Origin: Alphaproteobacteria bacterium
GTDB lineage: Bacteria > Pseudomonadota > Alphaproteobacteria > Rhodobacterales > Rhodobacteraceae
Length of the DNA stretch: 64,000 nucleotides
Assembly (NCBI GenBank): GCA_030429495.1
Contig: JAUIFH010000001.1
Coordinates: 496,001-560,000, forward strand
Direction: 5' to 3'
The translations under genes were made by a program, and so were the position numbers. Numbering within the stretch: position 1 is the first letter of the stretch; each line of letters begins with the position of its first letter. Positions 1-64,000 of this stretch are shown here, one piece after another. The notes beneath the pieces were generated by a model that was given only the letters and a program-made list of their open reading frames with translations, was not told the origin of the DNA and ran no database searches.

Positions 1-733
1 CACCCGCGCCGATCACCACGAGGTTGCGATCGTAGCGCGCGGGGCGTGACCAGCCGGCATAGGCCTGACGCCGTTTGATGAGACGCAGCAAGAATTTCGT
101 AATCCACGGGAAGATGCCGAGCAGCGCGAAGGACAGGATCAGCGGCAGCGACAGGATGCCCGACAGGCTTTCAAGCTGCGCAAGCTGCGTGCCGGCGTTC
201 ACGTAGACGGCCGTCCCGGCTAGCATTCCTGCCTGGCTGACAAGATAGAAGGTCAGCGCCCGGATCGGCGTGAGGCCCATCAGGAGGTTCACTGCGAAGA
301 ACGGCACGGCGGGGATGAGCCGGAGCGTGAAAAGGTAGAACGCCCCGTCCCGTTTCATCCCCTCGTTGATGGTCTGCAACCGGCTGCCGAACTTCTCGTG
401 CACCCAGTCCGACAGCAGGTAGCGCGAGGCCAGGAAGGCAAGCGTCGCGCCGATGGACGAGGCGAAGGAAACCAGAACCAGCCCCCACCAGAAACCGAAT
501 AGCGCCCCGGCCGCCAGCGTCATCCAGACCGCCAGCGGCAGCGACAGCGCGGTGACCGCGACATAGGACAGGAAAAAGACGACGGCCACCACGAACGGCC
601 GCTGCGTCCGCCATTCGTCGAGGCCTGCCAGGTGATCGCGCAGCATGTCGAGATCGGGGGGATTGCGGCCAATCAGCCAGATCAGCACGGCGACGATCAA
701 TGCAAGGGCGAGGAACAGGGCAGGCTTCTTCAT
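1..733 (-). CDS. TVP38/TMEM64 membrane domain fused to an FAD-dependent oxidoreductase (3' part off window)
   Basis: Reading the minus strand from ATG 733 gives 244 codons without a stop before the window ends. Residues 1-22 form a first membrane helix (MKKPALFLALALIVAVLIWL). Residues about 45-215 are a DedA/TVP38-like multi-span domain with the phenylalanine/glycine-rich LTLAAGALFGFWWG-type core and the FTLRLIPAVPFFAVNLLMG segment. After a basic stretch (LLRLIKRRQAY) the frame enters RYDRNLVVIGAG, the beginning of a GxGxxG dinucleotide-binding fold. Fusions of a SNARE-associated/TVP38 domain to a mercuric reductase-like flavoprotein are known in proteobacteria, so this is most likely such a membrane-anchored pyridine nucleotide-disulphide oxidoreductase. 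The flavoprotein body lies outside the window, so its active-site cysteines cannot be checked. It is divergent from the cyclo-ligase at 962. Confidence 0.82.
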   Translation of the reverse strand, partial: MKKPALFLALALIVAVLIWLIGRNPPDLDMLRDHLAGLDEWRTQRPFVVAVVFFLSYVAVTALSLPLAVWMTLAAGALFGFWWGLVLVSFASSIGATLAFLASRYLLSDWVHEKFGSRLQTINEGMKRDGAFYLFTLRLIPAVPFFAVNLLMGLTPIRALTFYLVSQAGMLAGTAVYVNAGTQLAQLESLSGILSLPLILSFALLGIFPWITKFLLRLIKRRQAYAGWSRPARYDRNLVVIGAG

Positions 734-961
734 GCCGGACACTCCGACGCGCCGCGTTCGGGCCGGACCGCCATCGCGGCGTGGATTCCTGAAACCGTCA
801 TGTCATCCCCTGATCTGCTTTGTTCTTTTGCAACGAAGTTTCCGCAAAGGCCAAGGCCGTTACAGAAATGTCCGCATCTCGTGAACGGGTCGTGACCGGG
901 TGTGCCGCACTCCCTGTCCAGCGTCGATGCCGGCTGCTACACTTCGCACAGGAGGCACGCC

Positions 962-1636
962 ATGACCGCTGACGAAGACCGACTGAGCTTTGCCTCGCCG
1001 CCCTGTTTCCTGCACGAGCTGAGTGCGGAGGAGGGCGGAATTCCGGGGGCGACCGATGCGGTTCAGGCGCGAGATGTCGCCCGCTGGCGAAAGGCCGAGC
1101 GGGAACGCCTTCTGTCCGAACGTGCGGCCCTTGGCGTTGCCGGACGGAAGGCGGCGGCAGCAGCTGTCGCAGAGCATCTGGAGAGGTTTCTCGGCGACGT
1201 CTCGGGCGCGACCATCTCGGCTTGGTGGCCGATCCAGTCCGAGCTTGACCTGCGACCGTGGCTGTCCACGCTCGCCGCGCGCGGCGCAACCGCCGCGCTG
1301 CCTCTCGTCGTCGAAAAAGCCGCACCATTGCGGTTTCGCGCATGGGCGCCGGGCGTGAAGATGGAGCGCGGGTTCTGGAATATCCCGGTCCCGGCTTCGG
1401 GTGACTGGATCGTTCCCGATATCGCGCTCGCGCCCGTCGTCGGGCACGATGCTGCCGGCTTCCGGCTTGGCTATGGCGGGGGATATTTCGACCGGACGCT
1501 GGCGGCGTACCCCGATGTCAGGCCCATCGGGGTCGGCCTGTCCTCCGCGCATATCGCCACGATCTTTCCGCAATGGCACGATGTGGCGATGACCGCCATC
1601 GTGACCGAGAACGGCGTGATCCCGGTTCCGGCCTAG
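962..1636 (+). CDS. 5-formyltetrahydrofolate cyclo-ligase
   Basis: This protein of 224 aa is predicted to convert 5-formyl-THF and ATP to 5,10-methenyl-THF in the cytoplasm. The family signature GFRLGYGGGYFDRTL lies at residues 166-180 (glycine-rich ATP/folate loop), preceded by ALPLVVEKAAPLRFRAW (about 112-128) and the basic N-terminal block RWRKAERERLL (41-51). It has about 35 extra N-terminal residues (CFLHEL...) compared with the short bacterial forms. The ATG at 962 is chosen because AGGAGG lies about 8 bases upstream; an earlier in-frame start at 902 lacks a ribosome site. The 228-base gap before it (734-961) has no gene I can support. In many bacteria 6S RNA lies just upstream of this gene, but I see no convincing 6S fold here. 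The stop overlaps the stop of the convergent GntR gene by 4 bases. Confidence 0.9.
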   Translation: MTADEDRLSFASPPCFLHELSAEEGGIPGATDAVQARDVARWRKAERERLLSERAALGVAGRKAAAAAVAEHLERFLGDVSGATISAWWPIQSELDLRPWLSTLAARGATAALPLVVEKAAPLRFRAWAPGVKMERGFWNIPVPASGDWIVPDIALAPVVGHDAAGFRLGYGGGYFDRTLAAYPDVRPIGVGLSSAHIATIFPQWHDVAMTAIVTENGVIPVPA

Positions 1637-2292
1637 CGCCGCGCGAGGTTTTCGAGAAGATTGGCCTTCGCGCCGAGGATGTGCTGGCGTGTCAGCATCC
1701 CGGCCCGTGGCGCATCCCCGGTTTCGCAGGCCCGCAGGATTCCCTCATGCTCGGCATTGGCCCGCGCAAGGCCGTTTGACAGGGCAAGCTGGGCGCGCAG
1801 GTAGCGGTCCACCCGGTCGAGCGTCTTCTCGATGATCCCGAGGTGATAGGCGAGGCCGCTGTCGTGGTAGAGGACAGTATGGAACCGCCGGTTCAGATCG
1901 CCCCATTCGACAGGGTCGGTCGCGCGGGAGAATGCCTCAAGATGACAACGCGCGCGCCGGAGAGTCTCCGGCGACATGCGCGGCACGGCCGCTTCGATCA
2001 CGCGGCCTTCGACCAGCGCGCGGAAGTCCCAGATCTCGCCCGCCTCGTCGGGGGAGATGCCGGCGACAACGGCACCCTTGTAACGTTGCGTGACGACGAG
2101 GCCCTGCTGCTCCAGCATAGTCAGCGCCTCGCGCACCGGGATGCGCGAGGTGTTGAACATCCGCGCGATCTCGTCCTGCCGCAAGGGAGCGCCATCGGCC
2201 AGTTGGCCTTCGATGATCGCCTTCTTCAACGCTTCGTAGATGATGCCCGCCGCCGAGGCAGTCTGGGCGATGTCGATGCTGTCGATCTGCAT
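1633..2292 (-). CDS. GntR/FCD-family transcriptional repressor of the hydroxyproline cluster
   Basis: A 219-aa regulator with an N-terminal winged helix: residues about 20-75 include APLRQDEIARMFNTSRIPVREALTMLEQQGLV, the usual GntR recognition region. The C-terminal all-helical FCD effector domain follows, with the histidine-bearing segment LNRRFHTVLYHDSG and a later AEHEGIL, which in FCD proteins supply metal/effector ligands. It is transcribed divergently from the hydroxyproline catabolic genes, and the 137-base gap holds a near-perfect 16-base palindrome (2345-2360), a reasonable operator. From position and family I infer a repressor released by a hydroxyproline-derived intermediate; the inducer is not visible in the sequence. 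Confidence 0.88.
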   Translation of the reverse strand: MQIDSIDIAQTASAAGIIYEALKKAIIEGQLADGAPLRQDEIARMFNTSRIPVREALTMLEQQGLVVTQRYKGAVVAGISPDEAGEIWDFRALVEGRVIEAAVPRMSPETLRRARCHLEAFSRATDPVEWGDLNRRFHTVLYHDSGLAYHLGIIEKTLDRVDRYLRAQLALSNGLARANAEHEGILRACETGDAPRAGMLTRQHILGAKANLLENLARR

Positions 2293-2344
2293 TCCGTCTC
2301 CGGCTCCGTCAGCTCAGGTCGATTGGGTGCGATATTCTTCTTGC

Positions 2345-2360
2345 ATATTGTATCCAATAT
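2345..2360. promoter_or_regulatory. Probable GntR operator between the divergent regulator and catabolic genes
   Basis: The sequence ATATTGTATCCAATAT is an inverted repeat: ATATTG (2345-2350) and CAATAT (2355-2360) around TATC. FCD-type GntR proteins commonly bind short AT-rich palindromes of this size. It lies 52 bases from the regulator start and 69 from the first catabolic gene, so one bound dimer could control both directions. Confidence 0.6.
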
Positions 2361-2429
2361 TCGATATCCAAGTCACGCAGATTCTGCCGGTACTGCCGAC
2401 ATGACCCATTTCGAGGAAAGGACACGCCA

Positions 2430-3335
2430 ATGTGGACCGGAATGATGCCCGCCGTGACGACCAAGTTCACCGAGGGCGGTGATCTCGATCATGCGGAGAT
2501 GGAGCGGTGCTTCGCGCTTCAGATCGAGGCGGGCAATGCGGGCCTCATCACTTGCGGCACGCTTGGCGAAGGCAATATGCTGAGCGCGGACGAACGGCTT
2601 GAAGTGCTGAAGGTCGCGAAATCGGTCACGGGCAAAAAGCCCGCGCTCCTGACCATCTCGGAGGCAGGCACACGCGAGGCTTGCGCCCTTGCCGCCCGCG
2701 CGGCCAAGGCCGGGGCTGACGGCATCATGATCGTGCCCTCGCCGATCTACCACACCAACCGGGACGAGACGATCGCCAACCTGAACGCCATTGCGACGGC
2801 GGGCGGGCTGCCGGCGATGATCTATTCGAACCGGGTCGGCTACCGCGTCGACGTCACGCCCGAGATGATGGTGGAACTGGCCGAAAACCCGCTGATGGTG
2901 GCGATCAAGGAAAGCTCGGACGACATCCGGCGCTGCACGGAAATCTTCAACACCGTCGGCAACCGCTTCAAGGTCCTGACCGGGGTCGACAACCTTGGCC
3001 TTGAGGCGCTGCTGATGGGCTGCGACGGCTGGGTGTCGGGCGTCTCCATTGCGTTCCCGAGGGAAAATCAGGCGATCTACGACCTTGCCAAGGCGGGCCG
3101 GATCGAAGAGGCGCGGGAGATCTACCGTTGGCTCCGCCCGCTTCTCGATCTCGACGTATCGACCTTCCTTGTCCAGCAGATCAAGCTCGCCGAGGCGATC
3201 TCCATTGGCTCGACCGAACATGTCCGCGCGCCGCGCATGGCCCTGACGGGCGACCACCGCGCGCGGGTCGAGGCGCTGGTGCGTGAGCGTATCGCCTGCA
3301 GGCCGGACCTTGCCAAATTCGCGAAAGCGGCGTGA
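2430..3335 (+). CDS. DHDPS/NAL-family lyase, probable 1-pyrroline-4-hydroxy-2-carboxylate deaminase
   Basis: A 301-aa TIM-barrel protein of the dihydrodipicolinate synthase family. The Schiff-base lysine is K160 in VAIKESSDD, and the catalytic tyrosine is Y132 in MIYSNR. CGTLGEGNMLS (42-52) is the phosphate/carboxylate-loop equivalent. Given the neighbours, the likely reaction is deamination and dehydration of pyrroline-4-hydroxy-2-carboxylate to 2-oxoglutarate semialdehyde, step three of trans-4-hydroxy-L-proline breakdown. That assignment comes from context, since the family also contains aldolases for other 2-oxo acids. Start ATG 2430 follows AGGAAAGGA. It is the first gene of the operon 2430-8362. 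Confidence 0.82.
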   Translation: MWTGMMPAVTTKFTEGGDLDHAEMERCFALQIEAGNAGLITCGTLGEGNMLSADERLEVLKVAKSVTGKKPALLTISEAGTREACALAARAAKAGADGIMIVPSPIYHTNRDETIANLNAIATAGGLPAMIYSNRVGYRVDVTPEMMVELAENPLMVAIKESSDDIRRCTEIFNTVGNRFKVLTGVDNLGLEALLMGCDGWVSGVSIAFPRENQAIYDLAKAGRIEEAREIYRWLRPLLDLDVSTFLVQQIKLAEAISIGSTEHVRAPRMALTGDHRARVEALVRERIACRPDLAKFAKAA

Positions 3336-3373
3336 AGGTGGGGCGGGCCGCATGAATTGACAGGGGGCTAACC

Positions 3374-4633
3374 TTGGCCGAATCCACCGATCTCGTCGTC
3401 ATCGGCGCGGGGGTCATCGGCCTGTCGGTCGCCAACGCCGCCCTGGCGCGCGGGTTGTCGGTGCGCGTGGTCGACCGCACCGGCCCCGCCGCCGGCGCTT
3501 CTGCGGGGAATGCGGGTGGCTTCGCCTTCGCCGAAATACAGCCCCTCGCCTCGCCGGGCACGCTCATGGTCTCACCCAAGTGGCTTCTCGACCCGCTCGG
3601 CCCGCTATCCGTGCCACCCCGCTATGCGCTTCAGATCTTCCCGTGGATGCTGCGCTTTGCCAGGGCGAGCCTTCCCGGTCGGGTCGCGGCCTCGACCGCC
3701 GCACAGGCGGCGATGATGGCGCATGCGCGCGCGACGCTTGAGCCCTTCATGGCGCTGACCGGTACGGCGGACATGCTGCGGAAGACCGGGCAGATGCAGG
3801 TCTTCGAAAGCACCCGGTCCTACGAGGCCGCCCTTCGCGATTGTGATGAGGCCGGGCGCTACGGCTACGGCTTCCGCCCGCTGGTCGGCCCCGATGCCAT
3901 CGCCGAGGTGCAACCCGGCCTCTCGCCCCGCTTCACCCATGCCATCGCAACCGAAGACTGGTGGGCCATCGCCGATCCGAAGCTTTACACGGTGGCGCTG
4001 GCCGAAGCGCTCACTGGCAAGGGCGGGCAGATCGACATCGACGAAGCGCGTGCGCTGTCACAGGCCGCCGATGGCGTCAGGGTTCATCTCGCCGACGGCT
4101 CGACGCTCACCGCGCGCCACGCCGTTGTTGCCGCCGGCGCGCATTCCCGCCGGCTTGCCGAAAGCCTCGGCGACTACATCCCGCTCGAGACCGAGCGGGG
4201 CTACAACACCACCCTGCCGCCGGGTGCCTTCGACCTTCGCCGCCACATTACTTTCGCCGAACACGGTTTCGTCGCCTCACCGCTCTCGACCGGCATCCGC
4301 GTCGGCGGGGCGGTCGAACTCGGCGGCCTCGACCTGCCGCCGAACTACGCGCGGTCAAAGGCGATGCTGACGAAGGCCGCAGGCTACATGCCCGGGCTGA
4401 AGACCGAAGGCGGCACCGAATGGATGGGCTTCCGCCCCTCGCTGCCTGACACGCTTCCGGCCATCGGCCGCGCCACCCGCGCGCCGAACGTCATCTATGC
4501 CTTCGGCCACGGCCATCTTGGCCTCACGCAGTCGGCCGGAACCGCCGATCTTGTCACCGCCCTCCTGACCGGTGCCACCCCCGCCATCGACCTCACCCCC
4601 TTCGCGCCCAACCGTTTCAAGGGCCTTCTATGA
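3374..4633 (+). CDS. FAD-dependent D-amino acid dehydrogenase-like enzyme, probable D-hydroxyproline dehydrogenase
   Basis: A 419-aa DAAO/DadA-type flavoprotein. The FAD dinucleotide motif is VVIGAGVIGLSVANAAL near the N terminus, followed by GASAGNAGGFAF, the SxxNaG-type segment typical of DadA-like dehydrogenases. The C-terminal FGHGHLGLTQSAGTADLV is the second FAD-contacting strand-turn. It probably oxidises cis-4-hydroxy-D-proline to pyrroline-4-hydroxy-2-carboxylate and passes electrons to the respiratory chain. TTG 3374 is taken as start because CAGGGGG lies about 6 bases upstream and the nearby ATG at 3352 runs straight into a stop. The stop overlaps the next start by 4 bases (ATGA), indicating translational coupling with the epimerase. 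Confidence 0.85.
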   Translation: MAESTDLVVIGAGVIGLSVANAALARGLSVRVVDRTGPAAGASAGNAGGFAFAEIQPLASPGTLMVSPKWLLDPLGPLSVPPRYALQIFPWMLRFARASLPGRVAASTAAQAAMMAHARATLEPFMALTGTADMLRKTGQMQVFESTRSYEAALRDCDEAGRYGYGFRPLVGPDAIAEVQPGLSPRFTHAIATEDWWAIADPKLYTVALAEALTGKGGQIDIDEARALSQAADGVRVHLADGSTLTARHAVVAAGAHSRRLAESLGDYIPLETERGYNTTLPPGAFDLRRHITFAEHGFVASPLSTGIRVGGAVELGGLDLPPNYARSKAMLTKAAGYMPGLKTEGGTEWMGFRPSLPDTLPAIGRATRAPNVIYAFGHGHLGLTQSAGTADLVTALLTGATPAIDLTPFAPNRFKGLL

Positions 4634-5631
4634 CCAGCCACACCTTCCTCTGCATCGACGGCCATACCTGCGGCAATCCGGTACGCCTTGTTACCGGCGG
4701 CGCGCCGCAGCTTCAGGGCAAGACCATGCTCGAACGCCGCGCGCATTTCCTTGCCGAATACGACTGGATCCGCACCGGCCTCATGTTTGAACCCCGCGGC
4801 CACGACCAGATGTCGGGCTCCATCCTCTACCCGCCGACCCGCGAGGATTGCGACGTGGGCGTCCTCTTCATCGAGACCTCGGGTTGCCTGCCGATGTGCG
4901 GCCACGGCACCATCGGCACGGTGACGACCGCCATCGAGAACGGCCTCGTCGCCCCGAAGACCCCCGGCACCCTGCGGCTCGATACCCCCGCCGGCCTCGT
5001 CATTGCCGAATACCGGCAGGAGGGGCGCTTTGTCGAAGAGGTCCGCTTGACCAACGTGCCCGCCTTCCTGCATTCCGAAGGCCTGACCGCCGAGGTCGAG
5101 GGCCTTGGCGAGATCACCGTCGATGTAGCCTACGGCGGCAACTTCTATGCCATCGTCGAGCCGCAAGAGAACTTCCGCGACATCGAAGACCACCGCGCGC
5201 TCGACCTCGTGGGCTGGAGCCCGAAGCTGCGGGTGGCGCTCAACGAAAAATACACTTTCACCCATCCCGAAAAGCCCGAGATCACTGGGCTGTCCCACAT
5301 CCTGTGGACCGGTGCGCCGAAACATCCCGAAGCCACCGCCCGCAACGCGGTCTTCTACGGCGACAAGGCCATCGACCGGTCGCCCTGCGGCACCGGCACC
5401 TCGGCCCGCATGGCGCATTGGGCAGGGAAAGGGCGGCTGAAGGAGGGCGAGGATTTCGTCCACGAAAGCATCATCGGCTCTCTCTTTAGGGGAAGGATCG
5501 AGGGGCGGGCGAAGGTCGGCGACCGTGATGCGATCATCCCCTCCATCGCGGGATGGGCGCGGGTCACCGGCTACAACACGATTTTCATCGACGACCGCGA
5601 CCCCTTCGCCCATGGTTTCGTCGTAACGTGA
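4630..5631 (+). CDS. 4-hydroxyproline 2-epimerase (proline racemase family, Cys/Cys)
   Basis: A 333-aa proline racemase-family enzyme with both catalytic thiols: C90 in [10 protein letters not shown] and C253 in [11 protein letters not shown]. The Cys/Cys pair is the mark of racemases and epimerases, in contrast to the dehydratases of the same fold. In this operon the substrate is most likely trans-4-hydroxy-L-proline, giving cis-4-hydroxy-D-proline for the adjacent FAD dehydrogenase. The length matches the family. Start ATG 4630 overlaps the upstream stop. Proline racemase activity itself cannot be excluded from sequence. Confidence 0.88.
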
Positions 5632-5644
5632 CACGAGGCAGCCC

Positions 5645-7321
5645 ATGGCCCGACGCATCACCGACGGTACAGCCACGGGGCCCATACTCGTGCTCACCGA
5701 GGGCTTGAGCTTCTGGGGCGGCGTCGATCCCGCCACGGGCCGCCTGATCGACGCGCATCACCCGGATTGCGGAGCCGATCTGGCGGGTAGCATCGTCATG
5801 ATGCCCACCAGCCGGGGGTCGTGTTCCGGCAGCGGGGTCCTCCTTGAACTGGCGCTCAACGGCCGCGCCCCCGCCGCGCTGATCTTCCGCGAGGCCGAGG
5901 ATGTGCTGACCGTCGGCGCGCTGATTGCGGGCATGCTCTTCGACCGCCCCATACCAGCCCTGCGGCTCGGGCCCGAGGACTACACCGCCCTCGCCGCAAA
6001 GCCCACGGCGCACGTCACCGAAGACAGGCTGGAGGCCGGTGGCCTCTCCCTGCCGCTCACGCCCCTTGCGACCGACCGGATGACGCTCACCGACACCGAC
6101 CGCGCGATGCTGGCGGGGCAGGAGGGCCGGGCGGTTCAGATCGCGATGCAGATCCTGACCACCGTGGCCGCCGCACAAGGCGCGACCGCGCTCACCGACG
6201 TCACCCGGGCCCATATCGACGGCTGCATTTATGCCAGCCCCGCCAACCTGACCTTCGCCCGCAAGATGGCCGACCTGGGGGCGAAAGTGCGCATCCCGAC
6301 AACGATGAACGCCATCTCGGTCGATCACACCCATTGGCGGCAGCAGGGGGTGGATGAGGCTTTCGGCAGCCCGGCGGCGGCCTTGGCCGATGCCTACACC
6401 GAGATGGGCGCGGCCCCGACCTTCACCTGCGCGCCCTACCTGCTCGATGATGCGCCGACGACCGGCGAACATATCGGCTGGTCCGAATCCAACGCCGTGA
6501 TCTATGCCAATACCGTCCTCGGCGCGCGGACGGTGAAGCACCCCGATTTCCTCGACCTCTGCATCGCGCTGACGGGCCGCGCGCCCATGTCCGGCGTCTA
6601 TCTCGATGCCAACCGCGCCCCCCGTCGGCTCATCCACGTCACCCTGCCTGAAGGGCATGACGATGCGCTTTGGCCGATGCTCGGCTATCTGGCGGGCAGG
6701 CTCGCTCCCGATCGTATCCCGCTCCTCACCGGGCTTGAGAGGACCATGCCCTCCGAGGACGACCTCAAGGCGCTTTGCGCGGCCTTCGGCACCTCGTCGG
6801 CCGCGCCGATGCTGCACATCGCGGGCATCACGCCCGAAGGCCACCTTGCTCCCGGTGCCGACGCCGACGCAGCCCAAATCACCCGGACCGATCTGGCGCG
6901 GGCATGGGCCAAGTTCAATTCCGGCCCCGCCGAGACCGACCTCGTCGCCCTCGGTTCCCCGCATTTCTCCGCCGCCGAGTGCCGAAAACTGGCGGGTCAT
7001 CTCGACGGTCAGACCGTCGCGACCGGTACCACCGCAATTGTTACGGCAGGCCGCGACACGATCAAGGCCATCACCGCCGACGGCATAGCGGATCGGCTGC
7101 AAAGGGCAGGCGTCCGCATCATCCCTGATCTCTGCTGGTGCTCGATCTCCGAACCCGTCTTCCCGCCCGCCACCCGGACGCTGATGACCAATTCCGGCAA
7201 ATATGCCCATTACGCCCCCGCTTTGTCCGGCCGTGCCGTGCGTTTTGGCAGCCTCGCCGATTGCGCCCGCGCAGCGGTCACCGGTAGGGCCCCCATTACA
7301 TTGCCTGACTGGCTCACCTGA
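5645..7321 (+). CDS. Aconitase X (AcnX), fused small and large domains; probable cis-3-hydroxy-L-proline dehydratase
   Basis: A 558-aa protein joining an N-terminal small AcnX domain (residues 1 to about 135, including [18 protein letters not shown]) to the large DUF521/aconitase X catalytic domain (about 145-558). Conserved segments in the large part include [48 protein letters not shown] and, near the end, [13 protein letters not shown] and [10 protein letters not shown]. Cysteines in the SCSGS, DGC and CWC motifs probably hold an iron or iron-sulfur centre as in other AcnX proteins. Fused AcnX enzymes linked to hydroxyproline genes have been characterised as cis-3-hydroxy-L-proline dehydratases giving pyrroline-2-carboxylate. 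ATG 5645 sits 8 bases after a GAGG, 13 bases beyond the epimerase stop. Confidence 0.88.
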
Positions 7322-7330
7322 GGACGCCCC

Positions 7331-8362
7331 ATGCGCACGACCAAGACCATCCATGTCATCTCTGCCCATGCTGAGGGCGAGGTGGGCGACGTCATCGTCG
7401 GCGGCGTGACGCCCCCGCCGGGCGCGACACTCTGGGACCAGCGGCGCTTCATCGCCGAGGATGGCAAGCTTCGCGCCTTCATGCTGAACGAGCCGCGCGG
7501 CGGGGTCTTTCGCCATGTGAATCTTCTGGTGCCGCCGAAGCACCCCGACGCACAGATCGGCTTCATCATCATGGAGCCCGAGGACACGCCGCCCATGTCG
7601 GGCTCGAACTCCATCTGTGTGGCGACCGTGCTACTCGACGCAGGCATCCTGCCGATGGTTGAGCCCCTGACCGAACTCACGCTCGAAGCCCCCGGCGGCC
7701 TCGTCCGGGTCCGCGCCGAGTGCCGGGACGGCAAGGCAGAGCGAATTACGGTCACGAACCTGCCCTCCTTCGCCGACCGGCTGGATGCCAGCCTTGAAGT
7801 AGAGGGGATCGGTACGCTCAAAGTCGACACCGCCTTTGGCGGCGACAGTTTCGTGATCGTCGATGCTGGGGCATTGGGTCTGAAGATCGCCCCAGACGAG
7901 GCGCGCGACATGGCCCGGCTCGGCACACGGATTACCAATGCCGCCAATGCCCAGCTTGGTTTTGCCCACCCTGAACGATCGGATTGGGATCACATCTCCT
8001 TCTGCCTCTTCGCCGGGCCGCTTGAGAAGAATGGCGACGGCTTCACCGCCCGCTCTGCCGTCGCGATCCAGCCCGGCAAGGTTGACCGTTCGCCCACCGG
8101 CACCGGCGTCTCGGCGCGCATGGCGGTGCTGCATGCGAAGGGCGTTATGGCAGAGGGCCAGACGCTCACCGCCCGTTCGATCATTGACAGCACCTTCACC
8201 GGCCGCATCGCCGGGCGGACAGAGGTCGTGGGCCGTCCCGCGATCATCCCGGAGATTTCCGGGCGTGGCTGGATCACCGGCATCCACCAACATATGCTGG
8301 ACCCCTCCGATCCCTGGCCGGGTGGCTATCGTCTGTCCGATACCTGGGGCGCGGGTGGCTGA
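7331..8362 (+). CDS. Proline racemase-family protein with Ser/Thr catalytic pair, probable trans-3-hydroxy-L-proline dehydratase
   Basis: A 343-aa paralogue of the epimerase at 4630 in which both catalytic cysteines are replaced: [13 protein letters not shown] has S90 where the epimerase has MCGHG, and [11 protein letters not shown] has T256 where the epimerase has SPCGTG. Thr at the second position is the known signature of trans-3-hydroxy-L-proline dehydratases, which abstract the alpha proton and eliminate the 3-hydroxyl. Ser at the first position, with the following His also changed to Ser, departs from the usual Cys. With AcnX upstream it would let the cell dehydrate both 3-hydroxyproline diastereomers to pyrroline-2-carboxylate. 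It is the last gene of the operon, 9 bases after AcnX, and is convergent with cysK across 91 bases. Confidence 0.8.
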
Positions 8363-8453
8363 ACAGCGAGCAGCCTGCGCGTCGCCACGTTGTTGAACCC
8401 GTCACACGTCGCCGGCCGATCTCTCCCCTGAAAGGGCAACCCGTGCGTCCTGC

Positions 8454-9530
8454 TCATCCCATCTGATGGTTGGGGGTGGAGCGGGAAATCTCCAGTTCCG
8501 CCTCATCCATATCCTCAGGGATGCCCTCGAAGAGAGGCGTCGTCAGGTAGCGCTCGCCGGTGTCGGGCAGCATCGCGAGGATAACCGAACCCGGCGCAGC
8601 CTTTTCGGCCACCCGCATCGCGACGGCGAAGGTGGAGCCGCCGGAAATGCCGGTAAAGATTCCCTCCTTCTGCGCGAGTTTCTTCGCCCAAACGATCCCT
8701 TCCGGTCCGGGCACGGGGATCAGGTCGTCGTAGAACTTCTTGTCGAGCGTTTCCTGCAGGACGGCCGGAATGAAATCCGGCGTCCAGCCCTGAATCGGAT
8801 GCGGCTCGAAGGCCGGGTGGCTGGTGGCGGGCGCGCCGCCCGCACCGCGTTCCTGCGGCGTGCTGCTGGACACCAGCGCGGCATTGGCAGGCTCTGTCAG
8901 GATGATCCTGGTCTCAGGCCGTTCCTTGCGCAGCACCCGGCCGACGCCGGTAATCGTGCCGCCGGTACCGTAACCCGACACGAAATAATCAAGCTTCTTG
9001 CCCGCGAAATCACCAAGGATTTCGCGGGCCGTCGTCGCTGCGTGGATATCGGCATTGTCCTTGGTCTCGAACTGGCGGGCAAGGAACCAGCCATGCTTTT
9101 CGGCCAGTTCCACCGCCTTCTTGTACATGCCGAAGCCTTTTTCGGCGCGCGGGGTCAGGATGACCTTGGCCCCCAGCATCCGCATCAGCCGGCGGCGCTC
9201 GATGGAAAAGCTGTCGGCCATTGTCACGACCAACGGATAGCCCTTCTGGGCGCAGACCATCGCCAGCCCGATGCCCGTGTTGCCCGATGTCGCTTCGACC
9301 ACCGTCTGACCCGGTTTCAGCCGCCCCTCGCGCTCGGCAGCCTCGATGATGTTCACCGCCAGACGGTCCTTGACCGAGGCGGCGGGATTATAGGCCTCGG
9401 CCTTCACATAGACCGTCACGTGATCGGGGCCGAGATTGTTGACCCGGATCACCGGCGTATCGCCGATCGTGTCGAGCACGCTGTCGAAAAGCCGCCCACG
9501 CCCCTTGGTCGTCCTGATATCCCCGGTCAT
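8454..9530 (-). CDS. cysK: Cysteine synthase A (O-acetylserine sulfhydrylase)
   Basis: A 358-aa PLP enzyme of the cysteine synthase family. K54 in NPAASVKDRLA forms the internal aldimine, EATSGNTGIGLA (79-90) binds the substrate carboxylate, SGYGTGGTITGVGRVL binds PLP phosphate, and TGISGGSTFAVA contacts the pyridine nitrogen. It converts O-acetylserine and sulfide to cysteine in the cytoplasm. About 20 extra residues (STPQERGAGGAPATSHPAF) lie in the domain before GWTPDFIP, and the C-terminal tail is longer than in the E. coli enzyme. ATG 9530 is chosen since the conserved DSVLDTIGDTPVIRV region begins 15 residues later; longer frames upstream look non-coding. Cystathionine beta-synthase-type activity is less likely given the length. 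Confidence 0.88.
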   Translation of the reverse strand: MTGDIRTTKGRGRLFDSVLDTIGDTPVIRVNNLGPDHVTVYVKAEAYNPAASVKDRLAVNIIEAAEREGRLKPGQTVVEATSGNTGIGLAMVCAQKGYPLVVTMADSFSIERRRLMRMLGAKVILTPRAEKGFGMYKKAVELAEKHGWFLARQFETKDNADIHAATTAREILGDFAGKKLDYFVSGYGTGGTITGVGRVLRKERPETRIILTEPANAALVSSSTPQERGAGGAPATSHPAFEPHPIQGWTPDFIPAVLQETLDKKFYDDLIPVPGPEGIVWAKKLAQKEGIFTGISGGSTFAVAMRVAEKAAPGSVILAMLPDTGERYLTTPLFEGIPEDMDEAELEISRSTPNHQMG

Positions 9531-9614
9531 GTCATGCCCCCGTTTCCTGATCGCTGCCCTCTTAAGATGAGACGATCCTGCACGAACGTATATTGTCCAG
9601 ACCGGTGTCGGCTC

Positions 9615-9647
9615 AAATAAGAACACCCTCCGCCGAAACGGAGGGTG
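9615..9647 (-). terminator. Rho-independent terminator after the saccharopine dehydrogenase-like gene
   Basis: A perfect 9-base-pair stem, CACCCTCCG (9624-9632) with CGGAGGGTG (9639-9647), closes a CCGAAA loop. Read on the minus strand it is followed by TTCTTATTT, a U-rich tract. It lies 45 bases after the stop of the minus-strand gene ending at 9692 and before cysK, so the two genes are probably separate transcripts. Confidence 0.85.
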
Positions 9648-9691
9648 AAGGGAACCGAATGCGCGTATTCCGGCCTTGGCCGGACCGGCGT

Positions 9692-10774
9692 TCAGCCGTG
9701 CCGGCTCTTGCTGCCGGTATTGTAGTAGTTACCGGTCCTGGTCGCGAGATAAGGGGTCAACGAGATTTCCTCCTGCTTCAGGAAACCCTTCTGCGGCAAC
9801 TTGCCCTCACGGACCATCTCGATGACGGCGACGACCGAGGCCGAGGTTGTCCAGGCAATCGCCGTCCGCTTCTTGCCGCTGATCTCCAGCGGATAATAGG
9901 CGCGCACGAACTCCTTGCGCTTTAACTGACCTTCCACCCAGCCCTCGGCGGCGACATGGACGTAGACCACATCCTCGTCCACGGGGGGCTTCGCATGGGT
10001 CAGTATCTTTCCCGCCGCCTCGCGGTTCTCGCGCATCAGCAACTCGTGGAAGAAGAAGTTCATCAACTCCACATGGCCGGGATAGCGCATGGTCTTGTAA
10101 TCGAGGTTCTCGATCTTGTCGGCGTAGGTCTCGCACATCGTGCCGAGCCCGCCGGACGTGGTGAAGGCTTCCAGCTTCACGCCGTCGATATAGATCGTCT
10201 CCAGCCATTCCATCGCCGAGACGGTCTTGTGCACACCCTCCTCGATCACCTCGCAGTCGTTGAGGTATTCGTTGACGACACCTTCGGGCGACCAGTTGAA
10301 GGCGTAGCCCAGAAGCCCGGTCGGGTTCTGCGGCAGCGCACCGACGCGGAGGCGGATCGAGCGGACCTTGTCGAACATGTCGGCAAGATGCGCGCCGACG
10401 ATGCCGACGAAACCGGGGGCGAGGCCGCATTGCGGGGCCATGATGCCCTTCGCGGTTTTCGCCAGTTCGCGGATATGCTGGGTCGTCGGCACATCCTCTG
10501 TCAGGTCGAAATAGTGGAGGCCGAGGCCATGGGCGACGGTCGAGACGCCAATATTGAGGTGATAGGGCAGGCAGGACAGAACCGCCTCCTGATCCTTCAG
10601 GATCGCGGCCAGCGCGTCCTTGTCGGTCAGGTCGGCCGCCTTCGTGGGGAAGGGGCATCCCGAGACCTCACGCGCATCGACGCCGGTGACGGCAAAGCCT
10701 GCCTCGGCGAGAAGTTCGGCGGCCAGATGGCCGACCTTTCCGAGGCCGAGAACGGCAACCTTGTTGAACGACAT
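9692..10774 (-). CDS. Saccharopine dehydrogenase-like oxidoreductase (saccharopine or lysine 6-dehydrogenase)
   Basis: A 360-aa protein with an N-terminal Rossmann fold (VAVLGLGKVGHLAAELLAEAG, residues 6-26) and the saccharopine dehydrogenase-family body, including LPYHLNIGV, GLAPGFVGIVGAHLA, FTTSGGLGTM and AIAWTTSASVVAVI. It would produce 2-aminoadipate 6-semialdehyde (in equilibrium with piperideine-6-carboxylate) from saccharopine or directly from lysine; sequence alone does not separate the two. The product is the substrate of the ALDH at 12126 in the nearby operon, supporting a role in lysine degradation. Start ATG 10774 follows AAAAGGAAG. A strong terminator lies downstream. No lysine-ketoglutarate reductase is in the window. 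Confidence 0.78.
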   Translation of the reverse strand: MSFNKVAVLGLGKVGHLAAELLAEAGFAVTGVDAREVSGCPFPTKAADLTDKDALAAILKDQEAVLSCLPYHLNIGVSTVAHGLGLHYFDLTEDVPTTQHIRELAKTAKGIMAPQCGLAPGFVGIVGAHLADMFDKVRSIRLRVGALPQNPTGLLGYAFNWSPEGVVNEYLNDCEVIEEGVHKTVSAMEWLETIYIDGVKLEAFTTSGGLGTMCETYADKIENLDYKTMRYPGHVELMNFFFHELLMRENREAAGKILTHAKPPVDEDVVYVHVAAEGWVEGQLKRKEFVRAYYPLEISGKKRTAIAWTTSASVVAVIEMVREGKLPQKGFLKQEEISLTPYLATRTGNYYNTGSKSRHG

Positions 10775-11171
10775 GACGCGCTTCCTTTTCTTGTCTGAAC
10801 CCTCCGGCCTGCCGCCGGTTCGCCGCCACAATCACCCGCGCGGCTGGCGATTTCCTCGGGTATTCCGGCGGTTTTGGCAGGGGAATGCAGAAAAGTGCCG
10901 GGGTTGTCGGTCAGAGTGTCGGCAGAGGCATCAAACACATGCGCATGAGAAGTAGCGACGGTTCGGGTCGGACCGAGAATGGGTTGATTGCCGCTACTAG
11001 CAGACTTCACGTCCGAAAAACACACGGGTCTTCGAAAGTCAGGCTGCTAGTGCAAGAGAACGAACTAGGGCGCCCTTACAGGCTTGGAGCCGCTCGCCCA
11101 GTATTTTCTTGACTGAATCTGGTCGATAATGTGGACTATCATATCGCGATGCGACAGACGGAGAAGATGAA
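10775..11171. other. 397-base intergenic region at the left edge of the low-GC patch
   Basis: No gene is supported here. GC content falls from the left to the right end. CTAGCAG (10997-11003) and CTGCTAG (11044-11050) form an inverted repeat with further partial pairing inside. TTGACT at 11109-11114 could be a -35 box for the lyase gene, but no well-spaced -10 is clear. GGAGAAG at 11160-11166 is the ribosome site of the gene at 11172. Confidence 0.5.
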
Positions 11172-11999
11172 ATGAATAGACGGGCATTTTTGCTGTCGAC
11201 TCTAACTTTTTTTTCGATTCCGCCCTATTTGTCGCGAGCATATGCGCAAAACAAGGCGAGTCTCAAAAAAGCTAGAGTCGTAAAAACACAACTAAAATCG
11301 GCAGGCCAAAGATACAATAATCGCAGAATAAAAGACCCGACTGGAACCGCTCCCACTTCTACGGTTGAGCGTTTTGAGTTGCGCGGAGGCGATTGTTTCA
11401 GAGGTGACTGTATCGCTCGCCCGAATCGTCGAGGGATTTTGAAGGCTCGAGCGCGCACCGAGAAAGTTCTAACAACGACACTTAAAGATGGAGACGAAGG
11501 GCTTTTCCGCTATTCAGTTTATTTCCCTAGTTCCGAATACTCCATAGTCGGAGAGATCGGCAGCACCTTTGGGCAGCTTCTCTCGGCTATTGAGCGCCCT
11601 GGTGTCAGCGATAGTTTTCCGATCTTTTCTTTGGATACCGCCTCAGACGATCCCAACTCTACTCTTGAGGTCGTTCTTGAAGAGGCACGAAACGAAGGTC
11701 TCGAGAAATTAAAGCACTCTACCGTTAAGCTTGGAAGTCTTCATCGGTATTTCAATAGATGGATTGGTGTATCGATCCGTTTTAGACTTTCATCCAAGCG
11801 CGACGGTTTTTTATCCGTTTCTATCGACGGAAAAAAAGTATCCCAATTTACTGGTCGAACGATTGTCAGCGACGGGTTTCTTGAATTGCGATATGGCATC
11901 TATCAGACGGGTACGAACCGGTACCCTGGTGGGGCGAATGCTGTTCCAGCGCAAGTCGCGTACTTCTCGAATATTGGCGTTTTCAAAATAGTGACATGA
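11172..11999 (+). CDS. Tat-exported polysaccharide lyase-like protein (heparin lyase I/PL20-type fold)
   Basis: A 275-aa protein starting MNRRAFLLSTLTFF, a short twin-arginine signal, with probable cleavage after SRAYA. The mature part resembles the jelly-roll polysaccharide lyase family (Polysacc_lyase, heparin lyase I-like). It has ERFELRGGDC near the start, GLFRYSVYFPSSEY in the middle, then NRWIGVSIRFRLSSKRDGFLSVSIDGKKVSQFTG and LELRYGIYQTG, the usual strand order with an arginine/glutamate N-terminal strand and a GIY strand at the end. Function as a secreted or periplasmic glycan lyase is inferred; I cannot assign the substrate. Codon use is clearly AT-richer than the neighbours (TTTTTTTTCG, AAAA runs), suggesting recent transfer. 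The start is supported by GGAGAAG five bases upstream. Confidence 0.6.
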   Translation: MNRRAFLLSTLTFFSIPPYLSRAYAQNKASLKKARVVKTQLKSAGQRYNNRRIKDPTGTAPTSTVERFELRGGDCFRGDCIARPNRRGILKARARTEKVLTTTLKDGDEGLFRYSVYFPSSEYSIVGEIGSTFGQLLSAIERPGVSDSFPIFSLDTASDDPNSTLEVVLEEARNEGLEKLKHSTVKLGSLHRYFNRWIGVSIRFRLSSKRDGFLSVSIDGKKVSQFTGRTIVSDGFLELRYGIYQTGTNRYPGGANAVPAQVAYFSNIGVFKIVT

Positions 12000-12060
12000 T
12001 GCCCTTAGATCTGACCCTTTGAAACGCATCAACAGTGTTTGCAAATCGAGCGTGCGAGAC

Positions 12061-12115
12061 CCCGGACTTGATCCGGGGCTTCGTGTTTCGGCAGAGGTCC
12101 CGGATCAAGTCCGGG
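12061..12115. repeat. Long extragenic inverted repeat (REP-like), possible bidirectional terminator
   Basis: CCCGGACTTGATCCGGG (12061-12077) and its exact reverse complement CCCGGATCAAGTCCGGG (12099-12115) flank 21 bases; each arm is itself nearly palindromic. It lies between two convergent genes (lyase and ALDH). Units of this CCGGACTTGATCCGG type recur between genes in many alphaproteobacterial genomes (general knowledge). There is no T-tract, so a role in 3'-end stabilisation is as likely as termination. Confidence 0.75.
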
Positions 12116-12125
12116 ACGGGGTGCC

Positions 12126-13625
12126 TCAAAAGTCGAACTTCACGCCCTGCGCCAGCGGCAACTGGGCCGAATAGTTGATCGTGTTGGTCTGCCGCCGCAT
12201 GTAGCCCTTCCAGGCGTCCGAGCCCGACTCGCGCCCGCCGCCCGTTTCCTTCTCGCCGCCGAAGGCCCCGCCGATCTCGGCGCCCGAGGGGCCGATATTG
12301 ACGTTGGCGATGCCGCAGTCGGAGCCTGCGGCGGAGAGGAACGCCTCGGCCTCGCGCATGTTCAGCGTGAAGATGCAGGACGACAGCCCCTGCGGTACGT
12401 CGTTCTGGAGGGCGATGGCTTCCTCCAGCGTCTCATAGCCCAGAACGTAGAGGATCGGCGCGAAGGTCTCGGTCCGCACCGTGTCGGTCTGCGCGGGCAT
12501 CTCGGCAATCGCCGGTTCGACATAGGCCCCACCCTGCGGCACGCCCGATGTCACGGTCTTGCCGCCATGAACGGTGCCGCCCTCGGACTTGGCCTTTTCC
12601 AGCGCCGCCTGCATCCGGTCGCGCGAGGCGTGGTCGATCAGCGGGCCGACAAGCGTCGTCCCCTTGCGCGGATCGCCGATGGGGAGCGAGCCATAGGCCT
12701 TGGTCAGTTTCGCCACCAGATCGTCCTTGATCGAGTTATGCGCGATGAGGCGGCGGAGCGTCGTGCAGCGCTGGCCCGCCGTGCCGACGGCGGAAAAGAC
12801 GATGGCGCGGACGGCCATGTCGAGATCGGCCGAGGGCGCGACGATCATCGCGTTGTTGCCGCCGAGTTCGAGGATCGGCCGACCCCAGCGCCCCGCGACC
12901 TTCGGCCCGACGATGCCGCCCATGCGGGTCGAGCCGGTGGCCGAGACGATGGGCACGTCCTGCGAGTTCACCAGCGCTTCGCCGATGGCCGGGCCGCCGA
13001 TGACAAGCTGCACCAGCCCCTCGGGCGCATCGCCGAAGCGTTTCAGAGCGCGTTCCATGATCTTCATCGACGCCATGGCGGTCAGCGGCGTCTTCTCCGA
13101 CGGCTTCCAGATCACCGGATCGCCGCAAACGAGCGCAAGGGCCGTATTCCACGACCAGACCGCGACGGGGAAGTTGAAGGCGGTGATGACGGCGCAGGGG
13201 CCGAGCGGGTGCCAGGTTTCCATCATCCGGTGGCCGGGGCGTTCCGACGCGATTGTCAGCCCGTAGATTTGGCGCGAGAGACCGACCGCGAAGTCGCAGA
13301 TGTCGATCATCTCCTGCACTTCGCCGAGGCCTTCGGAGGTGATCTTGCCTGCCTCAAGCGTCACGACGGCGCCAAGCGCGTCCTTGGCCACGCGCAGTTC
13401 CTCGCCCAGAAGCCGGACCAGTTCGCCCCGGCGCGGCGCGGGAACGGTGCGCCAGGCTTTGAACGCCTCCTGCGACTTGGCGATGATCTTCGCCATGTCG
13501 GCAGGGTCGGTTTCGCGCACCCGCGCGACCTCCGACCCGTCGATGGGCGAATGCACGGCGAGCGTGCCGCCCGCCACTTCCGCCTTGGTCAGGCCCGCGG
13601 CCTTGAGGATGTCGTCGTGGCTCAT
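12126..13625 (-). CDS. amaB: 2-aminoadipate 6-semialdehyde / piperideine-6-carboxylate dehydrogenase (ALDH7 type)
   Basis: A 499-aa NAD-dependent aldehyde dehydrogenase close to the antiquitin (ALDH7) group. The catalytic nucleophile is C287 in GTAGQRCTTLRRL, the general base is E253 in ILELGGNNAMI, NAFNFP-type binding is seen in VITAFNFPVAVWSWN (146-160), and WKPSEKTP (173-180) binds the cofactor. It oxidises aminoadipate semialdehyde to 2-aminoadipate. It is the last gene of the minus-strand operon 19370-12126, one base after the acyltransferase stop. The operon context, with glutaryl-CoA dehydrogenase and an aminotransferase, makes the lysine pathway assignment strong. Confidence 0.88.
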   Translation of the reverse strand: MSHDDILKAAGLTKAEVAGGTLAVHSPIDGSEVARVRETDPADMAKIIAKSQEAFKAWRTVPAPRRGELVRLLGEELRVAKDALGAVVTLEAGKITSEGLGEVQEMIDICDFAVGLSRQIYGLTIASERPGHRMMETWHPLGPCAVITAFNFPVAVWSWNTALALVCGDPVIWKPSEKTPLTAMASMKIMERALKRFGDAPEGLVQLVIGGPAIGEALVNSQDVPIVSATGSTRMGGIVGPKVAGRWGRPILELGGNNAMIVAPSADLDMAVRAIVFSAVGTAGQRCTTLRRLIAHNSIKDDLVAKLTKAYGSLPIGDPRKGTTLVGPLIDHASRDRMQAALEKAKSEGGTVHGGKTVTSGVPQGGAYVEPAIAEMPAQTDTVRTETFAPILYVLGYETLEEAIALQNDVPQGLSSCIFTLNMREAEAFLSAAGSDCGIANVNIGPSGAEIGGAFGGEKETGGGRESGSDAWKGYMRRQTNTINYSAQLPLAQGVKFDF

Positions 13626-13626
13626 G

Positions 13627-14655
13627 TCAGTCTCCTTTGGTGACGGTCCCGCGCTGGTCGTCCATGCCCATGGAGACCAGCACCGGCCCTGCCTGTTGCC
13701 GTGTCTGGAAATCTTGCTTCGACCCCATGCTGCGCCAATCCGACAGGATCAGCGACTGGGCGACCGCGCCCCCGAGCGTGGTGCCCGGGCCGGTAACGAT
13801 GAAAAGATCGGGCGCGAATTCGCGCGCGGCGATCCGGATCGCATGGGTGAAATCGTAGGTCTCGGTCACCTGATGGCCGAGGGTGTAGTCCCAAAGGGCC
13901 TGCGTATCGGTCGCGCCCGGCCACCAGATCGCGCCGCGCCCGTCGATCATCGGCAGCTTCGGCTGGCCGAAGAGGGACGGCGAAAGGCGGGCACGGCCAC
14001 GCTCGGCCACGGGGGCCTGGAGCGACGAGTGGAAGGCCGCGTGGTTGGCAAGCCGCATCGGAAAGCTGCCCTGAACCGGCGGCACGGCGGCTTCGAATGC
14101 CGCCAGCCCCGCCTCGTTCCCCGCCAGCACCAGCATGCCGCCAAGGTCGATGGAGAGTGTCAGGACATGGCCCGCGTCGGCGATGTCTACGATCAGCGCC
14201 ATCAGCTCGGCCTTGCGCGCCGGGTCGGGCCGCCAGTCCTCTCCCACGAAGGGATAGATCAGTTGGCCGCCGATCAGCGCCTCTTGCATCAGCGTGCCCA
14301 TGGTGTTCACCACCTCGAACCCCGCCTCGGCGGTCAGCGCGCCGCCGCAGGCGAGGGCCGAGTACCAGCCCATCGAGTTGCCGGTGACCGCGACGACCTC
14401 GACCCCGTCGATGGCGCGGAAATCGCCGAGCGTGGCCGAGTAGATCAGCGCCGAGGCATTGTCGCCGCGGGTGTGCTTCGCGACCGAATAGGATGCCGCC
14501 CCGTCCAGCGCGGACAGCGTTTCCTGACCCAGCCCCTCGCGGGTCCGGTCGAACGCACCCAAGAGCGCGCGGTCGGCGAAATGTCGGTTGAGGTAGCCGA
14601 GTTCGGTTTTCGTGTAGGTGCCACGGCCCGGGCAGATGACGACGGCAGTCTTCAT
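13627..14655 (-). CDS. FabD-fold acyltransferase of the lysine degradation operon, substrate unknown
   Basis: A 342-aa protein with the malonyl-CoA:ACP transacylase (AT) fold. The nucleophile elbow is VTGNSMGWYSA with S94, and the catalytic histidine is H209 in NHAAFHSSLQAP, so the Ser-His dyad is intact. In FabD the conserved LRGKFMQEA carries the arginine that holds the malonyl carboxylate; here the aligned segment is NTMGTLMQEA, with Met at about position 119, so a malonyl or other short carboxyacyl substrate is not expected to bind in the usual way. It lies between the fused E1 dehydrogenase (4-base overlap) and amaB (1 base), so it is co-translated with lysine catabolic enzymes and not with fatty acid genes. 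A role in passing an acyl group between the E1 product and CoA is only a hypothesis. Confidence 0.75.
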   Translation of the reverse strand: MKTAVVICPGRGTYTKTELGYLNRHFADRALLGAFDRTREGLGQETLSALDGAASYSVAKHTRGDNASALIYSATLGDFRAIDGVEVVAVTGNSMGWYSALACGGALTAEAGFEVVNTMGTLMQEALIGGQLIYPFVGEDWRPDPARKAELMALIVDIADAGHVLTLSIDLGGMLVLAGNEAGLAAFEAAVPPVQGSFPMRLANHAAFHSSLQAPVAERGRARLSPSLFGQPKLPMIDGRGAIWWPGATDTQALWDYTLGHQVTETYDFTHAIRIAAREFAPDLFIVTGPGTTLGGAVAQSLILSDWRSMGSKQDFQTRQQAGPVLVSMGMDDQRGTVTKGD

Positions 14656-16841
14656 TTCGTGCCCCCGATCAGCGCCATCGCGGCATCGAAGATACGGCCA
14701 GCCGAGGGCATCGTCGCGGCATAGGCGGGGCCGGTGGCGATGAAGCTGTCCTCGGCGGTCAGGCGCGCAGTCGGAACCTTGCCGCGCTCGGCGAACAGCG
14801 CCATCAGCGCTTCGGCCACGCCGCCCGACCGGCGGGTTTCATCGACGATCAGGATGCGTTTCGATCCCTTCACTGCCTCCACCAACGCGTCGGAGGGCAA
14901 GGGCGACAGCCAGCGCATGTCGATGACCCGCGCCTTCACGCCCTGTTCCGCCAGCCGCGCCTCGGCCTGCCGCGACAGATAATAGCCGTTGCCGAAGGTG
15001 ACGATGGCAAGGTCCGTGCCCGCGCCGTGCACACCCACCTCGCCCAGCCCGATCACCTCGGACCGGTCGGGGTAACGGCACATCCAGCCGCCGTCCTTTT
15101 CCCCATGAAGGTCCCGCATCGGGTAAAGCGCGATGGGTTCGAGGAAGACGACGACCCGCTGCTCCTCCCGCGCCAGCCGCACGCATTCGCGCATCATCCG
15201 CGCCGCGTCGGCCCCGTTCGAGGGGCAGGCGAGGATCACGCCCGGAATGTCGCGCAGGACAGCCACCGAGTTGTCGTTGTGGAAATGGCCCCCGAAGCCC
15301 TTCTGGTAGCCAAGGCCCGCGATGCGCAGCACCATGGGGTTGGTGTACTGCCCGTTCGAGAAGAACGAAAGCGTCGCCGCCTCGCCCCTGATCTGGTCCT
15401 CGGCATTGTGCAGGTAGGCGAGGAACTGGATCTCGGGCATCGGCACGAACCCGTTCTGCCCCATGCCGATGGCGAGGCCGAGGATGGATTGTTCATCCAA
15501 GAGCGTGTCGATCATCCGGTCCGGTCCGAAGCGGGTGATGAGCTTCTGGGTGACGCCATAGACGCCGCCCTTGCGGCCCACATCCTCGCCCATCATCACG
15601 ATTTCGGGATGCTCCAGCATCAGGTCGGTCAGCGCCCAATTGATGAGGCGCGACATGATCTGCGGCTCATCCATCGCCTTCATGTCGGCCCCGAAGGCGG
15701 CGGCGCGCGCCTCGTCGCTTGGCCCGTTCGTCGGCTTGCACATCCGCTTCGGCGGGATCAGCGAGGCCATGACGTCCCCCGCCGCCTTCAGCCGAGGGCG
15801 GGTAATCGCCTCGCCGGCGATGCGGGCGACACGGGCGTTCGTGTCCTGATAGATCGCAAGCGCTTCGGTGGGCGAAAGCACCCCGGCCTCATTCATCAGG
15901 CGCACGGAATGCAGAAGCGGGTCGTTCGCCTCCTCCGCCTCGACCTCCTCGCGGGAAAGGTAGGTCGTCGGCACGTCGGCTCCGGCATGACCGTAAAGCC
16001 GGATCGTGCCGATATGCAGGAAGGCGGGCTTCTTTCGGCTGCGCACGTAATGCGCCGCCTCCTGTGCCACGCGGAACGCCTCGTAGATATCAAGCCCGTT
16101 GCAGTGGAAATACTTCAGCCCCGGGCGGTTCTGGAACGTGGCAGCGATCCAGCCCTTCGGGGTCTTCGTCGAAATGCCGATGCCGTTGTCCTCGCACACG
16201 AAGAGCAGAGGGAGCGGGATCGACTGGTAGGAGGTCCACTGGGCGGTGTTGAACGCGCCCTGCGCGGTCGAATGGTTGGCCGAGGCGTCGCCGAACGAGC
16301 AGTAGACGATGGCGTCGTCCGGCAGTGCCTTGTGCTCGGGCGCGCGGCGCCGGGCCGCGCCGACGGCATAGGCCGCGCCCACCGCCTTCGGCAGATGCGA
16401 GGCGATGGTCGAGGTCTGGGGCGGGATGTTCAGGGCCTTCGATCCCAGCACCTTGTGCCGCCCGCCCGAGATCGGGTCCTCGGACGAGGCCGCGAAGGAC
16501 AAGAGCATGTCCCAGGCGATGGACTGACCGGGCACCTGCCCGGCCCGCGCAATCTGGAAGGCGGCGTCGCGGTAGTGAAGGAATGCCATGTCGGTCGGGC
16601 GCAGCGCGGCGGCCACCGCCGCCAGCCCCTCATGCCCCGAGGAACCGATCGTGTAGAACCCCTGCCCCGCCTTCTGCATCGCCCGGCTCTGCCGGTCGAG
16701 CGCGCGGGAAAGGCATCCGGCGCGATAGACGGCGACTGCCTCTGGCCCCGACAAGGGCCCCGAAGGCCCGCGCCCGACGGGCAGGTCGCCCGCAGCCACC
16801 CGCCTCAGGAAGCTCTCATGAACGATGTCCGCGCGATCCAT
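14652..16841 (-). CDS. Alpha-beta fused thiamine-diphosphate 2-oxoacid dehydrogenase E1 component
   Basis: A 729-aa protein: residues about 30-370 are the E1-alpha domain (HYRD at 89-92; ThDP/Mg loop GDASANHSTAQGAFN at 184-198), and about 390-729 are the transketolase-like E1-beta domain (MMGEDVGRKGGVYGVTQ, LLDEQSILGLAIGMG, C-terminal ILIVDETRRSGG). This is the branched-chain/pyruvate E1 type, not the single-chain OGDH type. With aminoadipate aminotransferase and glutaryl-CoA dehydrogenase in the same operon the natural substrate is probably 2-oxoadipate. No E2 acyltransferase or E3 is encoded anywhere in the window. It overlaps the acyltransferase by 4 bases. A hairpin at 16877-16934 separates it from glutaryl-CoA dehydrogenase. 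Confidence 0.82.
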   Translation of the reverse strand: MDRADIVHESFLRRVAAGDLPVGRGPSGPLSGPEAVAVYRAGCLSRALDRQSRAMQKAGQGFYTIGSSGHEGLAAVAAALRPTDMAFLHYRDAAFQIARAGQVPGQSIAWDMLLSFAASSEDPISGGRHKVLGSKALNIPPQTSTIASHLPKAVGAAYAVGAARRRAPEHKALPDDAIVYCSFGDASANHSTAQGAFNTAQWTSYQSIPLPLLFVCEDNGIGISTKTPKGWIAATFQNRPGLKYFHCNGLDIYEAFRVAQEAAHYVRSRKKPAFLHIGTIRLYGHAGADVPTTYLSREEVEAEEANDPLLHSVRLMNEAGVLSPTEALAIYQDTNARVARIAGEAITRPRLKAAGDVMASLIPPKRMCKPTNGPSDEARAAAFGADMKAMDEPQIMSRLINWALTDLMLEHPEIVMMGEDVGRKGGVYGVTQKLITRFGPDRMIDTLLDEQSILGLAIGMGQNGFVPMPEIQFLAYLHNAEDQIRGEAATLSFFSNGQYTNPMVLRIAGLGYQKGFGGHFHNDNSVAVLRDIPGVILACPSNGADAARMMRECVRLAREEQRVVVFLEPIALYPMRDLHGEKDGGWMCRYPDRSEVIGLGEVGVHGAGTDLAIVTFGNGYYLSRQAEARLAEQGVKARVIDMRWLSPLPSDALVEAVKGSKRILIVDETRRSGGVAEALMALFAERGKVPTARLTAEDSFIATGPAYAATMPSAGRIFDAAMALIGGTK

Positions 16842-16876
16842 CTCGGTCTCTTGTCCTGTCAGCTTCCACTTGGTTC

Positions 16877-16934
16877 AAATATCCCCGCCGGAGGCATCCG
16901 ACCGATAGGCCGGGAGCCTCCGGCGGGAGTATTT
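16877..16934. repeat. Intra-operon extragenic palindrome between glutaryl-CoA dehydrogenase and E1
   Basis: AAATATCCCCGCCGGAGGC (16877-16895) pairs with GCCTCCGGCGGGAGTATTT (16916-16934) at 17 of 19 positions. On the minus strand the second half reads as a stem followed by ATATTT, so it may act as a partial terminator or an mRNA 3'-end stabiliser inside the operon. The GAGTATTT edge followed by an AGAAGAATT tail resembles the GAGGTATTT-AAGATGAA tail of the element at 20981. Confidence 0.7.
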
Positions 16935-16948
16935 CCGAACAGAAGAAT

Positions 16949-18157
<1,209 letters not shown>

Positions 18158-18164
18158 TGGGTCC

Positions 18165-19370
18165 TCACGTGAGAGATGCGCAGAAACGCGCGATGCGGGT
18201 TGCGGCCTCTTTCAGAGACGCGCGCGAATAGGCGTAGGAAAGCCGCACATATCCCGGCGTTCCGAAGGCGCGGCCGGGGACGAGCGCGACGCCCTCCTGC
18301 TCCAGCAATGCCTCGCAGAAGTCGGCGTCGGTTTCTATGCGACGGCCTGACGTCGTCGTCTTTCCGAACGCTGCCGAACAGCCCGGGAACAGGTAGAATG
18401 CCCCGTCTGCGGAAGGGCAGGACAGAACGCCTGTCGCGTTCAGCGCCTCGACCACAATGTTGCGCCGTTCGCGGAAATCGTCATTCCGCTCGGCCAGAAG
18501 CTGCTGATCGCCACGGAGCGCCGCGGCCGCCGCCGCCTGGGAAACCGAGGATGGTCCCGAGGTGATCTGGCTCTGGATGGCGATCATGGCGGAGATGAGC
18601 CGCTTCGGCCCGATGCCCCAGCCGATCCGCCAGCCGGTCATGGCGTAGCTCTTCGAAACGCCATTTACGATCAATGTGCGATCGGCAAGGTCCGGTGCGA
18701 CCGACCGGAAGGAGTGGAACGGCACATAGCAGATATGCTGGTAGATTTCGTCGACCATGATGCCGACATGGGGCGCGTCCCGCAGGACTTCCGCCAGCGC
18801 CTCAAGGTCTTCGCGGCCATAGACCGCGCCCGACGGGTTCGATGGCGTATTGAGCAGAAGCCAGCGGGTTCTGTCGGTGATCGCGGCGCGAAGCTGGTCG
18901 GGCGTCACGCGGAAGCCGGCCTCTGCCGTCGTCGGCAGCGGGACCGGCTTGCCGCCGCAGACTGTGACGATATCGGGATAGCTGGTCCAGTAGGGTGCCG
19001 CGATCAGCACCTCGTCACCGGGATCGAGCGTCGCGGCGAAGGCGTTGTACAGAATCTGCTTTGCGCCGGTCGAGACAACGGTCTCCCCGCGCTCGGGCCG
19101 GTAGCCGTTGTCGCGCTGGCAGGCTTCGGCGATCGCGTCACGCAGATCGAGCGTGCCGGCGGTGAGCGTATAGCTTGTCTGCCCTGCCAACGCGGCCTGA
19201 TGCGCTGCCTCCACGACATGCGGCGGCGTGGGAAAGTCCGGCTCGCCCGTGCCCAGCGTGATGATGTCGCGGCCCGCGCGCTTCAGCGCGTCGGCCAGCT
19301 CCGAAATCCTCAGGATCTCCGAAAGCTCGACGGCCTCGATGCGGGCAGAGCGGCGGAACGGGTCAGACAT
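18165..19370 (-). CDS. Class I PLP aminotransferase, probable 2-aminoadipate aminotransferase
   Basis: A 401-aa fold-type I aminotransferase of the aspartate aminotransferase superfamily. Features in order: [49 protein letters not shown], the PLP lysine in [16 protein letters not shown], and the substrate-binding arginine in VRLSYAYS near the C terminus. It is the first gene of the operon leading to glutaryl-CoA dehydrogenase, so 2-aminoadipate to 2-oxoadipate is the most economical role; aspartate or aromatic transamination cannot be excluded. ATG 19370 is preferred because GAGG lies six bases upstream; a GTG at 19397 would overlap the control region shared with the divergent LysR gene. Confidence 0.8.
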
Positions 19371-19419
19371 GAAAGGCCTCATGCGGGTTTTATGCACTAT
19401 GGTCCATTGAAGCCTGCCT

Positions 19420-19433
19420 GAATACCGCTATTC
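19420..19433. promoter_or_regulatory. Possible LysR-type operator in the divergent control region
   Basis: GAATA (19420-19424) and TATTC (19429-19433) form an inverted repeat around CCGC in the 94-base gap between the aminotransferase operon and the LysR gene. The size suits the core of a LysR regulatory binding site. Another partial symmetry, GTATATGC with GGCATAC (19442-19462), lies next to the regulator start and may be an activation or autoregulation site. Confidence 0.45.
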
Positions 19434-19464
19434 TGGCTGTAGTATATGCATGAAAGGCATACAA

Positions 19465-20382
19465 ATGGCGACACCGCGCCGCCTTCTGCCGTCGATTTCG
19501 CTGTTGTCGGCCTTTGAGTCGGTCATCCGCACCGGATCAACCCTCGCCGCCGCGCGCGACCTCGACCTGACGCAGGGTGCGGTGAGCCGGCTGATCCAGA
19601 ACCTCGAATCGCAGCTTGGCGTAACCCTGTTCCTGCGTGAGCGCCGGCGGCTGGTCCCGACCGATCACGCGCTTGCCTATGCGCGCGATGTCGTCAAGGC
19701 GCTCGACCTCATCTCGCGCGGGTCGATGCGGGTCCGGTCGAACACCGGCGGCGGCACGCTGTCGCTGGCGATCCTGCCGACCTTCGGCACGCGCTGGCTC
19801 GCCCCGCGCCTGTCCCGGTTCCTCGCCGACCACCCCGGCATCACGATCAATCTCGGCACGCGCCTGAAGCCCTTCGACTTCGAGGAGGAGGGTTTCGACG
19901 CGGCTATCCATTTCGGGACGGAGAACTGGGCCGGCACCGGGTCGGTCAAGCTGTTCGATGAGTGGCTGGTGGCCTGCTGCGCCCCGAAGTTCATCGCCGA
20001 ACACCCGGTCGAGGAGCCTGTCGACCTGATCGGACTGCCACTTTTGCAGCTGGAAACCCGCCCGAATGCCTGGGCCGCGTGGTTCGCCCATCACGGTGTA
20101 GAGCGCGGGGTGGGGCAGGGGATGCTCTTCGACCAGTTCGCGCCGATGATCCAGGCGGTGATCCACGGGCTCGGCGTGGCCCTGTTACCCGAATTCCTCG
20201 CCAAGCAGGAGCTTGCCGACGGACGGTTGGTTCAGGCCTTTGGCGAGCCTGTCCGGGGTGACGGCAGCTATTACCTCGTCTGGCCCGCTGTCGGGGCCTG
20301 GTATCCGCCGTTGCAGGCGTTTCGCGACTGGCTGGTCGCGGAAGCGGCAGACCCGGATGGCGAGGCGATGCTGCCCCGTTGA
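19465..20382 (+). CDS. LysR-family regulator (GcvA-like), probable regulator of the lysine/aminoadipate operon
   Basis: About 305 aa from ATG 19465. The N-terminal winged helix is visible as LLSAFESVIRTGSTLAAARDLDLTQGAVSRLIQNLESQLGVTLF, followed by the linker helix and a type 2 periplasmic-binding effector domain (LSLAILPTFGTRWLAPRL, FDAAIHFG, VIHGLGVALLPEF). The GcvA-like feature is the SLAILPTFGTRWL strand-loop. ATG 19465 has AAAGG upstream; ATG 19450 in the same frame has none. It is divergent from the five-gene operon and so probably controls it with a lysine-pathway metabolite as effector (inference). Its stop touches a possible TTG start of the next regulator. Confidence 0.85.
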   Translation: MATPRRLLPSISLLSAFESVIRTGSTLAAARDLDLTQGAVSRLIQNLESQLGVTLFLRERRRLVPTDHALAYARDVVKALDLISRGSMRVRSNTGGGTLSLAILPTFGTRWLAPRLSRFLADHPGITINLGTRLKPFDFEEEGFDAAIHFGTENWAGTGSVKLFDEWLVACCAPKFIAEHPVEEPVDLIGLPLLQLETRPNAWAAWFAHHGVERGVGQGMLFDQFAPMIQAVIHGLGVALLPEFLAKQELADGRLVQAFGEPVRGDGSYYLVWPAVGAWYPPLQAFRDWLVAEAADPDGEAMLPR

Positions 20383-20414
20383 CCTTTGATACGCCCGGGA
20401 TCACCTTGGCCCCC

Positions 20415-20975
20415 ATGAACACACGCTCCGACATCCATGATCGCCTTGCCGCCTCGCTGAAGGATGCGCGAAAGTCAAAGGGGCTGAGCCTTGACGCGGT
20501 GGCGAAGCTCTCGGGCGTCTCGCGGTCGATGGTCAGCCAGATCGAGCGGGGGGAATCGAGCCCGACGGTCGCCACGCTCTGGAACCTGACGCAGGCGTTG
20601 CAGGTGGATTTTGCGGGGTTGCTCGAAGGGCGCACCGCTTCGGGGATCGAGGTGATCCGGTCGGAGGCTGCGCCGGTGATCGCGGGCCGCGGGCAGGGCG
20701 TGCGTATCCGCATCCTCTCGCCGGCGGAAGCGGCCGGGGAACACGAGGTCTACGACCTGCGGTTCGGAGCCGGCGGCAGGCTTGTCAGCGATCCGCACGG
20801 GCCGGGGTGCAGGGAACATCTGACGGTTCTGGAAGGCGCGGTGACGGTGGTCTCGGGAGAAGAGGTTCAGCACCTCGGCGTTGGCGACACGGCCCGCTAC
20901 TTTGCAGACCGGCCGCACCGGATCGAAGCCGAGGACGGCGCGGCGCGCGCTATCCTGATCGTGCAGAACAGTTGA
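20415..20975 (+). CDS. XRE-family regulator with C-terminal cupin domain
   Basis: A 186-aa protein from ATG 20415. Residues about 8-65 are a helix-turn-helix of the Cro/XRE type (ARKSKGLSLDAVAKLSGVSRSMVSQIERGESSPTVATLWNLTQAL). Residues about 105-186 form a small cupin barrel (GRLVSDPHGPGCREHLTVLEGAVTV, VGDTARYFADRPHRIEAEDGAARAIL). XRE-cupin proteins sense small metabolites and often control amino acid or polyamine genes. An in-frame TTG at 20379 overlaps the LysR stop and would add 12 residues; neither start has a strong ribosome site. The target is unknown; the adjacent threonine operon and the LysR gene are both candidates. Confidence 0.82.
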   Translation: MNTRSDIHDRLAASLKDARKSKGLSLDAVAKLSGVSRSMVSQIERGESSPTVATLWNLTQALQVDFAGLLEGRTASGIEVIRSEAAPVIAGRGQGVRIRILSPAEAAGEHEVYDLRFGAGGRLVSDPHGPGCREHLTVLEGAVTVVSGEEVQHLGVGDTARYFADRPHRIEAEDGAARAILIVQNS

Positions 20976-20980
20976 TGCGC

Positions 20981-21030
20981 CGGGGGCTCTGCCCTCGGAC
21001 CCCCGAGGTATTTGGAGCAAGATGAAATGA
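20981..21030. repeat. Extragenic palindrome with GAGGTATTT tail, terminator-like
   Basis: CCTCGG (20993-20998) pairs with CCGAGG (21003-21008), with a competing outer pairing of CGGGGG (20981-20986) with CCCCCG (21000-21005); the tail reads GAGGTATTTGGAGCAAGATGAAATG. It lies just after the XRE-cupin gene and before the kbl promoter, so it probably ends the regulator transcript. Its tail resembles that of the element at 16877-16934. Confidence 0.65.
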
Positions 21031-21061
21031 TATCCGGGATTATGGATGTCGGTCCGCTATG

Positions 21062-21089
21062 TTGACATTTCCATGATGGCGGATATTGT
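21062..21089 (+). promoter_or_regulatory. Probable sigma-70-type promoter of the kbl-tdh operon
   Basis: TTGACA (21062-21067), a 16-base spacer and TATTGT (21084-21089) precede kbl. The GGAGGAG ribosome site is at 21101-21107 and ATG at 21116, giving a short leader. Confidence 0.6.
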
Positions 21090-21115
21090 TCCACCATACC
21101 GGAGGAGATTCTGTG

Positions 21116-22306
21116 ATGTCGGACAAGACTGCGTTTCTGGACCATCTCGGGGACACGCTTCGCGGGATCGAGGCCGACGGGCTTTACAAGCGCGAACGGC
21201 TGATCACCTCGGCGCAGGGGGCGCATGTGAAGGTGGCGGGGCGCGACGTCCTGAACCTTTGCGCAAACAACTATCTCGGGCTGGCCGACCACCCCGCCCT
21301 CATCGCGGCGGCGAAGGGGGCGATGGACGGGCACGGCTACGGCATGGCCTCTGTCCGTTTCATCTGCGGCACGCAGGACCTGCACCGAGAGCTTGAGGCG
21401 CGGATCGCGCGGTTCCTCGGCAAGGAGGATTCCATACTCTTCGCCGCCTGTTTCGACGCGAATGGCGGGCTGTTCGAGCCACTTCTGGACCCCGAGGATG
21501 CCATCATCTCGGACGCGCTGAACCATGCCTCGATTATCGACGGGATCAGGCTCTGCAAGGCGAAGCGCTACCGCTACGCCAATTCCGACATGGATGATCT
21601 TGAGGCGCAGTTGCAGGCCGCCCGCACGGATGGGGCGCGGTTCATCCTGATCGCGACCGATGGCGTCTTTTCGATGGACGGCTATCTGGCGAAACTGCCG
21701 GAAGTCGTGGCCTTGGCCGAAAAATACGGCGCCCTGACCATGGTCGATGACTGCCATGCGACCGGCTTCATGGGGCCTGAGGGGCGCGGCACCCCGGCCC
21801 ATGCCGGGGTTTCGGTCGATATCATGACCGGCACCCTCGGCAAGGCTCTGGGCGGGGCGCTGGGGGGCTACATCGCCGGACCACAGTCTGTCATCGACCT
21901 GCTACGGCAACGCGCGCGGCCCTACCTCTTTTCCAATGCGCTGCCGCCGGCGGTGGTCGCCGCCGGGATTGCCGCGATTGACCTCGTGGAGGCGGCGGAC
22001 GACCTGCGTGCGGCCCTTTTCGAGAATGCCCGCTACTGGCGGGCGGGGCTGGAGGATGCGGGCTTCACGCTCCTGCCCGGGGAACATCCGATCATTCCGG
22101 TGATGCTGGGCGACGCGAAACTCGCGCAGGCGATGGCGTCGGGGCTTTATGACCGGGGCGTCTATGTCTCGGGCTTCTTCTTCCCGGTCGTGCCGAAGGG
22201 GCAGGCGCGCATCCGGACGCAGATGAACGCGAAACTGACGCGGGACGATCTGGATTTCGCGCTCGACGCGTTCCGGGCGGCGGGCAAGGCTGTGGGCGCG
22301 ATCTGA
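21116..22306 (+). CDS. kbl: 2-amino-3-ketobutyrate CoA ligase (glycine C-acetyltransferase)
   Basis: A 396-aa alpha-oxoamine synthase-family PLP enzyme. Signature regions: [82 protein letters not shown] and the PLP lysine in [14 protein letters not shown]. It cleaves 2-amino-3-ketobutyrate with CoA to glycine and acetyl-CoA, the second step of threonine breakdown. ATG 21116 is 8 bases after GGAGGAG. The last base of its TGA is the first base of the methyltransferase ATG, and tdh follows, so the three genes are translationally coupled. Confidence 0.93.
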
Positions 22307-22920
22307 TGGCAAGCGACCTGAGCGATCGCGCGATTGCCGCCTATGAGACGCAGGCGGGGGTGCTTCGGTCGCGTTACGACGCCGTCACGACCGACGACGT
22401 GCTTTCCGGCGTTGTCGACATCCTGCCGAAACCGCCGGTCCACGTGCTCGACGTCGGCGCGGGCAGCGGGCGCGATACCGCCTGGTTCGCCACGCGCGGG
22501 GACAGGGTCACGGCGGCCGAACCCGTTTCGGCGTTCCGTGCGGCCATTGAGGCGCGAGTGCCGGGCGCGGCGGTTGTGGACGCGCGCCTGCCCGACCTTG
22601 ACGGGATCGCGGGGCCGTTCGGCCTGATCCTCGTCAATGCGGTCTGGCAACATCTGACGGCCGGAGCACGCGTCGCCGCCGTCGCGCGCATCGCGGCGCT
22701 TCTGGCGCCCGGGGGGCAGTTGATCCTGTCATTGCGCCACGGGCCGGTGCCAGAGGGGCAGCCTGTTCTCGCGCTTGACCCAGACGAAGAAATTGCGCGC
22801 GCCGTTGCCGCAGGGCTTGAACTTCGGCGGCGTGTCGCCGCGCCGTCGCATCAGCCGCAGAACATCGCCGCCGGCGTCACCTGGACCTGGCTTGTCTTCG
22901 AGAAGGATATGCAAAAATGA
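22306..22920 (+). CDS. Class I SAM-dependent methyltransferase wedged between kbl and tdh
   Basis: A 204-aa protein with a Rossmann-type SAM site: [20 protein letters not shown] is motif I, AAEPVSAF carries the acidic residue for the ribose, and [15 protein letters not shown] with [16 protein letters not shown] are motifs IV and VI. The substrate is not evident; the small size and WQHL motif fit a small-molecule methyltransferase of the Methyltransf_11/25 group. The start codon shares a base with the kbl stop and the stop overlaps the tdh start by 4 bases, so it is co-expressed with threonine degradation. I know of no established methylation step in that pathway. Confidence 0.8.
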
Positions 22921-23954
22921 CCAACATGATGCAGGCGCTGGCGAAGGCAAAGGCTGAGGTCGGGCTTTGGATGGAGCATCGTCCTGTGCCCGAGATCGGG
23001 CCGGACGACGTGCTGATCCGCATCAAGAAGACCGGCATCTGCGGCACCGACATCCATATCTGGAACTGGGACGAGTGGGCGGCGCGGACTGTGCCGGTGG
23101 GTCTCGTCACGGGTCATGAATTCGCGGGCGAGATCGTCGAGATCGGCCGCAATGTCGAAGGGCTGGCCATTGGCCAGCGCTGCTCGGGCGAGGGGCATCT
23201 GATCGGCAAGCAGTCGCGGCAGAGCCGGGCGGGAAAGTTCCACCTCGACCCGGCCACGCGCGGGATCGGGGTCAACGAACAGGGGGCCTTTGCCGAGTAC
23301 CTGAAGCTGCCCGCGTTCAACGTCGTGCCGCTGCCCGATGAGATCGACGACGACATCGGCGCGATCCTCGATCCGCTCGGAAATGCCGTCCACACGGCCC
23401 TGTCCTTCGACCTCGTGGGCGAGGACGTGCTGATCACCGGCGCAGGCCCCATCGGCATCATGGCAGCCGCCGTCGCCCGCCATGTCGGCGCGCGGCATGT
23501 GGTGATCACCGATGTAAATCAGGACCGGCTGGACCTTGCCGCGCAGGTGACGGACGTGGTGCCCGTCAACGTGGCCAGGCAGGACCTGAAGGACGTCGAG
23601 GGCGCGTTGAAGATGAAGGAAGGCTTCGACGTGGGTATGGAGATGTCGGGCAATCAGGCGGCACTCGACCAGATGGTCGAGAACATGGTGATGGGCGGCC
23701 GCATCGCGATGCTCGGCATCCCGCCGGGCAAGTCGCCGGTGGATTGGAGCCGCATCGTCTTCAAGGCGATCACCATCAAGGGTGTCTATGGTCGCGAGAT
23801 TTTCGAGACCTGGTACAAGATGATCGCCATGCTGGAGAACGGGCTGGATATCCGCCGGGTGATCACCCATCGCTTCAAGGTGGGTGATTTCCGGGAGGGG
23901 TTCGAGATCATGCGGTCCGGCAAGAGCGGCAAGGTTGTGCTGGACTGGACCTGA
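22917..23954 (+). CDS. tdh: L-threonine 3-dehydrogenase
   Basis: A 345-aa zinc medium-chain dehydrogenase oxidising L-threonine to 2-amino-3-ketobutyrate with NAD. The catalytic zinc ligands are in [17 protein letters not shown] and [13 protein letters not shown]; the coenzyme site is [19 protein letters not shown]. The characteristic Tdh segments [21 protein letters not shown] and [21 protein letters not shown] are present. The structural-zinc region is reduced: RCSGEGH has the single Cys typical of Tdh variants with a shortened lobe. It follows kbl and the methyltransferase with overlapping codons, and its product is the Kbl substrate. Confidence 0.93.
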
Positions 23955-24014
23955 CCGGGGTTCCCGGCCGCCGTCGGCGTGGTAATCTTCGCCGGCACCC
24001 GACCGGAGTTTCCC

Positions 24015-25181
24015 GTGGCCTCGCCTCTCGCCCGCCATTTCCTGCTCGACCCGCGGGTGACCTTTCTCAACCATGGCTCCTACGGCGCGTGCCCGCGTCC
24101 GGTCTTTGCCACCTACAGGCGGTGGCAGCGGCGGCTCGAGGCGCAGCCGGTCGCATTCATGGATCCGCACCATCTCGCGGCGCGCTTCGCGGACGTCCGC
24201 CGATCGCTGGCATCCGAGGTCGGCGCCGATCCCGATGACCTCGTCTGGGTCACCAATGCAACGGCTGGACTGAATGCCGTGGCCCGGTCCCTTGATCTGA
24301 AGCCGGGCGACGAGGTACTGACGACGGATCACGAATATGCCGCGCTGGAGAAGACCTGGGCCTTCGTCGCGGCCAGGACTGGCGCGATCGTCCGGCGCGT
24401 GGAGGTGCCGCTGCCGCTCGTCTCGGAAGAGGCGTTCACCGATGCGGTGCTTGCTGGCGTGACGGCGCGCACGCGGGTTCTCTTTCTCAGCCATGTGACC
24501 TCGCCCACGGCGCTTGTCTTTCCGCTTGCGAAGGTCATCGCGGCGGCGCGCGAACGGGGGGTTCTCACCGTCATCGACGGGGCGCACGGGCCGGGGCTTG
24601 TGCCCCTCGACCTCGACGCGCTCGGTGCGGACTTCTATGTCGGGAACTGTCACAAATGGCTGATGGCGCCGAAGGGTGCGGGCTTTCTTCATGCGCGGCG
24701 GGATCGCCAGTTCCTGCTCGCGCCGGCGGTCATCAGCCACGGCTGGACCGAGGCAGGCGGCAGTCCCGGTCCCTTTGGTCAGTCCGCCTTTCTCGATGCG
24801 TTCGGGTTTCAGGGAACCCGCGACCCGGCGGCGTGGCTGGCTGTGCCGGCGGCGTTGCGGTTCCGGGACGATCACGATTGGGCATCGGTCGCGAAGCAGT
24901 GCCGGAATCTGGCATCCGAGACCGCCCGGGTGATACAGGGGATCACCGGCATTCCTCCGCTTGCCGCATCCGATTTCTGCGCACCGCAGATGATGGCCAT
25001 TCCGATTCCCGAACGCGATCCGGTCGCCTTGCACGACTGGCTGCTTCGCGTGCACGGGATCGAGGTTCCCGTCATTCGATGGCGGGGCCGGACCATCGTC
25101 CGGCTGTCGGTTCAGGGCTACAACGATGCCGGCGATACCGGTCGACTGGTCGCCGCGCTGCGTGAGGAGTTGGGCCGCTAG
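24015..25181 (+). CDS. Class V aminotransferase-family PLP enzyme (isopenicillin N epimerase-like)
   Basis: About 388 aa from GTG 24015. Motifs: FLNHGSYGACPRPV at the N terminus (substrate-binding), VTNATAGLNAVARSL (PLP phosphate), TTDHEYAALEKTW, SHVTSPTALVFPL, VIDGAHGPGLVPLDL (PLP aspartate) and NCHKWLMAPKGAGFL with the PLP lysine. The C-terminal PVIRWRGRTIVRLSVQGYN binds the substrate carboxylate. The closest known relatives are isopenicillin N epimerase-like and selenocysteine lyase-like proteins; actual substrate unknown. GTG 24015 has GGAG six bases upstream; a GTG at 23979 would add 12 residues without a ribosome site. It is 60 bases after tdh and may belong to the same transcript. Confidence 0.8.
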   Translation: MASPLARHFLLDPRVTFLNHGSYGACPRPVFATYRRWQRRLEAQPVAFMDPHHLAARFADVRRSLASEVGADPDDLVWVTNATAGLNAVARSLDLKPGDEVLTTDHEYAALEKTWAFVAARTGAIVRRVEVPLPLVSEEAFTDAVLAGVTARTRVLFLSHVTSPTALVFPLAKVIAAARERGVLTVIDGAHGPGLVPLDLDALGADFYVGNCHKWLMAPKGAGFLHARRDRQFLLAPAVISHGWTEAGGSPGPFGQSAFLDAFGFQGTRDPAAWLAVPAALRFRDDHDWASVAKQCRNLASETARVIQGITGIPPLAASDFCAPQMMAIPIPERDPVALHDWLLRVHGIEVPVIRWRGRTIVRLSVQGYNDAGDTGRLVAALREELGR

Positions 25182-25259
25182 GGTGTCGCGGCGCTGGACA
25201 ACGCAGCTGTCAATGCGGAAACCTGTGCTTCACTTTCTGGCCGGAGCGGAGCCTGCACC

Positions 25260-25928
25260 TTGGACCTCGTGATCTTCGATTGTGACGGCGTGCTGGTCGA
25301 CAGCGAGATCATCAGCGCAAAGATGCTCATCTCCGAACTCGCGGGGATGGGGGTGGCGATTGATCTCGACTACGTCTCCAAACATTTTCTCGGTCGATCC
25401 TATCCAATGGTGATGAAGGTCATCCGGGCGGATTTCGGCGTTACGCTGACAGATGAATTCGAGGCGCAGTACCGTGCGCGGCTGATGGCCGCCTTCGAGG
25501 CGGAATTGAAGCCAATGGCCGGCGTGGCCGAGGCGCTTGCGGCGATGGATGTCCCGTGGTGGGTCGCGACGTCGTCTTCTGAATCGCGCGCGCGGCGTTC
25601 GCTGGAGATTGCCGGCCTGGCCGGTCTTGTGGCCGATCGGCTGGTCACTGCCGGAATGGTGACGAATGGCAAGCCGGCCCCGGATCTGTTCTTCCTTGCG
25701 GCCGAGCGTGCCGGTGCCGACCCCAGCCGCTGCCTTGTCATCGAGGACAGCCTTATGGGTATTCTGGCCGCGCGGGCGGCAGGGATGGCGATCTGGCGAT
25801 TTACCGGCGGAAGCCACCTTGGCGGAACGCCTCCGGAGGAGCCGTCGGATGCCCGCCCCGACCTCAGATTTGCATCCTGGGCGGAGTTCAAAGACATTGG
25901 CAGGGAGCTGATGAGGGCCGGACCGTGA
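25260..25928 (+). CDS. HAD-superfamily phosphatase/mutase-like hydrolase of the polyol locus
   Basis: A 222-aa HAD hydrolase, beta-phosphoglucomutase-like subgroup. Motif I is [13 protein letters not shown] with nucleophile D7 and acid/base D9, motif [17 protein letters not shown], motif [12 protein letters not shown], motif [20 protein letters not shown] helical cap spans about residues 18-80. It probably dephosphorylates a small sugar or polyol phosphate. TTG 25260 is the start (GGAG and CGGAG upstream). Its stop overlaps the GTG of the SorC-type regulator, tying it to the polyol system. A fructokinase gene, seen in related polyol operons, is absent here, so phosphorylated intermediates must come from elsewhere. 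Confidence 0.78.
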
Positions 25929-26881
25929 GCCGAATCGACGCTGAACCGACCACCCTGGACGACGCCGCGCGGGCCGGATGGCTGTCCTATGTCGGCGGTC
26001 TGACCCAGGATCAGATCGCGGCGGAGCTTGGCATTTCGCGCCAGCGCGCGCAGCGTCTGGTCAGCCGCGCCCTGGCCGAAGGGCTGATCCGCGTCCGGCT
26101 GGATCATCCGATCGGCGCCTGCCTGCGGCTGGAGGCGGATCTGTCGCGGCGCTACGGTCTTGGCGATTGCCGCGTCGCACCTGCGCTGGGCCGCGGCGCC
26201 GATCCCAACCGGGGTATCGCCAGCTATGCGGCGGCAGTGTTCGAACGCTACCTCGCAAAACCGGAACCGCAGGTGATCGCGGTTGGCACGGGGCGGGCAT
26301 TGCGCGCCATGGCGGACGAGGTGCAGCCGCAGCGTTGCGATGACCACCGCATCGTGTCGCTGATCGGCAATATCGCGCCGGACGGATCGGCGTCGTTCTT
26401 CGACGTGATCATGCGCCTTTCGGACAAGCTTCACGCCAAGCACTATCCGATGCCGGTTCCCGTCGTGTCGGATACACCGGAAGAACGCACCGTCCTGCGG
26501 CGTCTGCGCGCCGTTCAGACGGTGATCGGACTTGCCGAGACGGCGACGGCGACCTTCGTCGGCGTCGGCCAGATGGGCGATGACGCGCCGCTCTATCTGG
26601 ACGGGTTCCTCACGCGCGACGAACTGACCGAGGCGCAAGCCAGGGGCGCGGCCGGAGAGATCGTGGGCAACATTTTCGACGCCGGGGGCCGGTACCTTGA
26701 GACCGGAATTTCGGACCGTCTGAGCGGCGTGCGGATCGCGGATGCCGCGAACGCGCCGGTCATCGCCGTCGCCGCGGGCCCCTCGAAGGTTCCGGCGCTG
26801 CGCGCCGCGCTGGCCGGGCGGCTGGTCAGCGGCCTCGTCACCGACGAACCGACCGCGGAAATCCTGCTCTCCGACGAGTGA
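25925..26881 (+). CDS. SorC/DeoR-type sugar-binding transcriptional regulator of the polyol operon
   Basis: A 318-aa SorC-family regulator: an N-terminal helix-turn-helix ([35 protein letters not shown], about 25-60) followed by the SIS-like sugar-binding domain ([62 protein letters not shown]). The GTG start at 25925 overlaps the HAD gene stop. It lies immediately upstream of the transporter genes, whose promoter overlaps a clear inverted repeat. It probably responds to a polyol or a phosphorylated sugar; whether it activates or represses is not visible. Confidence 0.85.
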
Positions 26882-26919
26882 GAAGGGCTGCAATCTGCCG
26901 ACGAGCGTCTCGATAGCAG

Positions 26920-26976
26920 TTGACTCGCGCATGGCATTGAGTGAATAATTGCCCATTGAGCGAACAAATGCTCAAT
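26920..26976 (+). promoter_or_regulatory. Polyol operon promoter with overlapping SorC-type operators
   Basis: TTGACT (26920-26925), 17 bases, then GAATAA (26943-26948) form a plausible promoter. A perfect inverted repeat ATTGAGC (26955-26961) / GCTCAAT (26970-26976) lies just downstream. A related half-site, ATTGAGTGAATAATT (26936-26950), overlaps the -10. The two copies are 19 bases apart, about two helical turns. GGGAGGA (26984-26990) is the ribosome site for the gene at 26997. Confidence 0.7.
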
Positions 26977-26996
26977 TATCTGTGGGAGGATATCAG

Positions 26997-28316
26997 ATGA
27001 ACATGACGCTTCGCGCGCTGCTCGGGGCGTGCGCCGCCGCCGCGCTCGCCGGCGCGGCCGCGGCCCAGACCTCGATCACGGTCGCCACGGTCAACAACGG
27101 CGACATGATCCGGATGCAGGGTCTCATGTCGGACTTCAATGCGATGCACCCGGACATCGAGGTGAACTGGGTCACGCTCGAGGAGAACGCCTTGCGCCAA
27201 CAGGTCACGACCGACATCGCCACCGGCGGCGGTCAGTACGACGTGATGACCATCGGCACATACGAGGTTCCGATCTGGGCCAAGCAGAGCTGGCTGGAAC
27301 CGCTGAGCGACCTGCCGGCCGACTACAACGTTGACGACCTGCTCCCGTCGGTCCGCAACGCGCTTTCGGTCGACGGCACGCTTTACGCGGCGCCGTTCTA
27401 CGGCGAATCCGCGATGATCATGTACCGCACCGATCTGATGGAGAAGGCGGGGCTGACGATGCCCGACAGCCCGACCTGGGCCGACGTCAAGGCCGCAGCC
27501 GCAGCGATGACCGACAAGGACAACGAGATCTACGGCATCTGCTTGCGCGGCAAGCCGGGCTGGGGCGAGAACATGGCGTTCATCGGTGCGATGAACAACA
27601 GCTATGGCGGCCGCTGGTTCGACATGGACTGGAAAGCCCAGTTCGAAAGCCAGGAGTGGAAAGACACCATCGCCGACTATCTCGACATGATGACCAATTA
27701 CGGTCCTCCGGGCGCGTCCGCGAACGGCTTCAACGAGAACCTGACGCTGTTCCAGCAGGGCAAGTGCGGAATGTGGATCGACGCGACCGTCGCGGCAGGC
27801 TTTGTCACCGACCCGACCAACTCGACTGTCGCCGACAATGTCGGCTACGCGCAGTTCCCGAACAAGGAAGGCGTGGACAACCACGGCAACTGGTTCTGGG
27901 CCTGGACACTTGCCATCCCGGCCTCGTCGGATGCCAAGGACGCGGCGAAGACCTTTGTCCAGTGGGCGACGAGCCAGGGCTACACCAACCTGGTCGCTTC
28001 GAAGGAAGGCTGGCGCGCGGCACCTCCGGGCACCCGCACCTCGCTCTATGAGAATGCGGACTATGCCGCGGCAGCTCCGTTCGCGAAGATGACGCTCGAC
28101 TCGATGAACGCGGTCGACTTCACCAAACCGTCGGTCCAGGAGATCCCCTATACCGGCGCCCAGTTCGTCGCGATCCCGGAATTCCAGGGCATCGGCACGG
28201 CTGTCGGTCAGGAAATGTCGGCAGCCCTTGCCGGTCAGAAAACGGCTGACGAGGCGCTTGCCGCCTCGCAGGCGCTGACCGACGAAGAGATGAAGGCCGC
28301 AGGCTACCTGCAGTAA
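26997..28316 (+). CDS. smoE: Polyol (sorbitol/mannitol) ABC transporter substrate-binding protein
   Basis: A 439-aa extracellular solute-binding protein family 1 member. A Sec signal peptide (MNMTLRALLGACAAAALAGAAAAQ) is followed by the mature start TSITVATVNNGDM. The family regions VMTIGTYEVPIWAKQSWLEPL, DGTLYAAPFYGESAMIMYRTDL, FNENLTLFQQGKCGMWIDATV and NWFWAWTLAIPASS are present. It captures sorbitol, mannitol or related polyols in the periplasm for the SmoFGK transporter. ATG 26997 is six bases after GGGAGGA. A strong hairpin after the stop (28341-28362) probably raises its level relative to the permeases. Confidence 0.88.
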   Translation: MNMTLRALLGACAAAALAGAAAAQTSITVATVNNGDMIRMQGLMSDFNAMHPDIEVNWVTLEENALRQQVTTDIATGGGQYDVMTIGTYEVPIWAKQSWLEPLSDLPADYNVDDLLPSVRNALSVDGTLYAAPFYGESAMIMYRTDLMEKAGLTMPDSPTWADVKAAAAAMTDKDNEIYGICLRGKPGWGENMAFIGAMNNSYGGRWFDMDWKAQFESQEWKDTIADYLDMMTNYGPPGASANGFNENLTLFQQGKCGMWIDATVAAGFVTDPTNSTVADNVGYAQFPNKEGVDNHGNWFWAWTLAIPASSDAKDAAKTFVQWATSQGYTNLVASKEGWRAAPPGTRTSLYENADYAAAAPFAKMTLDSMNAVDFTKPSVQEIPYTGAQFVAIPEFQGIGTAVGQEMSAALAGQKTADEALAASQALTDEEMKAAGYLQ

Positions 28317-28340
28317 TCGCGGCTCCCTACGCGATCCTCC

Positions 28341-28362
28341 GCGGGGCGGATGCCCGCCCCGC
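28341..28362 (+). promoter_or_regulatory. Intercistronic hairpin between smoE and smoF
   Basis: GCGGGGCGG (28341-28349) and CCGCCCCGC (28354-28362) form a perfect 9-base-pair stem with an ATGC loop, 24 bases after the smoE stop. There is no T-tract. Such hairpins behind binding-protein genes usually protect the upstream mRNA or partly terminate, giving an excess of binding protein (known for other ABC operons). Confidence 0.7.
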
Positions 28363-28446
28363 CACTTTGCCGGCCGCGCCAGCAGCTTCGATACGTCGTC
28401 TGCAACGGCGCGGCCGCTTTCGCTCACGCATTGACAGGAGCGTCTC

Positions 28447-29316
28447 ATGGCCACGCAAGCTTCCCGTTCCGCAGCGCGCCTGATGGTTTCTCCCTCAGTC
28501 ATCCTGCTCTTCATCTGGATGGCCGTGCCGCTTGGAATGGTTATCTACTACTCCTTCCGGCGCTATCGTCTTCTCAACCCCGAACGCGCGGGTTGGAACG
28601 GCTGGAGCAACTATTCGAGCTTTGTCTTTTCGCCCGATTTCGGCGGTGCTTTGGTCAACACGCTCATTCTCGTGCTGGGCGTTCTTATCATCACCGTGGT
28701 CCTCGGCATCCTGATCGCCCTTCTGATCGATCAGCCGATCTGGGGGCAGGGGCCAGTGCGTATCCTGGTGATCTCGCCCTTCTTCATCATGCCGCCGGTT
28801 TCGGCGCTGGTATGGAAAAACATGTTCTTCAACCCGTCGAACGGTCTTTTCGGTGAGTTGTTCAAATATCTGGGGATGCGGCCCTTCGACTTCCTCGGAC
28901 AGGCCCCGCTCGGGTCCATCGTCACGATCGTTGCCTGGGAATGGTTGCCTTTCGCCACGCTCATCCTCCTCACCGCGCTTCAGTCGCTCGACAGCGAACA
29001 ACTCGAAGCGGCGGAGATGGACGGCGCGCCGGTTCTCAAGCGGTTCTGGTATATCATCCTGCCGCATATGAGCCGGTCGATCACCGTGGTGATCCTGATC
29101 CAGACCATCTTCCTGCTTGGGATCTTCGGCGAGATCCTCGTGACCACCGCCGGTGGCCCGGGCACCGCCTCGACCACACTGCCCTTCCTGATCTTCAAGG
29201 AAGCGCTTCTTGACTTCGACGTCGGCACGGCCGCCGCCGGGGGCGTGGTCGCCGTCATCCTCGCCAACATCGTCGCCATCTTCCTGATGAAGGCGATCGG
29301 CAAGAACCTGGACTGA
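28447..29316 (+). CDS. smoF: Polyol ABC transporter permease 1
   Basis: A 289-aa MalF-type inner-membrane permease with six predicted helices (first: SVILLFIWMAVPLGMVIYYSF; last: GGVVAVILANIVAIFLM). The cytoplasmic EAA loop is LEAAEMDGAPVLKRFWYIILP, which docks with the ATPase. ATG 28447 follows GACAGGAG. It forms the membrane channel with SmoG. The 130-base gap before it contains the intercistronic hairpin and no other gene. Confidence 0.9.
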   Translation: MATQASRSAARLMVSPSVILLFIWMAVPLGMVIYYSFRRYRLLNPERAGWNGWSNYSSFVFSPDFGGALVNTLILVLGVLIITVVLGILIALLIDQPIWGQGPVRILVISPFFIMPPVSALVWKNMFFNPSNGLFGELFKYLGMRPFDFLGQAPLGSIVTIVAWEWLPFATLILLTALQSLDSEQLEAAEMDGAPVLKRFWYIILPHMSRSITVVILIQTIFLLGIFGEILVTTAGGPGTASTTLPFLIFKEALLDFDVGTAAAGGVVAVILANIVAIFLMKAIGKNLD

Positions 29317-29328
29317 GGGAGAACCGAC

Positions 29329-30159
29329 ATGGCACGCGCCGTCACACCCGCCCGCAAGTCGATCAACACCGCAGCAGCATGGACCGTGGCGCTGATCATC
29401 TTCTTTCCGATCCTCTGGACGATCCTGACAAGCTTCAAGCCCGAGCCGGTGGCGGTCGCGTCGCCGCCGGTCTTCCTGAACTTCGACTGGTCGTTCGAGA
29501 ATTATGAAACCGTCATCCAGCAGCGCGGTTACGGCCAGTTCTTCTGGAACTCGATGGTGATCGCCTTCGGGTCGACGATCCTTGGCATGATCATTGCGAT
29601 CCCCTCGGCATGGGCGATGGCCTTCGTTCACGGCAAGCGGACGAAGGACCTCCTGATGTGGATGCTATCGACCAAGATGATGCCGGCGGCGGGCGTTCTG
29701 GTGCCGATCTACCTTATCGCGGTCTATTTCAAGATTCTCGATACGCGGTTCCTGCTGACGATCGTTCTCATGCTGATGAACCTGCCGATCATCATCTGGA
29801 TGCTCTACACCTATTTCCGCGAAATTCCGGTCGATATTCTTGAAGCCGCGCGGATGGACGGCGCGAGCCTCACCAACGAAATCCTCTACGTGCTGACGCC
29901 GATGGCCGTACCGGGGATCGCCTCCACGCTTCTGTTGAACGTGATCCTGGCCTGGAACGAGAGCTTCTGGACCCTGAACCTGACGGCCTTCAACGCGGCG
30001 CCGCTGACGAAGTTCATCGCCGGGTTCTCCAGCCCGCAGGGTCTTTTCTACGCCAAGCTCTCCGCTGCATCGGTCATGGCCTTCCTGCCGATCATGATCC
30101 TCGGCTGGTTCAGCCAGAAACAACTTGTCCGCGGCCTGACTTTCGGCGCGGTGAAATAA
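29329..30159 (+). CDS. smoG: Polyol ABC transporter permease 2
   Basis: A 276-aa MalG-type permease. The first helix is [20 protein letters not shown], and the EAA loop is [22 protein letters not shown]. The C-terminal helix ends [16 protein letters not shown], the typical MalG-like tail. It starts 12 bases after smoF and partners with it. Strong similarity of operon order to the Rhodobacter polyol operon supports the assignment. Confidence 0.9.
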
Positions 30160-30170
30160 GGAACGAAACG

Positions 30171-31171
<1,001 letters not shown>

Positions 31172-31175
<4 letters not shown>

Positions 31176-31945
31176 AGCGGCTGGCAGGCAAATCGGCGCT
31201 TATCACTGGCGCGGCGCGCGGGATCGGTCTGGCCTTCGCGAAAGCCTACATTGCCGAGGGCGCGCGCGTCGCCATCGCGGATATCGACGAAGCCGCGGCG
31301 CGGAACGCGGCCAGGGAACTCGGCGCGAACGCGATTGGCGTCCGAATGGATGTCGCCGATCAGGCGTCGATCGAGGCGGCAGTGGCGGAGGTGGAGCGCG
31401 CGTTCGGCGGCATCGACATCCTCGTCAACAACGCCGCCCTCTTCACCGCGGCCCCCATCGCCGAGATCACGCGCGCCGACTACGACCGCGTCTTCGCGGT
31501 CAATGTGGCGGGCACACTGTTCCCGTTGCAGGCGGTCGCGCGCGGCATGGTGGCACGCGGCAAGGGCGGGAAGGTCATCAACATGGCTTCCCAGGCCGGT
31601 CGGCGGGGCGAGGCGCTCGTGGCGGTCTACTGCGCCTCGAAGGCGGCGGTCATAAGCCTGACCCAGTCGGCGGGGCTGAACCTCATCTCGCACGGGATCA
31701 ACGTCAACGCCATCGCGCCGGGCGTCGTCGACGGGGAACACTGGGACGGTGTGGATGCGCTGTTCGCGCGCTACGAAAACCGCCCCGTGGGCGAGAAGAA
31801 GCGGATCGTGGGCGCGGCGGTTCCCTTCGGCCGGATGGGACGGCCGGAGGATCTGACTGGCATGGCGGTGTTCCTCGCTTCCGAGGAGGCGAACTACATC
31901 GTCGCCCAGACCTACAATGTCGACGGCGGGAACTGGATGAGTTGA
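31172..31945 (+). CDS. smoS: Sorbitol dehydrogenase (SDR family)
   Basis: A 257-aa short-chain dehydrogenase. The NAD site is [18 protein letters not shown]; the acidic residue for NAD specificity is in [28 protein letters not shown] is the NAG-type motif. The catalytic Ser-Tyr-Lys triad is in [24 protein letters not shown] (split here as NMASQAG and VYCASK). The C terminus [16 protein letters not shown] agrees closely with the Rhodobacter SmoS I recall. It oxidises sorbitol to fructose and galactitol to tagatose. It starts within the smoK stop (ATGA). Confidence 0.92.
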
Positions 31946-31946
31946 G

Positions 31947-33413
31947 ATGAAGCTTGCGAACGACACCCTGTCCCGGCTGCCCGCATCCATCGCCGGACCG
32001 TCCTATGACCGGGCCGCGCTGTCGCCGGGCATCGTCCATATCGGCTGCGGCAACTTTCACCGGGCACATCAGGCGGTCTACCTCGATGATCTTTTCGCGT
32101 TGGGCGAGGGGCACGACTGGGCCATCGTCGGCGCAGGGGTGCGCGCGGGCGACGCGCGGATGCGCGATCTGCTGGCGACGCAGGACTGGATGTCCAGCGT
32201 GATCGAACTATCGCCCGGCGCACGCCGGGCGCGCGTCATCGGCGCGATGACGGGCTTTGCCGAGGTGGCGCCGGGCAACGCTGCCCTGATTGCGGCCATG
32301 TCGGACCCGGCCATTCGCATCGTCTCGCTCACCGTGACCGAGGGCGGCTATTTCATCGACCCGACGACCGGCACTTTCAGCCCGGACCACCCCGACATTC
32401 GCAAGGACGCGGCCAATCCGGGCGCGCCCGACACCGTCTTCGGTGCCATCGCCGCTGCTCTGGCGCGACGCCGGGTGGCGGGGGTGGCGCCGTTCACCGT
32501 TATGTGCTGCGACAACGTCCCCCATAACGGCGGCGTTACGCGCGACGCGGTGACCGGCCTTGCCGAACTCCACGATCCGGTGCTTGCCGCATGGATCACT
32601 GCCGAGGTCGCCTTTCCGAATTCGATGGTGGACCGGATCACTCCGGCAACGGGGCCGCACGAGCGTGCGATCGTCGCCGAGCTTGGCCTTGACGACGGTG
32701 CGCCTGTCACCTGCGAACCGTTCAGGCAATGGGTGATGGAAGACATCTTTCCTGCGGGGCGTCCGGCGCTCGAGAATGTGGGGGTGACGTTTACCGGGCA
32801 GGTCGACCGGTTCGAAATGATGAAGATCCGCATCCTGAATGGCGGGCATGCGATCATCGCCTATCCTGCCGGGCTGCTGGGAATTGAATTCGTCCACGAG
32901 GCAATGGCGGAACCGCTGGTGCGCGATTTCCTCGACCGGGTGCTGAGTGACGAGGTTCTGCCGGTCGTGCCGCCTGTGCCGGGGCAGGACCTGACGGCCT
33001 ACAAGGACATGATCGTCACGCGCTTCTCGAACCCGGAAGTCGCCGATACGGTCCGCCGTCTTTGCTTCGACGGATCGAACCGGCAGCCGAAGTTCATCGT
33101 GCCGACCTTGCGCGATGCGCTGGTGGGCGGGCGGCGGGCGGAGGGTCTCATCCTTCTGTCGGCCTTGTGGTGCCGCTACTGCCATGGCGAGACGGATGGC
33201 GGCGAGGCCATCGCCGCAAACGATCCGAACTGGGACGACCTGCAACGCCGCGCGCGCGCCGCCCGGACGGATCCGGGGGCATGGCTCGGCATGAAGATGG
33301 TCTACGGCGACCTGGCCGGCAATTCCGTTCTGGCGGAAGGTTTTGCCGACGCGCTTGACCGCGTCTGGCGCGACGGCAGCGCCGCCGCCATCCGTCAATA
33401 CCTTTCGCGTTGA
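31947..33413 (+). CDS. mtlK: Mannitol 2-dehydrogenase (long-chain polyol dehydrogenase)
   Basis: A 488-aa protein of the polyol-specific long-chain dehydrogenase family. N-terminal Rossmann part: IVHIGCGNFHRAHQAVYLDDL; VTEGGYFID; CCDNVPHNGG. The active-site helix with the catalytic lysine is EMMKIRILNGGHAIIAY, typical of mannitol dehydrogenases. It oxidises mannitol (and arabitol) to fructose (xylulose) with NAD. The ATG is one base past the smoS stop. It is the last gene of the polyol operon, with no fructokinase/xylulokinase behind it as seen in related strains. Confidence 0.92.
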   Translation: MKLANDTLSRLPASIAGPSYDRAALSPGIVHIGCGNFHRAHQAVYLDDLFALGEGHDWAIVGAGVRAGDARMRDLLATQDWMSSVIELSPGARRARVIGAMTGFAEVAPGNAALIAAMSDPAIRIVSLTVTEGGYFIDPTTGTFSPDHPDIRKDAANPGAPDTVFGAIAAALARRRVAGVAPFTVMCCDNVPHNGGVTRDAVTGLAELHDPVLAAWITAEVAFPNSMVDRITPATGPHERAIVAELGLDDGAPVTCEPFRQWVMEDIFPAGRPALENVGVTFTGQVDRFEMMKIRILNGGHAIIAYPAGLLGIEFVHEAMAEPLVRDFLDRVLSDEVLPVVPPVPGQDLTAYKDMIVTRFSNPEVADTVRRLCFDGSNRQPKFIVPTLRDALVGGRRAEGLILLSALWCRYCHGETDGGEAIAANDPNWDDLQRRARAARTDPGAWLGMKMVYGDLAGNSVLAEGFADALDRVWRDGSAAAIRQYLSR

Positions 33414-33437
33414 AACATTCCGCACCCGCCCAGGGCC

Positions 33438-33459
33438 CGGGGCCGGGAACGGTGCCCCG
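33438..33459. terminator. Weak hairpin between convergent mtlK and glpR
   Basis: CGGGGC (33438-33443) and GCCCCG (33454-33459) form a 6-base-pair stem with a 10-base loop in the 65-base gap between two convergent stops. No T-tract on either side, so a terminator role is a guess from position. Confidence 0.3.
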
Positions 33460-33478
33460 CATGGCGGTCCCGACAGCG

Positions 33479-34243
33479 TTAAGGCGTGGCGATCACCGCC
33501 CGCGTTCCCCATTCCCGGCATCTTGACGCAAGCCCCGGGGGGAGTGGCCGGTCGGTGACCAGTGTTCCGATTTCCGACAGGGAGACGATCCTGACCGGCG
33601 CGCTGCGCGTCAGTTTCGAGGCGTCCGCGACAAGGCAGCTTTCCCGCGCTTGCCGAAGGATGGCCCGGCTCACGCGTACTTCCTGCGGGTCGTAGTCCAG
33701 CAGGTCCCCCTCTGCGTCGAGAGCGGAGGTGCCGATGATCGCGAGATCGACCTTGAAATGTGCGATTGCCTCGGTCGTCAGATCGCCGACAAGCCCGCCG
33801 TCCGACCGCCGGAGCACGCCGCCCGCGACGATCACGTCGCAGCTTTCGTTTGCCGCGAGGATGTTCGCGATGTTCATGTTGTTCGTCACCACGGTCAGGT
33901 TGCGATGTTTCAGCAGTGCGCGGGCGACGGCCTCGGTCGTCGTGCCGATATTGAGGAACAGCGAGGAATTGTCCGGGATCGCTGCTGCGCAGGCCTGCCC
34001 GATCGCGGCCTTGGCTTCGGCGTTGATCAGCCGTCGCTCCTCGTAGCCGATATTGGCGACGCCCGCGCGCAGGACTGCCCCGCCGTGGACACGGTCGAGC
34101 TTGCCCGCGTCGGCCAGCTCCGTCAGGTCGCGGCGGATGGTCTGGAGCGTGACGCCGAAGCGTTCGGCAAGGTCGTCGACGCCCACGCGTCCCTCGGCCC
34201 GCGCGATGTCGAGGATTTCGCTCTGCCGGAAACTCAACGCCAT
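33479..34243 (-). CDS. glpR: DeoR-family glycerol-3-phosphate regulon repressor
   Basis: A 254-aa DeoR-type repressor. The N-terminal winged helix is FRQSEILDIARAEGRVGVDDLAERFGVTLQTIRRDLTELADAGKLDRVHGGA, followed by the effector domain beginning RRLINAEAKAAIGQACAA, with LFLNIGTTTEAVARAL, VVTNNMNIANILA and VIVAGGVLRRSDGGLVG, which bind a phosphorylated sugar. It is divergent from glpD, so it most likely represses glpDK and is released by glycerol-3-phosphate. ACGAA direct repeats in the intergenic region are candidate sites. Confidence 0.88.
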   Translation of the reverse strand: MALSFRQSEILDIARAEGRVGVDDLAERFGVTLQTIRRDLTELADAGKLDRVHGGAVLRAGVANIGYEERRLINAEAKAAIGQACAAAIPDNSSLFLNIGTTTEAVARALLKHRNLTVVTNNMNIANILAANESCDVIVAGGVLRRSDGGLVGDLTTEAIAHFKVDLAIIGTSALDAEGDLLDYDPQEVRVSRAILRQARESCLVADASKLTRSAPVRIVSLSEIGTLVTDRPLPPGLASRCREWGTRAVIATP

Positions 34244-34295
34244 TTTGATCGCCTGCCCTCAGATCACCATTGCCTGATCGTTGACTAGCATCAAA

Positions 34296-34347
34296 ACGAA
34301 CATTTACGAATACAAAAGTTGACAAACCGCGCATCCGGGCGCGATAA
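34296..34347 (+). promoter_or_regulatory. glpD promoter with DeoR-type repeat elements
   Basis: TTGACA (34319-34324), 17 bases, CGATAA (34342-34347) is a likely promoter. Two ACGAA units (34296-34300 and 34306-34310), exactly 10 bases apart, lie just upstream in an AT-rich block, as expected for a GlpR binding site. Confidence 0.55.
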
Positions 34348-34373
34348 CCCGAAGGCAATTCCGGAGGGTCCCC

Positions 34374-35944
34374 TTGGTTTCCGAACCGATTCCCGAACAT
34401 GCCTACGACCTTTTCGTCATCGGTGGCGGCATCAACGGCGTGGGCATCGCACGCGATGCGGCCGGGCGGGGGATGTCGGTCGCCTTGGCCGAGATGGGCG
34501 ATCTCGCGCAGGCGACCTCGTCTGCCTCCACGAAGCTTTTCCACGGCGGTCTGCGCTATCTGGAATATTTCGAGATCGGACTGGTCAGGAAAGCGCTGAT
34601 CGAACGCGAGGTGTTGCTTGGCGCGATGCCGCATATCTCGTGGCCACTACGCTTTGTCCTGCCCTATCATGAGGACATGCGGTTCGAGGGCGCGACGCCC
34701 ACATCGCGGCTTCTCTCGCTCTTCATGCCATGGATGCGCGGCCGCCGTCCCGCCTGGCTGATCCGCCTCGGGCTTTTCATGTATGACCATCTCGGCGGGC
34801 GCAGGATGCTGCCGGGCACCGCGACCCTCGACCTGTCCACGGACCCGGCGGGGGCCGTGCTGAACCCGAAGTTCCGCAAGGCCTATGAATATTCCGACTG
34901 CTGGGTGCAGGACGCGCGCCTTGTCGTCCTGAACGCCCGCGATGCCGAGGTGCGGGGGGCGAAGATCATGACCCGGGCGAAGGTCGTCGACGCCCGCCGC
35001 GACGGCGATCACTGGGAGGTCAGGGTCGCCCTGAACGGCCGCGAAAAAACCTTTCGCGCGCGGATGCTGGTCAATGCCGGGGGGCCCTGGGTCGAACGCA
35101 TCGTGCGCGAAACGTCCCATCTGAAGCCGAAGGCGCATATCCGCCTCGTGCGCGGATCGCATATCGTGACGAAGCGGCTTTTCGACCATGACCGGGCCTA
35201 TTTCTTTCAGGGCACCGACGGGCGGATCATCTTCGCCATTCCCTATGAGGAAGACTTCACGCTTATCGGCACGACCGATCAGGACCATGACGGAGACCCG
35301 CAGGACGCGCGGTGCAGCGAGGCGGAGCAGGATTACCTCTGCGCCTTCGCCTCTGAATATTTCGCGAAACCGGTGACGCGCGGCGACATCGTCTGGACCT
35401 ATTCCGGCGTCCGGCCGCTCTACGACGACGGCGCGACTTCGGCCAGCGCCGCGACGCGCGACTATGTTCTGACGCTGAACACCGACGGCGCGCCGGTCCT
35501 GAACGTCTTTGGCGGCAAGATCACCACCTACCGCAAGCTGGCCGAGGCCGCGATGGCCAAGATCGCGCCGGTCCTGAAGGTCACGAAACCCGACTGGACG
35601 GCGGGGGTCCCCCTGCCCGGCGGCGATTTCCCGGTTGAGGGCGTCGCGGGGCTGACCGAGGACCTCGCCAGGCGCTACCCCTTCCTCGACGCCTTCACCG
35701 CGCGCCGCCTGATCAAGACCTACGGGACCGAGGCGCCCATGGTCCTCGGCGCGGCCACAACCGCCGCCGATCTCGGCCGCGATTTCGGCGCGGGGTTGAC
35801 GGAGGCAGAGGTCCGCTGGCTGATGGGCAAGGAATATGCAAGGACCGCCGAGGACGTGGTCTGGCGCCGGACGAAACTGGGGCTGCGCCTGACGGCCGAC
35901 CAGGTCGCCGCGCTTGACGCATGGATGGCGGCAGGGGGGACGAC

Positions 35945-35948
<4 letters not shown>
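34374..35948 (+). CDS. glpD: Aerobic glycerol-3-phosphate dehydrogenase
   Basis: A 524-aa membrane-associated flavoprotein oxidising sn-glycerol-3-phosphate to dihydroxyacetone phosphate and reducing quinone. FAD motif: [21 protein letters not shown]; family signatures [19 protein letters not shown] and [33 protein letters not shown] in the active-site region; [17 protein letters not shown] near the flavin; a C-terminal helical domain with [23 protein letters not shown] 34374 is the start, five bases after GGAGGG. Its stop overlaps the glpK start. Confidence 0.93.
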
Positions 35949-37425
<1,477 letters not shown>

Positions 37426-37429
<4 letters not shown>

Positions 37430-38562
37430 GCCCGCCGTTCACGATCCTTCAGCCGAAACGCATACGCTTTGGCCGGGGAGAAGCCGGTGCGGCTCTCACC
37501 GAGATTGCCGCACTGGGCACACATGCCTTCCTGGTGCATGGTCGCGACGGGGCGCGGGCCGAATGGCTCGTGTCGGGGTTGCGGGAGGCGGGCCTCACCG
37601 TCACCCCGCATCCCTGCCCGGGTGAACCCACGCTTGCGATGCTGAATACCGCCCTGAGTGCGGCAACCGGCGCCGACCTAGTCGTCGCGCTTGGCGGCGG
37701 GGCGACGATCGACCTCGGCAAGGCCGTCGCGGCACTTGTACCCGCGCCGGGTGGCGCGATGGATCATCTGGAGGTGGTCGGACGCGGGCAGCCGCTATCG
37801 GCCCCGCCCCTTCCCTTCGTCGCGATACCGACGACGGCCGGGACCGGCGCCGAGGTCACGAAGAACGCCGTCATCGGTGTGCCGGAGCATCGCCGCAAGG
37901 TCAGTCTTCGCGATGACCGCATGATCGCCGATCTCGCCGTGGTCGACCCGTCGCTGACCGATCACTGTCCGCGTGGTGTTACGCTGGCCTCCGGCCTCGA
38001 CGCGGTCACACAGGTGATCGAGCCCTACCTTTGCACCCGCGCCACTCCCTATACCGACGGGCTGTGCCGTACGGCGATACCGAAGGGATTGTCCGCATTG
38101 CGCCGGCTGATGGACGGAGAGGGCCCGGCGGCACGGGACGATATGGCCTGGGTCAGTCTTTCCGGCGGGCTGGCGCTTGCCAATGCCGGGCTCGGCGCCG
38201 CGCACGGGCTAGCCGGCGTCATCGGCGGGACGACCGGCGCGGCACATGGCGCAGTCTGCGGCGCGCTTCTGCCGCATGTGCTGAACGTCAACCGGCGCGC
38301 GATCGGCGCAGGATCGCTTGCGACGCAACGCTTCGCGGAGGTGACCGACTGGATCGGCGCGGTCTTCGGCGGGGCGGATCCTCTCGCCGCTCTCACCGGA
38401 TGGATGCACCAGGCCGGGTTGCCGCGTCTTTCCGCGCTCGGGGTCCGGCCCGAGGACCATGAAGGCATTGCCGAGGCCGCGCTCGTCTCGTCCTCGATGA
38501 AGGCAAATCCCGCCCCGCTCCGCACCGGCGACCTGATCGCCATCCTCGCTGCTGCGGGATAA
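37426..38562 (+). CDS. Iron-containing alcohol dehydrogenase-fold protein with altered metal site
   Basis: A 378-aa protein of the Fe-ADH/maleylacetate reductase family. It has [15 protein letters not shown] and [18 protein letters not shown] for NAD binding. The metal site is changed: [13 protein letters not shown] keeps the aspartate but has Gln where the first His ligand (DALTH) is expected; [16 protein letters not shown] keeps the second His but has Gly at the position of the catalytic His (MAH in FucO); TGAAHG keeps the last His. A subgroup with this Gln variant exists, and its chemistry is poorly defined. The ATG overlaps the glpK stop, which suggests oxidation or reduction of a glycerol-derived C3 compound. 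Confidence 0.75.
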
Positions 38563-38611
38563 CCCTCCTCGTCTATTGTTCCCGTGCTCTGCGGCGATTA
38601 AATCGGTCTCC

Positions 38612-39415
38612 ATGAAACGCTTCATTCCCTTCCTCAAATCGCCGCCCTGCGTGGCGGTGATCCGCCTTCAGGGCGTCATCTCGGCCGGCGGGCGTGGCGG
38701 CGCCGGGCTGAACGACGCCGCCCTTGCGCCGATGATCGAGAAGGCGTTCCGGCGGGGCAAACCCGCTGCGGTCGCGCTTTCGATCAACTCTCCCGGCGGC
38801 TCGCCGGTTCAGTCCGCGCTGATCGCCGCGCGCATCCGCAGGCTGGCGGAGGAAAGGAAAGTGCCGGTCCACGCCTTCGTGGAAGATGTCGCAGCATCGG
38901 GCGGCTACTGGCTGGCGACGGCGGGCGATGACATCTGGGTCGATGGCAGTTCCGTCGTCGGCTCCATCGGAGTGATTTCGTCCAGCTTCGGGTTCCCCGA
39001 ATTCCTGTCCCGTCACGGGATCGAACGGCGGGTGCATACGGCAGGCAAGTCCAAGAGTTTTCTCGACCCGTTCCGCCCCGAGAAACCCGAAGACGTCGCA
39101 CGACTTCGCGCGATCCTCGAACCGATCCATGATGCCTTCAAGGCGCAGGTGTCCGGGCGCCGCGGTGCCCAGCTTGCCGAGGGCAGGGACCATTTCACCG
39201 GTGATGTCTGGGTCGGGCAGGCGGCAGTAGACGAAGGGCTGGCCGACGGCGTCGCCCATCTGGTGCCGAAGCTGAAAGCGCTCTACGGCGACAAGGTCAG
39301 GCTCGTGCCTTACGGCGTGAAGAAATCCATCTTCCAGCGTATAAGCGGCCGTGTTCTCGGCGAGGCGATGGAGCAGATCGAGGAGCGCGCGCACTGGGCG
39401 CGCTACGGACTTTGA
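38612..39415 (+). CDS. S49-family peptidase, SppA/SohB-like
   Basis: A 267-aa single-domain signal peptide peptidase-like protease. The catalytic serine is S96 in EDVAASGGYWLA; the lysine is K148 in AGKSKSFLDPFRPE; SINSPGGSPVQSALI (58-72) is the substrate-binding loop. The N terminus is only weakly hydrophobic (PPCVAVIRLQGVIS), so it may act peripherally at the inner membrane on cleaved signal peptides. It lacks the second domain of E. coli SppA. ATG 38612 has only a weak ribosome site. It is followed within two bases by a small zinc-ribbon gene. Confidence 0.85.
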   Translation: MKRFIPFLKSPPCVAVIRLQGVISAGGRGGAGLNDAALAPMIEKAFRRGKPAAVALSINSPGGSPVQSALIAARIRRLAEERKVPVHAFVEDVAASGGYWLATAGDDIWVDGSSVVGSIGVISSSFGFPEFLSRHGIERRVHTAGKSKSFLDPFRPEKPEDVARLRAILEPIHDAFKAQVSGRRGAQLAEGRDHFTGDVWVGQAAVDEGLADGVAHLVPKLKALYGDKVRLVPYGVKKSIFQRISGRVLGEAMEQIEERAHWARYGL

Positions 39416-39416
39416 C

Positions 39417-39584
39417 ATGATCAAGGTCGTCACCTTCTTTCTGATCTTCATCGTGGTCCTCGCGATGTTCGGCCGGCTCCGCCTGCCGTGGCGGGAAGAG
39501 AAGCGCACTGGCGCGAAACGCTGCCCGGATTGCGGTCGGCCGCTTATCGGCAAGGGGCCCTGCGCGTGCAGGGGTTCGGCATGA
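39417..39584 (+). CDS. 55-aa membrane-anchored zinc-ribbon miniprotein
   Basis: A small protein: one N-terminal helix (VVTFFLIFIVVLAMFG, residues 4-19), a basic linker, then a C-terminal metal-binding knuckle with CPDCG and CAC (four cysteines at about 38, 41, 50 and 52). It lies two bases after the S49 peptidase stop, and its own stop overlaps the SDR start, so it is coupled to both. Similar short proteins follow this peptidase in related genomes, as far as I recall, which supports it being real. Function unknown; it may be a membrane partner of the peptidase. Confidence 0.7.
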   Translation: MIKVVTFFLIFIVVLAMFGRLRLPWREEKRTGAKRCPDCGRPLIGKGPCACRGSA

Positions 39585-40363
39585 CGGGCCGGGCACTGGT
39601 TACCGGTGCAGCGCACCGGCTTGGCCGGGCCATGGCGCTTTATCTTGCGGGGCGCGGCTACGACGTGGCGATCCACTACGCGACCTCGGCTGAGGCGGCG
39701 GAGGAAGCTGCATCAGAGGCGCGCGCGATGGGTGTCCGTGCCGCGACGCTGCGGGCAGACCTGCTGGACGAAGCCGAAACTACCGCTCTGATCGCGGAAG
39801 CAGCCGGGGCGCTAGGCGGCCCGCTGACAGTTCTCGTCAACAACGCGTCGATCTTTGAGTACGACAACATCCGCACCGCGACGCGGGAAAGCTGGGACCG
39901 GCATATCGGATCGAACCTCCGTGCGCCCTTCGTGCTGACGCAGGAATTCGCGGCGCAAGCGCCAAAGGCAACGACCGGCGCGGATGGAGAAGCCCGCTCC
40001 TCCGCGCTTGTCGTCAACATGCTTGATCAACGGGTGCGCAAGCTTACCCCCGAGTTCATGACCTACACGATCGCGAAAATGGGGCTCTGGGCTTTCACGC
40101 AGACGGCGGCGCGCGCGCTTGGCCCGGACATCCGTGTGAACGCGATCGGCCCCGGCTCGACCCTGCGCGGCGCCAAGCAGGCCGAGGCGCAGTTCCGCGC
40201 ACAACGCGCGGGTTCCATCCTTGGACGGGGCGCGAATGCAGAGGACATATGCTCGGCCCTCGGATATTTCCTCGATGCGCCGTCGGTTACAGGGCAGCTC
40301 TTGTGCACCGATGGCGGTCAGCACCTCGGCTGGAAGACGCCTGACATTTTGGGTGTGAACTAG
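39581..40363 (+). CDS. SDR-family oxidoreductase, pteridine reductase-like
   Basis: A 260-aa short-chain dehydrogenase. The cofactor site ALVTGAAHRLGRAMALYLAGRG has the TGAxxRLG form seen in pteridine reductase/FolM-type enzymes, with an Arg suited to NADPH. NNASIFEYD replaces the common NNAG motif; MLDQRVRKLTPEFMTYTIAKMGLW carries Tyr and Lys of the active site, with Asp at the usual Ser position (NMLD), again as in pteridine reductases. The C terminus QLLCTDGGQHL is typical. It probably reduces a pterin or dihydrofolate-like substrate. It overlaps the zinc-ribbon gene by 4 bases. Confidence 0.75.
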   Translation: MTGRALVTGAAHRLGRAMALYLAGRGYDVAIHYATSAEAAEEAASEARAMGVRAATLRADLLDEAETTALIAEAAGALGGPLTVLVNNASIFEYDNIRTATRESWDRHIGSNLRAPFVLTQEFAAQAPKATTGADGEARSSALVVNMLDQRVRKLTPEFMTYTIAKMGLWAFTQTAARALGPDIRVNAIGPGSTLRGAKQAEAQFRAQRAGSILGRGANAEDICSALGYFLDAPSVTGQLLCTDGGQHLGWKTPDILGVN

Positions 40364-40687
40364 CGAAAAATGGCCGGAAAGTCCGGTCCCGGGCCTTGAC
40401 TTGTCCACGCCGCGCGGAACCGCAACAAACTTGTTACGATTCTGTCAATATTTTCAGGGATTTGCGGAGATCACGAAAAAAATCGTTAATTCTCATGCGC
40501 TTGCAAGAGTGCCTAATTAATAGGCAAAGTAACGAAGCCTGCCGAAAACAAGGAAAATTTCCCTCCGCCTATTTCTTTTCGACAGAGTTATCCACAGATT
40601 TCGTGGACAGGTTTTCTCTTGAACTGGGCGGCGTAAGATTGCAGCCCGCACAGGGAATCGGTCGGGCGATCGCAAAGGGGGCAGGGC
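40364..40687. other. AT-rich 324-base intergenic region upstream of uvrC with a DnaA box
   Basis: No gene is supported. The central 150 bases are clearly AT-rich compared with the flanks. A palindrome GCCTAATTAATAGGC spans 40511-40525. A consensus DnaA box TTATCCACA lies at 40588-40596, and TCCAC/GTGGA around it forms a small inverted repeat. GGGGGCAGGGC before 40688 gives the uvrC ribosome site. The promoter is not obvious; TTGACT at 40396 lacks a matching -10. Confidence 0.5.
40588..40596 (+). promoter_or_regulatory. Consensus DnaA box
   Basis: TTATCCACA is identical to the high-affinity consensus. It stands alone, 92 bases before the uvrC start, so it is more consistent with DnaA-linked control of the repair gene than with an origin. 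Confidence 0.5.
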
Positions 40688-42553
40688 ATGACGGATATGA
40701 CGCAGGGGAAGCTTTCGGGCCATGCCCTGATCCAGTCCTATCTCAAGTCCCTGACCAGTCAACCCGGCGTCTACCGGATGCTCGATGCCGATGGGCGCGT
40801 GCTCTATGTGGGCAAGGCGCGGAACCTGAAGGCGCGTGTGTCGAACTACGCCCGACCCTCCGGTCATTCGGCGCGGATCGCGCGGATGATCCATGCGAGC
40901 CATTCGATGCTGTTCCTGACGACCCGGACCGAGACGGAGGCGCTTCTGCTTGAACAGAACCTCATCAAGCAGCTCAAACCCTACTTCAACGTCCTGCTGC
41001 GCGACGACAAATCGTTCCCGAACATCCTCGTCTCGAAGCAGCACGCCTTTCCACAGATCAAGAAGCACCGCGGTGCCAAGAAGGAAAAGGGGAATTACTA
41101 CGGCCCCTTTGCCAGCGCGGGTGCGGTCAACCGGACGCTGAACCAGTTGCAGAAGGTCTTTCTGCTTCGGAATTGCTCCGACGCGATGTTCGCCAGCCGC
41201 ACCCGGCCTTGCCTGCTCTATCAGATCAAGCGCTGCGCCGCGCCCTGTGTGGGCCATGTGGACGAGGCGGACTACGGCGCGCTGGTGGCCGATGCGGAGA
41301 GGTTCCTTCAAGGCAGATCGACACAGGTGCAGGCGAAGCTGGCCGAGGATATGGCCGAAGCCTCCGACGCGATGGAGTTCGAGCGCGCCGCCGCACTCAG
41401 GGACAGGATCAAGGCGCTGACGCAGGTGCAGCAGGTGCAGGGCATCAATCCGCGCGGCGTCGCCGAGGCGGACGTGGTCGCGCTTCACATGGAAGGCGGG
41501 CAGGCCTGTGTGCAGGTCTTCTTCATCCGCGCCAACCAGAGCTGGGGCAACCGTGACTTCTACCCCAAGACCGGCTCCGGCGCAGAAGAGGCGGAGGTGC
41601 TGGAAGCCTTCCTTGGCCAGTTCTACGCCGACAAGGAACCGCCGCGGCTGATCCTTCTCAGCCATCCGATCGAGGATGCCGACCTGATGACCCAGCTTCT
41701 GTCCGACCGTGCCGGGCGCAAGGTGGAGATCGCCGTGCCGCAGCGTGGAGAAAAGACCGAATTGGTGGAGAACGCGGCCCGGAATGCCCGCGAAAGCCTG
41801 GGGCGGAGGATGAGCGAGAGCGCCGCGCAGGCCAAGCTGCTCGAAGGGCTGGCCGAGGCTTTCGACCTCGACGCGCCGCCGCGCCGGATCGAGGTCTACG
41901 ACAACTCCCACATCATGGGCACCGATGCGGTGGGCGGGATGATCGTGGCTGGACCGGATGGTTTCGTCAAAAGCCAGTACCGCAAGTTCAACATCAAGGG
42001 CACCGAGATCACGCCCGGCGACGATTTCGGCATGATGAAAGAGGTGCTGACCCGCCGCTTCCAGCGTCTTCTGAAAGAGGATCCTGACCGCGAAACCGAA
42101 GCCTGGCCCGATCTTCTCCTGATCGACGGCGGGGCGGGGCAGGTCTCTGCCGTGGCGGGGATCATGGAGGATCTCGGTGTCGAGGATATCGCGATGATCG
42201 GCGTCGCCAAGGGTATCGACCGCGACGCCGGGAAAGAGGAGTTCCATCGCCCGGGCAAGCGTCCCTTCGCGCTGCCGCACAATGCGCCGGTTCTGTATTT
42301 CGTCCAGCGTCTGCGCGACGAGGCGCATCGCTGGGCCATCGGCGCACACCGCGCCAAACGCGCGAAAGCCGTGGGTTCGACCCCGCTGGACGAGGTGCCG
42401 GGTGTCGGCGCGGCACGCAAGCGCGCGCTTCTCCAGCACTTTGGCTCTGCCAAGGCAGTCAGCCGCGCGGGTCTGGACGATCTGAAGGCGGTCGAGGGGA
42501 TTTCGGCGAAGGTGGCGCAGACGGTCTACGATTTCTTCCATGCCGGCGGGTGA
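40688..42553 (+). CDS. uvrC: UvrABC excinuclease subunit C
   Basis: A 621-aa protein. The N-terminal GIY-YIG nuclease appears as [29 protein letters not shown] (26-54) for the 3' incision; the UVR domain is in the region [21 protein letters not shown]; the RNase H-like domain for 5' incision has [17 protein letters not shown] and LLIDGGAGQ; the C-terminal tandem helix-hairpin-helix is [17 protein letters not shown] and [16 protein letters not shown]. It cuts on both sides of bulky lesions marked by UvrAB. It is followed by pgsA, moaD and moaE, an arrangement found in several alphaproteobacteria. A DnaA box lies upstream. Confidence 0.96.
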
Positions 42554-42640
42554 GAGGCGCCAGCATCGGCGGCGAGGCTCTGAAAAACCGCTTGCGATCG
42601 CGTCTTTTCCGCGCTGACATCGTAGGATACGGTGCCGCCA

Positions 42641-43306
42641 ATGACCTGGACGATCCCGAATATACTGACGTTTCTACGTCTTCTTGCCGCCCCCGGCGTG
42701 GCGCTGATGTTCCTGTATTTCCACCGTCCCTGGGCCGACTGGTTCGCGCTGGCGCTTTTCGTAACGGCGGCGATCACCGATTTCTTCGACGGCTATCTCG
42801 CACGGCTATGGAAGCAGGAATCCAAATTCGGCGCGATGCTTGACCCGATCGCGGACAAGGCGATGGTGGTGATCGCGATCATGGTTCTTACCGGCTATTC
42901 GGGCATGAATCCGTGGCTGATTCTGCCCGCGACCGTCATCCTGTTCCGCGAGGTCTTCGTATCGGGCCTCAGGGAGTTTCTGGGCTCCACCGCCGGGCTT
43001 CTGAAGGTCACGAAGCTTGCGAAGTGGAAGACGACCGCGCAGATGGTTGCGATTGCGACGCTCTTCCTCGGGACCGGCCTTGAACATCTGGAGGGGATCG
43101 CCCGGCGCGGACTGACCCCGGAGGAATACGCCGAGCTTGTGTCGGCCGGCCTTGCCGACCCGTTGCGGTCCTGCGGCGTGCGGGGGTGTTCCTCCTACGC
43201 GACCATGGCAGGGCTAGCCTTGATCTGGATTGCGGCGGTACTCACATTCCTTACGGGTTGGGACTACTTCCGAAAGGCGCTCCCCTTCCTGAAGGATGAG
43301 GCATGA
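42641..43306 (+). CDS. pgsA: CDP-diacylglycerol-glycerol-3-phosphate 3-phosphatidyltransferase
   Basis: A 221-aa integral membrane enzyme making phosphatidylglycerol phosphate. The CDP-alcohol phosphotransferase motif D-G-x2-A-R-x8-G-x3-D-x3-D is visible in TDFFDGYLARLWK and FGAMLDPIADK (residues about 46-76). NILTFLRLLAAPGVALMF is the N-terminal membrane segment. An extra loop (EYAELVSAGLADPLRSCGVRG), about 25 residues longer than E. coli PgsA, sits before the last helix. ATG 42641 is preferred over GTG 42632 because GGA lies 7-10 bases upstream. It overlaps moaD by 4 bases. Confidence 0.92.
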   Translation: MTWTIPNILTFLRLLAAPGVALMFLYFHRPWADWFALALFVTAAITDFFDGYLARLWKQESKFGAMLDPIADKAMVVIAIMVLTGYSGMNPWLILPATVILFREVFVSGLREFLGSTAGLLKVTKLAKWKTTAQMVAIATLFLGTGLEHLEGIARRGLTPEEYAELVSAGLADPLRSCGVRGCSSYATMAGLALIWIAAVLTFLTGWDYFRKALPFLKDEA

Positions 43307-43551
43307 TCGACATTCTCTATTTTGCGTGGGTCCGTGAGCGGATCGGCCTCCCGCGTGAGCGGGTCGAAACGGCGGCAGAGACGGTCGCCGACCTTGTCGC
43401 GGAACTTGCCGCGCGCGAAGAACGCTACGCAGTTGCCTTTGCCGATACTTCGGCCCTTCGCGTTGCGCTGGATCAGGAATTGTCGGAATTCTCCGCGCCG
43501 CTATCGGGTGTGCGCGAGGTTGCCTTCTTCCCGCCGATGACCGGAGGCTGA
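43303..43551 (+). CDS. moaD: Molybdopterin synthase small subunit (sulfur carrier)
   Basis: An 82-aa ubiquitin-like protein ending in MTGG, the double glycine that is thiocarboxylated to donate sulfur to precursor Z. The beta-grasp fold is suggested by IDILYFAWVRERIG at the start and VREVAFFPPMTGG at the end. The start overlaps the pgsA stop and moaE follows after one base, so the two synthase subunits are made together. Confidence 0.92.
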   Translation: MIDILYFAWVRERIGLPRERVETAAETVADLVAELAAREERYAVAFADTSALRVALDQELSEFSAPLSGVREVAFFPPMTGG

Positions 43552-43552
43552 G

Positions 43553-43993
43553 ATGCGCGTCCGCGTTCAGGCCGAACCGTTCGACTACGGCGCCGAATGC
43601 ACCGGGTTCGGGCAGGGCGGGCGGGATGTCGGCGCGGTCGTCACCTTTCTCGGCGTGGTGCGCGATGACAGCGGCACGCTTGCCGCGATGGAGATCGAGC
43701 ACTACCCGGGCATGACGGAAAAGGCGATCACGACCATCGCAGAGGAGGCGCGAGGCCGCTGGGGGCTTGCCGATCTGCTTGTCATCCATCGCCACGGCGC
43801 GCTCCGGCCCGGCGAGGCGATCATGATGGTCGCCACCGCCGCGCGCCACCGTGCCGCCGCGTTCGAGGCGGCAGAGTTCCTGATGGACTATCTGAAATCC
43901 CGCGCGCCGTTCTGGAAGAAAGAGATCGGCGCCGACGGTGACAGCTGGGTTGCAGCGAAGGACGAGGACGAAGCCGCGCTGACCCGCTGGTAG
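43553..43993 (+). CDS. moaE: Molybdopterin synthase large subunit
   Basis: A 146-aa MoaE. Conserved regions: VGAVVTFLGVVRDDSGTLAAMEIEHYPGMTEK, DLLVIHRHGALRPGEAIMMVATAARHRAAAFEAAEFLMDYLKSRAPFWKKE (given in two overlapping family blocks), with the catalytic lysine in the APFWKKE segment. With MoaD it converts cyclic pyranopterin monophosphate to molybdopterin. It sits one base after moaD; moaB is elsewhere in the window at 56725. Confidence 0.93.
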   Translation: MRVRVQAEPFDYGAECTGFGQGGRDVGAVVTFLGVVRDDSGTLAAMEIEHYPGMTEKAITTIAEEARGRWGLADLLVIHRHGALRPGEAIMMVATAARHRAAAFEAAEFLMDYLKSRAPFWKKEIGADGDSWVAAKDEDEAALTRW

Positions 43994-44027
43994 ATGTGAT
44001 TCACAGCGTTTCGGGTTTCCATTGAAA

Positions 44028-44058
44028 CAGAATTCGAACCTTCCCCGTTCGAGTTCTG
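44028..44058. terminator. Hairpin between convergent moaE and coiled-coil gene
   Basis: CAGAATTCGAAC (44028-44039) pairs with GTTCGAGTTCTG (44047-44058), 11 of 12 positions plus one G-T pair, around a 7-base loop. It lies in a 98-base gap between convergent stops and could end both transcripts, although no T-tract follows. Confidence 0.5.
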
Positions 44059-44091
44059 GTGGCTGCCGCTTCGATCGAAACCCTAGACGCC

Positions 44092-44418
44092 CTAGCCTGC
44101 GTTCATCCGCTCGATATAGCGGCGCAGTTCCTCGGCTTCGTGTCGGGCGTCGCGCAGTCCGTCCATCGCGGCGCGCAGTTCCGCCTGCGTCTGTTGCAAC
44201 TGGCTCGCGAGTCCCGCTTCACGCGCCTGAAGCATATCGACGGCCTCGTCGCGCATTTCCTCGGCATCGTGCAGGTCGCGGGCCATCTTCTCCAACTCAC
44301 CCATCTCTGCCTGCGTCACGCGGGTGAGCCGATGAACGAGCCAGCAGGCGAACCAGCCGAGCATGAAGGCCACGAAGAGGATGATCGCGGTGGCGACGAT
44401 GAATTCGGTTCTGTTCAT
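44092..44418 (-). CDS. Small membrane-anchored coiled-coil protein
   Basis: A 108-aa protein. Residues 6-26 are a membrane helix (FIVATAIILFVAFMLGWFACW). Residues about 35-105 are an uninterrupted charged helix rich in Glu, Arg, Gln and Leu heptads (GELEKMARDLHDAEEMRDEA, LQQTQAELRAAMDGLRDARH). The long cytoplasmic or periplasmic coiled coil suggests a scaffolding or envelope-organising role; I recognise no family. ATG 44418 has AAAGGG upstream. It lies 46 bases after the OmpA-type gene stop on the same strand, so it is probably co-transcribed with it. Confidence 0.75.
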   Translation of the reverse strand: MNRTEFIVATAIILFVAFMLGWFACWLVHRLTRVTQAEMGELEKMARDLHDAEEMRDEAVDMLQAREAGLASQLQQTQAELRAAMDGLRDARHEAEELRRYIERMNAG

Positions 44419-44464
44419 GATTGCCCTTTGCCGCTCTGATTGCCGCCGGTCAAGTCCTGCTGCC

Positions 44465-46441
44465 CTATTCCGCCGGGCGCGGCTTGGGCCGCACGGTTTC
44501 GGCATCGGGCGTCTGGACTGTGATCTCGATGGCCTCCTCATCTGCCGCCATGGCGTCGGCCACGGCACCCTCGACCGGATCGGGCGCGTCGAGCAGGCGG
44601 AATTCGATCCGGCGGTTCGCCTCGCGCCCGGCTTCGGTATCATTGTCCGCGATGGGCACGGTTTCCCCGTATCCCACGGCGGTCAGGTTTCCCGTCAGAA
44701 CGCGCCGGTCCTGCAACGCGACGACGATCGCCTGCGCCCGGTCCTGGCTGAGCGAGAGGTTCATTTCCTCGCGCCCCTGGCTGTCCGTATGCCCCCCGAT
44801 CTCCATCCGGAAATCTGCGCAGTCCTTCATGCGCTCGGCGATCTGGTCCAGCGTATCGGCGCCGTCGCCGGTGATCTGCGCCGACCCAGGTTCGAAATTG
44901 ATCTTGTGGGCGGTCAAAAGCGCGTTGATGTCTGCTGCGCATTCCTCTGCGGTCGGCAGACCCAGAAGCGGATCGAGCGCCGGGTCGTAGAGGATATTCA
45001 GGTCGTACTGCTGTGCCTCGCCCAGTTTGTCCGACAGGACGCGGGCCACCGTGTCGCTCGCCGTGGTCGATCCGGTGATCCCGCTCACCTGGATCAGTTC
45101 CGGCGTCACTTTCACCTCGCCGCTTTCAAGCTCGCCCAGCGCCTCGATCGCGGCCAGAACGCGGATCGGCCATCCGGCCGGCATCTCTGCGTCGAGACGT
45201 GTGGCCGCATGGACCGCATCGCTCCCGAAGCGGGAGCGGGCGAAGCTTTCCACCGCATCACGCGACAGGGCATCGCCGAGCCGACCGCGCATGTCGAGCC
45301 GCCCGGCAGGGTTCAGCGTGGCCACGAATTCCTTCACGGCGGGCTGGCCCGGCTGGGTTTCCGGCTTCGGCGTCAGCACGGCGGTCAGCGAGAAGACCTC
45401 GGGCAGGTTCGACTCGAGTTCGCCGACGACGCGGTCGAATGCCGCCTCGCTGACGCTTTGTGCGGCGATCAGGGATACGTCGGCATCCGAGAAGGTGACG
45501 GAACCCGCGCCAAGTTCCTTCATCGCGCGGAGCGCCATCTCGACAGCCTCCGCCCATTCCGGTGTCGGCACGCCAAGGCCGATCGTGCAGGCCGAAGCGC
45601 CGCCGGTTGCGCCGGCTTCTGTGGCGGCGGCGAGAATGCGGTCGCGGGCGCGTTCGTTGTCGGCGGAGCAGGCGTCGAAGCGCGCGCCTTCCTCGTCGAT
45701 AAGGAAGCGGAGCGTGAACGGCGTGATGACCGGCCGCGGGGCGGAGATGTCAAGCACGAGTCTCAGGCCGCGCGGCGCCTTGCGCCGCAAGTCGCCCTCA
45801 AGCCGCGCCTTCTCGGCGGCACTGTCCGAGATCGCGGTGACAGAGACGCGGCCGGCCGAGATCGAGACCTTGGAGCGTGGCAGGTCGGCCAGCGCTGCGA
45901 TGGCGAAATCGACCGCGCTCTGCCAGTCCTCGGGCACCGGATGGTCCGCCGATTCCAGCATGTCCGTCACGGCGCCGCTGCCCGCCAGATCGGTGAGTTC
46001 GGCCACGATGGTTTCGTGCGCTTCCCCTTCGGGTACCAACCCGATGAGAGAGATGCCGTCACCGTTCCGCAGGATCTCGATGGTGAAATCGGGCGCCCTC
46101 AGCGCGGCCGCATCAACGACGTCCATATTGTCGATCAGGCGATCGGAATCGACGATGCCGCCGGCCACGGACAATGCGCGGAACCGCGCGGCCTCGGTTG
46201 GTGCCTCACCCGACAGGGTAACACGGAGGCCGTCAGCCCCGACACTCGCCCAGATATGGCCGGCCTGCATCAAGCCAGCCGCCACTCCGTCGGCCGAGCG
46301 GCGCTCGATCGCCGAGACGCTCCAGCTTGCCGCGATGAAGCTCATGACACCCGCAAGGGCGATCGTGACCGCCGCGAGAATACCGAACGGTACGCCGTTC
46401 GCGAATGAGGGGCGCTTCGGCATCGAAAAGCGCATGGGCAT
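44465..46441 (-). CDS. Large OmpA-family envelope protein with BON-like repeats
   Basis: A 658-aa protein. The N-terminal anchor is GILAAVTIALAGVMSFIAASW (about 19-39), with no obvious cleavage site. The middle part (about 60-480) contains repeated alpha-beta units resembling BON domains (for example RLIDNMDVVDA, VTFSDADVSLIAAQSVSEAAFDRVV). The C-terminal OmpA/MotB peptidoglycan-binding domain runs about 510-625 with INFEPGSAQITGDGADTLDQ, IGGHTDSQGREEMNLSLSQDRAQ and NRRIEF. It probably links the inner membrane to peptidoglycan. Its tail is acidic and proline-rich (ETVRPKPRPAE). ATG 46441 has GAAGG upstream; ATG 46435 is the alternative. Confidence 0.8.
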   Translation of the reverse strand: MPMRFSMPKRPSFANGVPFGILAAVTIALAGVMSFIAASWSVSAIERRSADGVAAGLMQAGHIWASVGADGLRVTLSGEAPTEAARFRALSVAGGIVDSDRLIDNMDVVDAAALRAPDFTIEILRNGDGISLIGLVPEGEAHETIVAELTDLAGSGAVTDMLESADHPVPEDWQSAVDFAIAALADLPRSKVSISAGRVSVTAISDSAAEKARLEGDLRRKAPRGLRLVLDISAPRPVITPFTLRFLIDEEGARFDACSADNERARDRILAAATEAGATGGASACTIGLGVPTPEWAEAVEMALRAMKELGAGSVTFSDADVSLIAAQSVSEAAFDRVVGELESNLPEVFSLTAVLTPKPETQPGQPAVKEFVATLNPAGRLDMRGRLGDALSRDAVESFARSRFGSDAVHAATRLDAEMPAGWPIRVLAAIEALGELESGEVKVTPELIQVSGITGSTTASDTVARVLSDKLGEAQQYDLNILYDPALDPLLGLPTAEECAADINALLTAHKINFEPGSAQITGDGADTLDQIAERMKDCADFRMEIGGHTDSQGREEMNLSLSQDRAQAIVVALQDRRVLTGNLTAVGYGETVPIADNDTEAGREANRRIEFRLLDAPDPVEGAVADAMAADEEAIEITVQTPDAETVRPKPRPAE

Positions 46442-46500
46442 CGGACCTTCGCCGGTTTGCGGGACGCATATTCCTTATGCGCCGGAAGCGGCAGGATCAA

Positions 46501-47466
46501 TCACAGGACCGCACCCAAGGCAAGAAACAGCCCAGCAATCAGCCCGGTGTCGCGGTTCTTTCGGAACAGGACGAGGCAATTTGCCGCGTCGTCGATATCG
46601 AGGCGGCGCATCTGCCAGAACAGGTGCCACCCCATCGCCCAAGGGGCCGCCAGTGTCACGGCCAGTTTCACCGGCCCCGCTTCGGGCAGAAGCGCGAGCA
46701 GGATCGCGGCGCTCATCAGCGTTACGGCGAGGATCAGGAACAGGCCGAGCCATTTCCCGGTGGCCGCCCCGAAGAGGCGCGCGGTCGACTTCACGCCGAT
46801 CAGCACGTCGTCCTCCTTGTCCTGGTGGGCATAGATCGTGTCGTAGAAAAGCGTCCAGGCGATACCGGAGGCATAGAGCAGGATCGAAGGCAGTTCGACG
46901 CGGCCGGAATGTGCGGCATAGGCAAGGATGGCGCCCCAGTTGAAGGCGAGGCCAAGGAACAGCTGCGGCCACCATGTGAACCGCTTGGCGAACGGATAGA
47001 TCGCCACAAGGCCAAGCGATGACAGGCCGGCGAGGATCGTCAGCCAGTTGTATGAGACAAGGACAAGTCCCGCCGCCGCCATCTGGGCGAACATCCAGAT
47101 GACCGCCTGCCTGACGCTCACCTGTCCAGACGGGATCGGGCGCGACCGGGTCCGCGCGACGGCGGCGTCGAATTCGCGGTCGGTGATATCGTTCCAGGTG
47201 CAGCCCGCGCCCCGCATCAGCCAGGCGCCGGCCGCGCAGCCGAAAATGATCCAGAGATCCCAGAGTCTCCAGCCGTCCCGCGATGCCGCCAGCGCCACGC
47301 CCCACCAGCAGGGGATGAGCAAGAGCCATGTTCCGATCGGCCTGTCGGCGCGCGAAAGGCGCAGATAGGGCCGTGCGAAACCCGGGGCGTAGCGATCGAC
47401 CCAGTTGCCGCTGACCGCGTCGGCGACGGTACCGGCCGGCACTGGCGTTTCGTCGGGCGCGCTCAT
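46501..47466 (-). CDS. ubiA: 4-hydroxybenzoate polyprenyltransferase
   Basis: A 321-aa multi-span prenyltransferase of ubiquinone synthesis. The first aspartate-rich motif is CTWNDITDREFDAAVARTRSRP and the second is YDTIYAHQDKEDDVLIGVKSTA, which bind the Mg-polyprenyl diphosphate. The membrane helices are clear (WLLLIPCWWGVALA, LFLILAVTLMSAAILLALLP). Its ATG at 47466 is only 12 bases from the divergent rsmE ATG, so each promoter must lie inside the other gene. Confidence 0.93.
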   Translation of the reverse strand: MSAPDETPVPAGTVADAVSGNWVDRYAPGFARPYLRLSRADRPIGTWLLLIPCWWGVALAASRDGWRLWDLWIIFGCAAGAWLMRGAGCTWNDITDREFDAAVARTRSRPIPSGQVSVRQAVIWMFAQMAAAGLVLVSYNWLTILAGLSSLGLVAIYPFAKRFTWWPQLFLGLAFNWGAILAYAAHSGRVELPSILLYASGIAWTLFYDTIYAHQDKEDDVLIGVKSTARLFGAATGKWLGLFLILAVTLMSAAILLALLPEAGPVKLAVTLAAPWAMGWHLFWQMRRLDIDDAANCLVLFRKNRDTGLIAGLFLALGAVL

Positions 47467-47478
47467 AAGGTCTGCCTC

Positions 47479-48204
47479 ATGTCGTTGGCGAAGATCAGGC
47501 TCTGTGTAGACCAGCCGCTCGGGCCGGGGCAATCCGTTGCCCTGACCGAGGCGCAGGCACACTATCTTTTCGGCGTGATGCGCGAGGGTGTGGGGACACA
47601 GGTTCTGGCCTTCAACGGCAGGGACGGCGAATGGCTGGCGGAGGTGAAGGAGGGCGGAAAGCGCAAGGGAACGCTCGCCTGTCTGGAGCGGACGCGGGCG
47701 CAGACCGCGCCACCCGATCTCTGGCTTCTCTTCGCGCCGGTCAAGAAGGCGCGGACCGATTTCATCGTGGAGAAGGCCGTGGAGCTTGGCGTTGCGCGGC
47801 TTCAGCCGGTGCTGACCGACTATACCAACTCCGAACGCTTCCGCCGCGACAAGGCAGAGGCGCATGTCCGCGAGGCCGCCGAGCAATGTGGCGCGCTGAG
47901 CCTGTCCGGTGTGGGGGAGGCAGTCACCCTTTCACGTCTCCTTTCCGGCTGGGACCCTGCCCGCCATATCCTCTGGGCCGACGAATCCGAAGCCGGCGCA
48001 GCCACGACACTCGCGGCCTTTCCCGAGGGACCGGCCGCAATCCTTGTTGGCCCCGAGGGCGGATTCTCTGCCGCCGAGCGCGATCGGCTGCGAGCGCTGC
48101 CCTTCGTCCATCCCGTCGCCCTCGGCCCGCGCATCCTTCGGGCGGAGACCGCAGTCTTGGCGGCTATCACGCTTTGGCAGGCCCATCTCGGGGACTGGCA
48201 GTGA
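47479..48204 (+). CDS. rsmE: 16S rRNA (uracil1498-N3)-methyltransferase
   Basis: A 241-aa SPOUT methyltransferase. An N-terminal PUA-like domain (about 1-70, AQAHYLFGVMREGVG) is followed by the knotted SAM domain with LLFAPVKKARTDFIVEKAVELGV, ERFRRDKAEAH, AAEQCGALSL, ILVGPEGGFSAAERD and LGPRILRAETAVLAAI. It methylates U1498 in the decoding centre. The GTG start of the next gene overlaps its stop. Confidence 0.93.
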   Translation: MSLAKIRLCVDQPLGPGQSVALTEAQAHYLFGVMREGVGTQVLAFNGRDGEWLAEVKEGGKRKGTLACLERTRAQTAPPDLWLLFAPVKKARTDFIVEKAVELGVARLQPVLTDYTNSERFRRDKAEAHVREAAEQCGALSLSGVGEAVTLSRLLSGWDPARHILWADESEAGAATTLAAFPEGPAAILVGPEGGFSAAERDRLRALPFVHPVALGPRILRAETAVLAAITLWQAHLGDWQ

Positions 48205-49037
48205 AGCGCGCGGTCGAAGCCGACCTTCCAGCGGTCCGCGCGTTCCTGTCCGCCCGGGTGTCGCGGGCGATGTTTCCCTTGTCCAATCTCGACCGCTTCG
48301 GCCTTGATGGCGATCACGACTACGCCCCGTCAATGTGGATCGCCGAGCGGCGCGGTGTGGTGAGTGGCGTATTGGCAGTCGGACGGGCCGGAATGGTGAT
48401 GCCGAACCTTGACGGGAACGATCCTGCCGCCGCTGTCGGCATTCTGCGTGGACGCGAAATCGCGGGCCTGATCGGCCCGACCGAAGAGGTGCGCCCCCTG
48501 CTGGCCATCCTGGGACTTGCCGGCCATCCGGCCACGCTTGATAGGGACGAACCGCATTTCGAACTCGGCCTCGACGAACTGAGGGTGCCGGACGGCGAAG
48601 GCTGCTTGTTGCCGCTTGAGGCCGCCCATTCCGAGGAAATGATCCACTGGCGAACTGAATACAATGTGGAGGCAAATGGCCTACCGCGCGGAAAGGCGGA
48701 GGCAGAGGCCCGAACCGCGTACCAGAACTATGTTGCCGCGGATTCACACAGGGTCCTCATGTCAGGCGGCGCACCGCTTGCCACGTCGGGCTTCAACGCC
48801 TTCCTGCCCGATATCGTCCAGATTGGCGGCGTCTATACGCCCCCCCGTTTGCGCGGGCGCGGCCATGCCCGCCGGATCGTGGCGCTGCATCTGGCTGAGG
48901 CGCGGGCGCGGGGTGTGACGCGAGCCACGCTTTTTTCCGGCTCCGACATGGCGTCACGGGCCTACAGGTCTATCGGTTTCCGGCAGATCGGCGATTGGTC
49001 GCTTGTCATCTTCGACGGAAAGCCGGTGGTGTCATGA
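48201..49037 (+). CDS. GNAT-family N-acetyltransferase
   Basis: A 278-aa protein. The acetyl-CoA-binding GNAT core is in the C-terminal half: IVQIGGVYTPPRLRGRGHARRIVALHLAEARARGV with the R-G-R-G-H-A loop for the pyrophosphate, then ATLFSGSDMASRAYRSIGFRQIG. The N-terminal half (PAVRAFLSARVSRAMFPLSNL...) is a degenerate second GNAT-like domain, as in FR47/ArgA-type two-domain proteins. The substrate is unknown. GTG 48201 overlaps the rsmE stop, and the stop overlaps the next gene, so it is part of the rsmE transcript. Confidence 0.8.
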   Translation: MKRAVEADLPAVRAFLSARVSRAMFPLSNLDRFGLDGDHDYAPSMWIAERRGVVSGVLAVGRAGMVMPNLDGNDPAAAVGILRGREIAGLIGPTEEVRPLLAILGLAGHPATLDRDEPHFELGLDELRVPDGEGCLLPLEAAHSEEMIHWRTEYNVEANGLPRGKAEAEARTAYQNYVAADSHRVLMSGGAPLATSGFNAFLPDIVQIGGVYTPPRLRGRGHARRIVALHLAEARARGVTRATLFSGSDMASRAYRSIGFRQIGDWSLVIFDGKPVVS

Positions 49038-49543
49038 TCCGCCCCGCGGTCAAGGCGCGTCTGCATCGCTGGCGCGAGGTCATCGCGGCGGCTCTGCTAT
49101 TTCTCCTCGCGGGATGGCTGTTCCTGCTGGGCGGCTGGCTCTTACAGGGCATCGGGCTGATCCTCGCGGCGCTGGCGCTTGGCTGGGGCGTGATCGCGGG
49201 GCGGCGGATACGGTTCCTGCGCGGTGTCGCAGCGCCGGGGGTGGTCGAGGTCGACGAGGGGCAGGTGGGCTACTGGGGGCCGAGTTTCGGCGGTTTCATC
49301 GCGCTTGCCGATCTGGCCGAACTGCGTCTGGCCGAAACCGGCGGCGCCCGCCACTGGCGGATGCGCACCCATGGCGGCGATGTCCTGACCATCCCGGTCG
49401 ATGCGGCCGGCGCCGAACGGCTCTATGACGCATTCGCCACCCTTCCGGGCATCGACATGGCCGCCTTGACCGCGGCACTCGACCGCGGCGTCGGCACGCT
49501 GCCCTTGTGGAAACGCGCTGCTCCATCACTTCCGCGTCGGTAA
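49034..49543 (+). CDS. Hypothetical membrane protein with two helices
   Basis: A 169-aa protein. Residues about 16-55 are two closely packed membrane helices (VIAAALLFLLAGWLFLLGG and IGLILAALALGWGVIAG), followed by a soluble C-terminal domain of about 110 residues with a glycine-rich VDEGQVGYWGPSFGGFIAL start, PH-like in pattern. I do not recognise a characterised family. The ATG overlaps the acetyltransferase stop, making it the third gene of the rsmE group. Function unknown. Confidence 0.7.
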   Translation: MIRPAVKARLHRWREVIAAALLFLLAGWLFLLGGWLLQGIGLILAALALGWGVIAGRRIRFLRGVAAPGVVEVDEGQVGYWGPSFGGFIALADLAELRLAETGGARHWRMRTHGGDVLTIPVDAAGAERLYDAFATLPGIDMAALTAALDRGVGTLPLWKRAAPSLPRR

Positions 49544-49551
49544 GCGATCAC

Positions 49552-49564
49552 AACATGTCATGTT
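49552..49564. promoter_or_regulatory. Palindrome upstream of gshA
   Basis: AACATG (49552-49557) and CATGTT (49559-49564) form a perfect inverted repeat around one base, 94 bases before the gshA ATG. It may be an operator; no regulator is encoded next to it. TTGACT at 49594-49599 is a possible -35 box. Confidence 0.35.
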
Positions 49565-49657
49565 TTCGCACAGACAATCCGCGCCGCGCGGGGTTGACTT
49601 GGGCAGAGCGGCGTTTCACGTAATTGCGTCCCTGTCAGCCAAGAGATCGAGGCCCCC

Positions 49658-51028
49658 ATGTCCATTCCCCAATCCGGCGGCGGCCCGGTCGAACGGTTCG
49701 AGCAGTTGGCCGAATATCTCGAATCCGGCTGCAAACCCGCTGATGACTGGCGCATCGGGACCGAGCACGAGAAGTTCGGATACTGCAAGGACATGCTGAA
49801 ACCGCTGCCCTATGATGGCCCGCGCTCGATCCGCGCCATGCTTGAAGGACTGCGCGACCGCTACGGGTGGGACCCGGTGTTCGAGCAGGACAACATCATC
49901 GGGCTGACCAAGGACGGCGCCAATGTGTCGCTCGAACCGGGGGGGCAGCTTGAGCTGTCAGGGGCGCCGCTTGAAACCATTCACCAGACTTGCGACGAGG
50001 TGAACGAACACCTGCGCGAAGTCCAGTCCGTCGCGGACGTCATCGGCGCGCGGTTCATCGGACTGGGTGCGGCACCGGAATGGACGCATGAGCAGATGCC
50101 GATGATGCCGAAAGGGCGCTACCGGCTGATGACCGAGTATATGGGGCGCGTCGGCACCCACGGCACGCAGATGATGTATCGGACCTGCACCGTGCAGGTG
50201 AACCTCGATTTCGCGTCCGAGGCCGACATGGTGAAGAAGCTGCGCGTGGCGCTGTCGCTTCAGCCCGTGGCCACCGCGCTCTTTGCCAATTCGCCCTTCT
50301 TCGAAGGCAAGCCGAACGGCCACAAGTCATGGCGCAGCCGCATCTGGCGCAGCCTCGACGACGCGCGGACCGGAATGCTGCCCTTCATGTTCGAGGACGG
50401 CGCAGGCTTCCAGCGTTATGTCGACTACGCGCTCGATGTGCCGATGTATTTCGTCTACCGGGACGGAAAATACATCAATGCGCTGGGCCAGTCGTTCCGT
50501 GATTTTCTGAAAGGCGAACTGCCCGCACTGCCGGGCGAAAAGCCGACGCTGTCGGACTGGGCCGATCACCTGACCACGATCTTCCCCGAGGCGCGGATCA
50601 AGAAATACATGGAAATGCGCGGCGCCGATGGCGGGCCCTGGCGGCGGCTTTGCGCGCTGCCGGCCTTCTGGGTCGGCTTGCTCTACGACGCCTCTGCGCT
50701 CGATGCGGCGTGGGATATCGCGAAGGGCTGGGATGCGGAAACGCGCGAGGCTTTGCGGGTTGCGGCCTCGGTCGACGCGCTTCAGGCAGAGGTCGCCGGT
50801 ATCCGGATGCACGACCTCGCCCGCGAGGTCGTGGCCATCGCGGAAGGCGGGCTGAAGGCAAGGGCGCGCCCGGGGGCAGGCGGCCTTGTGCCCGACGAGA
50901 CGCATTTCCTGAACGCCCTGCAGGAAAGCATCGAGACCGGCAAGGTTCCCGCCGATGAGCTGCTTGAGAAGTATCACGGCGAATGGGGCGGCGACCTGAC
51001 CCGAATATACGCCGAATACAGCTACTGA
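49658..51028 (+). CDS. gshA: Glutamate-cysteine ligase, plant/alphaproteobacterial type
   Basis: A 456-aa enzyme of the class III (plant-like) gamma-glutamylcysteine synthetases, first step of glutathione synthesis. Key regions: WRIGTEHEKFGY (ATP/Mg), NVSLEPGGQLELSGAPLETIHQTC, MPKGRYRLMTEYMGRVGTHGTQMMYRTCTVQVNLDF (split in the family into MPKGRYRLM and TQMMYRTCTVQVNLD) and MEMRGADGGPWRRLCALPAFWVGLLYD. The length matches alphaproteobacterial members. No gshB is in the window. Confidence 0.93.
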   Translation: MSIPQSGGGPVERFEQLAEYLESGCKPADDWRIGTEHEKFGYCKDMLKPLPYDGPRSIRAMLEGLRDRYGWDPVFEQDNIIGLTKDGANVSLEPGGQLELSGAPLETIHQTCDEVNEHLREVQSVADVIGARFIGLGAAPEWTHEQMPMMPKGRYRLMTEYMGRVGTHGTQMMYRTCTVQVNLDFASEADMVKKLRVALSLQPVATALFANSPFFEGKPNGHKSWRSRIWRSLDDARTGMLPFMFEDGAGFQRYVDYALDVPMYFVYRDGKYINALGQSFRDFLKGELPALPGEKPTLSDWADHLTTIFPEARIKKYMEMRGADGGPWRRLCALPAFWVGLLYDASALDAAWDIAKGWDAETREALRVAASVDALQAEVAGIRMHDLAREVVAIAEGGLKARARPGAGGLVPDETHFLNALQESIETGKVPADELLEKYHGEWGGDLTRIYAEYSY

Positions 51029-51135
51029 CCCCGAGTGCTGGCAGGCCCCTCGCGTTGACCCGTTTCGGACCGGAATGGTAGGCATTGCCGGTAACGATGC
51101 GCGAAGTGTGCACGGTGATGAGGGGGCAGCGGATC

Positions 51136-52242
51136 ATGAGCGGATGGAAGCTTCGGGACGGCCCGCTCACGATTGAAACGGTCGGGGACGCGCTGGCGAT
51201 TCCCTTCGGCGGTGGCAAGGAACGCGCTGTGACACGGGCGGCGGGCGTGTTCGATGCCGGGGGAAATTATCTGGAGCGCGCGATCTGCTGGCGCAACTCG
51301 ACAACCCCGGTGACCCGCCATCCACAACAGGAAACGGGATACGAGGTCAGCGAGGAGATCGGCGGACGCTGGCTGTTCGGCGGAATGCTCTATGCCCATT
51401 TTGGCCATTTCCTTTGCGAATCCACGTCGCGGCTTTGGGCGGCGGGGCAAGTGTCCGAACCCGTTGACGGGATATTCTTCTTTCCCAAGAAGCGCTTGGG
51501 GCGGCCCCGGCGGCTCGTGAACGAACTGCAACCATGGATTCGTGCGGCGGGTGTCGATCTTCCGATCCGCATCGCCAACGATCCGGTGCGTATCGAAAAG
51601 CTCGTGATCCCGGATCAGGGCTTCGGCACCGGCGACATGATCTGCGGCGCGCCGGAATACCGACGCTACGCTGCGCAGGATTTCGGCCGGGGCATCGACG
51701 CCGACGGTGCCGAGAAAATCTACATCTCACGCTCTCGGTTGTTCTCCAAGCGCGGACGGCTGTTGGGAGAGGCGCATATCGAGGCGGCGTTCGCCGCCGA
51801 GGGCTACCGCATCTTCCATCCGCAGGAACATTCGCTGAGCGAGCAGATCGCGCAGTACAAGGCGGCGCGCACGGTCGTGTCGCAGGATTGTTCGGCCCTG
51901 CATCTGGCCGCGTTCTTCGCCCGGCCGGATGACCGGGTCGCGATCATCATTCGGCGGCCCGGCGACACGATCGGGGATTTCCTCAGCCAGTATCGCAGCT
52001 TTTGCGGCCTTGCGCCGCTGGTGGTGGACCATGTCGGCCAGCTTCACAGCTTCGAGGGTGCCCGGCTTGGCCAGATGAGCGAGGTCTATGCCGAGGTCGA
52101 CTTCGCCGCACTCGGCGCTGCACTGCACGAAGGCGGCTTTCTGAGATCGCCGGTGCTTCCGGGCCCGGACCGTGCGGACATCGCGACGGAGATCACGGCC
52201 CTGTCGGAGCGGCTTGGAGCACCGATCGTTCCGGTCGCCTGA
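51136..52242 (+). CDS. Glycosyltransferase family 61-like protein
   Basis: About 368 aa from ATG 51136. The GT61/DUF563 pattern is visible in GGMLYAHFGHFLCESTSRLWA, IPDQGFGTGDMI, AEKIYISRSRLFSKRGRLLGE and EHSLSEQIAQYKAARTVVSQDCSALHLAAFFARPD (given here in parts: EHSLSEQIAQYKAAR and SQDCSALHLAAF), the last being the nucleotide-sugar site with the Asp-Cys-Ser-Ala segment in place of the more common GxHG-type motif. It probably adds a sugar to a surface or capsular polymer. ATG 51136 has AGGGGG nine bases upstream; ATGs at 51097 and 51118 are in frame. It stands alone between gshA and a convergent gene. Confidence 0.75.
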   Translation: MSGWKLRDGPLTIETVGDALAIPFGGGKERAVTRAAGVFDAGGNYLERAICWRNSTTPVTRHPQQETGYEVSEEIGGRWLFGGMLYAHFGHFLCESTSRLWAAGQVSEPVDGIFFFPKKRLGRPRRLVNELQPWIRAAGVDLPIRIANDPVRIEKLVIPDQGFGTGDMICGAPEYRRYAAQDFGRGIDADGAEKIYISRSRLFSKRGRLLGEAHIEAAFAAEGYRIFHPQEHSLSEQIAQYKAARTVVSQDCSALHLAAFFARPDDRVAIIIRRPGDTIGDFLSQYRSFCGLAPLVVDHVGQLHSFEGARLGQMSEVYAEVDFAALGAALHEGGFLRSPVLPGPDRADIATEITALSERLGAPIVPVA

Positions 52243-52259
52243 GACGCCAGGGTGTCGCG

Positions 52260-52520
52260 TCAGCGGTTGATCGTCACGCCGGTCACGAAGGCGCGCACCT
52301 TTGCTTCTGCCATCTCGCACGGCTTCAGCCGGTCCCCGTTGCCCAGCCGGTAGTGATTCAGGCTGATATAGTCGTTGCCGCCCAGTTCCCGCGCCACGAG
52401 CTTTGCGCTGCGCCCGCCGGCAAACAGCGTCTTCTCGATGCGGTAGCGCCGCCCCTGAAACGTCCCCTCGCTGTAGCCGTCCGGAATCGCGTCAAGCCCG
52501 GTTCTGAACGGATCGCTCAC
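52260..52520 (-). CDS. 86-aa conserved hypothetical protein behind plsY
   Basis: A small soluble protein from GTG 52520, which overlaps the plsY stop. It contains YSEGTFQGRRYRIEKTLFAGG and KLVARELGGNDYISLNHYRL, ending KVRAFVTGVTINR. The residue pattern suggests a compact beta-rich fold with a conserved basic face. I do not recognise a function. Coupling to plsY and close spacing to the pyr genes point to a real gene of the same operon. Confidence 0.65.
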   Translation of the reverse strand: MSDPFRTGLDAIPDGYSEGTFQGRRYRIEKTLFAGGRSAKLVARELGGNDYISLNHYRLGNGDRLKPCEMAEAKVRAFVTGVTINR

Positions 52521-53125
52521 TTCTTTCCGCCGATCTTGGGCTCGGTTCCCGCGCGCAGCCGCTCGATGTTGGGAAGGTGCCGCCAGAAGACCAGCGTGGC
52601 GAGGGTCACGATCAGGATCACCATGTCGCCATGGCCGAGGAATCCGGCCCAGATCGCCGCGAGCGCGGCCGAGACGAGCGCCGAGAGAGAGGAGATGCGG
52701 CTGATGACGGCCGTGACCAGCCATGTTGCGCAAGCCGCAAGGCCCACCGGGAAGGCCAGTGCGAGCAGCGTGCCGAGGAAGGTCGCAACCCCCTTGCCCC
52801 CCTTGAAGCCCAGCCAGACCGGAAAGAGGTGCCCGAGGAAAGCGGTCAGCCCGGCCATCTGCGCCGTGTCTTCGCCAGCGACAGCGCGTGCCACGAGGAC
52901 CGCCGCCGCCCCCTTGCCACCGTCGAGGATCAGCGTCGCGAGTGCCGCCACCTTGTTACCGGTACGAAGCACGTTCGTCGCGCCGATATTGCCCGATCCG
53001 ATGGACCTGAGGTCGCCGAGGCCCATCAGTCTGGTGATGACGACGCCGAAGGGGATGGAACCGAGGAGGTAGCCAAGCACTGCGGCAAGAATCAGGATCA
53101 GCGGTCCGCTCGTCAGTTCCGGCAT
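52517..53125 (-). CDS. plsY: Acyl-phosphate:glycerol-3-phosphate acyltransferase
   Basis: A 202-aa five-helix membrane enzyme making lysophosphatidic acid. Signature loops: GSIPFGVVITRLMGLGDLRSIGSGNIGATNVLRTGNK (motif 1 in LRSIGSGNIGATN), LDGGKGAAAVLVAR (motif 2) and LGFKGGKGVATFLG (motif 3). It starts one base after the pyrC-like stop on the minus strand, so it belongs to the pyrB operon. The C-terminal tail is basic (RLRAGTEPKIGGKK). Confidence 0.93.
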   Translation of the reverse strand: MPELTSGPLILILAAVLGYLLGSIPFGVVITRLMGLGDLRSIGSGNIGATNVLRTGNKVAALATLILDGGKGAAAVLVARAVAGEDTAQMAGLTAFLGHLFPVWLGFKGGKGVATFLGTLLALAFPVGLAACATWLVTAVISRISSLSALVSAALAAIWAGFLGHGDMVILIVTLATLVFWRHLPNIERLRAGTEPKIGGKK

Positions 53126-53126
53126 C

Positions 53127-54404
53127 TTACGCCTCCGCCTTGAATACCTGTTCGCCCGCGACCCAGGTCGCCAGCACCCTGCCTTCCATCCGCTGTCCGT
53201 CGAACGGCGTGTTCTTGGACTTGGAGTTGAGCGTGAAGCGATCCAGAACGAAAGGCGCGTCGGGGTCGAACAGGACCAGATCGGCCGGTGCCCCTTCGGC
53301 GAGCCGCCCCTGCGGCAGGCCGAGCCGTTTGGCTGGGTTGAGCGCCATGGCGCGGAAAAGCTGGGGCAGAGTCAGCTGGCCTGCATGGTAAAGCCGCATC
53401 GCGGCGGGCAGGAAGGTTTCCAAGGCGACGGCACCGCTCGCTGCATCCTCGAACGGCAGGCGTTTGCTTTCCTCGTCCTGCGGCGTGTGCATCGAAGAGA
53501 TGATGTCGATAAGGCCGGAGGCGACGGCTTCGACCACCGCCAGCCGGTCGTCTTCCGACCGCAAGGGGGGCTTGACCTTGAAGAAGGTGCGGTAGTCGCC
53601 GACGTCGAATTCGTTCAAGGTCAGGTGGTGGATCGAGGTGCCTGCGGTCACGTCGAAACCGTTGTTTTTGGCACGTTCCAGCGGGGGCAGGGCGCGGGCG
53701 GTGGTGATCTGGTCGAAGTGGTACTTCACCCCGGTCATCTCGACCATTCCCATGTCGCGGTCGATCCCGATGCGTTCGGCCATCGGGCTGACGCCGGGCA
53801 GGCCTCGGAGCGAAGCGAACTTTCCGGAGGTCGTGGCGGCCCCGGCGGAAAGGCCCGGTTCCTGCGGGTGGCCCATGACGAGCGCGTTCAGCGACCGGGC
53901 ATAAGTCAGGGCGCGGGACAGCACCTTGGTATTGCTAACCACATGATCGCAATCGGTAAATGCGATGGCCCCAGCGTCGAGCAGGAACCCGATCTCGGTC
54001 ATCTCTCTCCCCTCGCGGCCCTTTGTCAGCGCGGCCATGTGGCGGATGCGGACGGGGCAGGCCTCCGCCGCGCGGCGGGTGACGAATTCGAGCGTTTCGG
54101 GATTGTCGATGGCCGGGTTCGTGTCGGGCCGGGCGACGATCGTGGTGACGCCACCTGCGGCGGCGGCGAGGCCTGCCGAGCGGAAGCTTTCCTTATGCCG
54201 CTCGCCCGGCTCGCCGATTTTCACGCCCAGATCGACAATGCCGGGGGCGAGGCATTTGCCGCCGCAGTCAATGATGTCTGCGTCTTTCGGGGCCTTCGCA
54301 TCACCGATCCCGGCGATGAGGCCGTTCTCGATCAGCAGGCTGCCGGTGGTTTCGGTCAGCCCCTCGGGGTCGATCAGGCGGGCGTTGGTGAGGAGGGTGG
54401 TCAT
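53127..54404 (-). CDS. pyrX: Dihydroorotase-like protein lacking metal ligands (PyrC'/PyrX type)
   Basis: A 425-aa member of the type I dihydroorotase family. The zinc-binding HxH motif (DxHVHxREPG in active enzymes) is replaced by DLGVKIGEPG at residues 58-67, so both histidines are gone (Gly and Lys). The late ligand aspartate in SDHAPH is Met in SSMHTPQ (303-309). Remaining ligands such as the histidine in VMGHP are kept. Loss of three ligands indicates no dihydroorotase activity. It is next to pyrB (one small gene between), and in Pseudomonas such inactive subunits are required for assembly of aspartate carbamoyltransferase; I infer the same role here. A true dihydroorotase must be elsewhere in the genome. 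Confidence 0.85.
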   Translation of the reverse strand: MTTLLTNARLIDPEGLTETTGSLLIENGLIAGIGDAKAPKDADIIDCGGKCLAPGIVDLGVKIGEPGERHKESFRSAGLAAAAGGVTTIVARPDTNPAIDNPETLEFVTRRAAEACPVRIRHMAALTKGREGREMTEIGFLLDAGAIAFTDCDHVVSNTKVLSRALTYARSLNALVMGHPQEPGLSAGAATTSGKFASLRGLPGVSPMAERIGIDRDMGMVEMTGVKYHFDQITTARALPPLERAKNNGFDVTAGTSIHHLTLNEFDVGDYRTFFKVKPPLRSEDDRLAVVEAVASGLIDIISSMHTPQDEESKRLPFEDAASGAVALETFLPAAMRLYHAGQLTLPQLFRAMALNPAKRLGLPQGRLAEGAPADLVLFDPDAPFVLDRFTLNSKSKNTPFDGQRMEGRVLATWVAGEQVFKAEA

Positions 54405-54874
54405 TGCCGACGGTCCTGCTGTGAGCTTTCAAATCGACGCGCTGAATCGTCGAAAGTCTCTGCCAGTTCGTGCAGTGCCAATTTCAACCAGTTGAAATGT
54501 GCAGGCCAAAACGCATCGTCCCGGAGATTCGCATTGCGCCAGAAAAGTTCGATCTTGGCATCTGCCTGCGAGTTGCCGACGTGTACGTCTACGCGCGCCC
54601 CACCGCGCGTCAGCGCTCTGTCAGGTTGCGCCACCAGCTCTTGAATGAACGCGATCCCCCACCTGTTCATGGTAAGGAATTGCGCGCTGATCCGATCCTC
54701 GTTCAGCACCGCGGTCATCCGAAGCCTAAAGCCGCATTGGAACCGCCCTATGAATTCTCGGTATCCCTCGTTGCCCCCCACCACAACAGGCACATCGGGA
54801 GTATGGACGGTCGGACCTCCATTGTGTGTTCCAAACGCGGAACAGTATTCACGATAGAAATCCGCGTAACTCAC
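54401..54874 (-). CDS. 157-aa unknown protein inserted between pyrB and the pyrC-like gene
   Basis: A soluble protein with overlapping codons on both sides (4 bases with pyrB and 4 with the pyrC-like gene). It contains [47 protein letters not shown] and [23 protein letters not shown], rich in aromatics and charged residues. Its codon use is a little AT-richer than that of the pyr genes (TCAAATCG, CGTCGAAAG stretches). I do not recognise a family; the pattern (long alpha-beta protein with a WRN/HFNW C-terminal half) weakly resembles nuclease-associated DUFs. It may be a later insertion or a partner of the pyr complex. Confidence 0.6.
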
Positions 54875-55833
54875 ACCATCACCCCCACCGCCTGCCGTCC
54901 GCGCTCGGCCCTCAGGTTGCGGGCCAGCAGGTCCATGCAGGCCATGCGCACCGCGACGCCCATCTCGACCTGATCCTGAATGACGCTGCGGTTGATGTCG
55001 TCGGCGAGCTCGCCGTCGATCTCCACCCCCCGGTTCATCGGGCCGGGATGCATGACGATGGCGTCCTCCTTGGCATGAGCCAGTTTCTCGGCGTCTAGCC
55101 CGTAGCGGTGGTAATATTCCCGCTCAGACGGGATGAAGCCGCCGTCCATCCGCTCTTTCTGAAGGCGCAGCATCATTACGACGTCGCAGTCCTTCAGCCC
55201 CTCGCGCATGTCCTCATAAACCTCGCAGCCGAGGTCCCGAATGCCCGAGGGCATCAGCGTCGGGGGCGCGATCAGGCGGATGCGGTTTTCCATCTTGCCA
55301 AGCAGGATCAGGTTCGAGCGGGCCACGCGGCTGTGCGCGATGTCGCCGCAGATCGCCACGGTCAGGCGCTGGATGCGGCCCTTGGCGCGGCGGATGGTGA
55401 GGCCATCGAGCAAGGCCTGCGTCGGGTGTTCGTGCCGCCCGTCGCCCGCGTTCAGGACGGCGCAGTTGACCTTTTGCGCCAGAAGGTCGACGGCGCCGGA
55501 GGCCGGGTGGCGCACGACCAGCAGGTCAGGATGCATCGCGTTCAGCGTCAGCGCGGTGTCGATCAGCGTTTCACCCTTCTTCACGGAAGAATGCTGCATC
55601 GCCATGTTCATCACATCGGCGCCGAGCCTTTTGCCTGCCAGTTCGAACGAGGCCTGCGTCCGGGTGGACGCCTCGAAGAACATGTTTATCTGGGTCATGC
55701 CTTCCAGCGCGTCGGAATGCTTCACGGTGCGCCGGTTCAGTTCGACATATTTCTCGGACAGGTCGAGGACGGTGCGAATCTCCTCCGGGGCCAGATGTTC
55801 GATGCCCAGAAGGTGACGCGCGCGGAATGTCAT
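54871..55833 (-). CDS. pyrB: Aspartate carbamoyltransferase catalytic chain
   Basis: A 320-aa enzyme forming carbamoyl aspartate in pyrimidine synthesis. The carbamoyl phosphate loop is [21 protein letters not shown] with the S-T-R-T motif; [44 protein letters not shown]; and [11 protein letters not shown]. No regulatory chain pyrI is present; the inactive dihydroorotase downstream is the likely structural partner. ATG 55833 begins [14 protein letters not shown]; an upstream frame to 55890 has no ribosome site. It is the first gene of the operon pyrB-unknown-pyrX-plsY-unknown. Confidence 0.94.
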
Positions 55834-55942
55834 GAAGGTCTCCGTCCCCGTGTTCCGGGTGCTTATGACAAAAGCGCGCGGGTCGGGCAACGGTCAATGC
55901 GGGCGCTTGCCCCCGTCCGGCAGGGGGCCTAGCCTTGCGCGC

Positions 55943-56728
55943 ATGGAGTCGGCCCCCGCAGATATGGATTTTCAAGCCGCCAGGGCGCTTCTGGAATGGC
56001 AGATGGAGCTTGGCGCGGACGAGCCCATCGGCGACATGCCTGTCAACCGCTATGAGATCGCTGCGGCGGCGCCGAAACCGGTGGCCGCGGAAGTTGCGGC
56101 GCCGGCGCCCGATTCCGGTGCCGACCCGGTTGCAGCCGCCAGCGAGGCCGCCGCCGCCGCGACGAGCCTCGAGTCGCTGGCCGAGATCCAGTCGGCCTAT
56201 GAGCATTGCGAACTGAAGCGCGGCGCGCGCAATTTCGTCTTCGCCGACGGCAACCCGGAGGCCCGGGTCATGATCCTCGGCGAGGCGCCGGGACGCGACG
56301 AGGACCGGGAGGGGCGGCCGTTCGTAGGCCGGGCCGGGCAGCTTCTGGACCGGATGTTTGCGGCGATCGGTCTGGCGCGGACGGCCCATCATGCCGACGA
56401 GGCGCTTTACATCACAAACGTCATGCCCTGGCGCCCGCCGCAGAACCGCGATCCGGACCCGGCCGAGATCGCCATGATGCTGCCCTTCGTGAAGCGGCAT
56501 GTGGAGTTCGTGAACCCCGATATCCTCGTCCTGATGGGCAATACGCCCTGCGCCGCCGCCTTGGGCAAGCGCGGCATCCTGCGGCTGCGCGGGAACTGGA
56601 CCGAAGCCTTCGGGCGGCCTGCGATGCCGATGACGCACCCCGCCTACCTCCTGCGCAACCCGGCGGCGAAGCGCGAGGCATGGGCGGATTTGCTTGAGAT
56701 CAAGGCGCGGCTGGGAGGCGCAACATGA
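55943..56728 (+). CDS. Uracil-DNA glycosylase, family 4-like, with most cluster cysteines missing
   Basis: A 261-aa protein. Motif A is [20 protein letters not shown] (113-132), and motif B is HPAYLLR (232-238). It removes uracil from DNA. Family 4 enzymes carry a 4Fe-4S cluster held by four cysteines; here only one is evident (C89 in YEHCELKRG), while the position in [11 protein letters not shown] is Trp and the next one (EIAMMLPF) is Met. An alanine-rich linker (about 40-75) precedes the domain. ATG 55943 is the start by domain fit. It is divergent from pyrB and overlaps moaB by 4 bases. Confidence 0.85.
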
Positions 56729-57267
56729 GCCGTATCGATGAGACGAAAGACTTCATCCCGGTCCGCATCGCCGTCCTGACCGTGTCGGACACAAGGTCGC
56801 TGGCAGAGGACCGGTCGGGCAATACGCTCGTCGCGCGGCTGACCGGGGCGGGGCATGTGCTCGCGGACCGCAAGATCGTGCAGGACGAGCGTGCAGAGAT
56901 CGCAGCGCAGCTTCGGGCATGGGTCGCCGATCCGGGCGTCGATGTGGTGATTTCCACCGGCGGCACCGGACTGACAGGTCGCGACGTGACCGTCGAGGCG
57001 CATCGGGATGTCTATGAGAAGGAGATCGAGGCCTTCGCCACGGTCTTCACCATCGTCTCGATGCAGAAGATCGGAACCTCGGCGGTGCAGTCGCGTGCGA
57101 CCGGCGGTGTCGCGGGCGGCACCTATCTTTTCGCGCTGCCGGGCAGCCCGGGGGCCTGCAAGGATGCCTGGGACGAGATCCTGAAATGGCAGCTCGATTA
57201 TCGTCACCGGCCCTGCAATTTCGTGGAGATAATGCCGCGTCTCGACGAGCATCTGCGACGGAAGTAA
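56725..57267 (+). CDS. moaB: MoaB-type molybdopterin adenylyltransferase
   Basis: A 180-aa MoCF-domain protein. VRIAVLTVSDTRSLAEDRSGN at the N terminus, DVVISTGGTGLTGRDVTVEA in the middle (nucleotide-binding SGGTG-type loop) and LFALPGSPGACKDAWDEIL at the C terminus are the family marks. It adenylates molybdopterin before molybdenum insertion. The ATG overlaps the glycosylase stop. It works with the moaD/moaE products encoded at 43303-43993. Confidence 0.9.
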   Translation: MSRIDETKDFIPVRIAVLTVSDTRSLAEDRSGNTLVARLTGAGHVLADRKIVQDERAEIAAQLRAWVADPGVDVVISTGGTGLTGRDVTVEAHRDVYEKEIEAFATVFTIVSMQKIGTSAVQSRATGGVAGGTYLFALPGSPGACKDAWDEILKWQLDYRHRPCNFVEIMPRLDEHLRRK

Positions 57268-57353
57268 CGCCTTCGCGCGTTCAAGCCTTTGCGCTTGGAG
57301 GATCGGCCACGGGGGTCTAGAATTGAGCGCGGGGCGTAACGTAGCGTGAACAA

Positions 57354-58823
57354 ATGCGATTTCTGACGCGCAGTCTTCTGGGACTGTTCCTTTTGGCGAT
57401 GACGATCGCGCTGCTCGCGGTGGCAGGCGTCACGCTGAAGTCGGCAATCGACATTCGCAACGCGGATCAGGGCGCGACGCGCCCTGCGTCGGAGCGCATA
57501 TTCACCGCGCGCGTCGCGCAGCTTCAACCGGTCGCGATCGCCCCGGTCCTGACCGCCTATGGCGAGGTGCGCAGCCGACGCAGGCTCGAATTGCGGGCGA
57601 CGGCTGCGGGTCAGATCGTCGAGCTGGCGCCCGACTTTGCCGACGGAACGGCGGTCGAGGCAGGCGCGCTGCTCGTCCGGGTCGATCCGGCGGATGCCCA
57701 GTCGGCGCTCGATGTCGCCGAAACCGGCCTTCGTGAGGCCGAGGCGGAGGTGCGCGATGCCGATCGTTCGCTCGCGCTCGCGCAGGACGACCTCGCCGCA
57801 GCCGAGGCGCAGCAGGCGCTGCGGGCGCAGTCGCTCGAACGGCAGCGCGGAATCGCCGGGCGCGGGCTTGGCGTCGCGGCGGACCTTGAGACGGCTGAAC
57901 TGGCGATGTCAAACGCGGTGCAGGCGACAGTGTCGCGCCGGCAGGCACTCGCCGCGGCGGAAGCGCGGATCGACCGGGCGGCGACGTCGCTTGAACGCGC
58001 GCGGCTGGCTCTTTCGGAAGCCGAGCGTCGGCTGGAAGAGACGGAACTGGTCGCGGAGTTTTCCGGCGTGCTGTCCGGCACGACCGTCGTCGCCGGGGGG
58101 CTGGTCGCGAAGAACGAGAAACTGGGGGAGCTTGTCGATCCCGACGCGCTTGAGGTCGCGCTGCGGGTCTCGACCGCGCAATACGCCCGTCTTATCGACG
58201 GGCAGGGCCGCTTGCTGCCGCTGACGGCGACAGCATCGCTTGATGTCTTCGGGGCGGAACTGGTGGCGGAGGGCACGCTTGCCCGCGTCGATGCTGCGGT
58301 GAGCGAGGGGACGAGCGGGCGGCTCGTCTTCGCGACGATGCGACAGGCGCGCGGCTTCCGCCCCGGTGATTTCGTCACGGTCCGGATCACGGAGCCGCCG
58401 CTGGACGGTGTGGCGCTTGTCCCGGCTCTGGCGGTCGGGGCGGACAACACGGTCCTGGTGCTTGGCGAGGACGACCGGCTTGAGACGGCGCCGGCCGATG
58501 TCCTGCGCCGACAGGACGACGATGTCATCCTGCGTGTCGGTGCGCTTGCCGGGCGCGAGATCGTTGTCGAGCGGACCGCGCTGCTCGGCGCCGGTATCCG
58601 GGTGCGCCCCGTGCGGGCGGACAACGCCGCGCTGTCGTCGAAAGTACGGCAGGAGGCGGCCTTGATCGACCTTTCGCCCGAACGCCGTGCCGCGCTCATC
58701 GCGTTCGTGGAAGGCAGTGGCACGATGCCGGATGACGCGAAGGCGCGGGTGATTGCCGCGCTTCGCGAGGACCGGGTTCCCGTTGACGTTGTCGAGCGCA
58801 TCGAAGCCCGGATGGGGGGCTGA
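57354..58823 (+). CDS. RND efflux periplasmic adaptor (membrane fusion protein)
   Basis: A 489-aa HlyD/AcrA-type protein. Residues about 6-27 are a membrane anchor (LLGLFLLAMTIALLAVAGVTL) without a lipobox. Then LRATAAGQIVELAPDFADGTAVEAGALLVRVD (seen as AAGQIVELAPDFADGT and GALLVRVDP) is the first lipoyl half; about 105-235 is a long alanine-rich coiled-coil hairpin; EFSGVLSGTTVVAGGLVAKNE is the second lipoyl half; beta-barrel and membrane-proximal domains follow. It is longer than AcrA because of an extra C-terminal extension (AALIAFVEGSGTMPDDAKARV). The RND pump gene starts three bases downstream. No outer-membrane channel gene is in the window. Confidence 0.88.
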   Translation: MRFLTRSLLGLFLLAMTIALLAVAGVTLKSAIDIRNADQGATRPASERIFTARVAQLQPVAIAPVLTAYGEVRSRRRLELRATAAGQIVELAPDFADGTAVEAGALLVRVDPADAQSALDVAETGLREAEAEVRDADRSLALAQDDLAAAEAQQALRAQSLERQRGIAGRGLGVAADLETAELAMSNAVQATVSRRQALAAAEARIDRAATSLERARLALSEAERRLEETELVAEFSGVLSGTTVVAGGLVAKNEKLGELVDPDALEVALRVSTAQYARLIDGQGRLLPLTATASLDVFGAELVAEGTLARVDAAVSEGTSGRLVFATMRQARGFRPGDFVTVRITEPPLDGVALVPALAVGADNTVLVLGEDDRLETAPADVLRRQDDDVILRVGALAGREIVVERTALLGAGIRVRPVRADNAALSSKVRQEAALIDLSPERRAALIAFVEGSGTMPDDAKARVIAALREDRVPVDVVERIEARMGG

Positions 58824-58826
58824 GGC

Positions 58827-61800
58827 ATGGCCGCGCGGAAAGACAGGCTGGCCGCGGCGTCCGGGATCCTGTCCTATTTCACGCGCCACGCGACGGCGGC
58901 CAATCTGGTGCTTGCGATCTTCATCGCCGCGGGGCTTTTCGCCCTTCCGCGGATGCGGGCGCAGTATTTTCCCGATGTGGTCGTGCAGGAAGTCACCGTT
59001 TCGGTGGAATGGGAAGGCGCCGGCGCCGAGGACGTGGACCGCGCGATCATCCAGCTTCTCGAACCCGGCCTCATGGCGGTCGAGGGTGTCGAGAGCACGA
59101 ATGCCACCGCGCGCGAAGGCAGCGCGAACATATCGCTCGAATTCGAGCCGGGCTGGGATATGGGACGCGCCGTCGATGAGGTCGAAGCGGCCGTCGCGGG
59201 CGTCAGGAACCTGCCGGATGATGCCGAAACGCCCGACATACGCCGGCGCGCCTGGCGCGACCGGGTAACGGACATGATCATCACCGGCCCGATCGCGCCC
59301 GATCAGCTGGCACGGCTTGCCGACGAATTCCTAGCCCGGCTGTTCCAGGCCGGGGTGACGCGCGCCACGATCGAAGGACTGGCCGCGCCAGAGATTGTGG
59401 TCGAGGTCCCGATGGCCGAACTCATGCGGCACCGCCTGACCCTGTCGGAGATCGCCGCGCGTGTGGAGGCAGAGGCCGACACCGACCCTGCGGGCGAGGT
59501 TGCCGACGGTACCGCGAGGTTGCGCACCGGCAGTGAGAAGCGGACCCCCGATGCACTGGCGGGGATCGTGCTTCGTACCGAGGCGGACGGGTCAGCACTG
59601 ACGCTTGGCGATGTCGCGACTATCCGGACCGAGGGCGGGCAGGAAATCCACGCCTACTATGTCGGAGACAATCCCGCGATCGCGCTGCGTGCCGACCGCG
59701 CGGCGGAAGGTGACGCGATCGCCGTTCAGCGGCAGGTCGAAGAGGTGGCCGACGAAATGCGCCCGACGCTGCCGGACGGGGTAACGATCGACCTGATCCG
59801 CGTGCGTGCGGACGACATTACAGCGCGGCTCGACATCCTGATCGACAATGGGACGAAGGGTCTTGCCCTCGTCCTGCTGCTGCTGTTCCTGTTCCTGAAC
59901 GCGCGGACGGCGTTCTGGGTCGCGGCTGGCATTCCCGTGGCGATGCTCGCGGCGGTGGCGCTGATGTACGCGTTCGGGCTTACGCTCAACATGATCTCGC
60001 TCTTCGCGCTGATCCTCACGCTGGGGATCGTGGTGGATGACGCGATCGTGGTGGGGGAACATTCGGATTACCGGATGCGGCAACTGGGCGAGGCCCCGTT
60101 CACCGCCGCCGAACGCGCCGTGACCCGCATGGCGGCGCCGGTTCTGTCCTCCACGATCACGACGGTGATCGCCTTTCTGGGGCTGACGGTCATCTCCGGC
60201 CGGTTCGGTGATCTGATCAAGGATATTCCCTTCACGGTGAGCGTCGTGCTCATGGCGTCGCTTCTCGAATGTTTCCTGATCCTGCCGAACCACATGGCCC
60301 ATGCCCTTTCGAAGGCCGGGCGCGGGCGCTGGTACGACGCGCCCAGCCGGTTCATGAACAGGGGGCTCGGTTGGGTTCGCGACCGGATCGTCCGGCCACT
60401 GACGCGCTGGGTCATGGTGGCGCGCTATCCGGTTCTGGCCGGTGCGCTTGCCCTGCTCGCCTATGAGGCCGGGCTTTTTCTGAAAGGCGACGTGCAGTGG
60501 CGCTTTTTCAACTCGCCTGAACGCGCGTCGATTACCGGCAACTTCGCGATGCTCGACGGTGCGCGGCGTGCGGACAGTTTCGAGGTGCTGCAGGGCCTTC
60601 AGGCATCGGTCAACGAGGTCGCCGCGCGGTATCGCGACGAATACGGGGTGGAACCGCTATCCTATGTGATCGCGGAACTCGGCGCCAATTCCTGGCCGCG
60701 CCTTGCCAGCGCCGACACGAAGGACGCGGACCTGCTCGGTTCGATCTCGATCGAGCTTGTCGACCCGGATCTGCGGCCATGGACGTCGTCTGATTTCATC
60801 TCTGATCTTCAAGACGCGGCCCCGCACCACCCGTTCCTGGAAGAAATTTCGTTCCGCGGTTGGCGCCACGGGCCAGGGGGCGACGCGCTGGACGTTGAGT
60901 TTTCGGGTGCAGAGGCAGAGACGCTGAAGCAGGCTGCCGAGGCGCTGAAACGCGCGCTGGCGCCGTTCCCCGAAGTGTCCGGTGTCGAGGACAGCCTGCC
61001 CTACGACAAGGATGAGCTGATCCTCGAACTCACGCCGCAGGGGCAGGCGCTTGGCTTCACGGTGGACGGGCTGGGGCGTGAGCTGCGCCACCGCCTGACC
61101 GGGATCGAAGCCGCGACCTTCCCCAGCGGCACGCGGACCGCGAAGATCAGGGTCGAACTGCCGAAAGGGGAACTGACGGCCGATTTCCTCGACCGGATGC
61201 TGCTTCCGACCTCGGCGCAGGCCTATGTGCCCCTGTCGGACATCGTGACCGTTTCGTCCCGAACCGGATTTTCGACTGTCCGTCGCGAGAACGGGCGCCG
61301 CGTGATCTCCGTGACCGGCGATATCGCCGAGGACGATGCCGACCGCGCCGCGGCGATCGTCGAAACGCTCGGTTCGGAGATCCTTCCCGCGATCGCGTCG
61401 GATTTCGGGGTGGCGTATCGCCTCGCCGGGCTGAGCGAACAGGAAGGCGATTTCCTCAGCGACGCGCTGGTCGGGCTTCTGGCGGCGCTCGTGGGAATTT
61501 ACGCCGTTCTGGCATGGATATTCTCAAGTTGGACGCGGCCGCTTGTCGTCATGTCGGTCATACCCTTCGGGCTTATCGGTGCGATTCATGGCCATGCGGC
61601 ATGGGATGTCCCGCTTTCCATGTTCTCGGTCGTCGGCCTGATCGGGATGTCGGGGATCATCATCAACGACGCGATCGTGCTTATCAGCACGGTGGACGAC
61701 TATGCCGAAAGCCGTGCGATCGGGCCGGCGGTCGTCGATGCGGTAGCAGACCGGCTTCGTCCGGTGATATTGACGACGGCGACGACGGTTCTCGGCCTTG

Positions 61801-62189
61801 CGCCGCTGTTATACGAGTCATCGAGGCAGGCGCAATTCCTCAAACCCACGGTCGTCACGCTGTGCTACGGGCTTGCCTTCGGCATGATCATCGTCCTGTT
61901 TGTGGTGCCGGCGCTTCTGGCTGTGCAGCAGGACATCGCCCGGTTCCTCGCCGCGTTCCGGCGCGGGCTGAAAAGCCGCGCGCTTCAGATGCTGATCCTT
62001 GGCGACGCGGCCGCGCTTGCGCTTGCTTTCGCAGTGACGCTCGGGCCGGCGATCATCTCGGGTGCGGCCCTCGCGCCGGCGCTGTTGTGGTTCGCGGTCG
62101 CCGCGCTTGCCGTCACCGGCGCCGCGATCGTCGCAGCGGGGATCGTCATGCAACGGAATGGCGGGTCCGCTCAGCCGGCGCAGCCCTGA
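58827..62189 (+). CDS. RND-family efflux transporter
   Basis: A 1120-aa inner-membrane proton antiporter of the AcrB/HAE type. TM1 is near residues 27-42 (ANLVLAIFIAAGLFAL). The first periplasmic loop holds EWEGAGAEDVDRAI and REGSANISLEF. The TM2-TM6 bundle has ILTLGIVVDDAIVVGEH in TM4 with the paired aspartates for proton relay. The second periplasmic loop spans about 560-880, and the C-terminal helices include GMSGIIINDAIVLISTVDDY and VILTTATTVLGLAPLLYE. The C-terminal end carries two additional hydrophobic segments (LGDAAALALAFAVTLGPAI, LWFAVAALAVTGAAIVAAGI) not found in AcrB. It probably exports amphiphiles or drugs. Its 3' end overlaps the convergent gene by 19 bases. Confidence 0.9.
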   Translation: MAARKDRLAAASGILSYFTRHATAANLVLAIFIAAGLFALPRMRAQYFPDVVVQEVTVSVEWEGAGAEDVDRAIIQLLEPGLMAVEGVESTNATAREGSANISLEFEPGWDMGRAVDEVEAAVAGVRNLPDDAETPDIRRRAWRDRVTDMIITGPIAPDQLARLADEFLARLFQAGVTRATIEGLAAPEIVVEVPMAELMRHRLTLSEIAARVEAEADTDPAGEVADGTARLRTGSEKRTPDALAGIVLRTEADGSALTLGDVATIRTEGGQEIHAYYVGDNPAIALRADRAAEGDAIAVQRQVEEVADEMRPTLPDGVTIDLIRVRADDITARLDILIDNGTKGLALVLLLLFLFLNARTAFWVAAGIPVAMLAAVALMYAFGLTLNMISLFALILTLGIVVDDAIVVGEHSDYRMRQLGEAPFTAAERAVTRMAAPVLSSTITTVIAFLGLTVISGRFGDLIKDIPFTVSVVLMASLLECFLILPNHMAHALSKAGRGRWYDAPSRFMNRGLGWVRDRIVRPLTRWVMVARYPVLAGALALLAYEAGLFLKGDVQWRFFNSPERASITGNFAMLDGARRADSFEVLQGLQASVNEVAARYRDEYGVEPLSYVIAELGANSWPRLASADTKDADLLGSISIELVDPDLRPWTSSDFISDLQDAAPHHPFLEEISFRGWRHGPGGDALDVEFSGAEAETLKQAAEALKRALAPFPEVSGVEDSLPYDKDELILELTPQGQALGFTVDGLGRELRHRLTGIEAATFPSGTRTAKIRVELPKGELTADFLDRMLLPTSAQAYVPLSDIVTVSSRTGFSTVRRENGRRVISVTGDIAEDDADRAAAIVETLGSEILPAIASDFGVAYRLAGLSEQEGDFLSDALVGLLAALVGIYAVLAWIFSSWTRPLVVMSVIPFGLIGAIHGHAAWDVPLSMFSVVGLIGMSGIIINDAIVLISTVDDYAESRAIGPAVVDAVADRLRPVILTTATTVLGLAPLLYESSRQAQFLKPTVVTLCYGLAFGMIIVLFVVPALLAVQQDIARFLAAFRRGLKSRALQMLILGDAAALALAFAVTLGPAIISGAALAPALLWFAVAALAVTGAAIVAAGIVMQRNGGSAQPAQP

Positions 62190-62974
62190 ACATCGACGAC
62201 GCGGCCCGAGCCGCCGAAGATCGTGATCCGGACGCCGGAGCGGTCCAGCGCAAAGGGTTGCGCATTGGGCGGCACCATGTCGGCTATCGCGCGCAACTCA
62301 CCGCCATCGCGCGAGGTGTCGGCGGGGGAAATCCAGACGTTTCGGTCGGCAAGCTCGATGACGGCGAATTCGTCCGGCCCGACCCGGGGGATCGGCACGC
62401 GCGCGGTCATCCGCAGGCCATCGCGAATCGGTTCGGCCTCGCACCGGGCGGTTGATTTCGTCGCTTCGGGCATTGCCGCCAGCGCCGACTGGATTACGGG
62501 ATCGGGCGCGGTGGAGCCGCTGAACGCCTGCGTAACCGAAACTGTCATCGGCACGCATATCTCGTCGCAGACACCAAGATCGATACGCCCGGACACGGCC
62601 ATCGGCTTACCCGGGTCGGTCGCGGTGAACTCGACCGGCAGCACCAGTTCGTCACGGTAGCCGATCACGCGCAATCCGTTGATATCGAACACATCCGGCT
62701 TCGGCCAATGATAGCTGACGCCCGCGACATTCCGCGAACCGGTCCAGTCGAAACTGGGCGGGATGCCCGCGTCACCGGGCGCGCGCCAGTAGGTCTTCCA
62801 GCCCGGCGCGAGCGTGAGGCGCAGCGCGGTCATCTGCCTGCCGCTATCCTGACGCCAGCCTTCGCGCAATTCGGCCGTCAGGACGTTGTCGGGCAGACCC
62901 TGCGCGGACGCATCGCCTGCTGCGAGCGCAGCCGTGCCGGCCAGTGCGGCGGAAATGACCGATTTCATCCACAT
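62171..62974 (-). CDS. DsbD N-terminal-domain protein (DsbD-alpha/ScsB-like)
   Basis: A 267-aa exported protein: signal peptide [22 protein letters not shown], then a beta-sandwich domain. [21 protein letters not shown] is the conserved YWRxPGDAG motif, and [16 protein letters not shown] has the redox cysteine pair of DsbD-alpha type domains. It lacks the membrane and thioredoxin domains of full DsbD, so it probably receives electrons from a separate CcdA-like protein. The start is either ATG 62974 (AGG upstream) or ATG 62968. The 3' end overlaps the RND gene. Confidence 0.8.
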
Positions 62975-62992
62975 GCAATGCAACCTATGCAA
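62973..62992. repeat. Three ATGCAA units between the DsbD-like and YqgE genes
   Basis: ATGCAA occurs at 62973-62978, 62978-62983 and 62987-62992 on the plus strand, next to the start of the minus-strand gene in the 129-base divergent region. They could be regulator binding units (TTGCAT on the other strand) or chance. Confidence 0.3.
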
Positions 62993-63103
62993 CGTGACGG
63001 TGAATGGAAGCAGCAACGCGGCAGATCACGAAGAGTTTTCCCTGCCGCGGCCCTTGTATCCGGGTTCCGCAACAGCGATCCTGCGGGGGGAGGAGGCAAC
63101 GGC

Positions 63104-63658
63104 ATGAACCTCAGCGGCAAGCTTCTGATCGCCATGCCCGGTATGGGCGATCCGCGCTTTGAACATAGTGTCGTCTTCGTCTGCGCCCACTCCGAGGATG
63201 GCGCGATGGGGCTGATCATCAACAAGCCGGCGAGCGATCTGTCATTCGACGAATTGCAGGAGCAGATCGGCATCCCGCGCTCCGACAAGTCGCGCGAGAT
63301 CCGCGTGCATTTCGGTGGTCCGGTCGAACATGCAAGGGGCTTTGTCCTCCATTCGGCCGACTATCGTGGCGAGGGAACGACGCTTAAGGTCGACGATCGG
63401 TTCGGCATGACCGCAACACTCGACATCCTTCAGGCCATCGCTGACGGAGGCGGGCCGCAATCGTCGATCCTTGCGCTCGGCTATGCCGGCTGGGGACCCG
63501 GCCAACTTGAGGGAGAGATACAGATGAACGGCTGGCTGACCTGCGACGCCGAGCCGGACCTTGTCTTTTCCAGCCAGAACGAAAGCAAGTGGATGCGCGC
63601 GCTCAAGACGCTCGGGGTTGACCCGCTTTCGCTATCCGCGACGGCCGGACGGGCGTGA
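63104..63658 (+). CDS. YqgE/AlgH-family protein (DUF179)
   Basis: A 184-aa cytoplasmic protein of the AlgH/YqgE family. The family start [39 protein letters not shown] (seen as [19 protein letters not shown] and AMGLIINKP), [31 protein letters not shown] and [23 protein letters not shown] are all present. Function is not settled; a regulatory or redox-linked role has been proposed. ATG 63104 follows GGAGGAGG by about 6 bases. It is divergent from the DsbD-like gene. Confidence 0.92.
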
Positions 63659-63742
63659 ACTGGCGAAGCCCGACCCCACGGCATTGTGGCGGTTCTTGAT
63701 GCGGCGCTTCAGGTCGGTCATATTCGCCAACCAAGGCGGGGC

Positions 63743-63761
63743 CGGCAGGCGCCGCCTGCCG
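63743..63761. repeat. GC-rich palindrome between yqgE and cytochrome c2
   Basis: CGGCAGGCG (63743-63751), C, CGCCTGCCG (63753-63761) is a perfect 19-base palindrome 85 bases after the yqgE stop in the 243-base gap before the cytochrome gene. It may end the yqgE transcript; no T-tract follows. The rest of the gap holds no supported gene. Confidence 0.45.
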
Positions 63762-63901
63762 ACTCGTCCTTGCATCGGCAGCGGGGCTTGACGGTTGCGG
63801 AGGACAGGCCGCGAACCATTGCCGGAAAGGGGCCCGACCCGCGATGCGCTTCGTTCGGAGCAACTCGCGGAACTTCCAAACGTCGAAACAAGGAGTTTGA
63901 C

Positions 63902-64000
63902 ATGATCCGTAAGATGTTCCTCGTCACTGCCGCCGCCGCCGTGCTGGGTTCGCCGGCCATCGCCGAGGGCGACGCTGCTGCTGGCGAGAAGGTTTTCAAC
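63902..64000 (+). CDS. cycA: Cytochrome c2-type c-class cytochrome (5' end only)
   Basis: Thirty-three codons are visible. MIRKMFLVTAAAAVLGSPAIA is a Sec signal peptide, and the mature start EGDAAAGEKVFN matches the N terminus of alphaproteobacterial cytochrome c2, just before the expected CxxCH haem site, which lies outside the window. It would carry electrons in the periplasm from the bc1 complex to the oxidase or photosynthetic reaction centre. AGGAG at 63891-63895 is the ribosome site. The gene symbol is tentative because only the start is seen. Confidence 0.72.
   Translation, partial: MIRKMFLVTAAAAVLGSPAIAEGDAAAGEKVFN

Follow-up and report, generated by a model that had tools for sequence, protein, structure and literature searches.

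The 64,000-nucleotide stretch of alphaproteobacterial DNA analysed here (the window) encodes a FabD-fold acyltransferase (AT) and a fused alpha-beta ThDP-dependent E1 that form one module, as the preliminary description had proposed; this conclusion is well supported by their constant adjacency, by a 4-nt gene overlap in most loci and by E1 residues that track the presence of AT. A protein annotated as an ACP S-malonyltransferase is thereby tied, through gene order and co-varying residues, to an E1 that has no adjoining E2. While the partnership itself is well supported, we infer its chemistry, in which a lipoyl group would be the donor, CoA the acceptor and glutaryl the substrate.

The AT gene (13627..14655, minus strand, 342 aa) begins within the end of the E1 gene (14652..16841, minus strand, 729 aa), and the 4 nt that they share (14652..14655), already reported from the first reading of the DNA, probably couple their translation. 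As also reported then, a single base separates AT from amaB (12126..13625, minus strand), whose product matches the L-piperidine-6-carboxylate (aminoadipate semialdehyde) dehydrogenase profile NF050084 with 819 bits against a cut-off of 730. The product of gcdH (16949..18157, minus strand) matches the solved glutaryl-CoA dehydrogenases 3eom (602 bits) and 1sir (568 bits), and its top-scoring chain is 4w9u, named an acyl-CoA dehydrogenase (701 bits). Profile matches further identify a class I/II aminotransferase (18165..19397, minus strand), putatively acting on 2-aminoadipate, and these neighbours bear out the lysine operon context described earlier. A saccharopine-dehydrogenase-family protein (9692..10831, minus strand; the listed TTG start is uncertain) is probably a lysine 6-dehydrogenase, its best PDB match being 3abi (PH1688, 67.5 bits), which we take to be an L-lysine dehydrogenase. 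Together, the lysine-dehydrogenase-like protein, AmaB, the aminotransferase, E1-AT and GcdH would span the route from lysine to crotonyl-CoA. A LysR-family gene identified by profile match (19450..20382, plus strand) is divergent from the operon and possibly regulates it; the same divergent placement is present in many relatives' loci.

The E1 chain contains E1_dh, Transket_pyr and Transketolase_C matches, all above their cut-offs, and is thus a fused PDH/BCKDH-type E1; a Pfam search of this chain found no PF00198 match. Its neighbours gcdH, amaB and the aminotransferase point to 2-oxoadipate as its probable substrate. The predicted E1 structure is modest (mean pLDDT 72.2, pTM 0.55) and served only to define helix limits.

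The AT has a full FabD fold in its predicted structure (pLDDT 95.8; VIA Z up to 33.6), aligning with 4rr5 over 286 residues (Z 33.6, rmsd 2.1) and with 1mla over 292 residues (Z 32.2, rmsd 2.5). The retained Ser-His dyad and the altered carboxylate site that had been noted from the sequence were both confirmed. In particular, S94 and H209 align with the catalytic Ser and His of FabD and, together with R11, Q262, N93 and W97, are invariant in 143/143 distinct AT sequences. Met119 aligns with the Arg in the M-R-G-K-F-M-Q-E-A stretch of FabD, the malonyl-site residue that we take to be R117 in E. coli numbering; this position is Met in 141/143 sequences, Thr in 2/143 and Arg in 0/143, and the loss of the malonyl-binding Arg is a family trait, not chance. 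Moreover, Arg11 stands where the G-Q-G motif of FabD has its Gln. The nearest named families are FabD (NCBIfam TIGR00128, 46.1 bits, below the cut-off of 260.9) and MdcH (TIGR03131, 42.6 bits, below the cut-off of 297.9). A Pfam search of AT at E 0.001 returned no match, hence neither PF00198 nor PF00364, and the matches to these two families in the window's genome lie away from AT. It is very improbable that the operon acquired AT by chance as an additional malonyl-CoA:ACP transacylase: the fold would suit that role, as would the ACP S-malonyltransferase annotation that AT homologues carry in the records examined, three plasmid records included, but the malonyl-site Arg is missing from all 143 sequences, the FabD profile score is far under its cut-off, a different FabD-like gene (C17) is present in the genome, and E1 always adjoins AT where the neighbourhood is visible.

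The kinship with FabD and MdcH would also fit an AT that serves biosynthesis, for example of pimelate or a lipid primer, by loading ACP with glutaryl or a different acyl group derived from E1, taken from CoA or lipoyl. In support of this role, the alphaproteobacterial BioZ uses lysine-derived glutaryl-CoA; however, the available text of the same study favours glutaryl-CoA and reports no evidence of intracellular glutaryl-ACP (PMC7645780). The window's genome, in addition, has a single KAS III (PF08541), and because this sole match sits in a plsX-fabH-ihfA-like cluster, the PF08541 search found no BioZ there. A role in supplying biotin synthesis through BioZ is accordingly disfavoured, and transfer to ACP in general is improbable.

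The co-occurrence of AT and fused E1 was surveyed in a family sample of 248 genomes and a phylum sample of 398 genomes, the survey that the preliminary description had called for. The AT is present in 47 family-sample genomes and adjoins E1 in 46, the remaining carrier having an E1 fragment directly upstream of AT, at a contig end. In the phylum sample, E1 lies beside AT in 16/16 carriers, four of which are also in the family sample. Wherever the neighbourhood is visible, AT occurs only next to an E1 of this type. The link is found in Alphaproteobacteria, in Shewanella and in further classes of the phylum sample; for example, a Shewanella aestuarii plasmid has the gene order gcdH-E1-AT. Across the 146 locus entries with both genes, in which certain genomes are represented repeatedly, the E1-AT spacing is -4 in 127.

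The reverse does not hold. E1 occurs without AT in 30/76 E1 carriers of the family sample (counting G425, whose contig breaks off within E1) and in 13/29 of the phylum sample, with G190 common to both. One locus has the order gcdH-E1-amaB, missing AT alone, and Legionella adelaidensis has E1-gcdH without AT. AT is thus dispensable in evolution. No E2 or E3 gene lies in the window alongside E1-AT, and none adjoins E1-AT in the relatives' loci examined; the earlier term 'orphan' for this E1 is therefore correct within the window, and relatives offer only near cases, namely an AT-less locus (L144) in which a PDH E2 is encoded upstream of E1, at a distance of about 5.4 kb; G512, with an E2 gene about 2.2 kb past AT on the opposite strand; and L052, where a gene about 6 kb past AT matches Lpd weakly (31%).

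The earlier suggestion that AT replaces the usual E2 did not survive these comparisons. AT has no lipoyl domain and so cannot stand in for a whole E2; further, E1 is often without AT and no E2 occupies AT's place in the AT-less E1 loci examined, which indicates that AT does not simply replace E2. Extra E2 genes that compensate for a missing AT were likewise rejected, as more than two PF00198 genes are present in 18/41 genomes with AT (AT+) and 13/24 genomes without it (AT-), showing no difference (p 0.45). A narrower idea survives, namely that AT may carry out transacylation, or another thioester step, on the lipoyl arms of another complex. The absence of an adjoining E2 is consistent with E1-AT using lipoyl groups in trans.

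The dispensability of AT and its kept Ser-His dyad would also be accounted for if glutaryl-CoA were made by a shared E2 core and AT, bound to E1, acted as an editing enzyme or thioesterase, removing acyl groups that are wrong or slow to turn over, such as glutaryl left on the lipoyl arms of OGDH or PDH. Some enzymes of the trans-AT class act as acyl hydrolases, and the structural matches of AT include FabD-fold trans-AT enzymes, for example that of disorazole synthase. Nevertheless, hydrolysing a glutaryl thioester next to gcdH would be wasteful and editing does not itself require a bound E1 partner, making this role unlikely.

Several E1 positions follow AT across independent lineages. Among 332 variable E1 columns, the strongest four in comparisons of independent AT+/AT- pairs were 110, 340, 341 and 337, and nine of the leading positions were next examined in 24 genomes from outside that sample, 12 AT+ and 12 AT-, with nine of the AT- genomes coming from two distant families. 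Five positions held (36, 107, 110, 340 and 341), two failed and two were weak. With the residue classes S/T, W/Y and V/I defined after the residues were seen, position 107 is S/T in 12/12 AT+ and 0/12 AT- genomes (S alone, 3 and 0), position 110 is W/Y in 12 and 2 (W alone, 9 and 1) and position 341 is V/I in 9/12 and 1/12; position 340 is R in 8/12 and 0/12, and position 36 is V in 7/12 and 1/12. The weak positions were 347 (T in 3 AT+ and 1 AT-) and 371 (T in 3 and 0), and the positions dropped as AT-linked were 337 (R in 7/12 and 8/12) and 334 (T in 3 and 3). When all 102 rows are combined, 340, 110, 341, 36 and 107 stand clear among 391 columns (differences of 6.6-8.6, the next being 5.0, SD 1.8), and position 110 is aromatic in 58/58 AT+ rows versus 9/43 AT- rows. 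Within families f190 and f201, position 107 sets apart every AT- row and position 110 only one of three. Position 421, which is outside the nine, ranks high in both column rankings.

The positions that track AT point to an E1-AT interface, and a physical docking of AT on E1 is very probable. The co-variation leaves the reaction that AT catalyses undefined, and it would also suit a structural or regulatory E1 subunit that controls stability, gating or acyl-group feedback and whose catalytic turnover is unimportant; the invariance of S94, H209, R11, N93, W97 and Q262 in 143/143 sequences argues against such a subunit, which we consider distinctly unlikely.

AmaB is present in 29/46 AT+ genomes (one as a fragment under the cut-off) versus 6/29 AT- genomes (Fisher p 0.0004), and independent pairs gave 6.0 same versus 1.2 opposite (median p 0.125), a suggestive association that falls short of a demonstration; a tie of AT to the AmaB lysine route instead of to E1 was set aside. 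E1 position 110 is W or Y in each of the 58 AT+ rows that cover it, whatever their AmaB. E1 also appears to evolve faster without AT, which lends support only. The E1/GcdH distance ratio is 1.65 among AT+ pairs and 2.31 among AT- pairs (28 genomes, non-independent pairs), and the E1 root-to-tip distance, uncorrected for kinship, is 0.58 without AT (30 rows) and 0.48 with it (46 rows; p 0.0016); E1 end-branch lengths depend on sampling. Overall, the linked evolution of E1 and AT suggests a joint function as a single unit.

In the proposed mechanism for bacterial 2-oxoadipate oxidation, AT would serve the fused E1 as a dedicated partner subunit with a catalytic task. After decarboxylating 2-oxoadipate, E1 would reductively glutarylate a lipoyl domain; as no such domain is encoded alongside E1, it would be on loan from the E2 of OGDH or PDH. 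AT would dock on the alpha half of E1, around positions 36, 107/110 and 340/341, where its Ser94 would take the glutaryl group and hand it to CoA, yielding glutaryl-CoA for the neighbouring GcdH. AT would then act much as the acyltransferase half of actinobacterial OdhA does, albeit with an unrelated fold. With the malonyl-site Arg now Met, the carboxylate contact may have moved elsewhere, and the invariant Arg11 is the leading candidate for it. The operon logic favours glutaryl-CoA as the product, as GcdH needs it. In loci without AT, the transfer probably falls to the shared E2 core, as it does to E2o in the case of human DHTKD1. To this model as a whole, in which an E1-bound AT transfers glutaryl to CoA from a lipoyl domain of another complex, we assign a little less than an even chance. 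In the E. coli OGDHc, the rate is limited by succinyl transfer in E2o, according to the available text of PMC5986005.

If the model is true, AT is a bacterial 'E2a' that achieves E2 catalysis with a second type of structure, and lysine flux runs without burdening the OGDH core. No description of an E1-FabD pair was found in the literature searched (titles and abstract openings, with subscription papers mostly outside its scope), and to our knowledge the FabD-type fold is not known in an E2-transacylation role. That a FabD-fold Ser-His AT was recruited as a bound E1 subunit, where it performs, on lipoyl domains of the central complexes, the transacylation half-reaction that otherwise belongs to E2, is a tentative proposal that we would sooner doubt than assert.

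The AT resembles FabD in its whole-chain fold and its catalytic Ser and His, but differs in the malonyl-site Arg (Met), in the Gln of G-Q-G (Arg), in an identity of only about 20% and in its E1 neighbour. It also recalls MdcH, the dedicated FabD relative of malonate decarboxylase, which serves an ACP-like subunit; both would be FabD relatives dedicated to one catabolic enzyme, although AT is far under the MdcH cut-off (42.6 versus 297.9 bits). With the E2 dihydrolipoyl acyltransferases (PF00198), AT would share only the proposed reaction, as it has a different fold and no lipoyl domain. The human 2-oxoadipate E1 (E1a, DHTKD1) recruits E2o and E3, shared with OGDH, and the available text of a review identifies no cognate E2a (glutaryltransferase) gene (PMC8146983); the bacterial E1 likewise has no E2 or E3 of its own beside it and would catalyse the same reaction, yet DHTKD1 is an OGDH E1 homologue without an AT partner, whereas the E1 here is a fused PDH/BCKDH-type enzyme. 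The actinobacterial OdhA/KGD, which joins E2o and E1o in one chain and takes lipoyl-lysine supplied in trans (PMC10415282, available text), similarly couples an E1 to a lipoyl-less acyltransferase; its transferase, however, has an E2-type CAT fold and is fused, whereas here a FabD-fold Ser-His enzyme from a separate gene is partnered with a PDH/BCKDH-type E1 that would draw on lipoyl groups from elsewhere.

In the established pathway, lysine degradation proceeds through aminoadipate semialdehyde, 2-aminoadipate, 2-oxoadipate and glutaryl-CoA to crotonyl-CoA. Read in the direction of transcription, the minus strand of the window first encodes a class I/II aminotransferase (18165-19397), followed by an acyl-CoA dehydrogenase (gcdH, 16949-18157), the fused E1 (14652-16841) and the FabD-fold acyltransferase (AT, 13627-14655). 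Next comes amaB (12126-13625, minus strand), whose product scores above the NCBIfam threshold of L-piperidine-6-carboxylate dehydrogenase, and downstream of it, beyond an opposite-strand gene, lies a saccharopine-dehydrogenase-family protein (9692-10831, minus strand). The gcdH product matches chains named glutaryl-CoA dehydrogenase with 602 bits (3eom) and 568 bits (1sir, the human enzyme), and a chain named acyl-CoA dehydrogenase with 701 bits; the closest solved relative of the 9692-10831 protein is the L-lysine dehydrogenase 3abi. Two neighboring genes of Ruegeria pomeroyi, SPO0234 and SPO0235, carry function-based annotations as lysine dehydrogenase and aminoadipic semialdehyde dehydrogenase (PMC4334477). 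Because of these matches and this annotation, the window appears to encode the route from lysine to crotonyl-CoA, and the E1 appears to be the sole candidate seen in the window for converting 2-oxoadipate to glutaryl-CoA.

The opposite-strand gene between amaB and the lysine-dehydrogenase-like gene encodes a polysaccharide-lyase-family protein (PF14099, 11172-11999, plus strand), and the spacing of its two neighbors varies among related loci. The kbl (glycine C-acetyltransferase) and tdh (threonine dehydrogenase) genes (21086-23954, plus strand), both above NCBIfam cut-offs, adjoin the operon and keep this position in near relatives. Elsewhere, the plus strand carries hydroxyproline catabolism genes (4630-8362) for 4-hydroxyproline epimerase, cis-3-hydroxy-L-proline dehydratase and trans-3-hydroxy-L-proline dehydratase, all above NCBIfam cut-offs, alongside a D-amino-acid-dehydrogenase-like gene (3374-4633) that scores below its cut-off. 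A 681-residue open reading frame (44363-46408, plus strand) has no NCBIfam match at E 0.001 and is overlapped by a 658-residue frame on the other strand.

AT is closely linked to E1 in the loci examined. A contig scan with the AT alignment found at least 523 stretches encoding a relative; the 80 kept come, by their record titles, from Rhodobacterales, Sphingomonadales, Rhizobiales and others. The nearest named loci, from Defluviimonas and kin, have ATs 87-92% identical to the window's, so the window probably comes from this group. In 83 of 84 loci compared side by side, E1 immediately precedes AT in the same orientation; the remaining locus has only 29 bases before AT. Frequent neighbors are gcdH, amaB, the aminotransferase gene or the lysine-dehydrogenase-like gene. 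In an evenly drawn family sample of 248 genomes, 47 carry AT and 76 carry E1; the two adjoin in 46 of the 47, and the last has an E1 fragment at a contig edge. A class sample contains AT in 5 of 385 genomes, while a phylum sample of 398 genomes, sharing five E1 carriers with the family sample, has AT in 16 and E1 in 29, with AT beside E1 in all 16. Each of the 146 locus entries containing E1 and AT (some genomes being present more than once) has AT following E1 in the same orientation, and at least 127 show a 4-nt overlap, as does a Shewanella record that fell outside this count.

AT without E1 was not seen wherever the locus allowed the check; E1 without AT occurs in 30 of the 76 family-sample carriers and 13 of the 29 phylum-sample carriers, as well as in Legionella adelaidensis (E1-gcdH) and Nonomuraea (a lone E1). 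The E1 relative of the actinomycete Nonomuraea gerenzanensis is 48% identical, with no gcdH or AT match within 8 kb on either side. A Shewanella aestuarii plasmid has the order gcdH (72%), E1 (56%) and AT (49%); this module may be mobile, as it has an ISNCY-family transposase on one side and a nar nitrate reductase cluster on the other.

At E 0.001 no Pfam family matches AT, and its scores lie well under the NCBIfam thresholds for FabD (46.1 versus 260.9 bits) and MdcH (42.6 versus 297.9 bits). Its confidently predicted structure (pLDDT 95.8, pTM 0.93) resembles FabD enzymes along its whole length (4rr5: VIA Z 33.6, rmsd 2.1 over 286 residues; E. coli FabD 1mla: VIA Z 32.2, rmsd 2.5 over 292 residues). 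S94 and H209 align with the FabD Ser and His, M119 with the malonyl-binding Arg, and Q262 with the Gln in R-Q-L-Y; R11 occupies the place of the Gln in the G-Q-G motif. Across 143 distinct sequences, with identities to the window's AT down to 47%, R11, N93, S94, W97, H209 and Q262 are invariant; at position 119, 141 sequences have Met and 2 have Thr, with no Arg in any. The altered carboxylate site with a retained Ser-His dyad, first described for the window's protein alone, therefore holds throughout, and the conservation pattern indicates that an intact but re-tooled active site is a family trait. We infer that R11 could be the new carboxylate contact. The protein's annotation in three plasmid records is ACP S-malonyltransferase; malonyl transfer is unlikely for a family with no Arg at position 119, and transfer of another acyl group to an ACP is possible, as is editing hydrolysis by the retained Ser-His pair.

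The preliminary description suggested that an E1-plus-acyltransferase module could replace the usual E2, but the AT-less loci speak against AT simply taking the place of E2: E1 without AT is common, and no common substitute lies downstream of E1 among the AT-less loci listed. One such locus has the order gcdH-E1-amaB with AT missing. No E2 or E3 adjoins E1-AT in the loci examined; a PDH E2 lies about 5.4 kb upstream of an AT-less E1 (L144), genome G512 has an opposite-strand E2 gene some 2.2 kb past AT, and locus L052 has a weak Lpd-like match near E1-AT. These arrangements imply that E1 is able to draw on shared lipoyl/E2/E3 machinery. The window's genome appears to have three E2 genes: a PDH E2, an OGDH E2 carrying two lipoyl domains and, next to lpd at the start of a contig (C20, 1-1902), an OGDH-type fragment. 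This fragment, a second OGDH-type E2 C-terminus, shares 82% DNA identity over 413 bases with the other copy. The E1_dh matches in this genome are PDH-like, OGDH-like, the fused E1 and a weak one, probably a transketolase, and no second OGDH-like E1 was found in the assembly. Each of the 70 genomes examined (65 family-sample E1 carriers and five genus members with AT) has one or more PF00198 genes, and AT shows no association with the presence of more than two (18 of 41 with AT versus 13 of 24 without, p 0.45). Supported branches in two E1 trees force 12 and 13 changes in AT presence, indicating that AT is an addition to E1, gained or lost many times.

Several E1 positions follow AT, which is evidence that the two proteins are partners. 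Columns were compared using genome pairs of opposite AT status, with no branch in common on the E1 tree, a FastTree built on the same alignment. In the family sample, to which Shewanella, Legionella and Nonomuraea were added, W110, R340, I341 and R337 were the strongest of 332 variable columns. Nine leading positions were then read in 24 genomes outside that sample (12 with and 12 without AT, 9 of the latter from two distant families), where the association was upheld at five positions, weak at two and lost at two. With residue classes chosen after the residues were seen, the counts with versus without AT are 12 and 0 for S/T at 107 (S alone 3 and 0), 12 and 2 for W/Y at 110 (W alone 9 and 1) and 9 and 1 for V/I at 341; they are 8 and 0 for R340 and 7 and 1 for V36 (3 gaps among AT-less genomes). 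T371 (3 and 0) and T347 (3 and 1) are weak. Positions 334 (T, 3 and 3) and 337 (R, 7 and 8) failed. Across all 102 rows, 340, 110, 341, 36 and 107 are clear of the other columns among 391, and an aromatic residue occupies 110 in all 58 rows with AT versus 9 of 43 without. Within families f190 (3 with AT, 2 without) and f201 (1 and 1), position 107 separates all AT-less rows and 110 just 1 of 3.

The AT-linked positions lie on or beside three predicted alpha-half helices (32-57, 108-116 and 324-345). In AT-less E1s, frequent changes are to Arg or Met at 110, to Arg, Lys or Leu at 36, to Ala, Leu or Glu at 341 and, in the phylum set, to Asp at 107; such charged or small residues are as expected for a surface no longer covered. 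Further, E1 divergence relative to the same-locus GcdH is greater without AT (median ratios of 1.65 for AT-carrying pairs, 2.16 for mixed and 2.31 for AT-less pairs; 28 genomes). AT may also be a regulatory subunit.

Most simply, AT would transfer glutaryl from an E1-acylated dihydrolipoyl arm to CoA, as a Ser-His acyltransferase probably held on E1 and encoded near the gene for a glutaryl-CoA-consuming enzyme. E1 would acylate the arm with glutaryl, AT would take the glutaryl onto Ser94, and its transfer to CoA would supply glutaryl-CoA to the neighboring gene's product. A full-text literature search, covering few subscription papers, listed no paper that describes an E1 and a FabD-fold protein as a pair. 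Known systems offer parallels. Human 2-oxoadipate dehydrogenase uses shared lipoyl/E2/E3 machinery (PMC8146983), as the E1 here would. In the E. coli OGDHc, the slow step is succinyl transfer within E2o (PMC5986005), so there is a reason to add a transfer enzyme. The E2o domain of OdhA performs such a transfer with lipoyl groups given in trans by AceF (PMC10415282), a precedent for the reaction proposed for AT.
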